Source: Panicum virgatum (Eukaryota; Streptophyta; Magnoliopsida; Poales; Poaceae). Taken from it: a stretch of 64,000 nucleotides of DNA. Positions 1 through 64,000 of this stretch are shown here, in pieces. The first letter of the stretch is position 1. Each line of letters begins with the position of its first letter. The DNA is taken from assembly GCF_016808335.1 (NCBI RefSeq), contig NC_053146.1, positions 27,877,495 to 27,941,494 on the forward strand, written 5' to 3'. The notes beneath the pieces were generated by a model. It was not told the DNA's origin and made no database searches. It saw only the letters and a list, made by a program, of their open reading frames with translations. A program made the translations under genes and the position numbers.

Positions 1-475
1 CCATGGTTTCACGGACAAGCGAGCGAGTTCTTGCTCTTAGGACTGTGTTGGCAGCAATAGCATTGCGGGTTTTCCTTTTACCACGGGGAACAAATCTTGT
101 GCATGTAATTTCCCATCCAGTCAAGTCCATATTGCTTGAGCCATGCTTGGGGGTCAGACACTTTACTTGGTCATCCTTAAGTTTCATCGGAAGTTGTGAT
201 GGCGGCATTAGGGAGTCCGAGTGAACATCCTTTATTTCTTGTGTCTCTTCATGGAGCTCTTGATAGTCTGCAACTGGAAATTGGTGGACCTTGTGCCCAT
301 CTAGTTGAAAGTGTTGTTGCTACAGAAAATGAGAAATCGCTTGCTGTCCCTGAACAAGTTGTCGAAGCAACTCATTTTGGGTGGCAAGTAATTCCTCATG
401 GCCGGGTGGTGGTGGCTGCGATCCGCTACCACTGGCACCGAAATTATCTAGAGTACTATGGATTGCTCTTACCAT
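1..475 (-). pseudogene. gag N-terminal fragment of element A
   Basis: ATG at 475 on the minus strand opens a frame beginning MVRAIHSTLDNF, followed by a glycine/serine stretch, PPPP and the motif EELLATQNELLRQLVQ. That glutamine-rich N-terminus is typical of grass Ty3/gypsy gag. The frame meets one TAG at 322-320 and is otherwise open to the window edge. Gag would form the cytoplasmic virus-like particle that packages element RNA. The start is chosen because element B has a similar gag start (ATG at 42844, then PPPP and an EILRQLVQ motif) after a leader of similar sequence. The capsid and zinc-knuckle parts lie outside the window. The TAG makes this copy probably non-functional. Confidence 0.72.
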
Positions 476-2660
476 CTGAAATATATGAGTTCAAGCATCA
501 GCGATATGATTCGTATAGCTCCCAAGATGCAATGAACAAGTGTGCAACACAATAGAACACACAAATGCTGTGTAACCAGTTTGTGCAGCGTTAGTCGTTA
601 CAAAGAAATTCGTAACTTTCTTTTGGTTCATTGAAACTTTCTGAAATTTTGACAGAAACTAAATAATTTCACGTGCTACAGCTTTGGTAGTCAACTCAGA
701 AGCCAATTTTAAGAGTAAGATGGTCGAAAAATTCCATTACTACACCTCTGGTTTTCTAGACAGAGTCTCTGTATTTAGGGCATAACTCCTGCTATATACA
801 TCTAATGAAGTTTAAATTTTGTAGGCATGTATCTTAGGAAATTTGGAACAACTTTGGTATTCAACACAAGGCTAAAACAATGGTTAAGATGGTTGAAATA
901 TTCAGTCTTTGCTTCTCTGTTCTGGCTGTTTTTCAGCAGGTCGGCAATAGTGTTTCGCCTATAGCTCGGAGTATACTAGCTTCATGGATTTGAAAATTTG
1001 TGAGAACCTAGATCGTGAAATTTGTGACCACTTGGTTATTCAACTCACATCCAAGAAAAGTCATCTACAAGGGTGAAAATTTCAGCAATATCCCGTGGGG
1101 TTTAGACTAGACAATGAGAGTTCAATTGTTCCGGAAGCAACCTTAGAGTTTCATAACTCGAAATTTTAGGGGTCCAAAAATTTTTGAAATTTTTCTAGGA
1201 CGTGTATTAAGTAATTGTGCACAACTTTTCTAGTCAAGTATAAGTCTAATTAAAACCTTATGATGGTCTTTTCCTTAAAAGTTTTCCTCACTGGATGTCC
1301 AGGAAATTCAGCAAACAGAGAGCTAGTGTTTTGTTCACCAGGGACAATCTACTTGGCATAAAATTCTCAAACTTTTACAGAAGATGCCCAAGGTAGTGTG
1401 GAACATTTCAACTAGTCAACACTATGGCCAGTTCAGAACCTAACAAGGTGATATGCTCAAGGTTTGGAAGTCATGTGAAACCAGCAAACAGATTGTCCAA
1501 AGAAAGAGTAATTTGACCATATCTACCAAACCACTGGACAAAGATAATTCAAAATTTTACAGTTAGTTCTTCATCAAGTTACCTACGACTTTCTTGTTGA
1601 ACGATTTTTCAGATAAGCATCTTAAGGTGGTCGAAAAATTCAGTTTAGGCAGACTACTCTGAGTGGACAGATTTGGAGAAGGTTATTATAAATTTAAAAA
1701 CACTAAGGTGGGAATCTTGAAAAATTCTCATATTTTTACAGAAGCTTGGAATTTTGTGTAGCTACATTTCACCTTATAGACCAAACTCATTTTGAGATAA
1801 TATTCATATTTTCAAAATTCGAGGAATCCAGAATTCCAGATTTTTACAGATTACCTAGATGATCCTTAATGATGGATTTGTAACCTTTTTGATTGGGATT
1901 TCTTTTAAACATTTCTTTGCTAAAGGTTTAGGGATGAATGCAGAACCTATCCGTCCTCACCAAGGAAAAGAATTGCCAAGTAACCTTGGTCTTACGTGGT
2001 TAGCTTCAGTGGCATACATAATACGTCTCTCGCTATATAGCTACTCGATATAGATATCTAGCCTAGGATTCGATTTCGAGTTAGCGTACCTGCAGAAGAT
2101 TTACAGTATATAAAATGAACCTTTCGTGCCAGCACTCACGAAAGCGTTCCCATACATTACCGATCACTATAGAACTGGCATCCATACAATTCCCGCCGTA
2201 TGGACAACGTTAAGCATACGTCATAGAAACAACGTATTGACTGAGTACCGTCTTTGACGGGGAATTGAATTCCAATTTCGAACCATTACTCCCCATATAA
2301 TCAACCGAAGTTGGTATATGGGCAGCAACTCAAGTAGGCCACTGCTTGAGCTCCAGCGTTCGGCTCGCATCACCGACGGGAAGGTCAGACTCCCTCAGCT
2401 GACTGAGTAAGCATACCTCCGCGGCGATGTGTCGATACAGAATTTAAATTGCGGAATTTAAATACTGGAAAGTAATGTGCTGGAAGTTAGGCATACAATA
2501 TAAGCCACCTGATTATACCCATAAGATCCCCTAGGGCTTTACGTTCTAGACTTGTCCTTGGAGATCCTAAACTCTTTCAAAAACTTTAGTAGATTTGAAA
2601 TCAAGTTTTAATTTGTTGTTTTGAAAACCGAGGCTGTCATCTCTAGTAGGCTGTCTGCGA
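476..2660 (-). other. Untranslated leader of element A
   Basis: About 2.2 kb of AT-rich, non-coding sequence lies between the primer-binding site and gag. It contains recurring phrases such as 'acaactttggtattcaac' and 'cctctggtttt' that also occur in the leader of element B (42845-43390), so it is family sequence and not random DNA. No convincing open frame was found on either strand. Confidence 0.7.
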
Positions 2661-2672
2661 GCTCTGATGCCA
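2661..2672 (-). promoter_or_regulatory. Primer-binding site of element A (initiator-Met tRNA type)
   Basis: The minus strand reads TGGCATCAGAGC two bases inside the LTR end. This differs by one base from TGGTATCAGAGC, the usual plant site for the 3' end of initiator methionine tRNA, which primes minus-strand DNA synthesis. The intact version is present in F1 at 23852. Confidence 0.85.
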
Positions 2673-4020
2673 GCTGTGGCGGAACCACCCAAAACTACTG
2701 GGCCCGGGTGCACTGATCATTGTTGCTAAGCAACTCTGACCCAAATTTGGCACTCACCGGTAGTTCCTCGAGTGAAGCCTCGATAAAAGCCATGCTATTC
2801 CAGGATCAGCAAAAAACACTCACACGAAGGTGAGCCCAGAGATTACAACACAGGACATTTCTTACATCTCAGAGTGATTGCAGCGAAAGAGAAATTTATT
2901 ACAAACCATGTTCAGAGTAGCAAAGTATTACAGAATTCCAAACTACACAAATTATTCAAGTGTCATAGTCTCAGCGGAAGCAATAAAACATCTAACGAAA
3001 GGAAGTGACGTATCGATAAAGCCCGTACGAAAGCGTCACTCAGCGGGAGGGTGGTCAGCACCGGCTGAAGGACCATCCCACTCAACAGACCATCCCGGAG
3101 GCAAAGTACACGGCCAAGTAAGACTCACGAACAGATCTTCAAAGTTAGTACCTGAAAAACAGTGCCACAAGCAAGGTTGAGTATACTAATACTCAGCAAG
3201 ACTGACCCATCACCGGATATAACATAGTCCGATAACTAGACATGCAAAGTCTTTTTGGTTGGTGGGGTTTGTTTTGCCAAAAACGCCACTAAATGTTGAT
3301 CCTTATTTTCAGGTTTTATTTAGCCATCTTCCAGTTGGATTAACCATTCTAAGTTTGCATCTAACTCTACACAAACATGGTAGAGCAACCATTTAATCAA
3401 CCAGCAGTATTATCATCATCATGTTCCACTTATTACTCTGTGTGACCGAAAACATTAAGCAATCTCATGCCGTGAGAGGCGGATGATTCTGAATCGAATT
3501 TCAACCTGGCCAGGGGAACCTAGACCACACGTATGGGAACCAAGTCACCCACACAACATTTCCCCTTTCTTTCCAGTCCGTGGATCTGGCACACCCTCCC
3601 CGACTACAGAGCCCGACGTCTCTGCACCCGTACGTCCGGACAAAAAAAAATAAACCTACTTCTACCAAGAGGGTGCGAGATCATTCCACTCGCTGGTCCA
3701 ATCAGGTACTTAAGCTTACCGATTACCTTATTTCTCAGCATGTGGCTAGTACTTTCAAACGCTTAACGAAATGAGCCACACCCCGCGACCTTAACCATTT
3801 TTTACTACACCAGCGGGGTATCACAACTACACAACCCCACCCGTTGTCCTTATATTTTAGCAGGAATTTAAAGTCTGTAAAAATTCCTATATGCTCGCGA
3901 GAGATAGGAAACCTCTCGACTTTTACCGTACCTAGTTAGCGGGGCAACTAGTCGAGAAAAAGATCCGTATAACAAGCATAGGTATATAAGGATCATGCAC
4001 CTAAGGTTTTCGATCAACTC

Positions 4021-4278
4021 CTAGAAAACATAAATGCAGAATAAAATTATTACAACATACACAAATAGTAAGATGAATATAATGCGTAAAATAATGGGAT
4101 TATGCACCGGGGCTTGCCTTCTTGGGCACTGTTCAAAAGTAGCCTTGGGCTCTTCCGAACATTGGTTCGGGTCTTGATTCAAGTCAGTATAATTAAGAGA
4201 GACACTCTCCGGAGTGGTAGTATTCGCAGGCACCAACTCGTAATCACCGTCGAGTAGATTTACTGTTTTTATATGCAT
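4021..4278 (-). CDS. Small ORF inside the LTR of A, conserved in the LTR of C
   Basis: An 85-codon frame starts MHIKTVNLLDGDYELVP and contains NQCSEEPKA, then ends in a hydrophobic isoleucine/valine-rich tail of about 25 residues that could be a membrane segment. The LTR of element C carries the same frame at 49551-49767 with YELVP and NQSSEGPKA; exactly 30 residues separate YELVP from the end of the PKA block in both, with no gap. The surrounding LTR DNA is much less alignable. This suggests, but does not prove, selection on the peptide. It resembles no family I know, and no function is assigned. It lies downstream of the LTR TATA box (6303-6310) on the same strand, so it could be translated from a spliced or leaky LTR transcript. 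Confidence 0.4.
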   Translation of the reverse strand: MHIKTVNLLDGDYELVPANTTTPESVSLNYTDLNQDPNQCSEEPKATFEQCPRRQAPVHNPIILRIIFILLFVYVVIILFCIYVF

Positions 4279-6302
4279 GCAGAAATGATATTGTTACAAC
4301 ATGATATAAACATATTTCTTTCCTTCACTATAAAGTTGTAGTCCGATATAGCATGTGTTTGTTGTGGTGGTCTTAGTTAACTTTATTTTCTGGGCAATCG
4401 TTTATAGAGTAGTTCTTAAATTCACTTTACTTCATAAAAGAGCTGTGTGGTTTGGTTTTCATTTTTATCATTAAAACATAGCATACTTTCACTATTTCAT
4501 AGCAACCAATTTACTCATGAGCTAGAGATGAAAAACTAAAGTAACACAGATCCCAAACTTTAACATCTATGGTATAAAATTCAGCATCTAACCATAAAGC
4601 AATTTACCATAACTATTCATGTAAGTAGATTACTCTAGTTGCTTCACCTTTTTGCACAGAACGTCTTACATAGGTTCTGGTGCTACAAATTTTTCGGGAG
4701 AAACTTCACAGCATCTACTCAGTATTGTAATGTTTCCAAATTTTATATACTTATACATCAGAGGTGATAAAATGAATAAATTTAGCAAGCTATTAAATAA
4801 GATTAATTCTACAGAGAGTTATACTAGGGGTATGGTTCTCAAATTTTTACCAGAGCCTAGTCATGGACTAAAAATGCTTCAGTAAAATTTTCAGGTATTA
4901 TTTCTGGAAGATGAATTACTCATGCATTTAAACTAGATATGAATATGCATATTCATTTAGACTTTAATATGGACAGTACTGCGTGTGAAACTTTTACTAT
5001 AGCTAGACCTCATTCAAACTAGTACCCTGTACAAATTTGAAGGCCAAAAATGACAGATTTCTTCCAGAACAAAAATAGCAAAACTAAACATGATATAACA
5101 ATATTTTACATCTACAGTTATGTTCATCACATGAAGCTCAAACTTTACAGACATAAGTATATGACTAAAAGAGAGTTCCACACATATTATTAGATTTTTC
5201 TAAGCAAAGGAAATATTTATCATAATTAAATCTTACTTAACATGCATTAAATCAAATATATAGTTAGATAGATCTAAAATTTCTCAAACTTGCTCAATCG
5301 TAAGGTTTTAGGGACATGAATACAAGGAAAAAGTTTCATACATAGAACCTCATTATTTATACCAGAATTAATACATGAGCAATACTAGTATATTTAGGAA
5401 TCTTGGAACTTTGACCTAGTTAATTGTGTCACAAGTCATTCAAATTTTTACCAGGTACTAGAAACATTGCAATAGATCACCTAGCCAAAAACCAACTATG
5501 GTTACTGAGCACAACACCAATAACAAACATAGCCCATTTAATCTAATCTTTTTCGTAGATTAAAAAAAAAGAAAAATATGAACTGTGACTGTAATAAAAG
5601 TTGTCGTTCTTGTTCTAAGGATTCCAGAACATTTTAGTTTGCATTTTTCTGATTTTTATACGATTTTCTAGGCATTTTTGAAGTTTGCTGTTTTGAGTTC
5701 ATTTGCAACTTTTCATTTGGACCCCTGAAACTTTTGTTTCTTCTCCAGGGAGGTCCCTAGCGGAAGTCACAGAACAGAGGAGGGTTTGGCGCGGCGGTTC
5801 CCGGCAAGGAGGCTCATCGGCGGTGAGGGGAAAGTGGGGGAAAAGGGAGAGGGGTTCACGGCGCACCTAATGGTGGTCTTGGCTCGCCGGGAGGTGGACG
5901 GGGGAGGCAGTTCCACGGCGGAGCAGGAATGGCGGCCGTGGGAGCTCGGCTCCGGCGAACTTCGGTGAGGTAGGGAAGGGGATATTGGGCTTGGGAGCAC
6001 CAGCGTTACGAGAAGAATCTATTCCGGTGCCCAGCTTGTGCAGAGGATGGCCGGCGGTAAGGGCTCCACGGCGAGCTCCTACGGCCGATGGCCATGGCGG
6101 GCGGCGGCGGGTCTGGAGGCGTTCCAGTGAGGGAGGGTGGTGATGTAGGGGTGCGTGAGCTTCAGGAGGTGGAGGAGAAGGTGATGGCGTGCTCGGATTA
6201 GGCAATGGGGGCACGGAACGGTGGCTTCCCGGTGAGCCGAGCTTTGCTCGCCGGCAATGGTCTGGGCGTGCTGTCGCGCGTGCAGGGGGGAGCCCTACCC
6301 CT

Positions 6303-6310
6303 TTTTTATA
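6303..6310 (-). promoter_or_regulatory. TATA box of the LTR of A
   Basis: The minus strand reads CTATAAAAAAGGGG within the GC-rich block. In the related LTR of B the equivalent block has TATAAATA at 37682-37689. Transcription would start roughly 30 bp downstream, placing most of the LTR, including the small ORF, in the transcript. Confidence 0.55.
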
Positions 6311-7557
6311 GGCGCAGGCAGAGGGAGGAGAGCGAACTGGGGAGAGTGAGCTGGGGAAGGGCAACTGGGATGGCGTGGGCGCATGGCCAGGGAACGGCGA
6401 CGACCGTCGACGTCGTGGCGAGCAGGGGCGCGTGCGGGGGGTGCGTGGCAGCTCGACGCGGAGCCAGGGTGAAGCGGGCTGGGGGAGCTCGTGCTGGGGG
6501 AGGTGCGGAGCTAGTAGGGCGTGGCGCATGGCTGGCCAGGTGGCGCCGGCGGCGTACGGCGTCGCCGTTGACACGGTGCAGGGAAGCTAGAGGTAGGAGA
6601 AACGGTCAGTAGCAGTTTTGTAATTTTCTCGAAATCTAAAAACCTGTTCTGTAAATTCAATTTTCTCCTTCTTCTTGTCTCCAAATGAAAAGGTGTTGAA
6701 TACCACTTTTTCTCAGTTTTTCGAGATCTACAACTTTTGTGTTATGCACTTTTTCATTCGAGCAATGGTTTGAGAGTTATTTAATTATTTCAAAAACTTC
6801 CATCTAAAGTACGTATCATTTCATGTGAATTTTGGCACTTTTACTCCTAGGCTTCAACTAGGTTTTTGTTTAACATGACATGGTGAATATGTATATTCAT
6901 TTTCCTATGCATAAGTGCATTGGTTTGAAAGTTATTTTTAACTTCCTTATTACTAGAAATTGAACTCCTGTTTATTTGAATGTTTAAATCTTGAATTTGC
7001 CAAAAAGTCTTTTAAATTAAACTATGTGTCACAAAAATATGAGTGTGTCTTTATTCTACATTTTTATGACAAGTTGAGCATGAAAGTTTCAAGAATATTA
7101 AAGGAACAAGTTTTATATCCACACATACTCATATACAAGGATGCGTTAGTGTTTTGTATAAATCTTTGTTATCATGAGCCAATGGAATGTTTATCCTTTT
7201 GTTCGAGTTTTTATTTTGTTTAAACTAGTAGCTCTTCATAAATCAAAGAATGGTTCCATTAATCATTTCATGTGATGTTTTTCCAGTTTGAATTTGATTA
7301 GCATAGAAAGTTTATCGATCATTATGAAAGGTGTATTTTATTGCCTTGTTACCACACATGTCAAGTCAAGTTTAAAAGGGTACCAATTATTGTTTTTCAT
7401 ACACACTGCACTCAAACACATGCACACATACATTTACACACGAGTTTGGAAGAACTAGACATAGGGTTCTTATTTAAGTTTTCTTAGCTCATTTGTGTGT
7501 GAAGTTATGTTAATTTCCTGGCTTTCGTTAAACTGACACCAGAGGTGTCACACCACC

Positions 7558-8855
7558 ATACCTGTACAGGGTTTGTATGGATGGATTATTGAGGAGATGT
7601 GCCCCTACAATAGAAGGGGTATAGATCATAGAGAAATGCCATATTGCAGCATATGGAGGCCACTTTGGAGCTTTAGAGAACACAAGCAAAATTTTGGCAA
7701 AGTGGTTTCTTCTGGCCCACAATGTATGAAGACACCAGAGAATTTATTCGAAGGTGCCGAAGATGCCAGTTGCAGGGAGACATCACTGCTCGCAATGCAA
7801 TGCCCCTCACATACAATCTCCAAGTTGAACTGTTCGATGTCTGGGGTATTGACTTCATGGGGCCATTCCTAAAGTCCCATGATTGTGAGTACATCCTGGT
7901 TGATGTGGACTACGTCTCCAAATGGGTGGAGGCATTACCCTGTCGAGCTGCAGATGCCAAGCATGCGAGGAAGATGTTTCATGAAATCATCTTCCCTCGT
8001 TTTGGAACACCAAGGATGGTTATAAGTGACGGGGGGTCCCATTTCGTTGACAAGACCTTCCGCCGCTTCATAAAAGAACTCGGCGCAAGACACAACATCG
8101 CTACATCCTACCACCCTCAGACCAGTGGACAGGCAGAAACTTCTAACAAGCAAATCAAGAGTATTCTGCAGAAAATGGTGAACGAGATGGGTAAAGGATG
8201 GAAGAATATGCTACCTGATGCACTTTGGGCATATAGAACAGCATATAAGACCTCCATCGGCATGTCACCATATCAACTGGTCTACGGGAAGACGTGTCAT
8301 CTCCTAGTTGAGCTTGAGCACAGGGCCCACTGGGCCATTAAGAAATGGGATATGGACTACAAACTCGCTGGGAGGAATAGACAAATGCAGCTGGCAGAGC
8401 TAGAGGAATGGAGAGAGAAGGCGTACCATAGTGCCAAGATATACAAGGACCGTACCAAAAGATGGCATGATAAGAGGATCAAGACCAAGGAGTTCAAGCT
8501 AGGTGACAAGGTATTAATGTTTAATTCCAGGATAAAACTCTTTGGAGAAGGAAAACTTCACAGCAAATGGAAGGGCCCGTACACTGTCGTCAACACATCT
8601 TCTCATGGGGCAATCACACTACAGGATAATGACGGTGAGTACTTCAAGGTAAATGGCCATCGGCTTAAACTTTTCCATGAACCCTTTCAGCCCGGTGAAG
8701 TTTTCGATGAAATTAAGTTAGTAGATTTCAATTCTACACATCTTCTCCATAGAAATAAAGCCCATGCACCCCCTGATCACCTAGCCCATGACCTTAGAAG
8801 CCCACACAAAGAAATTGAGGCCCAGTTGAGCCCAGAGGGGGGCGGCCGAACCTAG
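7558..8855 (+). pseudogene. Integrase of E1 (C-terminal part of pol)
   Basis: Integrase inserts element cDNA into the genome. From the methionine at 7722 the frame is open for 377 residues. The zinc-finger cysteines appear at CRRC; the catalytic triad is D44 (GIDFMGPF), D103 (ISDGGSHF) and E139 (SGQAETSN), with the canonical 35 residues between the last two. A GPY-like C-terminal module follows ([10 protein letters not shown]). The upstream zinc-finger half (RRCAPTIEG, then GGHFGA) is readable at 7585-7680 but is broken by a TAG near 7624 and a one-base shift near 7676; the methionine at 7722 is therefore internal and not a real start. Reverse transcriptase and RNase H are absent because element A is inserted immediately upstream. 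The family is clear; the copy is dead as a polyprotein. Confidence 0.9.
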
Positions 8856-9077
8856 GGGTCGGCTGGCCCCACCTCGTGGCCGTTAGTGCTGAATGTTTGA
8901 ATTTGAACTCTCCAACGTCCCTTTTCGTGTTTCCTTGTGTGGAGACACCAAACTTCAAAAGGTTTGGCACCATTTTGATCCTCTCTTCCCTTTAAATTCA
9001 TCTCCTCTCCTCTCCTTCTCCTCATTCACCCAAGATCCAAGCACTCCACCTCTTCCCACCTGCAAAGCACCATCTCC

Positions 9078-9952
9078 ATGGCCGGAAAGTCGATCGTCCC
9101 GTTCGTTGGGTCCGAGTCCACGTACGGACTCAACGGCGAGCCGTCTCCCACCAACCAAGCTTTAGCAAGCCCTGCAGGGGAAGAAGAGGCAATGCACATT
9201 GCCACAACACCGCTGGCGATCATGTCAGCATCTAGGAGGAAGATAACGCCGAGCGACGCCGAGGAGGGGGCGGCCGACCACCTGGTTCGGCCGAACTAGG
9301 GAGGAGGGCCCTCGGCCTCCCATTCGGCATGGCGCATCGTCAAGAGGGCTACTGCCCAGAGGGGCAAGGGAAGGCGCCCAGGTACTATGCCGAGGCCAAC
9401 GACGGGAGAACTTCGCCCAAAGGATGTCGTCGTTCACCTCTTCGCCGACCCGATGCCTCCGATGCCCATGGAAGAGGGAATGCAGCATGCTTACACCGTG
9501 AGGAACAAAAGCGGCAATGTAGTTAGCCACCATTACACCACCTCTCTCACCCCCATTAGCGACGATTCTCCAAAGTGTTTTAGGGTCGTAGGAGTCCGGA
9601 CTCCCGGAGGGGGTACGATAATGGCCTCTTTCCCGCGCTATCCCCTAAGGAGAAGGGAGAGGCCGAATCTGTTGCGTCCACCCCTAAAAAGGTGAAGAGG
9701 TACCTAACTCCTCCTCCCATCACACGTCCTGGGGGGCAGTATGAGAGTGAGGACGAGAAGGTCCTAAAGGGGCCCAAGGTCATCCAGCTTCTGAGGACTA
9801 TAGTTGCGTTAAAGAAGGAGAATCAGAAGCAGGGCGACCAACTGGCGGAGTTATCCTTAGAGCTGAAATCGGTCAAAGACAACCTCGATACCCTTCGCCG
9901 TGGCCTCAGCTCCAGGATCTCACGCCTGGAGAAGGGTAAGGACATCGCTTAG
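9078..9952 (+). pseudogene. Third ORF of E1 (coiled-coil protein of unknown role)
   Basis: This gene lies after integrase, where Athila elements carry an extra, env-position gene. It starts MAGKSIVPFVGSES at 9078 and is open except for a TAG at 9297-9299 until about 9640, where a one-base shift moves reading to the frame ending at 9952. The last 60 residues (KENQKQGDQLAELSLELKSV onward) form a clear heptad-repeat coiled coil. No signal peptide or membrane segment is seen, so there is no support for an envelope protein. The ORF is preceded by about 220 bp of UTR-like sequence (8856-9077) containing a GGTCGGC-type motif and a TTTAAA box near 8990, which could be an internal promoter. I do not recognise the protein. 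Confidence 0.5.
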
Positions 9953-11478
9953 GTGTATGCCTCCACCAACCGACAGGGCGCATTTACTTTTCATGTTTAC
10001 TTCTTGAGTTTACCTGTGCATCATGTAATAAGCGCACTTTTCATTCCAATATAATAAAGTTTGAGCTCCCCGGATTCCAATCCGGCAGAGTTCCCTTTTT
10101 ATTTGTGCCATATTTTGTCTTGAGATTTCGTACAGGCACAGAAACAAGTGTGGGGAGGATGCACCTCACAAAAATGCGACACAAAACTGACACGACTAGC
10201 ACGCAAAAGAGGAGGGAGAGAGGGCCCACCTCAGGGGCGGCCGTGCCCATAGGTCGGCCGGCCCCTGGTGAAGACCACTCGACTCCATCTAGCTCCAGAT
10301 CGTTGGTTTGCGTCCCCAAAACCTTAAACATCCCTGCATTCTTTTAAATTAAATGAATTTCTTCGCAGAAAAGTTAAAAAAACTCCTTATGCTTCCAAAG
10401 AATAAAACTTTGCATGCATTTTATTCTTAGCTTTATTTTTAACCTTGTGAATAAATTCCTATAGGGACCCCATGCGTTCTAAGTAATTGACCATTGAGAT
10501 ATGACTTGGTTTGATGGCGCCATGCTCTTCCTTGCAGAAGCACTTGTTTTCCTTTTAAAAAAATTAAAAATAAATATAGCTTGACTCCTCAAATTATCAT
10601 AAATTCCTACCAAAGCCAAAGACAAGTTTTCATGCCCAACTTTCAAATGCTGTTTTCCTCTGCTTTGAGCTTTGTCAAATTCTTCGACCCTTGTTAGAAA
10701 CTTGTCATGCTCTCTTTATCAAGATCACATACACATACTATACTTCCACACTGGGAGATAGTCGCCACATCCAACAACAAAAATAAGAACTCTATGACCT
10801 TGCTCTCCAAAACGACTTGAGCTATGCAAAAAGAAAATAAAAGAAGTCTACCCAAAGAAGGTAGACCACATGCTCAATGAGTATGTAAAAAAAAGAGAAA
10901 GAAAGAAAAGATGCATACCCAAAGAAGGTATGCCGCATGCTTGCAAAGGCATGTCAAAAAAAAGTTGATAGACCGTATTGGAAATAACAAAAGAAAGAGA
11001 GTCATACAAAAGAGTTCATCCTCAAATCACCAGAAATAGTCCAAACACTTGCACATCTTGATTAGACTGTATGACTCGTTTATGCTCGGATCTTGTTTTT
11101 GACTCAGCAATACAAGCAAGGCAAACATGCCCCTCCATTCCTACCCTGAGCCCCACATAAGCCTGAATAAATGGTAGGAGAAGGATGGTAGCATCTTTGC
11201 CTTGGTGAGGATATAAAACAAAAAGAGTGATCCAGAGAGTAATTTGAGGAGCAAGGCTATCTCTTTGTTTTAAAATAAAACATCCAGGTGTTAAGCAGGA
11301 AGAGTTAGGAGCCTGAATTCTGAGTCGTTCCTTTGTTCAATCACCCAAGATTGCATGGTAGCCAGACAAAAATTCACAAGGGCGAGAAGAAGCTTGGAAT
11401 AACTTGTATGCAGGTTGAATTCAAGGAGTAGCATCCACCTTGGTCCTTCAAACTTTACTCGAGGATGAGCAAAGGACT
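9953..11478 (+). other. Non-coding 3' region of E1
   Basis: About 1.5 kb between the third ORF and the polypurine tract. It holds a GGTCGGCC motif at 10230-10265 and a pair of tandem hairpins at 10846-10954. Much of 10740-11480 is alignable with 36060-36840 of E2, so the region is conserved between the two Athila elements. No supported coding frame was found. Confidence 0.7.
10846..10954 (+). other. Tandem double-hairpin units in the 3' region of E1
   Basis: Unit 1: stem GTCTACC (10846-10852) pairs with GGTAGAC (10860-10866) around a 7-base loop; a second hairpin pairs ACATGCTC (10868-10875) with GAGTATGT (10879-10886). Unit 2: GCATACC (10913-10919) pairs with GGTATGC (10927-10933), followed by a GCATGC/GGCATGT hairpin (10935-10954). 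The two units are joined by an A-rich spacer. The loops are identical (CAAAGAA) while the stems differ by paired changes. Confidence 0.7.
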
Positions 11479-11492
11479 AAGTGTGGGGGTGT
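11479..11492 (+). promoter_or_regulatory. Polypurine tract of E1
   Basis: AAGTGTGGGGGTGT directly precedes the 3' LTR start TGTTGACGG at 11493. It primes plus-strand DNA synthesis. The same core, read on the minus strand, precedes the G1 LTR (54962-54979). Confidence 0.8.
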
Positions 11493-12744
11493 TGTTGACG
11501 GTCCTTAAGGTTCGTTTTCGACCGTCAACTCTTGCAGTTTTTTACCGGAAAATAATCACCAAACGTAGATATAGGGCTTACAACTAACCATTTCCACGAG
11601 TTTTGGTGAATTGTCATTTGCAAGCACCCACATCTGTAAAAGAGGAAAAACACAAGTGAACACGAGGAAAAATGCACAAAAGATCCACACTGGAACGTGT
11701 CACTTACAAGGAGGGCCCATATGTCAGAGCAAACGGGGGAACCAAGGCAAATGCACCACGGGATCTTGACATGGGCCCACAGATCAGACTCCCCAATGAA
11801 GATAAGGATGAGAGGCGACCAGGTGGGACCGGCTGACCCCCTGGGGGGTCAGCCGAACATGGCCGGCCTCCCATCTAGGTGCACTTCGACGTGGCGTGCC
11901 CCTACTCCTCCTGATCACCTTCGATATATGCTTTTGGCGGGAACTGACCCTGAAGACTTTAAAAGGGGGCTCCCTCCACCTCTCTCACACACACACCATT
12001 TCATAGGTGAAGGAGAAGAGTAGAGAGGCTCCACCTCTTTGTATCATTAGCCTAGGGAGTGTGTGAGGAAGGAGTGCGGAGAAGAGCCGGACTTGTCGGC
12101 GTCTCTTCAGCTTTGTACCTCTACAGATACGGTACAGTTGGAGTACATATCCGGGTTCTTCTATTCGGTGAGTTCTAGTAAAGTTATTCTTTTGTTCTCA
12201 TTCGTTCGTGGGTTCATCGTCCGTTCTCGTAGTGGATACTCTATAAGAGGTCCCCTGATGAAGACGGGATAACCCTGCGCAACTCTAGAGTAGTAGTCGA
12301 AGGCATAGGCGTGGTGTCTAGGCCTTAGATTACCTTTGTTTGTCTCGTGCTCAGCTGGTATTGTGGGGTAGACGGCAGGTGGTGATAGCCCTGTCCGTCC
12401 GCTACAGAGACAGTCTGCATGGTTAGTGCACTCCCCCCCCCCCCCCCGCCTGGGTACGACATAGAGCGATATTGGAGGTCCCTGGCAGACCAGGGTCAGA
12501 CCAGTGCTTGAAGTGAGCGGGTGAAAACATTAGTGTTTCTTCCCTTGAACCCATCTTTAGATCAGAACCACACTACCCTAAGGTCTCTCTATCTCTTATC
12601 TTCTTCGGGGTAATCTAGTTAGAAGATAGTTACACACCCATTCCTCGGGGAAAATACGATACCCTGAATACTCCCGATTGAAGTGCTACAATGGTATTTT
12701 TGTGTGCTTGCGGATTTCTCTGTAAGAGTTAAGAAATACCAACA
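11493..12744 (+). repeat. 3' LTR of E1 (1252 bp)
   Basis: It starts TGTTGACGG and ends AAATACCAACA. The first 37 bases form a perfect 10-bp hairpin (GTTGACGGTC at 11494-11503 with GACCGTCAAC at 11520-11529). A GC palindrome (GGCTGACCCC at 11831-11840 with GGGGTCAGCC at 11845-11854) lies about 105 bp upstream of a TTTAAAAG box (11958-11965). A run of C bases occurs near 12430-12447. The boundary with satellite at 12744/12745 is sharp. Confidence 0.88.
11826..11965 (+). promoter_or_regulatory. E1 LTR core promoter: paired GGTCGGC-type motif and TATA-like box
   Basis: Two near-copies of a GGTCGGC(C/T)GA(A/C)C motif face each other at 11826-11858, with the TATA-like TTTAAAAG at 11958-11965. The same layout is found in the LTRs of E2, E3, G1 and H1. 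Confidence 0.55.
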
Positions 12745-12810
12745 AACGACTGCACCCGATGCACCCCATAGCACCCTAAACTTATGTTCTGGTGTGTTTC
12801 ATAGTGCTTG

Positions 12811-12984
12811 GGTGCATTTGGGAATGTTTCGTTATGGCAGTAAACTCGGTGCAGGATGGGCTGAAGTGGTGCAATTAATGCAAAATTCGTGCCATGAAGT
12901 CACATCAGAATTTCTCGCAACGAGCTCACCCAATCCACACCATAGGACCTTAAACTCATGTTTTCATGTGTTTCATAGTGTTTA
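12811..12984 (+). repeat. Hybrid satellite monomer (type C front, type A back)
   Basis: The first half (GAATGTTTCGTTA, then GAAGTCACATC) matches type C monomers at 13160 and 14034. The second half (CGCAACGAG, then CCACACCATAGG) matches type A monomers at 13684 and 14557. It is preceded by a type B half and followed by a type B monomer, so it marks an unequal-exchange junction within the array. Confidence 0.75.
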
Positions 12985-13858
12985 GGTGCATTTGGGATTG
13001 TTTTGTTACGAAAGTAAACTCAGTGCAAAATGGGCTGAACTGGTGCAATTAATGCAAAAGTTCATGCCACGAAGTTGCTTCGTAATTTCTCAGAACGACT
13101 GCAGCCGATCCACCCCATAGCACCCTAAACTTATGTTTTGGTGTGTTTTATAGTGCTTGGGTGCATTTGGAAATGTTTCGTTACAGCAGTAAACTCGGTG
13201 CAAAACGGGCTGAAGTGGTGCAATTAATGCAAAAGTTCGTGCCATGAAGTCACATCGGAATTTTCGCAACAAATGCACTCGATCCACCCCATTGAATCCT
13301 AAACTCATATTTTGGTGCGTTCCTTAGTGCTTGGGTGCATTTGGAACCATTTCGTTACTGCATAAAACTCGGTGCAAAACGGGCTGAAGTGGTGCAACTA
13401 TTGCAAAAGTTCGTGCCGCGAAGTCGCATTAGAATTCTTTGCAACGAATGCACTCGATCCACCCCATTGGACCCAAAACTCATATTTTGTTGTGTTTCGT
13501 AGTGTTTGGGTGCATTTGGGACCGTTCCGTTTCTTTATGATACTCTATTCAAAACAGGCCGAACTGTTGCAATTGATGCAAAAGTTTGTGCCACAAAGTC
13601 GCATTAGAATTTTCTGCAACAAATCCACCTGATCCAAACCATCTGACCCTAAACTCATGTTTTGGTGCATTTTGTGGTGTCTGGGTGGATCTGGGATCAT
13701 TTCATTACTGCACGAAACTCGGTGCAAAATGAGCTGAACTGGTGCAATTAATGCAAAAATTCGTGCCACGAAGTCGCTTTAGAATTTCTCGCAACGAGCG
13801 CACCCAATCCACACCATAGGACCACAAGCTCATGTTTTGGTGTCTTTCACAGTGTTTG
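12985..13858 (+). repeat. Higher-order repeat unit 1 (B-C-D-E-A)
   Basis: Five monomers starting at 12985 (B), 13160 (C), 13334 (D), 13509 (E) and 13684 (A). Diagnostic words: B 'gattgttttgttacg', C 'aagtcacatcgg', D 'gcaactattgcaaaag', E 'gtttctttatgatactc', A 'gggatcatt' with 'gagcgcaccc'. Confidence 0.85.
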
Positions 13859-14730
13859 GGTGCATCTGGGATTGTTTTGTTACGAAAGTAAACTTAGTGC
13901 AAAACGGGCTGAACTAGTGCAAGTAATGCAAAAGATCGTGCCACAAAGTCGCTTCGTAATTTCACGGAACGACTGCACCCAATCCACCCCATACGACCTT
14001 AAACTCATGTTTTGGAGTGTTTCATGGTGCTCGGGTGGATTTGGGAATGTTTTGTTGCGGTAGTATACTCGGTGCAAAATGGGCTGAAGAGGTGCAATTA
14101 ATGCAAAAGTTCGTGCCATGAAGTCACATCGGAATTTTTCGCAACAAATGCACTTGATCCACCCCATTGAATCCTAAACTCATGTTTTGGTGCATTTCTT
14201 AGCGCTTGGGTGCATTTGGGACCATTTCGTTACCGCATAAAACTCGGTGCTAAATGGGCTGAAGTGGTGCAACTATTGCAAAAGTTCGTGCCACGAAGTC
14301 GCATCTGAATTTTTGCAACGAATGCACTCGATCCATCCCATTGGACCCAAAGCTCATGTTTTGTTGCCTTTCGTAGTGTTTGGGTGCATTTGGGACTGTT
14401 CCGTTTCTTTATGATACTCGGTTCAAAACAGGCTGAACTGTTGCAATTAATGCAAAAGTTTGTGCCACAAAGTCGCATTAGAATTTTTTACAACAAATCC
14501 ACCCAATCCAGACCATCTAACCCTAAACTCATTTTTGGTGTGTTTCGTGGTGTCTGGGTGGGTTTGGGATCATTTTGTTACTGCACCAGACCCGGTGCAA
14601 AATGGGCTGAACTAGTGCAATTAATGCAAAAGTTCGTGCCACGAAGTTCTTCAAAATTTCAGGCAACGAGCACACCCAATCCACACCATAGGATCATAAA
14701 CTCATGTTTTGGTGTGTTTCGTAGTGTTTG
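13859..14730 (+). repeat. Higher-order repeat unit 2 (B-C-D-E-A)
   Basis: Monomers at 13859 (B), 14034 (C), 14209 (D), 14383 (E) and 14557 (A), 872 bp in all. Each matches its counterpart in unit 1 much better than it matches its neighbours, including the D-specific 'gcaactattgcaaaag' and E-specific 'tttctttatgatactcgg'. Confidence 0.85.
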
Positions 14731-15350
14731 GGTGCATTTGGGATTGTTTTGTTATGGAAGTAAATTCAGTGCAAAACGGGCTGAACTGGTGCAATTAATG
14801 CAAAAGTTCGTGCCACGAAGTTGTTTCGTAATTTCTCGGAAAGACTGCACCCGATCCACCCAATAGGACCCTAAAATCATGTTTTGGAGCGTTTCATAGT
14901 GCTAGGGTGGATTTGGGAATGTTTCGTTGCGATAGTATACTCGGTGCAAAACTGGCTGAAGAGGTGCAATTAATGCAAAAGTTCAAGTCATGAAGTCACA
15001 TCGTAAATTTTCGCGACAAATGCACCCGATCCACCCCATTGAATCCTAAACTCATGTTTTGGTGCGTTTCTTAGTGCTTGGATGCATTTGGGACCATTTC
15101 GTTACTGCATGAAACTCGGTGCAAAACAGGCTGAAGTGGTGCAACTATTGCAAAAGTTCGTGGCACGAAGTCGCATCGGAATTTTTTTGCAACAAATGCA
15201 CTCGATCCACCCCATTGGACCCAAAACTCATGTTTTGTTGCGTTTCGTAGTGTTTGGGTGCATTTGGGACCATTTTGTTTCTTTATGATACTCGGTTTGA
15301 AACAGTCCGAACTGGTGCAATTAATGCAAACGTTTGTGCCACAAAGTCGC
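14731..15350 (+). repeat. Higher-order repeat unit 3, truncated (B-C-D-E part)
   Basis: Monomers at 14731 (B), 14906 (C), 15081 (D) and a partial E at 15257. Type E breaks off after 'cacaaagtcgc' at 15350, where the E2 LTR begins. Confidence 0.85.
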
Positions 15351-15683
15351 TGTTGACGGTGCTTAAGTGCCATTTTCACCCGTCAACTATACTCAGTAAT
15401 AAAGGAAAACCACATGCCTTACTCACATATTTGTATCACTAACCTCGCTCCATAGTTGTTTTTGAGTTTTGTACATTTCAGATGAGCAGGGGCGGAATAA
15501 GATGAAAACACACAGCAGACGCCATATAACTACGCAGAATATTGCATCCGGCATCACACCCTTACAAAGAGGGCCCACATGTTAGAGGAAACGGGGCCTC
15601 CACGCAAGATGCACTAGAGGATAAGGATAAGATCCAACGAATCAACCACTCAGCGAAGGATCAGGCCAAGGGGCTGCCAGGTG

Positions 15684-15821
15684 GGGTCGGCCAACCCCCT
15701 GGGTCGGCCGAACCTGGCTTGGTTCCCGTCCAGGTGCAATTCGAGGAGGAGTAGCTGCCAAGGCACCTGATCACCTTCCATATGTGCGTTGGCAGGAAAC
15801 CAACCTCTAGAGCTATAAATA
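15684..15821 (+). promoter_or_regulatory. E2 LTR core promoter: paired GGTCGGCC motif and TATA box
   Basis: GGTCGGCCAACC and GGTCGGCCGAACC lie at about 15685-15714, and TATAAATA at 15814-15821, roughly 100 bp downstream. A GGGCCCAC motif (TCP-factor type) is at about 15570. Confidence 0.6.
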
Positions 15822-15836
15822 GGGCCTCTCTCCACC

Positions 15837-18800
15837 TGTAACACCTGGTTTACAAAAGAACATAAACCGAGCAATCATATACGTGACAGGATCAAGAACA
15901 TAAACCAAGCGTAGAACAAGTACGAAACTCTCTCTAAAGCTGGGCGCCACAGGGACGTTGACTGGGAGACAACCGCGTAGAAGTCCTCGTACTCCTGGTA
16001 GCTCCGGGTGAACTCCTCTGCATCACCGGGAACTAAGCAGCAGTAGGGTATCCCCAAGGAGAACAAGAGGAAAAGAGTAGAATAGGCAAGAGTATCTGGG
16101 CCGCTCATGACCATGAGCACGGCTAGTATACCAGTTTTACGCTCTGCAGAGGTTGCACATCTTTACCCACAAGTCATGAGCTACGCTAGTTGTTCATCAC
16201 ACTTCCTTAGGTGAGATGGCTAGCAAGCACACTACGAGGCCGTTACAAAGAATCTCGTTGGTAAGGCGTAACCGCGAAGAGTTAGATCAACGACGATAGG
16301 GCCCACCTCACGGTGGTACAAGCACACAGCACAGACCAAGCCAGAGGAGCAGGGACCATAGAAGCTTACCACCCTTGCCCCGTAGGTAAGTTACTCCAAA
16401 CCAAAAAGACCAAATTAGTAAACCAAGACTGTACCATTCCAATCTTGTGGTAGTGCTGTTGTCCCATGTTGTCGCTCTATGAACCGGTCCTTATGGAGAG
16501 TGGCCAACCAAGCACTAAGCACCGTGCTGGCCCCCTAAACCATGTTTCTAGAAAAACCAATTTTAGCGAGACGTGAGCCACTCAAGCACGGAGCACAGAG
16601 GGCCACTCCCATATTTAAGTTGCAATATACCATTAATCAAATTAATTAAAAATGACCATTATGTGTGAGAGCGCAGCAACCTAGCACAACTAACCAAAAT
16701 GCAAACCCAAGGGATATTTATAAGGTAATAAAGTGGCTAGGAAATCCTTATAGGCATACAATATTAAAATGCAGTATGAAAATGTATTTAAAAGTGATAG
16801 GTGTTGTTCATGTTATACTTGCCTTCCACAAAGTTCTCCTGCTGCTCAAACTGCTGTGAAGACGGTGGCTGCTTTGGGTACTGGTACTCTTCTGAAGGAT
16901 CAACATCTACTCATGATCTCAACGCCAAACAAAGGCAAACACTAAGAAACAGTACAACAAAATTAAGCTAGAACTGTTCTACGCGTTACAGCACATACAC
17001 ATACATGCAAACAAAGGCAAACACTAAGAAACAATACAACAATACATAAAAACAGCAAACGAAACTAAGCTAGAACTGTTCTACGCATTACAACGATCAC
17101 GTGGACATAAAGAACACCTAAAATGGAGCTAGAACGTGAAATCTAGAGCTAAAACAAGGTCCAGGGGCTAAACTGTGAAAAAACTGAAAGTTCTAGGGGT
17201 TCTGTGCAAAAACCGAGGACCTAAATGTAATTAAACCTTAGTTCTAAGGTCTAGCGCATAAAAACTCAGGGTCTCAGTGCTAAAAACTGGGCCTGGTTGG
17301 AATTAAATTTGAACTAACTGGACCGCGGGTTGATTCCAGAGAAACCCGGGGTCTCTTTAGCAAAATCTACGGGCGCTGACCGTTACGCAGGCGGGTCAAA
17401 CAGATCTGGGCCGTTAGATTACGATCGGGCGGGTCAGGACGATTGGGAGGGCGAACGGTGGCGACGTTGTCGCCGGTGACTCTGTCCGCGGTGGCGCAGC
17501 GCCGGGCTCGCCGGAGTTCGTCGAATTCGACGCTCCGGGGGCTAAATCGACCAACGCTTGGGTCAGGGGCGTTCATCACGCCATGCGTGATCCACCTAAA
17601 CACTCAGTTGGGCTCGAGGATGCCCTGGGACGTAGGTGCGATGGCGGTGGCAGCTCTGTACGGCGGGGCATCGCCGGCGCGTGTGCGAACGCACAGCTCT
17701 GGGCTCAACAACGTGTGCAAAAGGATGTGCGTGCGTGCTCAGTGCACAGGCAAGGCAAAACGGTGCTCGCGTGGGGTCAGGGCGCACTGCAGGAGATCTG
17801 TCATGGCGGAGATGCGGCGGCGAAACGCCGGCGTCGCCGTTCCGGCCTCGGTTGGGACCTATGGGCCATTACATCTAGCGCAACAGGTTCAGGAGTGGGT
17901 GCTAGTGCTTACCAAGGGTGCAGGTCGGACTGAAGGGCCGTGCAGGGTCGACGGCGACGTTGACCGGTGGCGGGGTCGGCGCTGTGCTCGTGGTCCGGGT
18001 GCTGGGGTGGTCCTCCGGGCTCCTGGGCGCCACGATCCGACACGTGGGGCTCCTACGAAGTTAGAGCGGGGGTCAGCGCAGGCTGAACTGCACCGGCGGC
18101 GAGGAATCGCGGCGGCGCAGAGATCTCACCGTCGAACGGTCCAGGCGCAATTTCGGCGAGGCAGGGACTGGGCTCCGGGCAAAGAGCTTGAGGAGCTCCC
18201 TGGGGCCACGGCGAGGCTCCTGCGAGGGTTGGCACGAGCTAAAGGGCAGCGGAGCGGTGAGGGCACGGCGGCGGGTCGCTTTGCTCCGAGCAGAGGCAAG
18301 GCGGGGCGGCTGCGGCTAGGGTTTGGCGGAGGGTAGTGGAGTTTGGGAAGGTCCAGGGGTGCGGGCTGCGGTTAAGAATGGCAGGGCCTGGGATCTCGGC
18401 GTGCGGGCTTGGGGGAGATCACAGCGAGAATCACGGCCGGTGATTCGGGAGGCCGTTGCGCGAGGTAGACGGGGAAACTGACGAGCGGGCCCGGCGTGGC
18501 AACGACACAGAGCGGGCGCGCGCGGGATGCGGCTGCGGGGGGAAAGGGCGCCGACATGTGGGGGCCACATGGCAGCGGGGCTAACGTGCGCGCGGGCGAA
18601 CGGGTGAGCGGAGCCGGGCTGAGTGCGCGAGCGACGTGGGGAGTATCTGGGCTGTGGGCGTTGGCTTGCCGGGCCACGCGGGGAAAGAGAGCTGGGCCAT
18701 GGTTTGGGCTGCTGGGTTGGGTTTCTGGTTTTCTTCTCCTATTTCTCTTCCAAACAACACTCAACTAATTTGAATTCAAATTCAAATTTGAATTCAAACC

Positions 18801-18989
18801 CTATGCACTCCACCAAAATAAAACCATGCACTAGCATGAATGCACAACCATGTTTAAACCTAGAAAAATTTTAATTCCTTGTGAAACAAAATTAGATTAA
18901 ATGCAAGACTAATCATAATAAATCCTAGAAAATTAAATAAAGCTAATTAAATTTATTATTAAAGCTGAAATTTAAATTGGAGTGTTACA
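15837..18989 (-). repeat. F2: solo Tekay-type LTR (3153 bp)
   Basis: On the minus strand it runs from TGTAACACTCCAATTT (18989) to CCAGGTGTTACA (15837) and matches the F1 LTRs over its length. It is flanked by perfect 5-bp duplications CCACC (15832-15836 and 18990-18994), proving insertion into the E2 LTR followed by LTR-LTR recombination that removed the internal region. The GC-rich block at 17350-18700 gives long frames on both strands but is LTR sequence, not a gene. Confidence 0.92.
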
Positions 18990-20049
18990 CCACCCCCCTC
19001 AACACACACACACTTCATTCCATTCTCTCCAAGAAGGCTCTCCTCTCTCTTGCTCTCTTAGCTAGGTAGTAGAGCTAGGCTAGTTCCCTTTAGCGAGCAA
19101 GTCGTCCTCGGGGTCATTGAGCAATCCTCAGCTCCTGGTATGGCTTTGTATCCAACTTGTCAGACTTCTATTCATAATATAGAGTTCTGCCATGGTTGCT
19201 TTACTATCTTGATAGTTTATCAATCCATGCTGCTTAGATCGTTCATAAGTTATGCTACGGTCTTGGTTAGGCCAGATGATCCGGGTACGGATAGAGGTTC
19301 GTTGTGCTTTTGAGCTTGCTCTAGCGTTTTACTCGTCCATCCGAAGGGTGGGAGACCTGGGGCACTAGAGTAGTGACTTCATACACGAGTGTGGTGCTCG
19401 GGTATGCGGGATCCTTCGGATATGACCATGCTCCACGGTGTGACTGGGGTAGACGGGAGGTGGTGACAGCCCTGTCCGTCCGGCGTAATAGTGGTGTTGC
19501 GTTTAGCGTACTCCCCAACATTTGGGTTCGGTATAGAAGTTCATGCAAAGAGGTAACAGGACTGGATGTACTCCGGTGCGGGAGCTTCTCCCCGCTATCC
19601 CATTTTCCTAGCACCTGCAGTCCTAACCATGATCTAACATGACCCCAGTTTTGGATAGAAGCACTAGGACACCTAACCTAGCCTAAGCTCCAGCTGACTT
19701 GACGTAGGATAGAGTAGTTCTTTATTTTACAGTTTCTCTCCTTTATTCCTTCCTCTTGGAGTGTGGATGTGTGTTGTGTCACATTACCCTTGCTTATTCT
19801 TTATCTGTACTTACCCTTGTTAGAGTATTGCCTATTGCTTGAGGCACAATGTCATGGTTAATATTGAGTACAATACCTTTGCCACTGCCGTCCTTTGGGA
19901 CACAAATAAATGACGATACCCTTACTCTCCGGGTGAAATGCTACAATGGTATATCCGTGCACTTGTAGATCCATCTGTAATCGTATTGATTATACCACGA
20001 GAGTGGCACCCCTTGGGTGCAGTTGCTAGGATGGGTTCGGCGCCCTCAT

Positions 20050-20170
20050 TTCTAGTGATTGCACTAAGGACTACCAACAGGCATTTCTGGCGCTATTGCT
20101 AAGGATTAACCATTCCTAGTGATTGCGCTAAGAAATGTCAACAAGCATTTCTGGCGCCGTTGCCGGGGGA
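20050..20170 (+). promoter_or_regulatory. Duplicated LTR end and primer-binding site of E2
   Basis: The intact primer site TGGCGCCGTTGCCGGGGGA (20152-20170) fits the 3' end of plant Asp-tRNA, a common primer of Athila-group elements. About 64 bp upstream is a second, degraded copy of the same junction: LTR end CTACCAACA (to 20079), then CATTTC and TGGCGCTATTGC. Confidence 0.75.
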
Positions 20171-20443
20171 CGGCATGTGAACAAAGATATTGTGCTGATA
20201 TTAACTTAGACCTTGTACTCAGGATATAGTCTGTACTCTTTCAGGCTAATGTCACTTTATGTCTTCTTTTATTTTTGATTTGAAAGAAGACAGGGGTAGT
20301 GTATGACCGGTTTCTCCCTGCCAGAAAACTACACAGGCAATCCAGAGAGGCTCGTGAGAAGGGCATGACCTCACGTCATTCCTCCTCTCGCTATCCTCCC
20401 GGCACAGGAACCCATTTCGGAAGCACGACTCGTTCTTGAGGCT

Positions 20444-21322
20444 ATGGCTGAAAAGACTCTCCGCGAGTTCTCCGTCGCCTCCACCGACAATGTGGCCACT
20501 GGACCCATCATCAATGTCGGAGACGTGAACTTCGAGCTCAAATCAAGCCTCATCAACATGGTGTAGGCTAGCCCATTCTGTGGTGAGCCGAACGAGAACA
20601 CAAATGCACATTTGCAGAATTTTTTGGAGCTCTGCGACACCGTTGTCATACGGGGTGTCGCCGCCGACATTGTCAAGCTTCGTCTGTTTCCCTTTTCCCT
20701 CCTGGGGAAGGCGAAACAGTGGTTTTACAAATAAAAGGGCATCGACACCTGGGCCAAATGCTCCAAGGCGTTCCTCGCAAAATTCTTCCCACTGGGAAAA
20801 ACAAATGCCCTGCGCAGGAGAATTTCAAGTTTCCAGCAGACAGAGATGGAATCCATCCCAGAAGCTTGGGAGAGGCTGCAGGAATACATCCTGGCCTGTC
20901 CTCATCATGGCATGGACGAGTGGCTCGTCCTGCAAAGCTTCTACAATGGGCTCACAATGACATCTCGAGTCAACATTGATGCTGCTGCTGGAGGAGCCTT
21001 CCTCGACCTGACTATCGCCAAAGCAAAAGAATTGATCGAGAAGATGGTCTCCAATCAGGGGTGGAGCGATGAACGACTCCAACCCCGTACAAAAGGCATG
21101 CATACCGTCAAAGAGACGGATATGATTGCCACGAAGCTGTACCTCCTAATCAAGAAGATGGAGGAAGGGAGCAAACAACCGATCCATGCTCCCATTTACG
21201 CATGGGTTCGCACTTCACGTGCGAAGTCTGTGGTAATGAAGGACACTCGGGGAACGACTGCCCCGAAACTCGTGAAGACTGCGCCTACCTCAACAACAAT
21301 AACAATGGTTACCGTCCACAAC
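20444..21322 (+). pseudogene. gag of E2, N-terminal part (before F1)
   Basis: ATG at 20444 (MAEKTLREFSVAS) opens an Athila-type gag. A retrotransposon capsid domain follows (FCGEPNENTNAHLQNFLELC, then LFPFSLLGKAKQWF and LAKFFPLGK). The frame carries a TAG after INMV, a stop after QWFYK and a frameshift before the zinc knuckle, CEVCGNEGHSGNDC, a complete CCHC box at about 21220-21265. Coding is then cut at 21322 by F1 and resumes at 32172. Gag would form the particle and bind RNA. The C-terminal half is at 32167-32845. Confidence 0.85.
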
Positions 21323-23848
21323 TGTAACACCCTAATTTAAATTCCAGCATTTAATAATAAATTTAATTGGCTTTATTTGTTTTTCTAGGATTTAATTTGC
21401 TTAGTTTGCATTTAATCCAATTTTGTTCATCATGTAATTAAAATTTTATCATAGGTTAAACTTTGTTGTTGCATTCATGCTGGAGCATATTTTCTTTTGT
21501 TGTTTGGTTAGAGTTTGAATTCAAATTTATTTGAATTCTTTTAGCCGTGGAACCCCTGCTCCGCCGCCTCTCTCCTGCACCTGCACGCACCCTGGTCTGC
21601 ACGCCGTGGTCTGGAACGCTCGAGCGCCCTTTCCCCTCCTTTCCTTTCCCTTGTTTCGCGCTTAATGTCTCACCGGAGTAGCTATGCCCCGCTCTGCCGC
21701 CGCCGGCCGCTCCACTGCGCTGCACCCCTGTGCCGAACCCATAGTAGTGTTTGCGAGGCTGCGCACACCACTTCGGATCCAAAACCAAGTCGAATAGGGC
21801 CCTGGGTTGCCGATTTGCCGAACTCCGGCGACTCTGCCGCAGAGCGCCGCCGCGTGCCACCGTTGGCGCCGCCGCCCGCGCGCCCAAATGCTCTGGGCCG
21901 CCCGATTTAGATCCAACAATCCCAAATCAAGTCAGCCAAGTCAAACAGATAGGATACCGGTCAGCGCCTTCAGTTTTACATATGAGCCCCTCCTTTTCCT
22001 TGTAATCAACCCGCAGTCCACAGATGTTCAAAAATATTTACAGATCGGCCCATATATTTACACGGACCCCCTGAGTTTCTTTAAAATAAAACCCGCCATC
22101 CAGCCTGGTAGATTTTGCATGTTAACCCCTAGATCTAAAGTTTAATTACGTTTTAGTCCTCGGTTTTGCCCAGAAACCCCCTGGAACTCTAGTTTTCTTA
22201 CAAATAGGTCCCTGGAACTTGTTTTTGGCCTAGATTTTGCGTTTTAGCTCCGTTTAGGCGTTCTTTATGTCCACGCGATCGTTGTAGTGCGTAGAATAGT
22301 TCTAGCTTAGTTTTGTTTGCTGTTTTTACATATTGTTGTACTGTTTCTTAGTGTTAGCCTTTGTTTGCATGTATGTTTATGTTGTGTATTGTTTTTGGCC
22401 ATGTGTTCGTGAGTAGACGTTGATCCATCTGAGGAGCCCCAGTACCAGTACCAGGAGCCATCTTCAGAGCAGTTTGAGCAGCAGGATCAGTTTGAGGAAG
22501 GCAAGTATAACATGAACAACCTATCACTTTAAATACATTTTCATACTGCATTTTAATACTGTATACCTATAAGGACTTTCCTAGCCACTTTATATCCTTT
22601 ATATATATCCTTTGGGTTGCATTTTGGTTAGTTGTGCTAGGTGCCGCGCTATAACACACTTGGTCCTTTTTAATTAATTTGATTAATTGTTTATGGAACT
22701 TAATTCTGGGAGTGGCCCTCTGTGCTTCGTGCTTGGGTGGCTCACGTCTCGTTAAAATATGTTTTGTTAGAAACTTGGTTTAGGGGGCCAGCACGGTGCT
22801 TAGTGCTTGGTTGGCCACTCTCCATAAGGACCGGTTCATAGAGCGACAACCTGGGACAATAGCGCTACCACAAGACTGGAATGGGACGGTCTTGGCGTAA
22901 TAATTAGGTCTTTTTGGTTTGGAGTAACTTACCTGCGGGGCAGGGGAGGTAAGCTTCTATGGCCCTCGTGCTGAGTGGCCTCGTCTGTGCTTCGTGTCTT
23001 GACGCCCACTAGACCTGCTCCATAGTCGCTAATCCACCCTCGCGGTTACTCCTTACCAACGAGATTTTTTGTAAAGGCCTCGTAGTGAGTTTGCTAGTCA
23101 TCTCACCTAAGGAAGTGTGATGAACAACTAGCGTATCTCATGACTTGTGGGTAAAGATGTACAACCTCTGCAGAGTGTAAAACTGGTATACTAGCTGTGC
23201 TCACGGTCATGAGCGGCCCAGATTCTCCTTTTGATTAGTGGGGTTATCTTCCTTTGACAAGGCAGGTTTCCCCGGGTGGCTTGGTTTGGTTTGGGTCTCA
23301 GTAGTAACATGATTAATTTTGATTAATTACTATGTAACTGGGTTTATGGTAATTCATCCACTTGTAGTAAATAGCTTTAATAAAATTTTGCCAGGATTAA
23401 AAGCTAATGCAGTTGAGTCAGCCAACCTTAGAGCCTCATAGTCTGTGTTATACTTGTTTAGTACAAGTTGTGTACTCACTCTTGCCTACTCTACTCTTTT
23501 TCCTCTTGGGGATACTCTACTGCTGCTCAGTTGGCTGCCGACGCGAGGGAGTTCGCTCAGCGCTACCAAGACTACGAGGACTTCTAGGCATTCGTCTCCC
23601 AGTCGACGTCCCTGTGGCGCCCTGCTCAGCTTCCAACGAGAGTTATCATTTATGTATTACACTTCCGCATACTCTGTATCAGACATTTTGTCATTAATGT
23701 AATAAACAACATTCGTACTCGCTTTATTATATCTTTTTATGTGATATGTGCTGTGATATACTGTTCATTCTGTTGTATATACGTGTGACTTGATCCTGGC
23801 ACGTATATGATTGCTCGGTTTATGTCCTTTTATAAACCGGGTGTTACA
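21323..23848 (+). repeat. 5' LTR of F1 (2526 bp, internally deleted)
   Basis: It starts TGTAACACCC and ends GGGTGTTACA. Compared with the 3' LTR it lacks the segment corresponding to about 28987-29862, joined at 'ttttagc/cgtggaac' near 21545. It is otherwise collinear with the 3' LTR. Confidence 0.93.
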
Positions 23849-23851
23849 GAG

Positions 23852-23864
23852 TGGTATCAGAGCC
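23852..23864 (+). promoter_or_regulatory. Primer-binding site of F1
   Basis: TGGTATCAGAGCC lies three bases after the LTR end and is complementary to the 3' end of initiator methionine tRNA, the usual primer of Tekay elements. About 550 bp of non-coding leader (23865-24418) follows before gag. Confidence 0.92.
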
Positions 23865-24418
23865 ATATCGACTGTAGGACGAAAGCCTAGATAGAACTGG
23901 TCGAGTTTTAAGTCTTCTTCTCTCTCAGCCTTGTCTGCTGAAACTATTTTGCTATTATATTCCTTGAAATTCCAAGATTCTTACTCGTCTTGCCTTGAAT
24001 TCTCTCTATAGAATAGTTTCTGTAGATTTTGGCCTGAAATAAGTCGACTGACCATCATAGGTATAAGCTAAATGACCTCTTTATAATAATATGATAGTAC
24101 GTTATGCGACGCGATGTGTTAGTCGAGTCGTATGTTAAACTCGGCTAAGTTGTGAAATTTGTATGCTTGTTATTATGCCACATGTTTGATTTGGATTTTT
24201 GGTTGATTGCATAGTTTAGTAGTTAAATTTGTTTAATGAAAATCATTTTAAGTTAAAGTTAACTAATTAATAAAACAAGTTAGATCGTTGGGGGTAAAAC
24301 CGTCCACTCTATCCTGTCTACTTTATCATGTCTAAGTCTTTCTTGCAGAAAAATATTGTATCCATCTGAATTTATTTCTCCAATATCCATACTCATGAAA
24401 TCTTTTGTCCAAAATCAG

Positions 24419-25352
24419 ATGGTGAACACCAGGCGTGGTTCTCACCAGCAGGGGCAGAACAACCGGGGTACTGGGATCCCGATGCCTCCGCCTCTAACTC
24501 CGGAGCAGTATTTCCAGCTCCAGATGCAGATGATGGCTACCCTGAACAACACTATTCAAGCACTTCAGCAGGCTCACACTCAGCCTCCGCCTCCTCCACC
24601 GCCGCAGACCCGTGACAGGCGTGCTGAGTTCCTGAGGGGTCACCCACCGATGTTCTCTCACACGTCCGACCCTCTTCAGGCTGACGACTGGCTCCGTGTA
24701 GTGGAGCGCCAGCTGGACATCGCCCAGTGCGATGATCGGGAGCGAGTCTTGTACGCAGCAGAACAGCTGCGAGGGGGACTATGATAGTCACGGAGTATCG
24801 TGATCGTTTGTGCAGCTTGCTCGCTACGCCCCTACCGAGGTATCAGATGACCGCAAGAAGCAGGAGCACTTCATGGAGGGTCTTGAGGACTACCTCCAGT
24901 ATGCGCTGCTGAACCTCCGCTTCGACGACTTCAACCATCTGGTTGACAGCGCGCTCAACACGGAGCGCAAGCACCTGGAGATGGAGGACAAGAAGAGGAA
25001 GGTCGTTCCCGTTGCTTCCGACAGCAACACCCGTCCTCGCCTCCAGCCGCCTCAGCAGTACCAGCAGCAGCAGTACCGGCCTCCCCAGCAGTACCAGCAG
25101 AGGCCGCAGCAGTACCCGCCTCGACAGCAGTAGCAGGCAGGTTAGGGCCCAAGGTTACTGGCACCTCCGGCTCGTACTGCTCCACCAGCTCCGCCAGCAC
25201 CGCATGCTCCACGGCAGGCAGCTCCTCCTGCCGGATAGCAGGCTCAGGGACCCCCTCGCACCTGCTATCACTGCGGCCAGCCGGGGCACTACACCAACTC
25301 TTGCCCCCGGAAGGCACAGGCGGGACAGCAGGGGCGCCCAGCTCAGCCCAGG
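24419..25352 (+). pseudogene. gag of F1, internally deleted
   Basis: The start MVNTRRGSHQQGQ at 24419 is preferred over the earlier methionine at 24356 because MVNTRRG is a usual gag start in this clade. A proline-rich stretch and a capsid start follow (LRGHPPMFSHTSDPLQADDW). At about 24780 the sequence jumps from EQLRGGL to VTEYRDR, so roughly 100 residues of the capsid domain are missing and reading shifts frame. The part QLARYAPTEVSDDRKKQEHF continues at 24816-25133, then TAG codons interrupt the QYQQ-rich linker. The zinc knuckle [14 protein letters not shown] is intact at about 25264-25306. Confidence 0.85.
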
Positions 25353-28300
25353 GTGCCAGCACAGGGTCGGGTGAACCACGTGATGGCCGAATCAGCGGCC
25401 GAGGCTCCTAACGTTGTTATTGGTACGTTCATGGTCAACTCTCACCCCACTACAGTGCTTTTCGATACCGGTGCTACTCATTCTTTCATTTCCAAGTCAT
25501 TTGCCGAGCAGCATCGTATACCAGTTTCTTGTATGAGAATAGCTATGGTAGTTACCTCACCTGGGGGCCAGATACATACATGTTCTATATGCTCCAGAGT
25601 TAGTATGGTCATAAATGGGGTAGAATTCTACACTGGTTTGATCGTCATTGATTCCTCGGGGATAGATGTGATTTTGGGCATGGAGACCCTTACCAGATGG
25701 GGAGTCCGTATTGATTGTGCTCAGCGGACAGTTCACTTGTCAGCATCTGATGGCCAAGAGGTGACAGTCAGTGCTTCAGAGCCCTCGGGATTTCTTCATC
25801 AGATGGAGGCTAGACCCACGGATGGTATTCGCGTGGTGTCTGAATTCCTGGATGTCTTTCCGGATGATTTGCAAGGTATGCCGCCTGAACGCGACATCGA
25901 GTTTTCTATTGGTCTCTTGCCTGGCACTGTTCCTATTGCAAAGCGGCCCTACCGCATGGCACCTATAGAGCATGAGGAAGTCAAGAAGACTATTGATGAG
26001 TTGCTAGCCAAGGGCTATATCCGTCGCAGCTTCTCTCCTTGGGCTTTTCCATTGTTGCTAGTAGATAAGAAGGATGGCTCGAAGAGAATGTGTGTTGATT
26101 ATCGGGAGCTGAATGCAGTTACCATCAAGAACAAGCATCCACTGCCCCGTATTGAGGATCTCTTTGATCTGCTTCGAGGTGCTCGCATATTCTCGAAGAT
26201 TGATCTGCGTTCGGGTTATTTTTAGTTGAGGATCCGTCCTGGGGATATTCCAAAGACGACATTCACCTGCAAGTACGGGCTGTATGAGTACACGGTCATA
26301 TCCTTCGGCTTGACTAATGCCCCGGCTTTCTTCATGCACTTGATGAACATGGTTTTCATGGATTATCTGGATGTTTTCGTGGTAATCTTCATTGATGATA
26401 TTCTGATCTTCTCCAAGACAGAGGAAGGGCATGAAGAGCATCTGAGGCTCGTGTTGCAGAGATTGAGGGAGCATCAGCTGTATGCTAAGTTCAGCAAGTG
26501 CGAGTTCTGGATTGACGAGGTTCCATTCCTCGGTCATATCATCTCCAAGGGAGGTATTGCAGTTGATCCGAGCAAGGTGAAGGATGTGCTCGAGTGGGAG
26601 ACACCGCAGTCGGTGAAGGAAGTCTGGTCATTCTTGGGCTTAGCAGGATATTATTGGAGGTTCATTGAGAATTTCTCCAAGATCGCGAAGCCTTTGACTT
26701 CTTTGCTAGAGAAGAATGCGGCATTCATATTGACAGATGAGCGTCAGATGGCCTTTGATGAGTTGAAGAAGAGGCTTACTACGGCGCCAGTCCTTACTCT
26801 GCCAGACCAGAGCAAGAGGTTCACGGTGTATTGTGATGCTTCAAAGGATGGTCTTGGCTGTGTTCTGATGCAGGAGGGTAGAGTGATTGCTTATGCTTCA
26901 CGGCAGTTACGTCGGCATGAGCTGAACTATCCCACTCATGATCTTGAGCTAGCCGCAGTTGTGCATGCTCTGAAGATTTGGAGACATTACTTGTATGGGC
27001 AGCAGTGTGATATCTACACTGATCACAAGAGCCTCAATTATATTTTCATGCAGAATGAGCTGAATATGCGGCAGAGGAGATGGTTAGAACTAGTCAAGGA
27101 CTATGACCTGGAGATTCACTATCATCCGAGTAAGGCCAATGTTGTGGTAGACGCTCTGAGCAGAAGAAGCTATGTCAACATGGCCGTTGCTTTCCAGATG
27201 CCTCAGGAGTTATGTGAGGAGTTTGAGCAGTTGAGTCTGGGTTTCTTGCATCATACTTCTAGTGCGACATTCGAGGCAGTACCCACTCTAGAGGCAGAGA
27301 TCAGGCAGCATCAGAAGGAAGATGAGAAGCTGCAGGAGATTCGTGAATTGCTCAAGAAAGGCAAGGGTCCTCATTTCAGAGAGGATGATCAGGGTACCTT
27401 GTGGTACAAGAACCGGATCTGTGTGCCAGATGTGAAGGATCTCCGGAAGCTGATTCTGAGTGAGGCTCATGATACAGCTTATTCTATTCATCCGGGCAGC
27501 ACGAAGATGTATTATGATCTCAAGGAATGTTTCTGGTGGTATGGGATGAAGCGTTCAGTGGCAGAGTACGTGGCTATTTGTGACACCTGTCAGCGTGTCA
27601 AGGCTGAGCATCAGAGGCCAGCAGGTCTGTTACAGCCTTTGAAGATTCTAGAGTGGAAATGGGAGGAAATCACTATAGACTTCATTGTTGGATTGCCTTG
27701 TACTCAGAAAGGGTACAACTCTATATGGGTAGTAGTGGATCATCTGACGAAGGTTGCTCACTTCATTCCAGTGAACACTACTTACTCCGGTGCTAGACTT
27801 GCAGAGTTGTACATCTCTCGGATTATCTGTTTGCATGGTGTGCCCAAGAAGATCATATCAGATAGAGGGTCTCAGTTCACTTCACGATTCTGGGAGCAGC
27901 TCCATGATTCATTGGATACGAAGCTGCTTTTCAGTATGGCTTATCACCCTCAGACAGATGGGCAGACAGAGAGAACCAACCAAGTGTTGGAAGATATGCT
28001 GAGAGATTGTGCCATTCAGTACGGTACTAGTTGGGATAAGTGCCTGTCATATGCTGAGTTTTCATACAACAACAGCTATCAGGCCAATCTGAAGAAGTCC
28101 CCCTTCGAGGCATTATATGGCAGAAAGTGCAGGACTCCACTCTATTGGGATCAGATTGGTGAGAAGCAGCTCTTTGGCCCTGACATTATAGAAGATGGAG
28201 AGCAGATGGTACAAGCTGTGTGGGAGAATCTGAGGATTGAACAGAGTAGGCAAAAGAGCTATGCAGATGACAAACGAAGAGACCTGACTTTCAGTGTTGG

Positions 28301-28727
28301 TGATCATGTATACCTGAAGGTGTCTCCGATGTGAGGAATCCGCAGATTTAACGTCAAGGGGAAGTTAGCACCTCGGTATGTGGGCCTATACAAGGTGCTA
28401 GAGAGGAAAGGCGAAGTTGCATATCGCCTGGAGTTGCCTACCAGCCTCTCATGAGTTCATGATGTCTTCCATATTTCTCAGCTGAAGAAGTGTCTGCGAG
28501 TACCTGAGGAGCAGGCAACACTGGATGGGTTAGATGTGCAGGAGGATTTGACTTATACTGAGCATCTGGTGAAGATTCTGGAGACATCAGAGAGGGTTAC
28601 ACGGAACAAGCGCATCAAGATGTGTAGAGTTTAGTGGAGTCATCACAGTGAGGCTAAGGCTACATGGGAGCGAGAAGATGAGCTGAAGAAGACATATCCA
28701 GATCTCTTTGCTAGCCAGCCCAGCTAA
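25353..28727 (+). pseudogene. pol of F1: protease, RT, RNase H, integrase, chromodomain
   Basis: Protease: [12 protein letters not shown] (D at residue 38 counted from 25353). Reverse transcriptase: DLRSGY at the end of the first open segment, and FIDDIL (residues 55-60 counted from 26226). RNase H: D204, E241, D266, D309 in CDASKDG, ELAAVV, YTDHKSL and VVDALSRR. Integrase: H415, H422, C452, C455 zinc finger; D485, D546, E582 with 35 residues between the last two. A chromodomain ends the protein (KMCRV, stop, then WSHHSEAKATWE). All catalytic residues survive. Four in-frame stops break it: TAG 26223, TGA 28332, TGA 28452, TAG 28632; no frameshift is seen after 25353. The natural end is TAA at 28725-28727. 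The chromodomain would direct integration to heterochromatin. Confidence 0.95.
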
Positions 28728-28744
28728 ATCTCGGGGACGAGATT

Positions 28745-28763
28745 TCTTTAAGGGGGTAGGGTC
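28745..28763 (+). promoter_or_regulatory. Polypurine tract of F1
   Basis: A tract reading TTTAAGGGGGTAGGGTC immediately precedes the 3' LTR. The same AAGGGGGTAGGG core precedes the F3 LTR on the minus strand. Confidence 0.85.
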
Positions 28764-31700
28764 TGTAACACCCTAATTTAAATTCCAGCTTTTAATAATA
28801 AATTTAATTGGCTTTATTTGTTTTTCTAGGATTTAATTTGCTTAGTTTGCATTTAATCCAATTTTTTTCCTCATGTAATTAAAATTTTATCATAGGTTAA
28901 ACTTTGTTGTTGCATTCATTCTGGAGCATATTTTCTTTTGTTGTTTGGTTAGAGTTTGAATTCAAATTTATTTGAATTCTTTTAGCTTGAGTTTGAATTA
29001 GAATTAGAAAGAGAGAAATAGAAAGAAAAACCAAAACAAGAAACCCAGCCCTTCCCCGCGCGGCCCAACCCGCGCTAGGCCAGCAGCCACCCCGCTCCCC
29101 CTCTTTTCCCCGGCCCAGCTTACCTGTTGCCGCGGCCCAGCCTTCTCAGCCCGCGAAGCGCAAGGCCCAGCTCGCGCAGCCTCCCGGCCCAGCTCGCCGC
29201 ACCCGCTCGCTCACCCCGTTTCGGCCCAGCAGGACCCCACGCTCGCCCGTCTCCCCGCGGAACGCGTCCCCGCCAGCGCACGCGTCCCCCTCCTTTCTCT
29301 GACCCCGTGACCCCACTAGTCAGCCCTCTCCCTCCTTTCCTTTCTTCCTCCCCGAGCTCCGCTGCCCGCTGAATCGCAGCGCCGCGCGACCCGCTGCCCC
29401 ATGGACCGTCCGACCTCCGCGGGCCCACCATCCAGCCGTCCAGTGCTCGCCCCGCCTTCTAGAAGCTACGCGCCGAGCCCCGGGATCACGCAGCGCCGTT
29501 AGCGCGATCCGTTTTCCCCACAGAGCAGCACCGGCCGTGTTTCCCGCAGCCCGTACGCCGAGGATCACGCCCGCCGCCTTTTTAACGCGCCCCACACCTC
29601 CCTGAACCTTATCCCCACCCCAATTTTTCCCCAAACCCTAGCCCAACGCCGCCCCGCCGTTGGAGCTCTGCCCGGACGCCCCACGGTGAGCTCCTCGACG
29701 AAGCTCCACGCCGTCAACCCTGTGCCGGCCATCCTGATCCACTTGGTCATTTCACAAGACGACCCCATGTCGCTGCCACCGGAGCAGACGCTCAAGGAGC
29801 CGTCCACGCGGCCTCTCCCCGTGCGCCACCGATCTGCCAAGCTAGGAACTGCCGCGACGCCGCTGTGGAACCCCTGCTCTGCCGCCTCTCTCCTGCACCT
29901 GCACTCACCTTGGTCTGCACGCCGTGGTATGGAACGCTCCAGCGCCCTTTCCCCACCGTTTCTTTCCCTTGTTTCGCGCTTAATGTCTCACCGGAGTAGC
30001 TATGCCCCGCTCTGCCGCCGCCGGCTGCTCCACTGCGCTGCACCCCTATGCCGAACCCGTAGTAGTGTTTGCGAGGCTGCGCGCACCACTCCGGATCCAA
30101 AACCAAGTCGAATAGGGCCCTGGGTTGCCGATTTGGCGAACTCCAGCGACTCTGCCGCAGAGCGCCGCCGCGCGCGACCGTTGGCGCTGCCGCCCGCGCG
30201 CCCAAACGCTCTGGGCCGCCCGATTTAGAACCAACAATCCCAAATCAAGTCAGCCAAGTCAAACATATAGGATACCGGTCAGCACCATCAGTTTTGCATA
30301 TGAGCCCCTCCTTTTCCTTGTAATCAACCCGTAGTCCACAGATGTTCAAAAATATTTACAGATCGGCCCATATATTTACACGAACGCCCCTGAGTTTCTT
30401 TAAAATAAAACCCGCCATCCAGTCTGGTAGATTTTGCATGTTAACCACTGGATCTAAAATTTAATTATGTTTTAGTCCTCGGTTTTGCCCAGAAACCGCC
30501 TGGAACTCCAGTTTTCTTACAAATAGGTCCCTGGAACTTGTTTTTGGCCTATATTTTGCGTTTTAGCTCCGTTTTTGGCGTTCTTTATGTCCACGCGATC
30601 GTTGTAGCGCGTAGAATAGTTCTAGCTTAGTTTTGTTTGCTGTTTTTACATATTGTTGTACTGTTTCTTAGTGTTAGCCTTTGTTTGCATGTATGTTTAT
30701 GTTGTGTATTGTTTTTGGCCATGTGTTCGTGAGTAGACGTTGATCCATCTGAGGAGCCCCAGTACCAATACCAGGAGCCATCTTCAGAGCAGTTTGAGCA
30801 GCAGGATCAGTTTGAGGAAGGCAAGTATAACATGAACAACCAATCACTTTAAATACATTTTCATACTGCAGTTTAATACTGTATGCCTATAAGGACTTTC
30901 ATAGCCACTTTATATCCTTTATATATATCCTTTGGGTTGCATTTTGGTTAGTTGTGCTAGGTGCCGTGCTATAACACACTTGGTCCTTTTTAATTAATTT
31001 GATTAATGGTTTATGCAACTTAATTCTGGGAGTGGCCCTCTGTGCTTCGTGCTTGGGTGGCTCACGCCTCGTTAAAATATGTTTTGTTAGAAATTTGGTT
31101 TAGGGGGCCAGCACGGTGCTTAGTGCTTGGTTGGCCACTCTCCATAAGGACCGGTTCATAGAGCGACAACCTGGGACAACAGCGCTACCACAAGACTGGA
31201 ATGGGATGGTCTTGTCATAATAATTAGGTCTTTTTGGTTTGGAGTAACTTACCTGCGGGGCAGGGGCGGTAAACTTCTATGGCCCTCGTGCTGAGTGGCC
31301 TCGTCTGTGCTTCGTGTCTTGACGCCCACTAGACCTGCTCCATAGTCGCCGATCCACCCTCGCAGTTACTCCTTACCAACGAGATTCTTTGTAAAGGCCT
31401 CGTAGTGAGTTTGCTAGTCATCTCACCTAAGGAAGTGTGATGAACAACTAGCGTATCTCACGACTTGTGGGTAAAGATGTGCAACCTCTGCAGAGTGTAA
31501 AACTGGTATACTAGCCGTGCTCATGGTCATGAGCAGCCAGATCCTCCTTTTGATTAGTGGGGTTATCTTCCTTTGACGAGGCAAGTTTCCCCGGGTGGCT
31601 TGGTTTGGTTTGGGTCTCAGTAGTAACATGATTAATTTTGATTAATTACTATGTAACTGGGTTTATGGTAATTCATCCACTTGTAGTAAATAGCTTTAAT

Positions 31701-32166
31701 AAAATTTTGCCAAGATTAAAAGCTAATGTAGTTGAGTCAGCCAACCTTAGAGCCTCATAGTCTGTGTTATACTTGTTGAGTACAAGTTGTGTACTCACTC
31801 TTGCCTACTCTACTCTTTTTGCTCTTGGGGATACTCTACTGCTGCTCAGTTCCCGCCAACGCGAGGTAATTCGCTCAGCGCTACCAGGACTACGAGGACT
31901 TCTAGGCGTTCGTCTCCCAGTCGACGTCCCTATGGCGCCCTGCTCAGCTTCCGACGAGAGTTATCGTTTATGTATTACGCTTCCGCATACTCTGTATCAG
32001 ACATTTTGTCATTAATGTAATAAATAACATTCGTACTCGCTTTATTATATCTTTTTACGTGATATGTGCTGTGATATACTGTTCATTCTGTTGTATATAC
32101 GTGTGACTTGATCCTGGCACATATATGATTGCTCGGTTTATGTCCTTTTATAAATCGGGTGTTACA
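28764..32166 (+). repeat. 3' LTR of F1 (3403 bp, full length)
   Basis: It starts TGTAACACCC at 28764 and ends GGGTGTTACA at 32166. It includes the 877-bp GC-rich block missing from the 5' LTR (about 28987-29862), which contains a TTTTTAA box near 29579 and probably the promoter. GC-driven frames here are not genes. Confidence 0.93.
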
Positions 32167-33263
32167 ACAACAAGGAGGGCAGCGGTGGAACCAGCCACGT
32201 CCACCTTTTCAGGGAGGTAATAACTACAATCCTTCTTATAATTCAAATTTCAATTTAAACCAACCTCCCTTGAGAGAACTTGTTCTTGGCCAAGTTAAAA
32301 TCAACAAAAATATAAATAAAAAGCTTTTGGCCAATGACAAATCCCTGGAAAGTTTAAATGTTAAGCTTGAATCTTTGTCTTCTACTCTTAAAAACCAGTT
32401 AAGTTTCAACAAAATGATCGAACCCCAGCTTGCACAAATTGTTGTTTCGTTACCAGCTGTTGAGAGCGGGAAGATCCCGGGGCAACCCGAGTCTCCCGTT
32501 GAAAATGTCAGCATGGTGTCTACTGGACGAGGTAACTCGTCCCGGAGGCCACCACGCAATAACCATGCAGGTAGGTACTATCCCCCAAGGAACGACATTT
32601 GGGATGGCATGGTGGCAGTGGTGCAAGAGGATCCAGGGGTCCCCATGATCAGCTGCTCGATCTACATCAAACACTTCGAGCAATGCCTATGCGATCTGGG
32701 GGCAAGCGTGAATATAATGCCCAAGGTAATATATGAAGCACTTGAATATCCTGCTCTTTCCCCAACAACTATGCTCGTACAACTTGCAGATTCAACCATT
32801 CGGTATCCCGAAGGGATAGCCGAACATGTTTTCGTACGAGTATGAGACTCCTTCGTCCTTGGCGACTTTGTGGTAATGGATAAGGAGGGCGACCTCAGAG
32901 TCGACGTCGTACTTGGGCGACCTTTTCTAAGGTCTGCCAAGGCAAGGATCGATGTCTGAAAGGGAGAAATCTGTTTTCATGTCGGAAGGGAGGATATGTT
33001 TTTCAGGTTCAAGAAGAAGGAAGAGCAGCGCTTCATGATCCAACAAGACAGTGAAGGGCAAGCACTCTGGGGTGCACCAGAACCCCAGCCAGAACAATGA
33101 CCCTCCGCACCGAAAAGAAAGAAGAAGGAAAAGAAGGTGTGGCGGAAGGTCGAGAGTTTGGCCTCGTTCAGTTCTCCAGGACGAGCCGATGAATGGTAAG
33201 AACGATGGAGAAAAGTCGTGCACGTCGGACTTTAAACGACGCGCCCTTGCCAAAGGTAAATTG
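32167..33263 (+). pseudogene. gag C-terminus and aspartic protease of E2
   Basis: This continues the gag interrupted by F1. From 32172 it reads QQGGQRWNQPRPPFQGG, an Asn-rich stretch, then a segment with a heptad pattern (KKLLANDKSLESLNVKLESL). The protease follows with CDLGASVNIMP; the DLGAS form is usual in Athila. A TGA at 32845 (after VFVRV) and another after RIDV at about 32957 interrupt it; between them VVLGRPFLRSAKARIDV is the protease C-terminal motif. Coding similarity ends near 33240 (TSDFKRRALAKGK). No reverse transcriptase follows. Confidence 0.85.
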
Positions 33264-33981
33264 ATATTTATCTCATGTTTGTTTCATCCGCTTTTCAACA
33301 TTTTCTTTGCACCTTATTTGTTTTTATCCACTGCATGTTTGAAATTTTCAAAATTGTTTTCTGCATGCTGGAATTTTTTCTAGCATTTTTCCCTTTTTAC
33401 AAAAAGACCAAAAATATTTTCTGAGTTTTAAAATCCTTTGGGAAAAATAATTTGGACATCTTTTCGAGCAAACTTTTGGTCGTGCACCAGATTTCCAAAG
33501 TTCATAACCGTTGAGGAAGCATCTGGCCAAAGGGGGGCACCAGGGGGCCCACCCTGGGGTCGACCGACCCCATAGGTTGGCCGACCCAGGACCAACGGCT
33601 CCTGGGCCCCACCTTCTCCAACGGCTACCTAACCATTGTGCCTGGCTCTTCCTCGGGTGCACTCACCCAAATTCCTTTAAATAGAGGCCGAGAGAGGGGT
33701 GATGAGCTCTCATGCTCACTCTCTCCACTCTCACTCCCTCTCACACATTCTTGCTCGGGTTTCCTTTGGATTTTGACTCATGTTTGATTGCAAGAACACT
33801 CTCTCTCTCTCATTTCTTTGCTGCAAGATTGATCACATATTTGGAGGAATAACTTTTGGGTAAGAGTTTCATTTTCATTTCACTAACGTAACCTGAATCG
33901 AGTTGTTCTCGTTTGTTCTTGTTCGTTCTTGTTGCAAGCATAAGAGGTGCAGGGCGGAAAATTTCCGGAGCTCTCAAGAGG
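33264..33981 (+). other. UTR-like stretch of E2 between protease and ATHILA ORF-1
   Basis: Non-coding. It contains a paired GGTCGACCGACCCC / GGTTGGCCGACCC motif at about 33560-33590, a TTTAAATA box near 33677 and CT-rich sequence, laid out like the LTR promoters of Athila elements here. It could be an internal promoter for the next gene. Confidence 0.5.
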
Positions 33982-35262
33982 ATGACAAGGTTGGGCTCAT
34001 CCCGTTCGCAGGGCGAGTCGAGCTCTCATCATTCCCCCAAACCTACACCAACACCGACTACAATGGATTATGAGCAAGACAAACAAGAAGAATAGTTCGA
34101 GGAGCAAGCTGCAGAACCGCAAGCCGAGGACATGGAGATAGATGAAGATGATCCACCATACCTCGACTTGCAAGATGACCGCGAGCGTCAAGCCTACGCC
34201 ATGATCAAGAATCGAAGCTTTGGTCATACCAGAGCCTTCGATCTGGACCTTCTCGAAGAAATAGGTATGGACGTTGACTTCGCTCGTGTTTGGCATGTGG
34301 TTGGATGGGATGGTTTTGTGCCCGTTGAGGAGAATGGTTCTCGTCTCCTCACCATCCAGTTTCTTTGCACTCTTCGGGAGGTGGACGATGGTGTTTCTTT
34401 CCGACTTTTTGGAGTTGAACGCTATTTTTTTGGAGAAATTTTAGTCACCTCCTTGGTTTTAGTGCGCGCTTGCCAGTTTCCCTTGCAAAAGCTTGCCGCG
34501 GTTTTGATCGACATGAGTTTTGGTGTTTGATTTCGGGTCAAGTTGTTCATGGCAAGTTTGCACCTCGGTGCAATGACATTCAAAACCCGACTCTTCGTTT
34601 GATGCACAAGTTGGTGGCTATCACTCTCTTTCCAAGAGATGATCCACGACCAGTGCGCAACGATGAGTTGATGATATTATACGCCATGGTCAACAAGATC
34701 CGAATCTCCCCCACACAAGCAATGGTTAAGCAATGGCTCACAAATTTTCGGATGACGGGTCCTATTGAATGCACTTCTTTGGTTACCGGCATCGCATCAA
34801 ATATGGGAATCTTAGACGGGAACCCCGTTCCTTTCATTGAGGAGCCTCGTGTTATGATCGATGAGGCATACTTGGTTCAAGGCCACACGCTCAAGAAAGG
34901 CCCAGATGACTCCTTGATTTTTCTTTTTACTTGGTTATGCAAATGAAATCCCATTGCCAAATGCGGGGTATCATTTGTATAACTGTCGTTCGCTAACCAT
35001 CCCTCTTGTTCCACAAGAGGAGAGCCATCGGCATAGTGTTTCTGGTCTTCCTAGCAGGGTTACAAGAAGCAGGGCCAGAAGGGAGGAGTTCATGCAGCAG
35101 CAACCTCAGCCTCAACCACAGCAATATGAGGCTGTTGGTTCATCATCGAAGAGTGCCAGCTCCACTGAGTGGGCACGGCAGGTCTCAGGGCACCGGTCCA
35201 CCAGTTCTAGCTCCAGCAGACCCCGCGACGTACAGCTTTGTCCAGAGGTTTCACCACTCTGA
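33982..35262 (+). pseudogene. ATHILA ORF-1-like gene of E2
   Basis: Start MTRLGSSRSQGES at 33982. After a serine/proline-rich and acidic N-terminus (TAG at 34093-34095), a conserved core reads WHVVGWDGFVPVEENGSRLL, TIQFLCTLREVDDGVSFRLF, GVERYF, then, after a frameshift near 34440, RGFDRHEFWCLISGQVVHGK, RMTGPIECTSLVTGIA and VMIDEAYLVQGHTLKKGP. A second frameshift near 34920 leads to a Gln-rich, low-complexity C-terminus ending at 35262. The FLxTL...GVSFRLFG pattern matches the ATHILA ORF-1 family as I know it. The function of that family is unknown. I see no signal peptide or transmembrane segment. Confidence 0.65.
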
Positions 35263-36866
35263 CTCAGCAGATGGGCGAGCTGAACGTGCACACCACCAGC
35301 ATCGACGAGTTGCTGGGCCAGCACATCGAGTCAACACGGAACTAGCAGTGATATACAGGCGAGAGGATCCACTACCTGGAGCAGCAACAGCAGCAATCCC
35401 AGGAGGAGTGGAGGGCCTACTACTGTTGGGCTGGGTTTAATCCCAACCAGCAGCAGTGAGCCTGAAGCTAGCTTGGGGGAGGACCCCCATGAGAGGTATC
35501 TTGTATCAAACTCTATCTTTACTGCTTTCAAAACCTTGCATGAAACCAAACAAAAATTTGCAAAATTCTGAAAATCCATAAAAAATTGTATAACTAAAAT
35601 CAAATAAAATTTGGCAAAACCCATAAAACCCAAAAATATTTACTTGCTTTCCAGTATGTGTAGTAAGCATGTGTAGTTTTTCCTTGTTGGGATGATGAAT
35701 AGTTGCTATGTTAGTTCCTTTCTTATGCCTAGTTATAATCTTGTGCTCTGTCTAAGTTTTGAGTTTGGTAGCTAAATTGTTCAAACCTTAAGCTTGAAAT
35801 TTGTGGGTAGCGAAAAGCAGAATTCGAATCTAGGTTGTTTGTGGGTTATGATATGGCTGAAAAGAGTTGCTATGATCTCCTACGTGATGCTTGATATCCG
35901 GAGTATTTCTTTTCAAAAATACAAAAATAAAATAAAGTTCCTCGGTGATATGCAATTCCTATCCAGAGCCATATGAGTTACAAGTTTGAAAAGCCTTTTC
36001 TACATATGCAACTTGTCTTCTCAATGAGCTTTGTCAAATTGTTGTGACCCTTTGAGAGAATCACTTCATACGCCCATGATCAAGATCACGTACACGTCCA
36101 CTCACATGCTATACTTCTACACCTGGAAGATAGCAAGTACATCCCCTATCCATCCACAAATAAAACTCCAAGATGTGCCATGTTTATCTCTCTCCAAAGT
36201 TATCATCATAATGTATGGGCCATACAAAAAGAAATAAAAGATGCATACCCAAAGAAGGTATGCCACATGCCCACAAGGCATTTCAAAAAAAAAGAGAAAA
36301 GATGCATACCCAAAGAAGGTATGACACACACCCACAAGGTGTGTCAAAAAAGAGAGAGAGAGAAAAAGGAAAATATAGCCCATACCAAAAACATTACAAG
36401 GGAAAGAGAATTCATATAAAGGAGTTCTCATCCATCATCCACCAAAAATATCCACACACTTGCACATCTTGATCAAGGCTTATGACTTGTTTCTCCTTTG
36501 GATCCGGTCTTTGACTTAGCAAAATATGAGAAGCAAGTTTGCCATTATATCCTCCATACCTACAGATCCACCAAAAAGAAGCCATTAGAAGTAGGATGGA
36601 AAAAGAGAGGCGCATAAAAAGGCCTTGGTGAGGAATAAAACACATTGAGCGATCCGAGAGATCACCCGAGGAACTACAATATTTCTTTTCAAAAACTTTA
36701 TAAAACCTCCGGATTGACGGTTGAACAAAGGAGTGGTAAGTGGTATAAGGCTGTTCTGACCCTCAACCGCCAAAGATGAGGATGATGCTATAAGGCCCAC
36801 AGGAGTAAGGTAAAAGGTGCGAACAAGGCCAACTTATTCAGAATAAAGGTAAGAACAAGTCATGAA
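35263..36866 (+). other. Non-coding 3' region of E2
   Basis: AT-rich sequence collinear with 9953-11400 of E1 in its second half, including the tandem hairpins (36243-36344). It stops at about 36866, where similarity to the LTR of A and B begins on the minus strand. The polypurine tract and 3' LTR of E2 are missing. Confidence 0.7.
36243..36344 (+). other. Tandem double-hairpin units in the 3' region of E2
   Basis: Unit 1: GCATACC (36243-36249) with GGTATGC (36257-36263), then ATGCC (36267-36271) with GGCAT (36277-36281). Unit 2: CATACC (36305-36310) with GGTATG (36318-36323), then ACACACC (36326-36332) with GGTGTGT (36338-36344). The first loop is again CAAAGAA and the second is CACAA in both units. 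Confidence 0.7.
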
Positions 36867-38408
36867 TGCGACATTGTAGCAACTCCTGATCAATAGTGCT
36901 ACCAGTATTAATATATGAACAAAGCTAGTAGATCTAGGAATCTTGGAGTTTTAAGCAAGTAAATGTCTTCCATTTGGGTTCAAACTTTTACCAGAACACG
37001 GTACTAGAAATCATCTAGCCAAAAATCAGGTATAGTACTGGACAGCACACCTAGAACATTTATTACCTATTTAATCTAATCTGTTTCCTAGATTAAAATA
37101 TAGACAGAAACTAAAGATGTGCATGTAATGAAACTTGTAGATTTTGTTGCAAGGATTCCAAAACATTTTAGTTTACATTTTTCTGAATTTTCTACAATTT
37201 TCTAGACATTTTCAAAGTTTGCTGGTTTGGATTCTATAGTTCATGTCATTTTTGCAAATTGACCCCTGAACTTTCATTTCTTTTAAAGAGAAGTCCCTTG
37301 CCGAAATAGGGGAGGCGATGGTGGACCGTTTTCTGGCAAGGAGAGTTGCCGCTGGTGGGGGCCCCGCAGGGGAAAAGAGAGAGGGGCACAAGGGCTACCT
37401 ATAGAGGGTCTTGGCTCGCCGGGAGAGGGCCGGAGGAGGCGGGGACGCGGTGGCCGGCGGCTGGCGGCGGCCCTGTGCCACGGCGGCAATGCTCGGGTGG
37501 CGATGGGGATGAATGGCCAGGTCGAGGAGCTTCAGTGGGACCAGGCGGAGCTAGTGGAGGGGTTGGTTTGGCCAATGCAGGCCTGAGGCGTCCGGTCCGC
37601 AGCAAGGTGGATCTCGCCAGCCGTAATGGCTACAGCGGATGGAAAAATTGCGGCTCGTGCGACACTGAGGCCCTAGGCTTCTATTTATAATGGAGTAGGC
37701 TTTGAGGTGAAGCGAACGCGCACCCAGGGGAGGTTGATTTGGGCCGAGCAGGCGCTCGACGGCAATTTTGGACGGCAACGGCGAGGTGGCGGGCGGCGGC
37801 AGCTCTGCAGGGCGCTGGCGGTCGTCGTGGCGAGCGGCCAAGTGGTCCAGGACACATGGAATGCGTCCGCGAGTCCAGCTGTGATGGTTAGCAGGCAAAT
37901 CGGGGGTGCGCGGCCGAATCCGGGGAGAGATGTTGGCAGTGGTAATTTCGTAAATAGATCAAAGTTCATATCCCAGTTCTGTAAACACCATTTTTCTTCT
38001 TCTTCTAGACCTCAGATTAAAAACTTTTGAATACCCTTTTTGTTCAATTTATCGAGATCTACAACTTTTGTTTCAGACACTTTTTCATTTGATCAACGTT
38101 TTGTGAGTTAGTTTAAAGAGTTCAAAAACTCCAATAAAGGGTTGATTTGATTTGTCTAATTGGGTTGAATTTGAGCCCACTTCCTTTTAAGCACATGTCA
38201 TTAAGTGTACCAGATTTTTGTGTACATTATTTTGGTGAGGTGATTTGTACTTGAAATATAGTTGGAACTTCTCTTATTTGTCCTCACAAGTGAAACCATT
38301 ATTTGAAATTGAATTTTAGTTGCCTTAAATAAATGTTTGCTCTCACAATAACTCTCCTCTTTGTTCTAATTTGTCTACTAATTACTTTTGAACACCTAGG
38401 GTGTCACA
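36867..38408 (-). repeat. 3' LTR of B, truncated (about 1.54 kb)
   Basis: It starts TGTGACACCCTAGGTG at 38408 and aligns with the first third of the LTR of A (7552 to about 5370). A TATA box (TATAAATA) lies at 37682-37689 on the minus strand. The GC-rich block at 37290-37960 corresponds to 5770-6600 of A. It ends abruptly near 36867. Confidence 0.8.
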
Positions 38409-38419
38409 GCCTACCCCTC
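38409..38419 (-). promoter_or_regulatory. Polypurine tract of B
   Basis: On the minus strand GAGGGGTAGGC directly precedes the LTR start at 38408. Confidence 0.7.
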
Positions 38420-41400
38420 TTAAAAAGAATCTCGTCCCGAGATTGGATGAATGAAGCAGGGACAGAGATAAAAGGTACCTGAGGTAGAGCTAAGAAAACC
38501 CAGGAAATGTCGATTGAGATAGTCTTCCGTCTCCCAGGTGGCTTCTTCTTCAGTGTGCTAAGTCCACTGAATTTTATACATTTTCACCACCTTTTGACGA
38601 GTGGATCCTTCTTTCTGATCCAATACTCTGAGGGGATATTCAACATATGAAAGATCTGGTTCCACAGAGATTTCTTTGTGTTCAATGATCTTGGTTGGAA
38701 CTCGGACACATTTCTTGAGCTGAGATATATGAAAAACATCATGAACTGCAGTGAGCTGCAAAGGAAGTCATAGTCGATAAGCAACTAGTCCACATTCTTT
38801 GATGATTTCATAAGGTCCGATATAACGAGGTGCTAGCTTGCCTCTGACTCCGAAGCGTTGAACGCCTCTAGTTGATGAGTCCCGTAAATAAACATGATCA
38901 CCAACATTGAATTTCAAAGGTTTCCTCCGTTTGTCAAAGTAACTCTTTTGTCGGGACTGAGCTGCTCTAAGATTTTCTTGTACCACTTTTGCTTTCTCTT
39001 CTGCTTCGAACACTAACTCGGGTCCAAATATTTTGCGCTCTCCAGTCTGGGACCAACTCAAAAGAGTTCGACACTGCCAACCATACAAGGCCTCGAAAGG
39101 TGCCATTTTCAGACTAGCCTGATAGCTGTTATTATAAGAGAATTCAGCCAGGGGTAAACATTTGTTCCAATTCTTGTCATAATGAATGACACACTCTCTA
39201 AGCATGTCTTCCATAATTTTGTTTACCCTTTCAGTCTGCCCGTCAGTCTGTGGATGATAAGCGGAGCTTCCAATTAATTTAATCCCGAGAGCCTCTTGGA
39301 GCTGCTCCCAAAACCTTGCCACAAACTGAATACCACGGTCTGAGATAATGGTTTTAGGTACACTGTGCAGATAGACAATTCAATCGATAAAAATTTCAGC
39401 ATACTTCTTGGCTCGACATTCAATATGCACTAGAATGAAGTGACCGGTTTTTGTGAGCCGATCAACAATAACCCAGATAGAATCATGGTGTTGAAAGGTA
39501 TTTGGTAAGCCCACAATAAAATCCATGCTGATATCTTCCCATTTCCAAGATGGAATTGGCAGAGGTTGGAGAATTCCAGCAACTTTCAAGTGACTAGCTT
39601 TCACTCTCTGACAGGTGTCACACTCTGCAACATATTTCGCGATTTCTCTCTTCATTCAAGTCCACCAAAAATTTTGCCTAAGGTCTTGATACATTTTGGT
39701 ACTACCAGGATGAATGGAAAATTTAGAGAGATGTGCCTCGTCTAGAATTTGTTTCCGAAGCTCATGATTTTTGGGAATGACTAGGCGTCCTTCAAACCAC
39801 AAAATTCCTTTATGATCCACATGAAAACATTTATACTTATTTTCTCCCGCTAGTAATTTCTTCTTGATAGTTCCAACACCCTTGTCATGCAGCTGAGCCT
39901 TGACGACTTGGTCGTAGAGAGTGGGTTCTACAGAAATATGATTCAAAGATCCCTGAGGAACAATTTCAGATTCAGCTTTTGCATCTCAGCGCAAAAAGTG
40001 TCATTGTAGGATTCAACTGAAAGGCAGTTGCAGTGAGTCTTGCGACTGAGTGCGTCGGCTATGACATTTGCTTTGCCCGGATGATAATGAACCTCCAGGT
40101 CATAATCTTTGATTAATTCCAGCCATCTTCACTGCCATATATTCAGTTCACTCTGGGTAAAGATATATTTGAGACTCTTATGATCAGTATAGATATTGAA
40201 TTGACTACCCATAAGATAATGTCTTCAAATCTTGAGAGCATGAATAACCACTGCTAACTCAAGATCATGGGTAGGATAATTTAGCTCGTGTGGTTAAAGA
40301 GCTCGAGAAGCATAGGCGATAACCCGGTTGTCTTGCATTAGAACACAACCAAGACCAGTACCCGATGCATCATAGTAAACATCGTAGGACTTACTATAGT
40401 CAGGTCGAGCTAAGACTGGTGCTGTGGTCAGATGTGCTCTCAATGTGTTGAATGCCTCATCACACTTCGCATCCCATTTGAATTTAACATCCTTCTTTAG
40501 CAGTTCTATCATTGGCTTCGCTATTCTGGAGAAATCCAGAATGAATCTGCGGTAATATCCCGCCAAACCAAGGAAACTGTGAATTTGATGAACTGAGGTA
40601 GGAGGTTTCCAGTCCATCACTTCTTGAACTTTGATGGGATCTACTAATATGCCCTCACTAGAGATAGTGTGGCCCAGAAATTTAACTGTATCCAGTCAGA
40701 ATTCACACTTGGAGAATTTAGGATACAACTGATGATCTCAGAGTCGTTGAATAAACCCACAGATGTCACTCATGTTCTGCCTTAGTCTTGGAGTAAATTA
40801 AGATATAGTCGATGAAAACCACGACGAATTTATCGAGTTCCAGCATGAATATCGAGTTCTTGAGATACATAAAATAGGCATTAGCATTTGTGAGACCGAA
40901 TGACATAACCAAATACTCATAAAGCCCATATCTGGTTGAAAAAGCTGTCTTGGGAATATCACAAGGTCGGATTTTAATTTGATGATACCCCGAGCGAAGA
41001 TCTATCTTGGAAAAGATTTTTGCTCCGGCTAACTGATCGAACATTACATCAATGCGAGGAAGTGGATATTTATTTTTGATAGTCACCACATTGAGAGATC
41101 GGTAAGCAACACAACCTCAGACTGTCATCTTTCTTCTTTACGAACAGTGCTGGATAGCCCCAAGGTGAAGCACTTGGGCAAATAAAACCCTTGTCCAGAA
41201 GTTCTTGCAACTGTATTTTTAGCTCGGTCAGCTCTTTAGGCGGCATTCTGTATGGCCTTTTTGAAACAGGTGCGGTACCGGGCTGAAGTTCAATAACGAA
41301 TTCAATATCCTGATCTGGTGGCATTCCAGGCAAGTCATCTGGAAAAACATCAGCGTACTCGCAAACTACGGGAATATCTTCTATATGAACATCTTTCATG

Positions 41401-42844
41401 GCAAAGGCACAAGAGTTGATGCATTCTTGATGAGGTAAATATAGAACTGATTTGCCACAAGTGGGAGAGTTTAATTCAATAGTTCGGGAAGATATATCTA
41501 ACAGTACCCCATGTTTGTTCATCCATTCCATGCCTAAAATAACATCCTTTCCTTCTAGTGCCAGCAAGATCAAATCGGTTGGGAAATTTTTACTACCCTG
41601 CTTAATTGGTACTTTTCTAATAATTTAATTAGATGCAATTTTTCCACCAGGAGTAGAGATCATATAAGAACCTTTGGTGTGACAAAAATCTAATCTACCT
41701 CTTGCTTCAAATTTAGCACTAATAAAACTATGAGATGCACCGGAATCGAATATAATAACTTCGGGGCAAATGGTTTATAGAGAATGTACCCGACATCACC
41801 AGTGCTCCCTCAGGAAGATCAGCCAGACTGGTGAAGTTAAGTCTGCCTTGCCTGACTTGGACAGTCTGCTTCTTGCCCTTGTTTTGATCATTTCCACGGA
41901 AAGCCTGCCCCTGGGATTGTCCCGCTTGAGGGCACATCTTAGCAAAGTCACTCGGGCTCCCACACTTGAAACATCGGTTGTTGTGGTCAGGGCGAGCTGC
42001 TTGCTGAGCATTCGGCCTTGGGCCGGTCTGCTGATGCTGAGGTGGTACAAACCAAGTCTGTTGCTGCTGCTGTTGTTGTTGCTACTGAGGAGGTCGAATA
42101 ACCCAACACCCTTGTTAAGGGGCCTTCTGAGAGGGTGCAGCTGGGGCATTCTGCACAATACAATACCTCAGTGCTGGGCACTCGAGGGTCCAGCAGGTGC
42201 CTTCCTCTTCTTGTCAACACGATGAGCCATTATGAGATCATCCTGGGTGATAGCCAAATTCACTAGATCATTGTATGAATTAGTGCGGACAAGATTGAGC
42301 CGCTCCTGTAGCTTGGTGCTGAGGCCTCGACGGAAGCGGTCACGAAAGTCTGAGCATACTGTAATACTGTATGGTTGCCCTGAGTTAATGCCAAGAATTC
42401 ATTGAGCTTCCGATCAAGATGACCAGTCGAAATATGATGAGCTCTGAAAGCCTCCTTGAACTCATTCCAAGAAACCACATGGTCAGCCGGTAACATCCCA
42501 TGGTAATGATCCCACCACATGCGAGCTGGACCGCGGAGCTACTGCACGGCATAGCGAGCTTTACTCGCCTCGAGTGTGCGAATCCAAGCGTCCGCGTCGA
42601 GTGGCTCTTCTGCCTTGGTGAATAGCGGGGGCTGAGTGCTCAGAAAATCCTGATAACTTGCCTCCTGCTGGTGGTGAGCATTGTGCCCAGCCCGCTGCTG
42701 CTGCTGATCCTGCACCAGTTGCCGCAGGATCTCCGTCTAAGCTGCCAGAACCTCCACGATACCCGGTGGTGGAGGTGGCGGAGGTGGTGTGCCATTCCCT
42801 CCGGCTCCAAAACCGCCGGGGTTGCCCCTAGTTGATCCAACCAT
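38420..42844 (-). pseudogene. gag-pol of B (Tekay chromovirus), heavily broken
   Basis: Gag starts MVGSTRGNPGGFGAGGNG at 42844 with a PPPP stretch, a TAG, then a capsid domain (FTKAEEPLDADAWIRTLE; MWWDHYHGMLP). The zinc knuckle (41973-41932) reads CFKCGSPSDFAKMC: the histidine is replaced by aspartate. Protease FDSGASHSFIS is near 41745. Reverse transcriptase has DLRSGYHQ but its FIDD box reads FIDY (40816-40799). RNase H begins YYDASGTGLG. Integrase pieces follow ([39 protein letters not shown]), and a chromodomain at 38600-38500 (YKIQWT, TAG, HTEEEATWETEDYLN). The end is TAA at 38422-38420. Many frameshifts and stops are present. Lost metal-binding and catalytic residues confirm the copy is dead. 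Confidence 0.92.
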
Positions 42845-43390
42845 CTGAAACATGAGTGGTTTACATTAGCCACAACATTTTCAAAGTTTCAATTGGAAAT
42901 AAACAACTTAAGGCACAAATTGAATGATATAAATTGCATTAACTGGGTTGCACAGAAACTTTTAGTACTAAAAAGCGCATAACTGGAGTTCTGTGTATCC
43001 AATGGACTTAAAATATTTACAGGAGTTAGATAATTTCGGGAGCTACAACTTTGGTATTCAATGTAGAGACTAATTCCCAGAGCAAGGTAGTCGAAAATTC
43101 AGGTTCTACTCCTCTGGTTTTGCTGTTTTTCAGAAAATAGAGCCTCTGTATTTTGCGAATATCTCCTGCTGTATAAGTCCAATTGAGCTGAATTTTTGTG
43201 AGAATTTAGAGGATGAATTGTGGAACGACATTGGTATTCAACTCATGGCACAAATCTGAGTGTAAATAGGGATGAAAATTTGAACTTGCTGCTGCGTTTA
43301 GAGTTGCTGACTGCCAGGACAGAGATACTTCATTTCATAAGTGTTTTTACATTGGCATCATCTCCACTTTTCCTACTACATTTTTATACC
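42845..43390 (-). other. Leader remnant of B
   Basis: Non-coding sequence sharing phrases with the leader of A (for example 'acaactttggtattcaa', 'cctctggttttgctgtttttcag', 'tatctcctgctgta'). The part nearest the primer site and the 5' LTR are missing; the upper boundary near 43390 is approximate. Confidence 0.6.
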
Positions 43391-43865
43391 TAATCATCAG
43401 AGGTTACTCAACTCTAAGTTAGCCTAGTGTCCCACCATCCAAAATTTAGGCTACACTCAAGAAGAGTTCTACCAAAAGCTATCTAACCACTAGCGAAAGC
43501 TATAGCGGGCTATGCCAAATAGTGGTTTACTACTAAACCATAAAAAATACAAGTAATAGATACACAAAAACATAGTAATTAATAAAATTCATAAACATAA
43601 ATATGTTTCTAGGGCTATGATAACATTAATTAAGTTGACAATACAATAAAATCATACTACAACTAAATATTCATTTATCCAAAAGACCAAAACAATAGCA
43701 CTGAGCTAAGAATAAGGTTATAGTAGCCCTAAACCTACGCCATTTAGCGCAGCTATAGCCCAATTTAGCGTCCATAGCTGCCATAGCGGCACAAATACAA
43801 ATAGCGTAGTGGGGATCCACTAAAAAGACTATAGCGGGGCTATATCCCGCTATTTAAAACCATGG
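43391..43865. repeat. AT-rich repeat bounded by GCTATAGCGGG-type palindromic motifs
   Basis: AT-rich, non-coding. Motifs built on AGCTATAGCGGGCTAT occur near the left (43497-43515) and right (43826-43855) ends and several degenerate ones at 43740-43790 (AGCGCAGCTATAGCCC, ATAGCTGCCATAGCGGC). The right end reads CCCGCTATTTAAAACCATGG. From memory, grass hAT-type non-autonomous transposons have such ends, but no clear terminal inverted repeat or 8-bp target duplication was established. Confidence 0.35.
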
Positions 43866-43967
43866 CAAAAAGAAAGTAATCGTTCCCCGCGCACCTTCCA
43901 CCGTACGATCTTCGGCCGAATCGGAACGGGCCATAGATTTCGGATCTGCCCGTTGTGGGGTATCGAG

Positions 43968-43975
43968 TATTTAAA
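43968..43975 (+). promoter_or_regulatory. Possible TATA box upstream of the K gene
   Basis: TATTTAAA lies about 140 bp upstream of the gag start at 44113, followed by GC-rich UTR-like sequence. Position and sequence fit a promoter; nothing else supports it. Confidence 0.35.
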
Positions 43976-44112
43976 CATCGGAGGCGGTTCAGAGTGCCCA
44001 CCCTGTTCCCGAGCACTCCAGAGCCTTTCGTCGCCTTGCTGACTCACCCTGCCTCTAGAGCTTTCGATGCTTCTCCTTCTTGCATCCTCCGCCCTCTCCT
44101 CCTCCCGTCGGC

Positions 44113-45678
44113 ATGGCCGCCTCACCTACTGCTTCCTCCTCCTCGACCTCGGGGAGTGCCGGGGATGTTCCGCCACCGTCATTGTGGTGGCAGCGATGCA
44201 TGCTGCAGGAGGTAGACATTCGGGACATGGTTGAGCGCGGTGTCCTCGTGGAGAAACAGATCTCTAGGTGGTAATGCTGCTACGACGAGGAGTTCCAGAC
44301 GGAGGACCGGACCGAGATCGTTGTGTTCTGATCCTTCTACAAGAAGGGCTTCGCGCTGCCTGCGGGGGCCTTCTTCTGCGGGCTTCTTCACTTCTACGGG
44401 CTAGAGGTAATGCACCTCAAGCCCAACTCCATTGCTCAAATCGCAATCTTGATTCACCTCTGTGAGGGGTACTTGGAGATCGCACCCCACTTCACCTTCT
44501 CTCTGTGCTAGGGGAGCATCTACCCTGACTTCGAGCGCAGCGACACCAATAAGGGCTGGGCATGGGACTGGTTCATGGTGTCAAACCTGGCGCCCAGTCT
44601 CCCGGAGCGCACCGGGCGTGCACCAAAGTACAAGGCGTGTTAGGAGGAGCCGCCAACCGCAGAGGAGATGGTCTAGGTGGATCGTCTCCTCATGGAGATT
44701 GCCAAGCTGACAGCTCGGAAGCTGACAGGGGCCGTTGTGGCCCTCTCCTTCTACAAGCGACTGACGCAGCCGATTCAGGGGAGGGTCCTACCCAGCTACG
44801 AGTACTGGGGTAGTGAGGACCCAACCCGGGGGCAGAACCGCAAGGTCTCCCAGGTGGAAGCGTCGAACCGGGTCGCCCACATCATGACTGGGCAGATCCA
44901 GGACAAGGGCTACCCAAAAGCCCTCTGCCTGAAGTGGCCGACCAATGCCATAAGTATTGTTGACTGATTCGAGTTGATTTCTTCAATTCCGAGTTGTTTC
45001 CTCTGTTTTTCCGACTGCACCTGTTGGGTTGTGAATCAACTTGGATTCTTTGTAGGCTAAGGTCTTGGAGTACTGGTCCCCCACTCCTCTGCCTGAGGGG
45101 GACCCTGGCATGGAAGCAGCCAGACCCGCCGAGCTGCACAAGACGGCGGATGACGAGATGGAGTTCTCCTCAGACTCCTCCGTGGGGAGTGAGTCGGATG
45201 TGGAGATCACCTGCGCCTCGGGGCCGCCAACCGTGGCTGCCCCGAAGAGGAAGAGCGCCGCACCGTGAAGAAGATCCCGCTGTTGAAAGCGAAGTTGATG
45301 GCGAGGCAACGGTCACTAAGGAGCTCCACCCCCAAGGGTACGAGCAAGGTTCGAGGGTATCAGTGCCCCCCGTCACTGCTGGAGTGGGGTCGGCTGCGGC
45401 CGGCCCCCAATCCGAGAAAGAGGCGGCCTAGGGTCTGGGCCAGATGCTCGGGGAAGCGACGCCCCCATGCTTCGGGCCTGGGGCCAGGCTGACCGCACCG
45501 CTGAGGCTGAACTCCACGTAGCGCCGGAGCGGCGGGTAAGTGTCTTGAATCTTGGTTAAATTTCTGCTTGTACTTCTCTTATCGGAGCCATGCCGAGTGC
45601 CTTTGCTTTATGATCTTGCAGGAAGGCGTCGCTCAGCGGCACCAAGAGGAAGGCAGAGGAGTCGTCCACCGAGGGCGG
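44113..45678 (+). pseudogene. Gag-like gene of K (putative gypsy type transposon family), with introns
   Basis: Start MAASPTASSSSTSGSAGDVP at 44113. The core is KKGFALPAGAFFCGLLHFYG, LEVMHLKPNSIAQIAIL and HLCEGYLEIAPHF, the signature of the Pfam family named 'Putative gypsy type transposon'. Exon 1 keeps one frame to about 44948 with no frameshift but five in-frame stops (44272, 44329, 44509, 44641, 44674). Intron 1 is about 44949-45054, with acceptor TTTGTAG but the donor decayed to ATAAGT. Exon 2 (AKVLEYWSPTPLPEGDPG, then acidic) runs to about 45534; it needs a frameshift near 45268. Intron 2 has GTAAGT at 45535 and acceptor TTGCAG at 45621. Exon 3 is cut at 45678 by C. Function is presumed particle or nucleic-acid binding in Tat-type elements. 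Confidence 0.65.
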
Positions 45679-48098
45679 TGTAACACCCTAGGTGTTAAAG
45701 GGACTAGTTAACAACACAAAACCCAATCATGCATCATTAATCATGGCATTGTAGCTAAGTGCATTATTGTTACTTATAAATGCATGTATGAGTGTGCATG
45801 TGTATGAAAACATATAACTATTACATGTCATGTTTGGAACTCTTCTTTTCATGCCTAGCTTGTCAAACTCTCAGCAAATGGAAGGTTTAATTTTCCAACA
45901 CTAGTTGAAATTGGTTTAAATGCACTTTTAAAAATATAGTTCAAATGAACTTTTTCTAAAATCAAAGTTGTAGCGTTTTTGCAAGTTAAACAACTTTCAT
46001 GTTCAAGCTTTTCCAATTGATAAGAAAAAGTGGAAGAAAATTTGAATTCAAACTCGAATAGAGAAAATAATGCATGTTTATCAGGAATTTAAATTTAACT
46101 CTCAACCTGATTTTCAAACGAGTTTGTGCACAAAACAAAAATTTTAGAATTTCAAATTCTCTACAACTTTTGTATTCAAAGTTTTTCATGTTTCGAAAGA
46201 AATTTTTGATAAAAATATGAGTCAAAGGCGTTGACCTCTTTCTCTCTCTTCACTCCCAACTGTCCCTCCTTCCCCTATTTCCGGCCGGCGAGCAGAGTCA
46301 GGCCGCCACACGGCCGAGCATCTCTGCTGCGGCAAACCTGGCCAAGGCCTCTCCCCAAGGCTCCCGACCGGCCTCTGAATAGCCACGCCACCGCCCCTCC
46401 CCGCCTCTGCATTCGCGCCACGCGGCTGCCGCTTCCTGCCATCGATCCTGTCGTGCCGGCCACCACCCGCACTCCACCTCGCCTAGCGCCGCGCCAAGCC
46501 CAACGCCTGCCCAGAATCCCTCATTCGCTTCGCTAGGAAGCACTCGGCCTCCCTCTCCACTCCTCTGCACCACAGAGCTGAACCCCTCTGCTCCCTGGGC
46601 CCAGGAGCGCCGCCGTCCGCCATGGCCGCATCCCCCTAGATCTCGCCGCGGAACCCCCTACCCTGCCCCTCCTCCGCCACAACCCAGCACCCAGATAGCA
46701 TCCCCCTCGCCCCGTGAAGCTCCCAGGCCTGACCACTGCCTCTCCCTTCACGCGCAGAGGCGCCACCACACCATGGCCGCCGCCGCCGAGCCTCCTCCTG
46801 TGCCCCTCCTCTCCCCGAACCGACCCTTTAGCGAGCTTCCTCGGCCACCACTGGTCCTCCCAAGCCCGGTTGCCGCTGGCTAGGACCACCGCAGCCCCGC
46901 CGCCGCCATTGCTCATCGCCGTCGGCCCCTTGTTCCTCGCCGGCGAGCCACCACCGGCCTTCCCAGCTCCAACCAAAGCCACCCACGAGTTCCCCTCGAT
47001 GCCCTGGTGCTTCCCCACCACTTTTCCCCAACATTCGGTGAGCCCCCTCGCTGGATTTTGGCCGGCCGAGCTGCCCCTGTTCTTCAACCTCCGGCCAGGG
47101 GCCTCCCTGCAAATACTTTCAAGATTCCAGGGGCCTAGACGCAAATCTAAAGCTCCTTTTTGTTTTAAAAAACAGCAAACTTGTAAATTCGTCTACATAT
47201 CATAGAAAAATCGGAAAAAATGTAAACTCAAATGTTCTGAGTTTCTTGTGACTAGATCTACAGCTTTTCTTACATACACTTTTTAGTTTGCTCTCTGGTT
47301 TTTGCTCTAAATCAAATGCAAGTTTATTAGAGCTTTAATTAGATCTCAAGTTCTATGCATTACATGGCTACAATTTTTGGTCAGTGTGTCACATGCTAGA
47401 AGTTTAGTCTTGAGTAAATTTTTCATGGTCAGTGGACATGCCTAGCTAGGTGTTTCTTTAAATCTTTCTTTATGTCTTGTTAAATTAGTTTTATTAGTAA
47501 ATATGGTTAAACTATGTTTCATGACTTGAAAATTCTACAACATCTTTAAGTTTTTGTTATGACCCTGAATAAAATTTTTGTTAATTTTTAGATGACCGGA
47601 ACTAGTACAACTAATTAATAGCATGGATAAATGTACTAAATCATGAAAAATAGTTGCTATACTTGGAAAAATCTAGTATTTTTACTAGAGTTTTCCCCTG
47701 AGTACATAATCATGACAGAAAAGTTTGAGCCTCTGAAACTCAGTATAACTACTTGTATAATTTAAACTTGATTAATGCAGCTATCGCTTGTTTTATTTTT
47801 CATGCCTTCTGTATTGCTCCTTTAAATCTGAAAAAATGTACAGTAGGCTCATCATTAGGTCACCAACACTCTGTTAAAATTTCAGTACCAGTTCTTGCAT
47901 GGTTTGATCTATACAAATAAATCATGTTTCTTGCAGTAGCTGTGTAAAATATTTTTCATAATTATTATACTTGATGAAACTTGCTGAATTTTATATAGTA
48001 GGTTCTAAATTAAGTTATCTACCCTAGGTAAAAGTTTAATGATCAGGAGATAGGATCAACTTCAGTTTTTTTTATTTACACATAGGTGAGCTAGTAAC

Positions 48099-49325
48099 TT
48101 TTTTTTGAAATAAAAGGCAGGAGCACTGCCACATCATATAAGAAGGAGAAGCATTCGTACATAATGCGCCGAAGCGAACACCACCACACAAACAACGCAC
48201 CCTACAAAACACTACACCGCCACAACCTGGAAGAGGAGACAAAAGAAGCCACCCGCGAACTGCGCTGTCGTCACCAACACTGTGCCACGCCAAATGTTGC
48301 GGCTCGCTGCGGGCCTGAGCGGCAGCTCGAACTCCTCCACCATGGGACTATCCACCTCAAACCGCACACACGTGATCATTGATCCCCCTGTCCCAGTGGA
48401 GCTTCAGAAGAACACTTTCGTCGTAGCGCCAATGAAAACCTATCCTGGCCACTCTGCGTGGGGGCCTCGCCTCTCCCACCACCTCGCACTGCTCTGCCAA
48501 GGACTCAGATATCTGAAACCGCAAAGAAAGCGACACCTCCATCCAGCCGTCACCGGAGTCACCCCCGCACCATGCATGCCAACTCAAGGCCTCCAGCATC
48601 TATGGGCCCTCTGCACCTCCCTGCCAGCACGGACTACGCGCGCCTCCTCTGCCGTTACGCATAAGAAACACCGCCAACCAACCACCACCACTGTGTAGCC
48701 AAAGCGGGTCTCTAGATGCGGCGCCTCCAAGGAGGGCACGACGCTAATGGCGCCGCCGTTGCACGTCCATAAATGGACAGGATTTTCACCCTAGAGGACC
48801 CTGTGTAGTAGGACACGGTGCATCACAGTGGTGCCCCCAGCAGGAAGAACGACGACACAAGGGCGCCGACACCATCGCCACCGACAAGACCGTCAGTGAA
48901 GCCTTTCGCCCGACTAAGCACCGTGCCTATCGCACACACTTGGACTAGGACGTAGCTCATCCCTCCTCTCCTCCACAATGCCTCAACTGGAAGAGGCCCG
49001 ACACAGCCCGAAGCACCACCACGGTGCCACCAACAAGCACCAGCCGACCCCCAGCCCCACCACTAAGGCGACGCCGGACCAATATCGCCATCAGAGGGGA
49101 GAGGAGGAGCACCACCTCCACACCTCAGCACCCGTCGCCTGTGCGTAGCACGCCCCCGACTCCACCAACATCGGGCTGCCATGGCCCAGATACGATAGAG
49201 CGGCGGCATCCGGACGCGGCCACCAGCCCCGGCCCGCCGCGGCCACGGCCACGGCCGGCCGCAGCAGGTCGCAACTAGCTACAGCTTCCCGCCGCCGACA
49301 GCCACGGCCAAGGCTAGCAGCCAAG
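48099..49325 (-). mobile_element. Poly(A)-tailed retroposed insertion in the LTR of C
   Basis: On the minus strand the segment ends GGCAGTGCTCCTGCCTTTT, then ATTTC and a run of eight A (48106-48099), the typical 3' end of a plant non-LTR element or retroposed transcript. It is GC-rich, unlike the AT-rich LTR around it, and has no counterpart in the LTR of A. A short minus-strand frame (48599-48357) contains WRYDESVLLKLHWDRGINDH; I do not recognise it with confidence. No reverse transcriptase is present. The 5' boundary near 49325 is approximate, and a weak candidate duplication (AGCTAGTAAC versus GGCTAGCAGC) is not convincing. Confidence 0.45.
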
Positions 49326-49550
49326 TTAAAGTGTTGTGTTGCACGAGTTAGTGAGGGTTTGGAAAACCACCCTATTTCTTTATGAAATAAACCATGTTAG
49401 ATAATGCTCTATAAGTGATTGCCCAATGAAATGAAGATGACAGTGTTTTGTTTTCAAATTGAGTTTTTTTTTGTATTACAACTTTATAGTGAGTTAAATC
49501 ATGTTTTGCCATCATCACAACACTCATGCATGTGCATTTCATATAGATAT

Positions 49551-49767
49551 GACTACTCTTGCCGATGGTACGTACGAGCTGGTGCCGGAGTCCGAGAGTG
49601 AGCAGCGTGAAGCTCAGGTGAATCTAACTGAAGCTACTGAAGACTCGAACCAAAGTTCGGAAGGGCCCAAGGCTAACTACGCCCAGGAAGACAAGCCCCG
49701 AAGCATAACCCTTATTTTAACTTATGCAACTTTTATTGATATATATAAGTTTGTAGGAGTTGATTGA
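49551..49767 (+). CDS. Small ORF inside the LTR of C, conserved in the LTR of A
   Basis: From ATG at 49551 the frame reads MTTLADGTYELVPESESE and later TEDSNQSSEGPKANYAQ, ending in a hydrophobic tail (ITLILTYATFIDIYKFV). The counterpart in A is at 4278-4021 on the minus strand. Shared elements are DG.YELVP, DxNQxSExPKA, equal spacing and a hydrophobic C-terminus. An upstream in-frame methionine at 49501 also exists; I prefer 49551 because homology begins at the HI residues just before it. The role is unknown. Confidence 0.4.
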
Positions 49768-51247
49768 AACCCTAGTTGAATGATCCCTAGGTTTCCTTAG
49801 TTAATCTACTAGTATGTGTAGGCCATTAGTACCGCCATGCCAAATAGGATTCGATAGAAGTCGAGTGATATCCTGTCACTCGCGAGAGTTAGGACCATTT
49901 GGATTATGGAAAAGTTATTGATGATAAATCAATGAGGAAAGGAAATGGAGACCGGGTGGAGATGAGTTTGGCTAAGGATATGAATTGGACGGAAAGTAAG
50001 TCTCTGCTTGTGTCGATTAAGGACCGATCTGTTGTTGGCAGTGCTGATTAAGGATTGAACAGTACTAACCACATGCCGGAAGTAGGAGGTAGTTGAAACT
50101 GGTAAGCTCAGTACCATGTACACACAGATAGTCACGAACTTGATACTGTCTTCCCAGTGGTGCTAATGGGTAAACTCATGGCTGACCCTTTGTAGGTAAC
50201 GGTGGGGCTAGCGGTCCCGAGTTGCAGGGCAGTTCAGCTATTCGGTGTGCATATTGGAAACAATTGACATGTGTAGTTCGACGGGACGTATACAGGTCGT
50301 GTGTGTTAGGTCCAACTTGCAAGGTTTAAAATTGGATCGATTTGCCGTGACTCACGGATATGAGAGTCTTGATCTCTTTGTCACATCGTAGTAAGAATTT
50401 GGAATGTGAATGGAATGATTATGAAATTCTTGGAGGATTATTTTGATATACTTGCTTGATCTAGATATTCTTGCAAACCTAGTTGATACTTGCTTCACTA
50501 AACTTAAGCTAAAATATTGAAAGTAAGGAGTCACTTTTAGATGCTTTTTAGCAAAACAAACCCCTCAAGCCAAAAGCCTTGCATGTCTAGATAGTGGGTT
50601 AAGTATACCCATAGTCGGGTAAGCCTTGCTGAGTATTAGTATACTCAGCCTTTCTTGTGGCTTTGTTTTCAGGTGACACTTTTGAGGACATGGTTGCTAG
50701 TTTGACTTGGCCGTGTGCCCTTCCCCTTGGTTGGTCGGTGGAGTGGGTCCGTCCCCGGCCAATGATGATAATGCCGAGTGATGTCATGCACGGGCTTCAT
50801 CGTGACATCATATATCTCCGATTAGTTGAACTCATTTTATTTTTCCACTGCAAATCTGAACTCTGAATTAATTTATGTTTAAACTTCAAGTGCTTTGCTG
50901 AAACTCAAACCTGATTTGTAATATTTCATTTATGTCTGTCTTCCGCTGCAAAACCAAACTCTGATGTACTTGCTGATTTTTAGAACTTGTTGAACTATCT
51001 TTTATGCACTTTAAACTCGGTCTGTAATATATTTCAGTATATGACTCTATTTTGTAAGAAATGATGGAATGTTGTAATCTCTGGTCCCGCCTTCGTGTGG
51101 GCTATGTTCGCTTTGTCGATCCCAGAAGTTACGTGGTTTTTATCAGGATTTTACCCGAGGGACTGCCGATATGAGCCGTCTGAGGTGCGAGTTAAACCCC
51201 ATTTGCCTTTGCGATGATGGTTAGTGTCAAACCCGGGGCAGCGGGAC

Positions 51248-51637
51248 TGTTTATAGGCATAGAATGTTCTAGAATAAGGGATAGCTCATGGATGTACCTT
51301 ACTTCTCTTGTAATTACCCAAATAGGCTTAGAACTAGCTGCAGTACAAAAGAAACTACTCGATTGTGTTGTAGTAGGACTCCAACTGTACTCGGCTAGGA
51401 CTTTCCATGTAACCCTATCCCCCCGGATATATAAGGGCGGGCAGGGACCCCCTCAAAGCATCAACACCTAAGGCAATACAAGCAACCACACAAGACATAG
51501 GGTATTACGCACCTTGCGGCCCAAACCTATCTAAATCCTTGTGTTTCTTACACCATCGAGTTCCAGAGCAGTCGATCCCAACCTACAATCCTACTGCTAA
51601 GGGTATCCCTGAGCAGGTTTGGTGGTAAACACTGACA
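51248..51637 (+). repeat. 5' LTR of D (390 bp)
   Basis: It starts TGTTTATAGG and ends AACACTGACA. A TATA box TATATAAG lies at 51428-51435. The end is fixed by the primer site two bases further on; the start is inferred from TG and the end of similarity to the LTR of A. Confidence 0.65.
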
Positions 51638-51639
51638 GC

Positions 51640-51658
51640 TGGCGCGCCAGGTAGGGGG
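51640..51658 (+). promoter_or_regulatory. Primer-binding site of D
   Basis: TGGCGCGCCAGGTAGGGGG follows the LTR end. It looks like the complement of a tRNA 3' end (terminal TGG, GC-rich acceptor) and is a form I associate with Tat elements; I have not determined the isoacceptor. Confidence 0.65.
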
Positions 51659-51683
51659 CTCGGCAAGTTCATCGGCGAGTTCG

Positions 51684-52699
51684 ATGGCCACTTTCGCTTT
51701 CAGCACCATGGCGCCTCCTCAAGGCGCCACCTTTGTCTTCGGCTCGTGGGTCTACATCGCCAATGGTTCGGGCGACTTTGATAACCACCTAACCAACCCC
51801 ACTGTGATGAAGGCAATCTTGTCAAAAAGATCCAATAAGCTCGTCAGATCGGATGACCACGGCGACATGCTGCTTCCCGACTTCTCCAAGGAGATCGAGA
51901 TGAAACTCGAAGACAACTCGGGTTCCACTCGGACTCAGATTGATCTCAAACCGATTACCACTCGGATTGAGACTTTTCTTGCCCAACCCATCTATGGGTT
52001 GCGCAACGCATCATCTACTTACCGACCGATGATCAAATCCATCTATTAAAATAGCTTGGATCAACTACTTTGCGTCGAAAACTCAATCACCGCTAGCGGG
52101 GAGGCACCCGTTTTCGACGTATACCCAGATCCAGACGAGTCGTCTCATGACAGCCTGGATTTCATCATCAATGCATTGGCAAAGATTCAGCTCAAGTCCT
52201 GCCAGGATCACGCACTTGCAGAACTACTCGATAACCTCCGAGAAGTTGCTAGCATTGACGATCTCCCGTTCCAACATGGTACTACCCTTACACCCGAGCG
52301 GGAAACTGGGTCTGGGGGAACCGAGCTAGCCGACTACGAATCAGACTTGGAGAGTTACTCTCCAGAACGCCTGGTTTCTGTGATCAACCAACAAGGAGGA
52401 GGTTCTCCCAGTCATCACGATCCCAATGAAACCGCGGATCAGATTTCAGAGGATAACCTGACCCAAGACGCTTCGCAAGATGAAGATGAAGTCACTCGCA
52501 CGGCTCGCAAGGCAGGAAATCAACATAAACAACAATACAGGGCCCGAGCTGCTGAGCGCGCTCGCCTTCCCCCGCGCAACCTCAACAATGAATTCAACAA
52601 TGTCGCAGATCCAATCTTCACCACTCCCATCGCCGCAAAGACAGAAGCAACTCTGCGTCTCATGCAGATGCCACAAAACCAGCAGATGGAGCGCGTCAT
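51684..52699 (+). pseudogene. gag N-terminal region of D
   Basis: Start MATFAFSTMAPPQGATFVFG at 51684. The frame is open to 52699 except for one TAA at 52047-52049. A long acidic middle (PDPDESSHDSLDF; SDLESYSPERLV) leads to a basic segment RARAAERARLPPRNLNNEF and then VADPIFTTPIAAKTEATLRL, a pattern of Tat-type gag (ARLPPRNLN...PIFTTPIA). The protein is cut after MERVI by E3. The capsid and zinc-knuckle parts are expected on the far side of the insertion, outside the window. The family assignment is by recalled pattern. Confidence 0.65.
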
Positions 52700-53609
52700 T
52701 GTTGACGGCTGTTAAGTGCAAAATTTATGTCGTCAACTCCTGCATAAAAACATAAAGAATGAACATCAACAGTAGTAGTAGGAGTTATTACTAACAAATT
52801 TCACGAGTGTTGGTGAATTATTGATTGCAGGGACACAAGTCGGAAATAAGATGAAAACACAAAGAATATGCAGGAGAAAACCACAAAAGATTGCATCCTG
52901 CGTTACACTTAGAAGAAGGGCCCATTTGACAGAGAAAACCGACGTACAAAGCCCCGGCACCGACATACACAAGATGGGGCCCCACCAGGCAGTGTCCAGG
53001 ATGAAAGGCAGCGCGAGAGGTTGTACCCGGGGGTCGGTCGAACCCCGGGGTCGCCCGACACCTTGTTGGCGCCAACCGGCCCAATCTTTGGCGGGAAGAT
53101 CGTCCTGATCCACTCCAAGGCGGTGCACTATGTTTCCATATTTGTTAAGGGTGGGAACCAACCTATTAGCACTATATAAAGGGCCTCCCTCCCCCCCCCT
53201 CTCACACACACCACCAAGATGTAGACTTGTGCTCCATTCCAAAGGCAAAGTGCTGCTTAGGCTAGTGCTTAGAGTAGGAGGAGGGTGAGGAGTAGTTCGG
53301 GGAAGCGCCGGGCCGATCGGCGGTCTTCTCCGGTCTTGTACCTCTATAGATGCTGGCTTCCTCTGGTATGAGTAAGTTAGTATTTATGATTCTTGTATTG
53401 CATAGTACTTTTGCTTGAGAGAGATCAGTTCTCTTACTCACGGGTTCATCGCTCTGTATTTATACAGAGTATCATAGTTTGCTACGGGGATCCAGACATA
53501 GTTAGACTATGGTAGTTATCAGTAGCATAGATATGGTGTCTGGGCTACCGGTTACCTTCGTTTGCCTTATATCCCACGGTCTGTGAGGTAGGCCGCTGGT
53601 GGTGACAGC
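52700..53609 (+). repeat. E3: Athila-type LTR, 5' part
   Basis: It starts TGTTGACGGCTGTTAAG at 52700 after GTCAT (52695-52699). Stem GTTGACG (52701-52707) pairs with CGTCAAC (52731-52737). A paired GGTCGGTCGAACC / GGTCGCCCGACACC motif lies at 53029-53062 and TATATAAA at 53173-53180. It is cut at 53609 by G1, in the part that corresponds to about 12390 of E1. Whether a whole element or a solo LTR is present cannot be told. Confidence 0.82.
53029..53180 (+). promoter_or_regulatory. E3 LTR core promoter
   Basis: Paired GGTCGG-type motif at 53029-53062 and TATA box TATATAAA at 53173-53180, about 110 bp apart; same layout as in E1, E2, G1 and H1. Confidence 0.6.
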
Positions 53610-54961
53610 TGTTGGGTATTTTAGCATCACGAATAAATCCGCAAGTGCACGGATACCGTTGTAGCTTTCACTCAGAGTATTCCAAGGGTTATCGAATCCA
53701 CAGGGAACGTGTGTGCACTCTCTTCTATTCTAATCGGTTCAAGGACACAACAAGATAGGTAGAAGGGTAGAGAGGGTTCCTAAGATAATGCTATTGCCGA
53801 GTTAAAGGTCAATATCTCGGGCACAATACTCGCTTCGGGCACCGGCTTACAACTGGTCTGCCAGTCGACTCCGACCAACAGCTCTACGCTATATCCGAAC
53901 GTGGAGGATTACGAAGGACCAATAGGGTTGTCACTACCTACACCCTACCTCTAACAAACCATGGGATATAAAGCAAACGAAGGATAACCCTTAGCCTAGA
54001 CACCACGCCTATGCTACTGATTACTACTGCAGTCTAACTACGTATGACGTCCCGTAGCAAACTACAACACTCTGTATGAATACAGAGCGACGAACCCACG
54101 AGTAAGAGAACTGATCTCACTCAACTACAAGCACTACTAGTATCTACTATACCAAGTAAAATACGAGAGATAGGAACCATGAATACTTACTAAAACCCGA
54201 AGAATGTAGCAGCATCCGTAGAGGTACAAGCTAGGGTAGAATGCCGACACTCCGGCACTTTTCCCGAACTACTCCCTCACTCTCGTAGAGGTACAAAAAT
54301 GGAGAAGAGCGCCGAAGACTGGCGCCCCTCCTGAGTACCTCTACCCTCTCCCTACTCTAAGACACTTCTAAACCAAGAGAAGGCTTGAGAGAGCACTTGG
54401 ATGGATGTGAACTCCAACTTGATGGTGTGTCTTCATTTGGAACCCCTCCCTTCATATATATAGGAAGGAGCCACGGGCAGCACGGCACCCTTCAGTAGCT
54501 AATCCTCTATGAACCGACCTAGGGGACCTATGAGGAGGCGACATGTGGCTTGGATGAGGCGGTGGGGCCCACGGGCCAGGTCGGCTGACCTGTAGATCGG
54601 TCGGCCTGACCGAGGCTCCAACCGCCTCCAGCTTCATCCAGCAGGCTGTTCTGAGCCTCCTTGTCCTAACCCCATGGGTCTTGGCCTGTCCTAAGCTGGT
54701 TTGGTTGGGTGCATGGGCTTGTTTTGATCCAATTGAGCTTGACTTGTGTTCTCTGATTGGTTGCGCATTTTGCCTTTATATGTGGAGTGTGTTTCCCTGC
54801 TCATGAAGTGTGTTTTCTACCTTATTTCACCTGCATACAAATATTTATCAACACTTGTGGAAATGGTTAGTAGTAAACCCCTACCACTAGGTTGATGCTC
54901 TCATTTTATGTATTTATGCAGGAGTTGACGGCCTAAATTTGGTACTTAATAGCCATCAACA
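53610..54961 (-). repeat. 3' LTR of G1 (1352 bp)
   Basis: On the minus strand it starts TGTTGATGGCTATTAAG at 54961 and ends AAAATACCCAACA at 53610. The arms of the LTR-start hairpin are GTTGACGGC (54924-54932) and GCCATCAAC (54952-54960) on the plus strand, with one G-T pair. TATATATA is at 54454-54462; the paired GGTCGG motif is at 54578-54611 and a GTGGGGCCCAC palindrome at 54562-54572. Confidence 0.88.
54454..54611 (-). promoter_or_regulatory. G1 LTR core promoter
   Basis: In transcription order on the minus strand: paired GGTCGG motif (54611-54578), GTGGGGCCCAC (TCP-type, 54572-54562), TATA box (54462-54454). Confidence 0.6.
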
Positions 54962-54979
54962 ACTCCCCCACACTTAGCC
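54962..54979 (-). promoter_or_regulatory. Polypurine tract of G1
   Basis: The minus strand reads GGCTAAGTGTGGGGGAGT directly before the LTR start; the core AAGTGTGGGGG is the same as in E1. Confidence 0.82.
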
Positions 54980-57001
54980 TTTGCTCGTCCTCGAGTAAAG
55001 CAGAAAGGACTAAGGTGGACATGATTTCCAAAGGTATGAAGCAAGTATAAGAGATATTCCAAGTCATACCTTGCACTTGTGAACTTTGGAGTGTCTGTCA
55101 TGCCATCTTGGGTAGTTGAAGAATGGAACAGTATTGAATCAATTCACTTCTACTCCTTATGTCAAGTAGCTTGGGATTTTTTTCAATAAGTTTTTAAAAA
55201 CGAACTTTGCTTAGCTCCTCATTTGATTCTCTCAGATCTCTCATTGTGTATATGTCCTTACCAAGGCATTTAACTTGCCTTTTCTTCATACTACTTCTAA
55301 TGATGGCTATATGTGGAGCTCAAGGTAGGGTATAAAAGATAAGGCATACTTGTATCACATATATTGCAAAGTCGAAAACCAGATCCAAAGAGAAATCAGG
55401 TCATACAATCAGATCAAGATGTGCACGTGTATGGATTGTGGTGGATGAAATGGAAACTCCTTTTGTATGATCTCTCTCCCTATATAAATTCTTTTTGAGA
55501 GCATGGCTATCTTTTTTTTTCTTTTTTTTTCATGGACCTTCATGTGTCCATATATTTTTTTTCTTTTTTTCCATGGACCTTCATGCGTCCATATTTTTTT
55601 TCTTTTTTTTCAATACTTGGACCTTCATGTGTCCATATATTTTTTTTCGATAGCCTATGCCTCTTTTTTTAAGCAATAACTGGACAGAGAGACCAACACA
55701 TACTATGGAGTATTTATTTTGTGAAATGGATGGATGGTACCATGCTAACTTCTCATAGAAGCATAGCAAGGGGGTATGTGGTGTGCACGTGAATCTTGAT
55801 CATGAAAGCATGAAAAGAATTCTCCCAAGGGTCACAACAATTTCACAAAGCTCAATGCAAGACAAGCAGCATATGTGTACAAGGTTTTCAGGAGGTATCA
55901 TCATATGGCTTTGGTAGGACTTTGGCATATCAAAGAGGAGTTTTGCAAAGGGTTTTCCAAATTTTCAAATAAATTTCCCAAGCACTTAAACATCAAGAAT
56001 GAAGATCATATTATTCAAACCATATCTCAAACATCAACTACTTAGAGAAGCATGTTTTCCTAAGGATTTTTGTTCACAAGCATCAAGGTGATAAGCATGG
56101 AATAAAACATATGCAAGCCAACCATAGGAAACATGTAGTGCAGGCAGATACACTGATTCATTTTGAGTTTGATTTTAGTGAGTCAGATTTAAAAGAAATC
56201 ATTCAAACTCATGAATCAAAGAGAGTTGAGAGGCAAAGATTGCACATACTATCTCTCTTTTAAGAAGGTGGAGACCAAGGCAATGGTGATTCTGCCGAAC
56301 CACTAGGTGGCTGGCTGAATTTGGTGTCTTTGCCTTGTCTCTTGTCATGTTGGTGCAGACGACGTTGTGCGATGCGTCTGTGGGAGATCTCGAATATGTA
56401 TGGCAATGATTAACTTGAGGGATCTCCCCCACACTTGTACTTGTACCTGGTGCTATATTTAACGAGATAGTGGAAACAAAATAATGGCTCTACTTGTTTT
56501 AAGAACCAGGGAGCTCTAGAATTTATTCAAACTAAACTTTACTCTCACCATGAGACTTACTCTGGCGATCCTCGGGTGACCTCTCGATAGGGATTTGTTT
56601 AATGTCAAAAGCAGGACATTGAGAGTACTTACCTTGGCGTTTTGTTGATGAGAACTCAATGTTGTCGCCATGGCAATTCCTCCCTTTTTCTCTTTTTTTT
56701 ATATAGAGCAAGATGTGAAGACAAGCACCAATTCAAAGACAAGATATGGATTGAGAAAGAACTTATTTTGGGACACTCACATACCTCCCCCACACTTGGA
56801 GTTTGCAAAACTTCAAGTGAATGGTGTTCAAGTCTCCTTCTGTAGTTGTTCCTTCATCAAGGCATATCAAGGGGTTGTAGTTGGTGTAGCTCTCATGTTC
56901 ATAGGTGTTACTTGTCCGTCATTCTTCTTGATCTTCCCCTGGAAAGGTTAGCAACCAAAAATACCCAAAGGAAAAACACATCCTAGAACATGCTCTTGGT
57001 T
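54980..57001 (-). other. Non-coding 3' region of G1
   Basis: About 2 kb without a supported gene. It includes three tandem hairpins in A-rich context on the minus strand (55532-55635) and a stretch (56440-56800) with two further 'ctcccccacacttg' purine-tract-like motifs, at 56425-56440 and 56785-56800. Layout and some phrases match the E1 and E2 3' regions. Confidence 0.65.
55532..55635 (-). other. Three tandem hairpins in the 3' region of G1
   Basis: Plus-strand arms: ATGGAC (55532-55537) with GTCCAT (55546-55551); ATGGAC (55573-55578) with GTCCAT (55587-55592); TGGAC (55618-55622) with GTCCA (55631-55635). Loops are 8 bases and nearly identical; minus-strand consensus ACATGAAG. Units are separated by long A runs on the minus strand. 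Position in the element equals that of the E1 and E2 hairpins. Confidence 0.7.
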
Positions 57002-57865
57002 TTATTGAAGGGAAATAAATAAATGATAACAATCCGGGCTATCTCCCAATAGTGCTTTGTTTTTATGGTCATAAGCTCGACCATGGGAACATCCTCTTGC
57101 AGCTATAGTTGGCGATGTGTTCCCCCTTTCACCACCAATTGTTGATGTATCAAGAAGTTTTCGCTGCAAGATTAGTGTCGCCGTGCACCCACGAAATCTG
57201 CAATGTTTACGATAAACATATGCCTCTACAACTGGCCTTCTAAAGGTTTTGCATGAGAGGACCTTAAGGCAGTTGTATTCCTTGTGTATGCTCAGGGCAC
57301 AAAGCGTGACTGACTCTGGAGAGGCATTAAATGAGCATGGTCCTTGTGGTATTTCAAGGATGAAACTACCATGCTCATCTAAGGAATCCTTTTCTTTGTA
57401 CTCCAGAGTCGGTGCCTCATAAAATTCTATGGCCCATTGATTCTCCATCTCAAGAGATGCATCGTGTAAGGTCATATTTGTATCTCGATCAGGGTCGAGA
57501 ACAATGTATTCAGGGCCAGAGGGAAGAGGCTCAAACATGCTCAAGGGGGATGATGATCGTTCATCTTCACAAAAGTGAAGGGTTTCATTCGAGTCATACT
57601 GTTTAGAGATGGCAGTTCCTACCATCTCAAAGAGAAGGGGTTCGGATGAAACAAATGGAGATTCATACACCATCTCCTTGAGCAAGTTTGGCTTGGGAAG
57701 ATGCTTCGCCATAGGATTTTCTAAGCAAGATGTAGTAGTGGCAGAAGCAGCTTTCCTAAGCATTTCGTCTAGACTCCCTTGATGTACGAGAAGTTTTTCA
57801 AATGGGGAGCCTAGGAGAAGATCAAAATTGAGGATATCAAAGATATGGAAATCTAAGTTGACCTC
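57002..57865 (-). CDS. Protease tail fused to a long acidic ORF of G1 (5' end cut by H1)
   Basis: The frame is open from the insertion junction at 57865 to 57002, about 287 codons. It begins EVNLDFHIFDILNFDLLLGS then PFEKLL, which looks like the C-terminal flap region of a retroviral-type aspartic protease. The rest (MLRKAASATTTSCLENPMAK; MVYESPFVSSEPLLFEMVGT; DERSSSPLSMFEPLPSGPEY; HGSFILEIPQGPCSFNASPE; a His/Cys/Arg-rich tail) is acidic at first, then basic. I have seen similar proteins in grass gypsy elements but know no function. The methionine at 57763 is internal, not the native start. It is the only long coding frame in the window without a stop or shift. It could be a gag-protease C-terminal extension. 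Confidence 0.6.
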   Translation of the reverse strand, partial: EVNLDFHIFDILNFDLLLGSPFEKLLVHQGSLDEMLRKAASATTTSCLENPMAKHLPKPNLLKEMVYESPFVSSEPLLFEMVGTAISKQYDSNETLHFCEDERSSSPLSMFEPLPSGPEYIVLDPDRDTNMTLHDASLEMENQWAIEFYEAPTLEYKEKDSLDEHGSFILEIPQGPCSFNASPESVTLCALSIHKEYNCLKVLSCKTFRRPVVEAYVYRKHCRFRGCTATLILQRKLLDTSTIGGERGNTSPTIAARGCSHGRAYDHKNKALLGDSPDCYHLFISLQ

Positions 57866-59379
57866 TGTTGGCGCCTACCAACGTCACCTAGCGATGACGC
57901 CCGCAGACGCCAATTTGGGACGGCAGTATTTCATGAACCACGAATAGATCCACAAGCGCACGGAATACCACTGTAGCATTTTACCCGGGAGACCGGGGTG
58001 TCATTTATATTTACGCAGGGAAGGCGATGAGTGAGAGAATATATAGATCAGTTGGTGAGCTCTATCTAGATTGGATATTCTCATGCATAAACAGGGGTAA
58101 GATAATAACATGGTAGGAGGTAGTGTGACACACACACAAACTACTCTCTTGGATAAAAGAATAAAGGTTACTTTAGGCCAGGAGCAAGGTAAAAGTCAGA
58201 GCTCAAGTCAGCTGTGCTAGGCTAGCTATATCTACACTTTCTCATTAGTTAGCTCGTCAGAGATTAAACTACACAACAGGGAGATCGCTATCAAAGTAAC
58301 GGGAGGAGCCCGTACACCCCGGCGACTTTATGTACCTCCTACCCCCCATACCAAACGTGGAGGATTACTAAAAGGCACGAACAGGGCTGTCACCACCTGC
58401 TGGCTACCTCTACAAACCGTGGGTATAGTTGACATCCAGCAACTCTTAGCTAATCTATACACCATGTCCACACTAGTAAGGGATACTCTAGTGTCCCGCG
58501 CGGAGCCCCCACCCTCCGGATGGACAGACATCACACTAGAGCAATCATATGAATACTGGAGCAGTTGATAGAGTTCTAAGAACAAAAGACTGACCATCTC
58601 TAGCACAGGGCGATCAAGCAATGCAAGCATTGAATAATAACACAACCATGACAAGAAGCATATACTCGATAACTTAGAATATACTTCAAGCAGATATCGG
58701 TAACCATAGTCTAATTCTATTACAAACGACCGAATATTAAAAGAGAGAGCTAGAGATGAACCCATACCAGACTCTCGAGCAACTCCGGTGACTCGATGAC
58801 TCCTAAACTTCTCCTAAACTGCACTAAGCCTAAAGACTATGCAAGGAATGCAAGAGAGGAAGAGGTGTGTGTGTGTGTGTGTTCTATTCTCTACCCCCCC
58901 TTCTATTTATAGCTGGGAGCCACCAGCCGCAGCACCCCAAACCGACGTTGTGAGCCAACAGGGAAGCGCCACGTGCCTTGGTTGAGGCGGTGGGGCCCAC
59001 GGGCCTGGCCGGCCGACCAGGTAGGTCGGTCAGCCTGCCCGGGCCGCCAACCGCCCCCAACTTCCTGGAGTGGGCTTGTCTTGGTCTCCCCTTATCCTAA
59101 AGTTGAGGCACGACCTACCCCAACTGGGTTTGCTTCAGTTCTTGGGCTTCACTTGGTCCATTTGAGCCTGAATCGGTACTCTGATATTTTCTGTGATTTT
59201 TTGTCGGGCCAAAGTGTGCTTGTAACCTGCATATTAACTTGAAAACACAACTTGCATATTCTAAAAGGTAAAGTCTGATTTAGGAACTTTATTGGATAAG
59301 GATGCATGTAAGAAATGCAAACTCTCATGATTTTCTGATCAAGTTGACGCCTGAAAATGGTCGTTAGTGAGCATCAACA
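57866..59379 (-). repeat. 3' LTR of H1 (1514 bp)
   Basis: On the minus strand it starts TGTTGATGCTCACTAACG at 59379 and ends GGTAGGCGCCAACA at 57866. Hairpin arms on the plus strand are GTTGACGC (59343-59350) and GCATCAAC (59371-59378), one G-T pair. TATAAATA is at 58904-58911; paired motifs GGCCGACC / GGTCGGTCAGCC at 59005-59037; GTGGGGCCCAC at 58990-59000; a GT microsatellite at 58865-58882. Confidence 0.87.
58904..59037 (-). promoter_or_regulatory. H1 LTR core promoter
   Basis: In transcription order on the minus strand: paired GGTCGG motif (59037-59005), GTGGGGCCCAC (59000-58990), TATAAATA (58911-58904); spacing about 95 bp. Confidence 0.6.
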
Positions 59380-59395
59380 AGATCCCCCAAGCTGT
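59380..59395 (-). promoter_or_regulatory. Polypurine tract of H1
   Basis: The minus strand reads ACAGCTTGGGGGATCT directly before the LTR start at 59379. Confidence 0.75.
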
Positions 59396-60045
59396 CCTTT
59401 GCTCGTCCCGAGCAAAGTAGGACAAATCAGGTTGTTGATTAGAAAATCACTTTGACTCGTACCTTACCTATCATGTCATAGTCTGAAGCAAAGAGATTCA
59501 TCTATAAGCTTAAATAAGTTGGTTAGCATACCTTTGCTCAATTACCTTACTCCCTCATGGGGCTTTTTAGCTGTCTCCTTGTCTTGGGCTATTGAGAGTT
59601 AGAACGGTGCATAAAGTAGTACTTGTTCATAGATCCGCAATCCATCTGGAGACACTTTTTTGAAAGATTTTTGAAAAAATGGCAAAGCACCCAGGATAAC
59701 TCTCTCGAGGCACTCATCTTGTATTTCCTTACCAGGGCAGTGTTTGCCTTTGATCTTCCCTACTACTACAAGCCTTTGTGGAGCTCAAGGTAGGATAAGA
59801 ACAGGGCACACTTGTATTCTATTTATTGTAAAGTCAAAGAGAGGATCCATGGAGAGACAAATCATGCAATCTCGATCAAAAGGTGCAAGTGTATGAGTGG
59901 ATGGATGGATGGATGAATATGGCTTACTCCTTGAGGTAATGGCTTTTTCTCTCGAATCATCCCTCTCTCTCTCTCTGTCTCTCTTTTTGAGACATTGTTA
60001 CCCCCTTTTTCTCTCTCTTTTTTTTGGGTCATACTTCTTTGGCAT
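59396..60045 (-). other. Non-coding 3' region of H1
   Basis: No gene. Near the F3 junction the minus strand reads ATGCCAAAGAAGTATGACCC (60044-60025 region), a degenerate copy of the CAAAGAAG-loop hairpin unit of E1 and E2, followed by A-rich and GA-rich sequence. Confidence 0.6.
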
Positions 60046-62777
60046 TGTAACACCCAGTTTATAAAAGGACATAAACCGAGCAATCATATATGTGCCAGGA
60101 TCAAGTCACATGTATATACAACAAAATGAACAATATATCACAGCACATATCACGTAAAAAGATATAATAAAGCGTGTACGAATATCATTTATTACATGAA
60201 TGACAAAATGTCTGATACCGCGGAAGCATAAATACATATACGAAAACTCTCGGAAGCTGGGCGCCACAGGGACGTCGACTGGGAGACGACCGCCTAGAAG
60301 TCCTCGTAGTCCTGGTAGCTCTGGGTGAACTCCTCCTCGTCAGGCAGGAACTGAGCAGCAGTAGAGTATCCCCAAAAAGAACAAGCGAAAAAGGGTAGAG
60401 TAGGCAAGAGTGAGTACACAGCTTGTACTCAACAAGTATAACACAAACTATGAGGCTCTAAGGTTGGCTAACTCAACTGCATTAGCTTTTAATCTTGGCA
60501 AAATTTTATTAAAGCTATTTACTACAAGTTGATGAAATTACCATAACCCAGTTGCATAGAAATTAATCAAATTAATTAAGAACTTCTGAGAACCACACCG
60601 AAACCACCAAGGTAACCCCACTAATCAAAATGAGGATATGGGCCACTCATGACTGTGAGCACGGATAGTATACTAGTTTTACACTCTGCAGAGGTTGCAT
60701 ATCTTTACCCACAAGTCGTGAGCTACGCTAGTTGTTCATCACACTTCCGTAGGTGAGATGACTAGTAAACTCACTATGAGGCCGTTACAAAGAATCTCGT
60801 TGGTAAGGAGTAACCGCGAGGGTTGGATCGGTGACTATGGAGCAGGTCTAGTGGGCGTCAAGACACAGAGCACAGACAAGGCCACTCAGTACGAGGGCCA
60901 TAGAAGCTTACCACCCTTGCCTCATAGGTAAGTTACTCCAAACCAAAAAGACATAATTAGTAAGCCAAGACCGTCCCATTCCAGTCTTGGGGTTGCGCTG
61001 TTGTCCCAGGTTGTCGCTCTAATGATGTACGGTCCTTATGTAGAGTAGCTAGCACAAAACACAGTGCGAGCCCCCTAAACCAAATTTCTAGAAAAACCAC
61101 TTTTTAACGAGACGTGAGCCACTCAAGCAGGCCACTCCGAGAATTAAATTGCATATACCATTAATCAAATTAATTAATCGTGCGCGTCCAACGTGGATCG
61201 GGCGGCTGGGGTCTATCCCGCGCGCGGGGCGGCGGCGCTCGACCACCGGCGCCTAATCCCGCGGTGGCGCGGCTCGGGGCTCGCCAGAGTTCACCGAAAA
61301 CGGCGCTCCGGGGGTCAAATCGACCAGGCTTCGGGTCAGGGAGGTTCGGCGCAACACATGTAACCCACCTAGGGTTACAGCGGGGCTCGTCGAGGCTCTG
61401 GGTGGCGAGCGCAAGAGCGGTGACGGGTCTGCACGGTGTGACTCGCCGGCGTGCGTGTTCACGCGCTGCTTTGGGCTTGGGAACGGGGGCAAAAGGTTGT
61501 GGGTGCATGCGCAGTGCAAGAACAAGTTGAACCAGGGTGTGTGCGGTATTGCAGGTGGTTCGCCACGGCAAACCGAGAACCTGCGTAGCGGTAGAACACC
61601 GGCGAGCGGTGGTCTAGCCACTACGGTGGCCTAAGTCATACTGGATCTAGCGCAAAAGGAACCGTAGATCGTGATGAAGCTCACCGAGGGTCTGGACCCG
61701 GCTGGAACGCAGCGTAGGGTCGACGGTGTCGAGGTCGGGTGGTGGCGCACGGCAGAGCTCGAGGAGGAGGCTGCTGCAGGGTGCTTTCGGGCTCCGAGAT
61801 CCCGTTGTCAGGCTCAGAGTGCTCCTGCAGATGTGTTGCAGGGGTTAGGAAGGACCGAAACACACCGGCGGCGTGGAATTTCTGCACGGCGGAGCTAGGC
61901 AGGGGCAGTGGCGCAGAGGCTCGGGGCGGCGCTTTGGTGGCAAGATAGGGCTCTGGTGGGTGCGCAGGGGCCAATTAAAGGCCTGCGGTAATTCTGGGCG
62001 TGCGTGCGCGCTGGCAGCGGCTGCGGTGATCGCGGCGGAGCAGATCACGCAGGAAGCGGATCCTGCTAACAGCGCGGTGTGATCCCGGGGCTCGGCGCGT
62101 AGCTTCTAGAAGGCAGGGCGGGGTGCGCTGAGGCTGGCTGGTGGGTCTGCAAGGTCGGGCGGGGGTCCACAGGCAGCGGAGTAAGCGGCGCGGGCGGTGC
62201 GGAGCTCGCTGGCACGAGGAAGAAGGAAAGGAAGGTGATGAAGCTGACAGGTGGGGCCGTGCGGTCAGCGAGACAGGGAAAAGAGCGGGCGACGCGCGCG
62301 CGGGGCCGTTGGCCGAGCTCGAAAAAAGGAGGCTGAGCGGGGAAAGAGCAGGCCGGGCTGATGCGGTGAGCGGGAGAGAGGAAACTGGGCCAGGTTCGCT
62401 GGACCTCGCGGAAAAGAAAGGAAAGGGAGCGCGGGCTGGGCTCAGAAAGGGAGCGCGGGCTGGGCTCAAGGAAGGATTGGGCTGATTTCAGGTTTCAGGT
62501 TTTCTCCTTTTTCCTTCTTCTTTTCTAACTCAACTCAAACTAACTCAAATCTAATTGATTTCAAATTCAAATTTGAGTTCAAAACTCCTATGCATTCAAA
62601 CAAATTAAAACCATGCACCAGCATGAATGCAACAACAAGTTTGAACTTAGAAAAATTTTAATTACTTATGAAAGAAAATTAAGTTAAATGCAATTCTAAG
62701 CATATTAAATCCTAGAAAATTAAATAAAGCCAATTAAATTTATTATTAAATGCTGAAATTTAAATTGGAGTGTTACA
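60046..62777 (-). repeat. 3' LTR of F3 (2732 bp)
   Basis: On the minus strand it starts TGTAACACTCCAATTT at 62777 and ends CTGGGTGTTACA at 60046. It is collinear with the F1 LTRs and F2. The GC-rich block (61170-62480) has frames on both strands that are compositional. Confidence 0.92.
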
Positions 62778-62795
62778 AACCCTACCCCCTTATAG
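62778..62795 (-). promoter_or_regulatory. Polypurine tract of F3
   Basis: The minus strand reads ATAAGGGGGTAGGGTT immediately before the LTR start; same core as F1. Confidence 0.85.
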
Positions 62796-62813
62796 GAATC
62801 TCGTCCTCGAGAT

Positions 62814-64000
62814 TCAGCTGGACTGGCTAGCAAAAAGATCTGGATATGTCTTCCTCAGCTCATCTTCTCGCTCCCATGTAGCCTCAGCCTCACTGTGATA
62901 ACTCCACTGAACTCTGCACATCTTGATGCGCTTGTTCCGTGTAACCCTCTCCGATGTCTCCAGAATCTTCACCGGATGCTCAGTATAGGTTAGATCTTCC
63001 TGCACATCTAACCCATCCAGTGGCCTGCTCCTCAGGTACTCGTAGACACTTCTTCAACTAAGAAATATGGAAGACATCATGAACTCCGGAGAGGTTTGTA
63101 GGCAACTCCAGGCGATAAGCGACTTCGCCTTTCCTCTCTAGCACCTTGAATGGACCAATATACCGAGGTGCTAGCTTCCCTTTGACGTTGAATCTGCGGA
63201 TTCCTCGCATCGGGGACACCTTCAGATATACATAATCATCAACGCTGAAGGTCAGGTCCCTCCGTTTGTCATCTGCATAGCTCTTCTGCCTAGTCTGTGC
63301 AATCCTCAGATTCTCCCGCATAGTCTGTACTATCTGCTCTGCATCTTCTATAATGTCAGGGCCAAAGAGCTGCTTCTCACCAAGCTGATCCCAATAAAGA
63401 GGAGTCCTGCACTTTCTTCCATACAATGCCTCAAAGGGGACTTCTTCAGACTGGCCTGGTAGCTGTTGTTGTAGGAAAACTCAGCATATGACAGGCACTT
63501 ATCCTAACTAGTACCATACTGAATAGCGCAGGCTCGCAGCATATCTTCCAACACCTGGTTGGTTCTCTCTGTCTGCCCATCTATCTGAGGATGATAGGCG
63601 GTACTGAAGTGCAACTTCATATCCAACGAATCATGGAGCTGCTCCCAGAACCGTGAAGTGAACTGAGATCATCTATTAGATATGATCTTCTTGGTCACAC
63701 CATGCAAACAGACAATCCGGGAGATGTACAACTCTGCCAGTCTGGCACCGGAGTAGGTAGTGTTCACCGGAATGAAGTGAGCAACCTTCGTCAAATGATC
63801 CACTACTACCCATATAGAGTTGTATCCTTTCTGAGTACGAGGCAATCCCACTATGAAATCCATCGTGATCTCCTCCCATTTCCACTCGGGAATCTTCAAC
63901 GGCTGTAATAGACCTGCTGGCCTCTGATGCTCAGCCTTGACACGCTGACTAGGTGTCGCAAATAGCCACGTACTCTGCCACTGAACGCTTCATCCCAAAC
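62814..64000 (-). pseudogene. Integrase and chromodomain of F3 (C-terminal part of pol)
   Basis: Integrase is readable from the right edge: zinc finger start [13 protein letters not shown], then a one-base insertion near 63951 inside the second cysteine pair. The core follows (WEEITMDFIVGLPRTQKGYN). The second catalytic aspartate, ISDRG in F1, reads ISNR-stop here (AAT at 63677-63675, TGA at 63671-63669). [19 protein letters not shown] gives the catalytic glutamate. A TAG replaces the Trp of SWDKC near 63508, and a one-base loss occurs near 63436. A TAG follows HIS at about 63058. The chromodomain (KMCRVQWSYHSEAEATWERE) is intact and ends LFASQSS at 62814. Its closest relative here is F1. Confidence 0.92.

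Follow-up and report, generated by a model that had tools for sequence, protein, structure and literature searches.

The window, a 64-kb stretch of switchgrass chromosome C11, contains a tandem satellite array enclosed on both sides by LTR retrotransposon sequence (Table 1). TRF reports one array with a period of 175 and 14.9 copies at 12745–15351; we set its right edge at 15350 because an LTR begins at 15351. The array was cut into 15 monomers, the last of them truncated, which were aligned with MAFFT. The monomers fill 12745–15350, and the length of 174–176 bp given in the preliminary description of this DNA is upheld. No further satellite was found elsewhere in the 64-kb window at E 1e-3.

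Table 1. Satellite array, higher-order repeat (HOR) units and flanking retrotransposon features, in window coordinates
Feature	Position	Strand	Evidence or remark
Integrase ORF	7677–8855	+	Pfam rve, Integrase_H2C2
3′ LTR of the array-splitting retrotransposon	11493–12744	+	LTR ends TGTTGACGG and CCAACA; purine-rich stretch just upstream
Target-site duplication (TSD) AACGA, right copy	12745–12749	+	Left copy precedes the 5′ LTR at C11:27,805,747
Satellite array, 15 monomers of ~175 bp (last truncated)	12745–15350	+	TRF; monomer matrix and permutation; blind clustering and bootstrap
Monomer 1, type C	12745–12918	+	Monomer 2 out of order after it; in register with the 27.80 Mb array
HOR unit 1 (B 12919, C 13094, D 13268, E 13443, A 13618)	12919–13792	+	
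HOR unit 2 (B 13793, C 13968, D 14143, E 14317, A 14491)	13793–14664	+	
HOR unit 3, incomplete (B 14665, C 14840, D 15015, E 15191)	14665–15350	+	E cut short by the right-hand LTR
5′ LTR of a second, related retrotransposon cutting the right edge of the array	15351–20145	+	Nested LTR inside
LTR of a related family, solo in the window, nested in the right-hand 5′ LTR	15837–18989	−	TSD CCACC

The integrase ORF probably belongs to the left-hand retrotransposon, judging from its place and strand. Among the 120 matches listed for a retroelement protein of the window, the best is a metagenome protein (83% over 98%), and the best-ranked named match is from Paspalum notatum (71%). The right-hand LTR is related to the left-hand one, with 71% over 282 bp. 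Its end, at about 20079 or at 20145, is uncertain because the LTR end is duplicated. Within 20047–20163, the LTR end and the stretch behind it occur twice in tandem, about 64 bp apart; this 5′ LTR is followed by a primer-binding-like stretch. A further LTR element at 21323–32166 is nested in the right-hand retrotransposon, carries pol-type ORFs at 25239–28334 and is flanked on both sides by the TSD ACAAC; in its main LTR block, 84 differences were counted over 2,303 aligned bases (JC 0.037). More pieces related to the flanking LTR family lie on both strands at 52,700–58,450.

We compared the 175-bp consensus of the satellite with a maize CentC consensus that reads the same as the one printed in PMC5480163. 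The two show a collinear, full-length local alignment on the minus strand with a score of 90, whereas none of 1000 dinucleotide shuffles scored above 62, which upholds the earlier description of a centromere-type grass satellite. It is the whole monomer that is significant; the 27-nt published CentC oligo alone scores 18 against the consensus, below the 99% shuffle value of 23. The consensus exceeds the 156 bp of CentC by a net 19 bp, and the extra bases are spread over several gaps. For switchgrass, Melters et al. 2013 (PMC4053949) describe the variants B1 (175 bp) and B2 (166 bp) and a 20-bp insertion. Since the 19 additional bases come close to this insertion, the consensus fits the published switchgrass satellite, and the monomers have the length of B1, being 174–176 bp and about 20 bp beyond CentC. 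Judged from its sequence, the satellite is a CentC-family, switchgrass-type centromeric satellite. An exact CENP-B box is absent from the array, where the best plus-strand match, at a single site, has 8 of the 9 core bases and the best on the minus strand has 7 of 9. Satellite words gave no matches in viral contigs or in bacterial and archaeal genomes, and a search of literature text with a satellite word returned five papers, none of them related by title.

The monomers are arranged in a five-monomer order. In the MAFFT matrix of the 15 monomers, the mean identity is 79.1, 77.0, 76.9, 78.0, 88.5 and 79.3% for lags 1–6, respectively, and 86.9% for lag 10; the lag-5 mean was reached by none of 100,000 permutations of the monomer order. 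Ungapped 100-nt segments gave 83.6 at lag 5 and 82.1 at lag 10, compared with 71.9–77.6 at the other ten lags tried. Clustering into five groups, blind to position, reads C-B-C-D-E-A-B-C-D-E-A-B-C-D-E, and the neighbor-joining bootstrap for each type, out of 500, is 492 for A, 499 for B, 482 for C, 488 for D and 500 for E. The five-monomer HOR proposed in the preliminary description is therefore real: identity peaks at lag 5, well above lag 1 and the 77–79% of lags 1–4, rather than showing no such peak. The words that it gave as diagnostic of types D and E each occur three times in the window, at D and E positions only, with spacings of 874–875 and 872–874 bp, respectively. The HOR units are 872–877 bp long, corresponding to five whole monomers with no truncated member. 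Consecutive units are 90.5–90.8% identical (gaps ignored) and, at about 9% divergence, are not near-identical.

The strictness once claimed for this order holds from monomer 2 onward and fails at the left edge. The types repeat in order over monomers 2–15, but a strict pentamer would place an A at monomer 1, which is a C, and nine of the ten lag-5 pairs in the window agree in type. The actual irregularity is the C-to-B step from monomer 1 to monomer 2. Monomer 1 was at first taken for a stray copy at the edge of the array; this reading was dropped, since monomer 1 is in register with the 27.80 Mb array across the insertion described below. A run of A-B-C-B-C-D-E is also present at 27.62 Mb, where the C calls are narrow.

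The 5′ LTR of the left-hand element lies outside the window, starting at C11:27,805,747, and is 84.5 kb before the end of the 3′ LTR; this span is presumably due to other elements inside. The two LTRs, of 1,252 and 1,202 bases, align end to end, and AACGA flanks both. The array at 27.80 Mb ends with type B and the window array begins with type C, so that the register is kept. In addition, the reconstructed empty site matches an intact B–C junction inside the window at 48 of 51 bases. The shared AACGA, the kept register and the empty site thus establish that the window array and the 27.80 Mb array are one array cut by one LTR retrotransposon.

We then compared the divergence of the LTR pair with that of the monomers. 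The LTRs differ by 77 substitutions in 1,201 aligned bases, with a K2P of 0.068 (bootstrap 0.053–0.083). The K2P of same-type monomers is 0.115 (0.096–0.138) in the window, 0.113 (0.097–0.134) in the 27.80 Mb array and 0.118 (0.102–0.133) between them. Since these values are equal within and between the halves, neither half appears to have been homogenised on its own after the split. The same-type values of 0.113–0.118 are larger than the LTR value, and homogenisation had therefore probably stopped by the time of insertion. Assuming equal mutation rates in LTRs and satellite, this suggests that much of the divergence between units predates the insertion; some of the unit divergence may also date from before the last amplification. 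With a clock of 1.3e-8 per site per year, rough dates of about 2.6 million years for the LTR pair and about 4.4 million years for same-type monomers are obtained. The AP13 paper (PMC7886653) places the divergence of the switchgrass subgenomes at less than 4.6 million years.

All 37 matches to unit 1 fall on C11, where they lie at 27.62, 27.80, 27.89 (the window) and 33.08–33.09 Mb; this search scored 5 of 10,194 first-look candidates and is thus uninformative on other chromosomes. Typed against the window monomers, the A-B-C-D-E order recurs in four other C11 arrays, at 27.62, 27.80, 33.08 and 33.09 Mb. Related arrays therefore exist in the same genome, and the objection foreseen at the outset, that there might be none elsewhere, falls away. 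Local variants are present as well. At 27.62 Mb, a seven-monomer form, A-B-C-D-C-D-E, is seen over C11:27,597,000–27,628,000 with steps of 1,223–1,226 bp, and at 33.08 Mb the pentamer is shortened in places, for example to A-C-D-E. Removal of 14 partial monomers from a joint set of 149 left 135; for 133 of these, the closest monomer from a different array shares the type, and blind clustering into five groups agrees with the typing for 134. Same-type identity within arrays is 0.920–0.931 at 33.08–33.09 Mb versus 0.886–0.896 at 27.6–27.9 Mb. The satellite of C11 is patchy, because all 20 of the 10-kb stretches sampled between 26 and 35 Mb are without it; one large satellite block from 27.9 to 33 Mb is unsupported by these samples.

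To describe the distribution of the pentamer over the whole genome, we used two junction signatures: a word of type A and then, one monomer on, a word of type B (A>B), and a word of type E and then one of type A (E>A). All 46 exact A>B junctions and 38 of the 39 exact E>A junctions are on C11, with no matches for either reversed control. The single E>A match outside C11 lies on C15 and differs in the sequence that comes after its E word. These exact signatures are insensitive: in the fetched C11 arrays they matched 12 E>A and 8 A>B junctions, none of them in the window. Since they miss the window's own junctions, the claim is restricted to close copies. Close copies of the pentamer are almost confined to C11, and diverged copies may exist elsewhere. 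The E-type word alone has 1,392 matches genome-wide (reversed control 0) and, among the matches listed, is found on C1 and C2; at C1:24,743,793–24,863,754 many of the listed matches are separated by multiples of about 166 bp, which is also the B2 length. The exact word TTTCTTTATGATACTC was rejected as a genome-wide marker of type E, as it has five matches, three in the window and two scattered, and its reversed control has three. At C11:31,081,875–31,089,900, four A>B junctions are spaced by 2,612, 2,612 and 2,611 bp, or about 15 monomers, which is possibly a HOR of three pentamers.

Exact junction spacing is considered here together with the printed 80-nt heads. At 33.110–33.126 Mb, there are two runs of E>A junctions, each with three exact 877-bp steps, and seven of the nine printed heads are identical. 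At 33,170,024–33,174,409, six A>B junctions are separated by five exact 877-bp steps and all six heads are identical, and other heads between 33.16 and 33.20 Mb vary. Judging only by spacing and 80-nt heads, we regard 33.11–33.20 Mb of C11 as a candidate younger core.

We interpret the window as a pericentromeric fossil fragment of a C11-specific HOR array built of a CentC-family, switchgrass-type satellite, with a probability of about 0.82. First, five already diverged monomers, A-B-C-D-E, would have been copied as a block on C11 by unequal exchange or break-repair amplification; unequal exchange and break-induced replication are the two models of HOR amplification given in PMC8997354. By its exact junctions, the block occurs widely on C11 and almost nowhere else. 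An LTR retrotransposon then entered at AACGA, between B and C monomers, and divided the array, the right end of which was cut by a second, related element. On our reading of the measured divergences, neither half would have undergone homogenisation of its own once the array was split, and the unit divergence would in large part be older. Younger pentamers may have kept amplifying in the core at about 33.11–33.20 Mb, with old copies displaced from the core and homogenisation lost in these copies. The window would then be an outer, dead layer, probably without a kinetochore now. Most likely, the fragment is a dead pericentromeric relic, in which CENH3 enrichment would not be expected. More tentatively, and with odds that we put a little below even, the pentamer may have arisen and spread on one chromosome of this tetraploid at about the time when the subgenomes diverged, or later; its outer parts would have died, the core at 33.11–33.20 Mb would have kept amplifying, and the retrotransposons in the dead parts would serve as clocks.

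The layering by distance would be unreal if the 27.6–27.9 Mb pieces truly adjoined the 33.1 Mb core and had been moved by scaffolding errors or by an inversion. Contig order in this recombination-poor region may be wrong, and the separation of 5 Mb depends on the assembly being correct here; AP13 v5, as published, has a contig N50 of 5.5 Mb (PMC7886653), and the strands differ, being minus at 27.62 and 33.08–33.2 Mb and plus at 27.80–27.89 and 31.07–31.09 Mb. However, a single element flanked by its TSD links the window to the 27.80 Mb array, and the lower same-type identity at 27.6–27.9 Mb than at 33.08–33.09 Mb is independent of scaffolding, which makes such a displacement unlikely, albeit worth weighing. 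It is highly improbable that the window array is part of the active C11 centromere and still binds CENH3, with the retrotransposons as ordinary insertions into a working array. The satellite family is indeed centromeric by FISH in switchgrass, and polymorphic CentC copies of maize are strongly enriched in CENH3 ChIP (PMC5480163). In contrast, about 30 monomers are present here, in two pieces, and the LTR pair that splits them is at a K2P of 0.068, with neither half homogenised alone afterwards; moreover, the sampled 10-kb stretches are empty of satellite, and evenly spaced pentamers with identical 80-nt heads lie elsewhere, at 33.11–33.17 Mb. Finally, the window holds fewer than three whole units, but the chance that the five-monomer period is an accident of a monomeric array is practically nil, as this is ruled out by the permutations (0/100,000) and the blind clustering, and the order recurs in four other arrays with the A>B junction at 46 places on C11.

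The fossil HOR array proposed here has several known counterparts. The preliminary description had drawn its novelty from the view that HORs are rarely described in grasses, and this argument fails, since HORs have been published for the switchgrass 175-bp repeat, maize, Brachypodium (PMC10910784) and Pennisetum. Its view is favoured by PMC5480163, the available text of which reports no evidence of homogenisation within Zea CentC arrays. The switchgrass B1 repeat (Melters et al. 2013; PMC4053949) shares with the window the 175-bp monomer, about 20 bp beyond CentC-like repeats, and multi-monomer HORs. The B1 HORs are 792 bp (four monomers and about half) and 1,131 bp (six monomers and 53 bp), whereas the window unit has five whole monomers; the likeness is one of length and the presence of HORs, and the close copies of the window are almost single-chromosome. 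Maize CentC (156 bp; PMC4806543, PMC5480163) resembles the window in its homologous monomer, local-duplication HORs and retrotransposon interruptions. Its monomer is 19 bp shorter, and the CentC HORs of CEN10 comprise seven duplications dated to 98–498 thousand years (PMC4806543), compared with the approximately 9% divergence of the window units. In Pennisetum purpureum CentP (PMC12933667), as on C11, HORs are chromosome-specific, with more variation away from the core and more diverged blocks distal to it. However, the CentP monomers are 138, 148 and 156 bp (PMC12933667), and CENH3 has been mapped in CentP, whereas C11 is known from sequence alone.

For a five-monomer switchgrass HOR, we found no report by title or abstract in the switchgrass, Panicum and Poaceae centromere literature, of which subscription papers were mostly outside coverage. 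A HOR in a grass is in itself already known, and what is new is a pentamer whose close copies are almost confined to C11, with a retrotransposon-split copy. Human alpha-satellite HORs are likewise tied to one chromosome. They also resemble C11 in having old, diverged copies outside a younger core (PMC8997354), a likeness drawn without sequence comparison; the window differs in the absence of an exact CENP-B box, in its much smaller arrays and in being split by retrotransposons. The order of the pentamer provides a sequence tag for one switchgrass chromosome. The retrotransposon insertion bounds the time when homogenisation stopped, and this offers a way to measure the turnover of plant centromere arrays. 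If the proposed history is true, the layers could be dated one by one to time HOR turnover in a plant, as with human alpha satellite.
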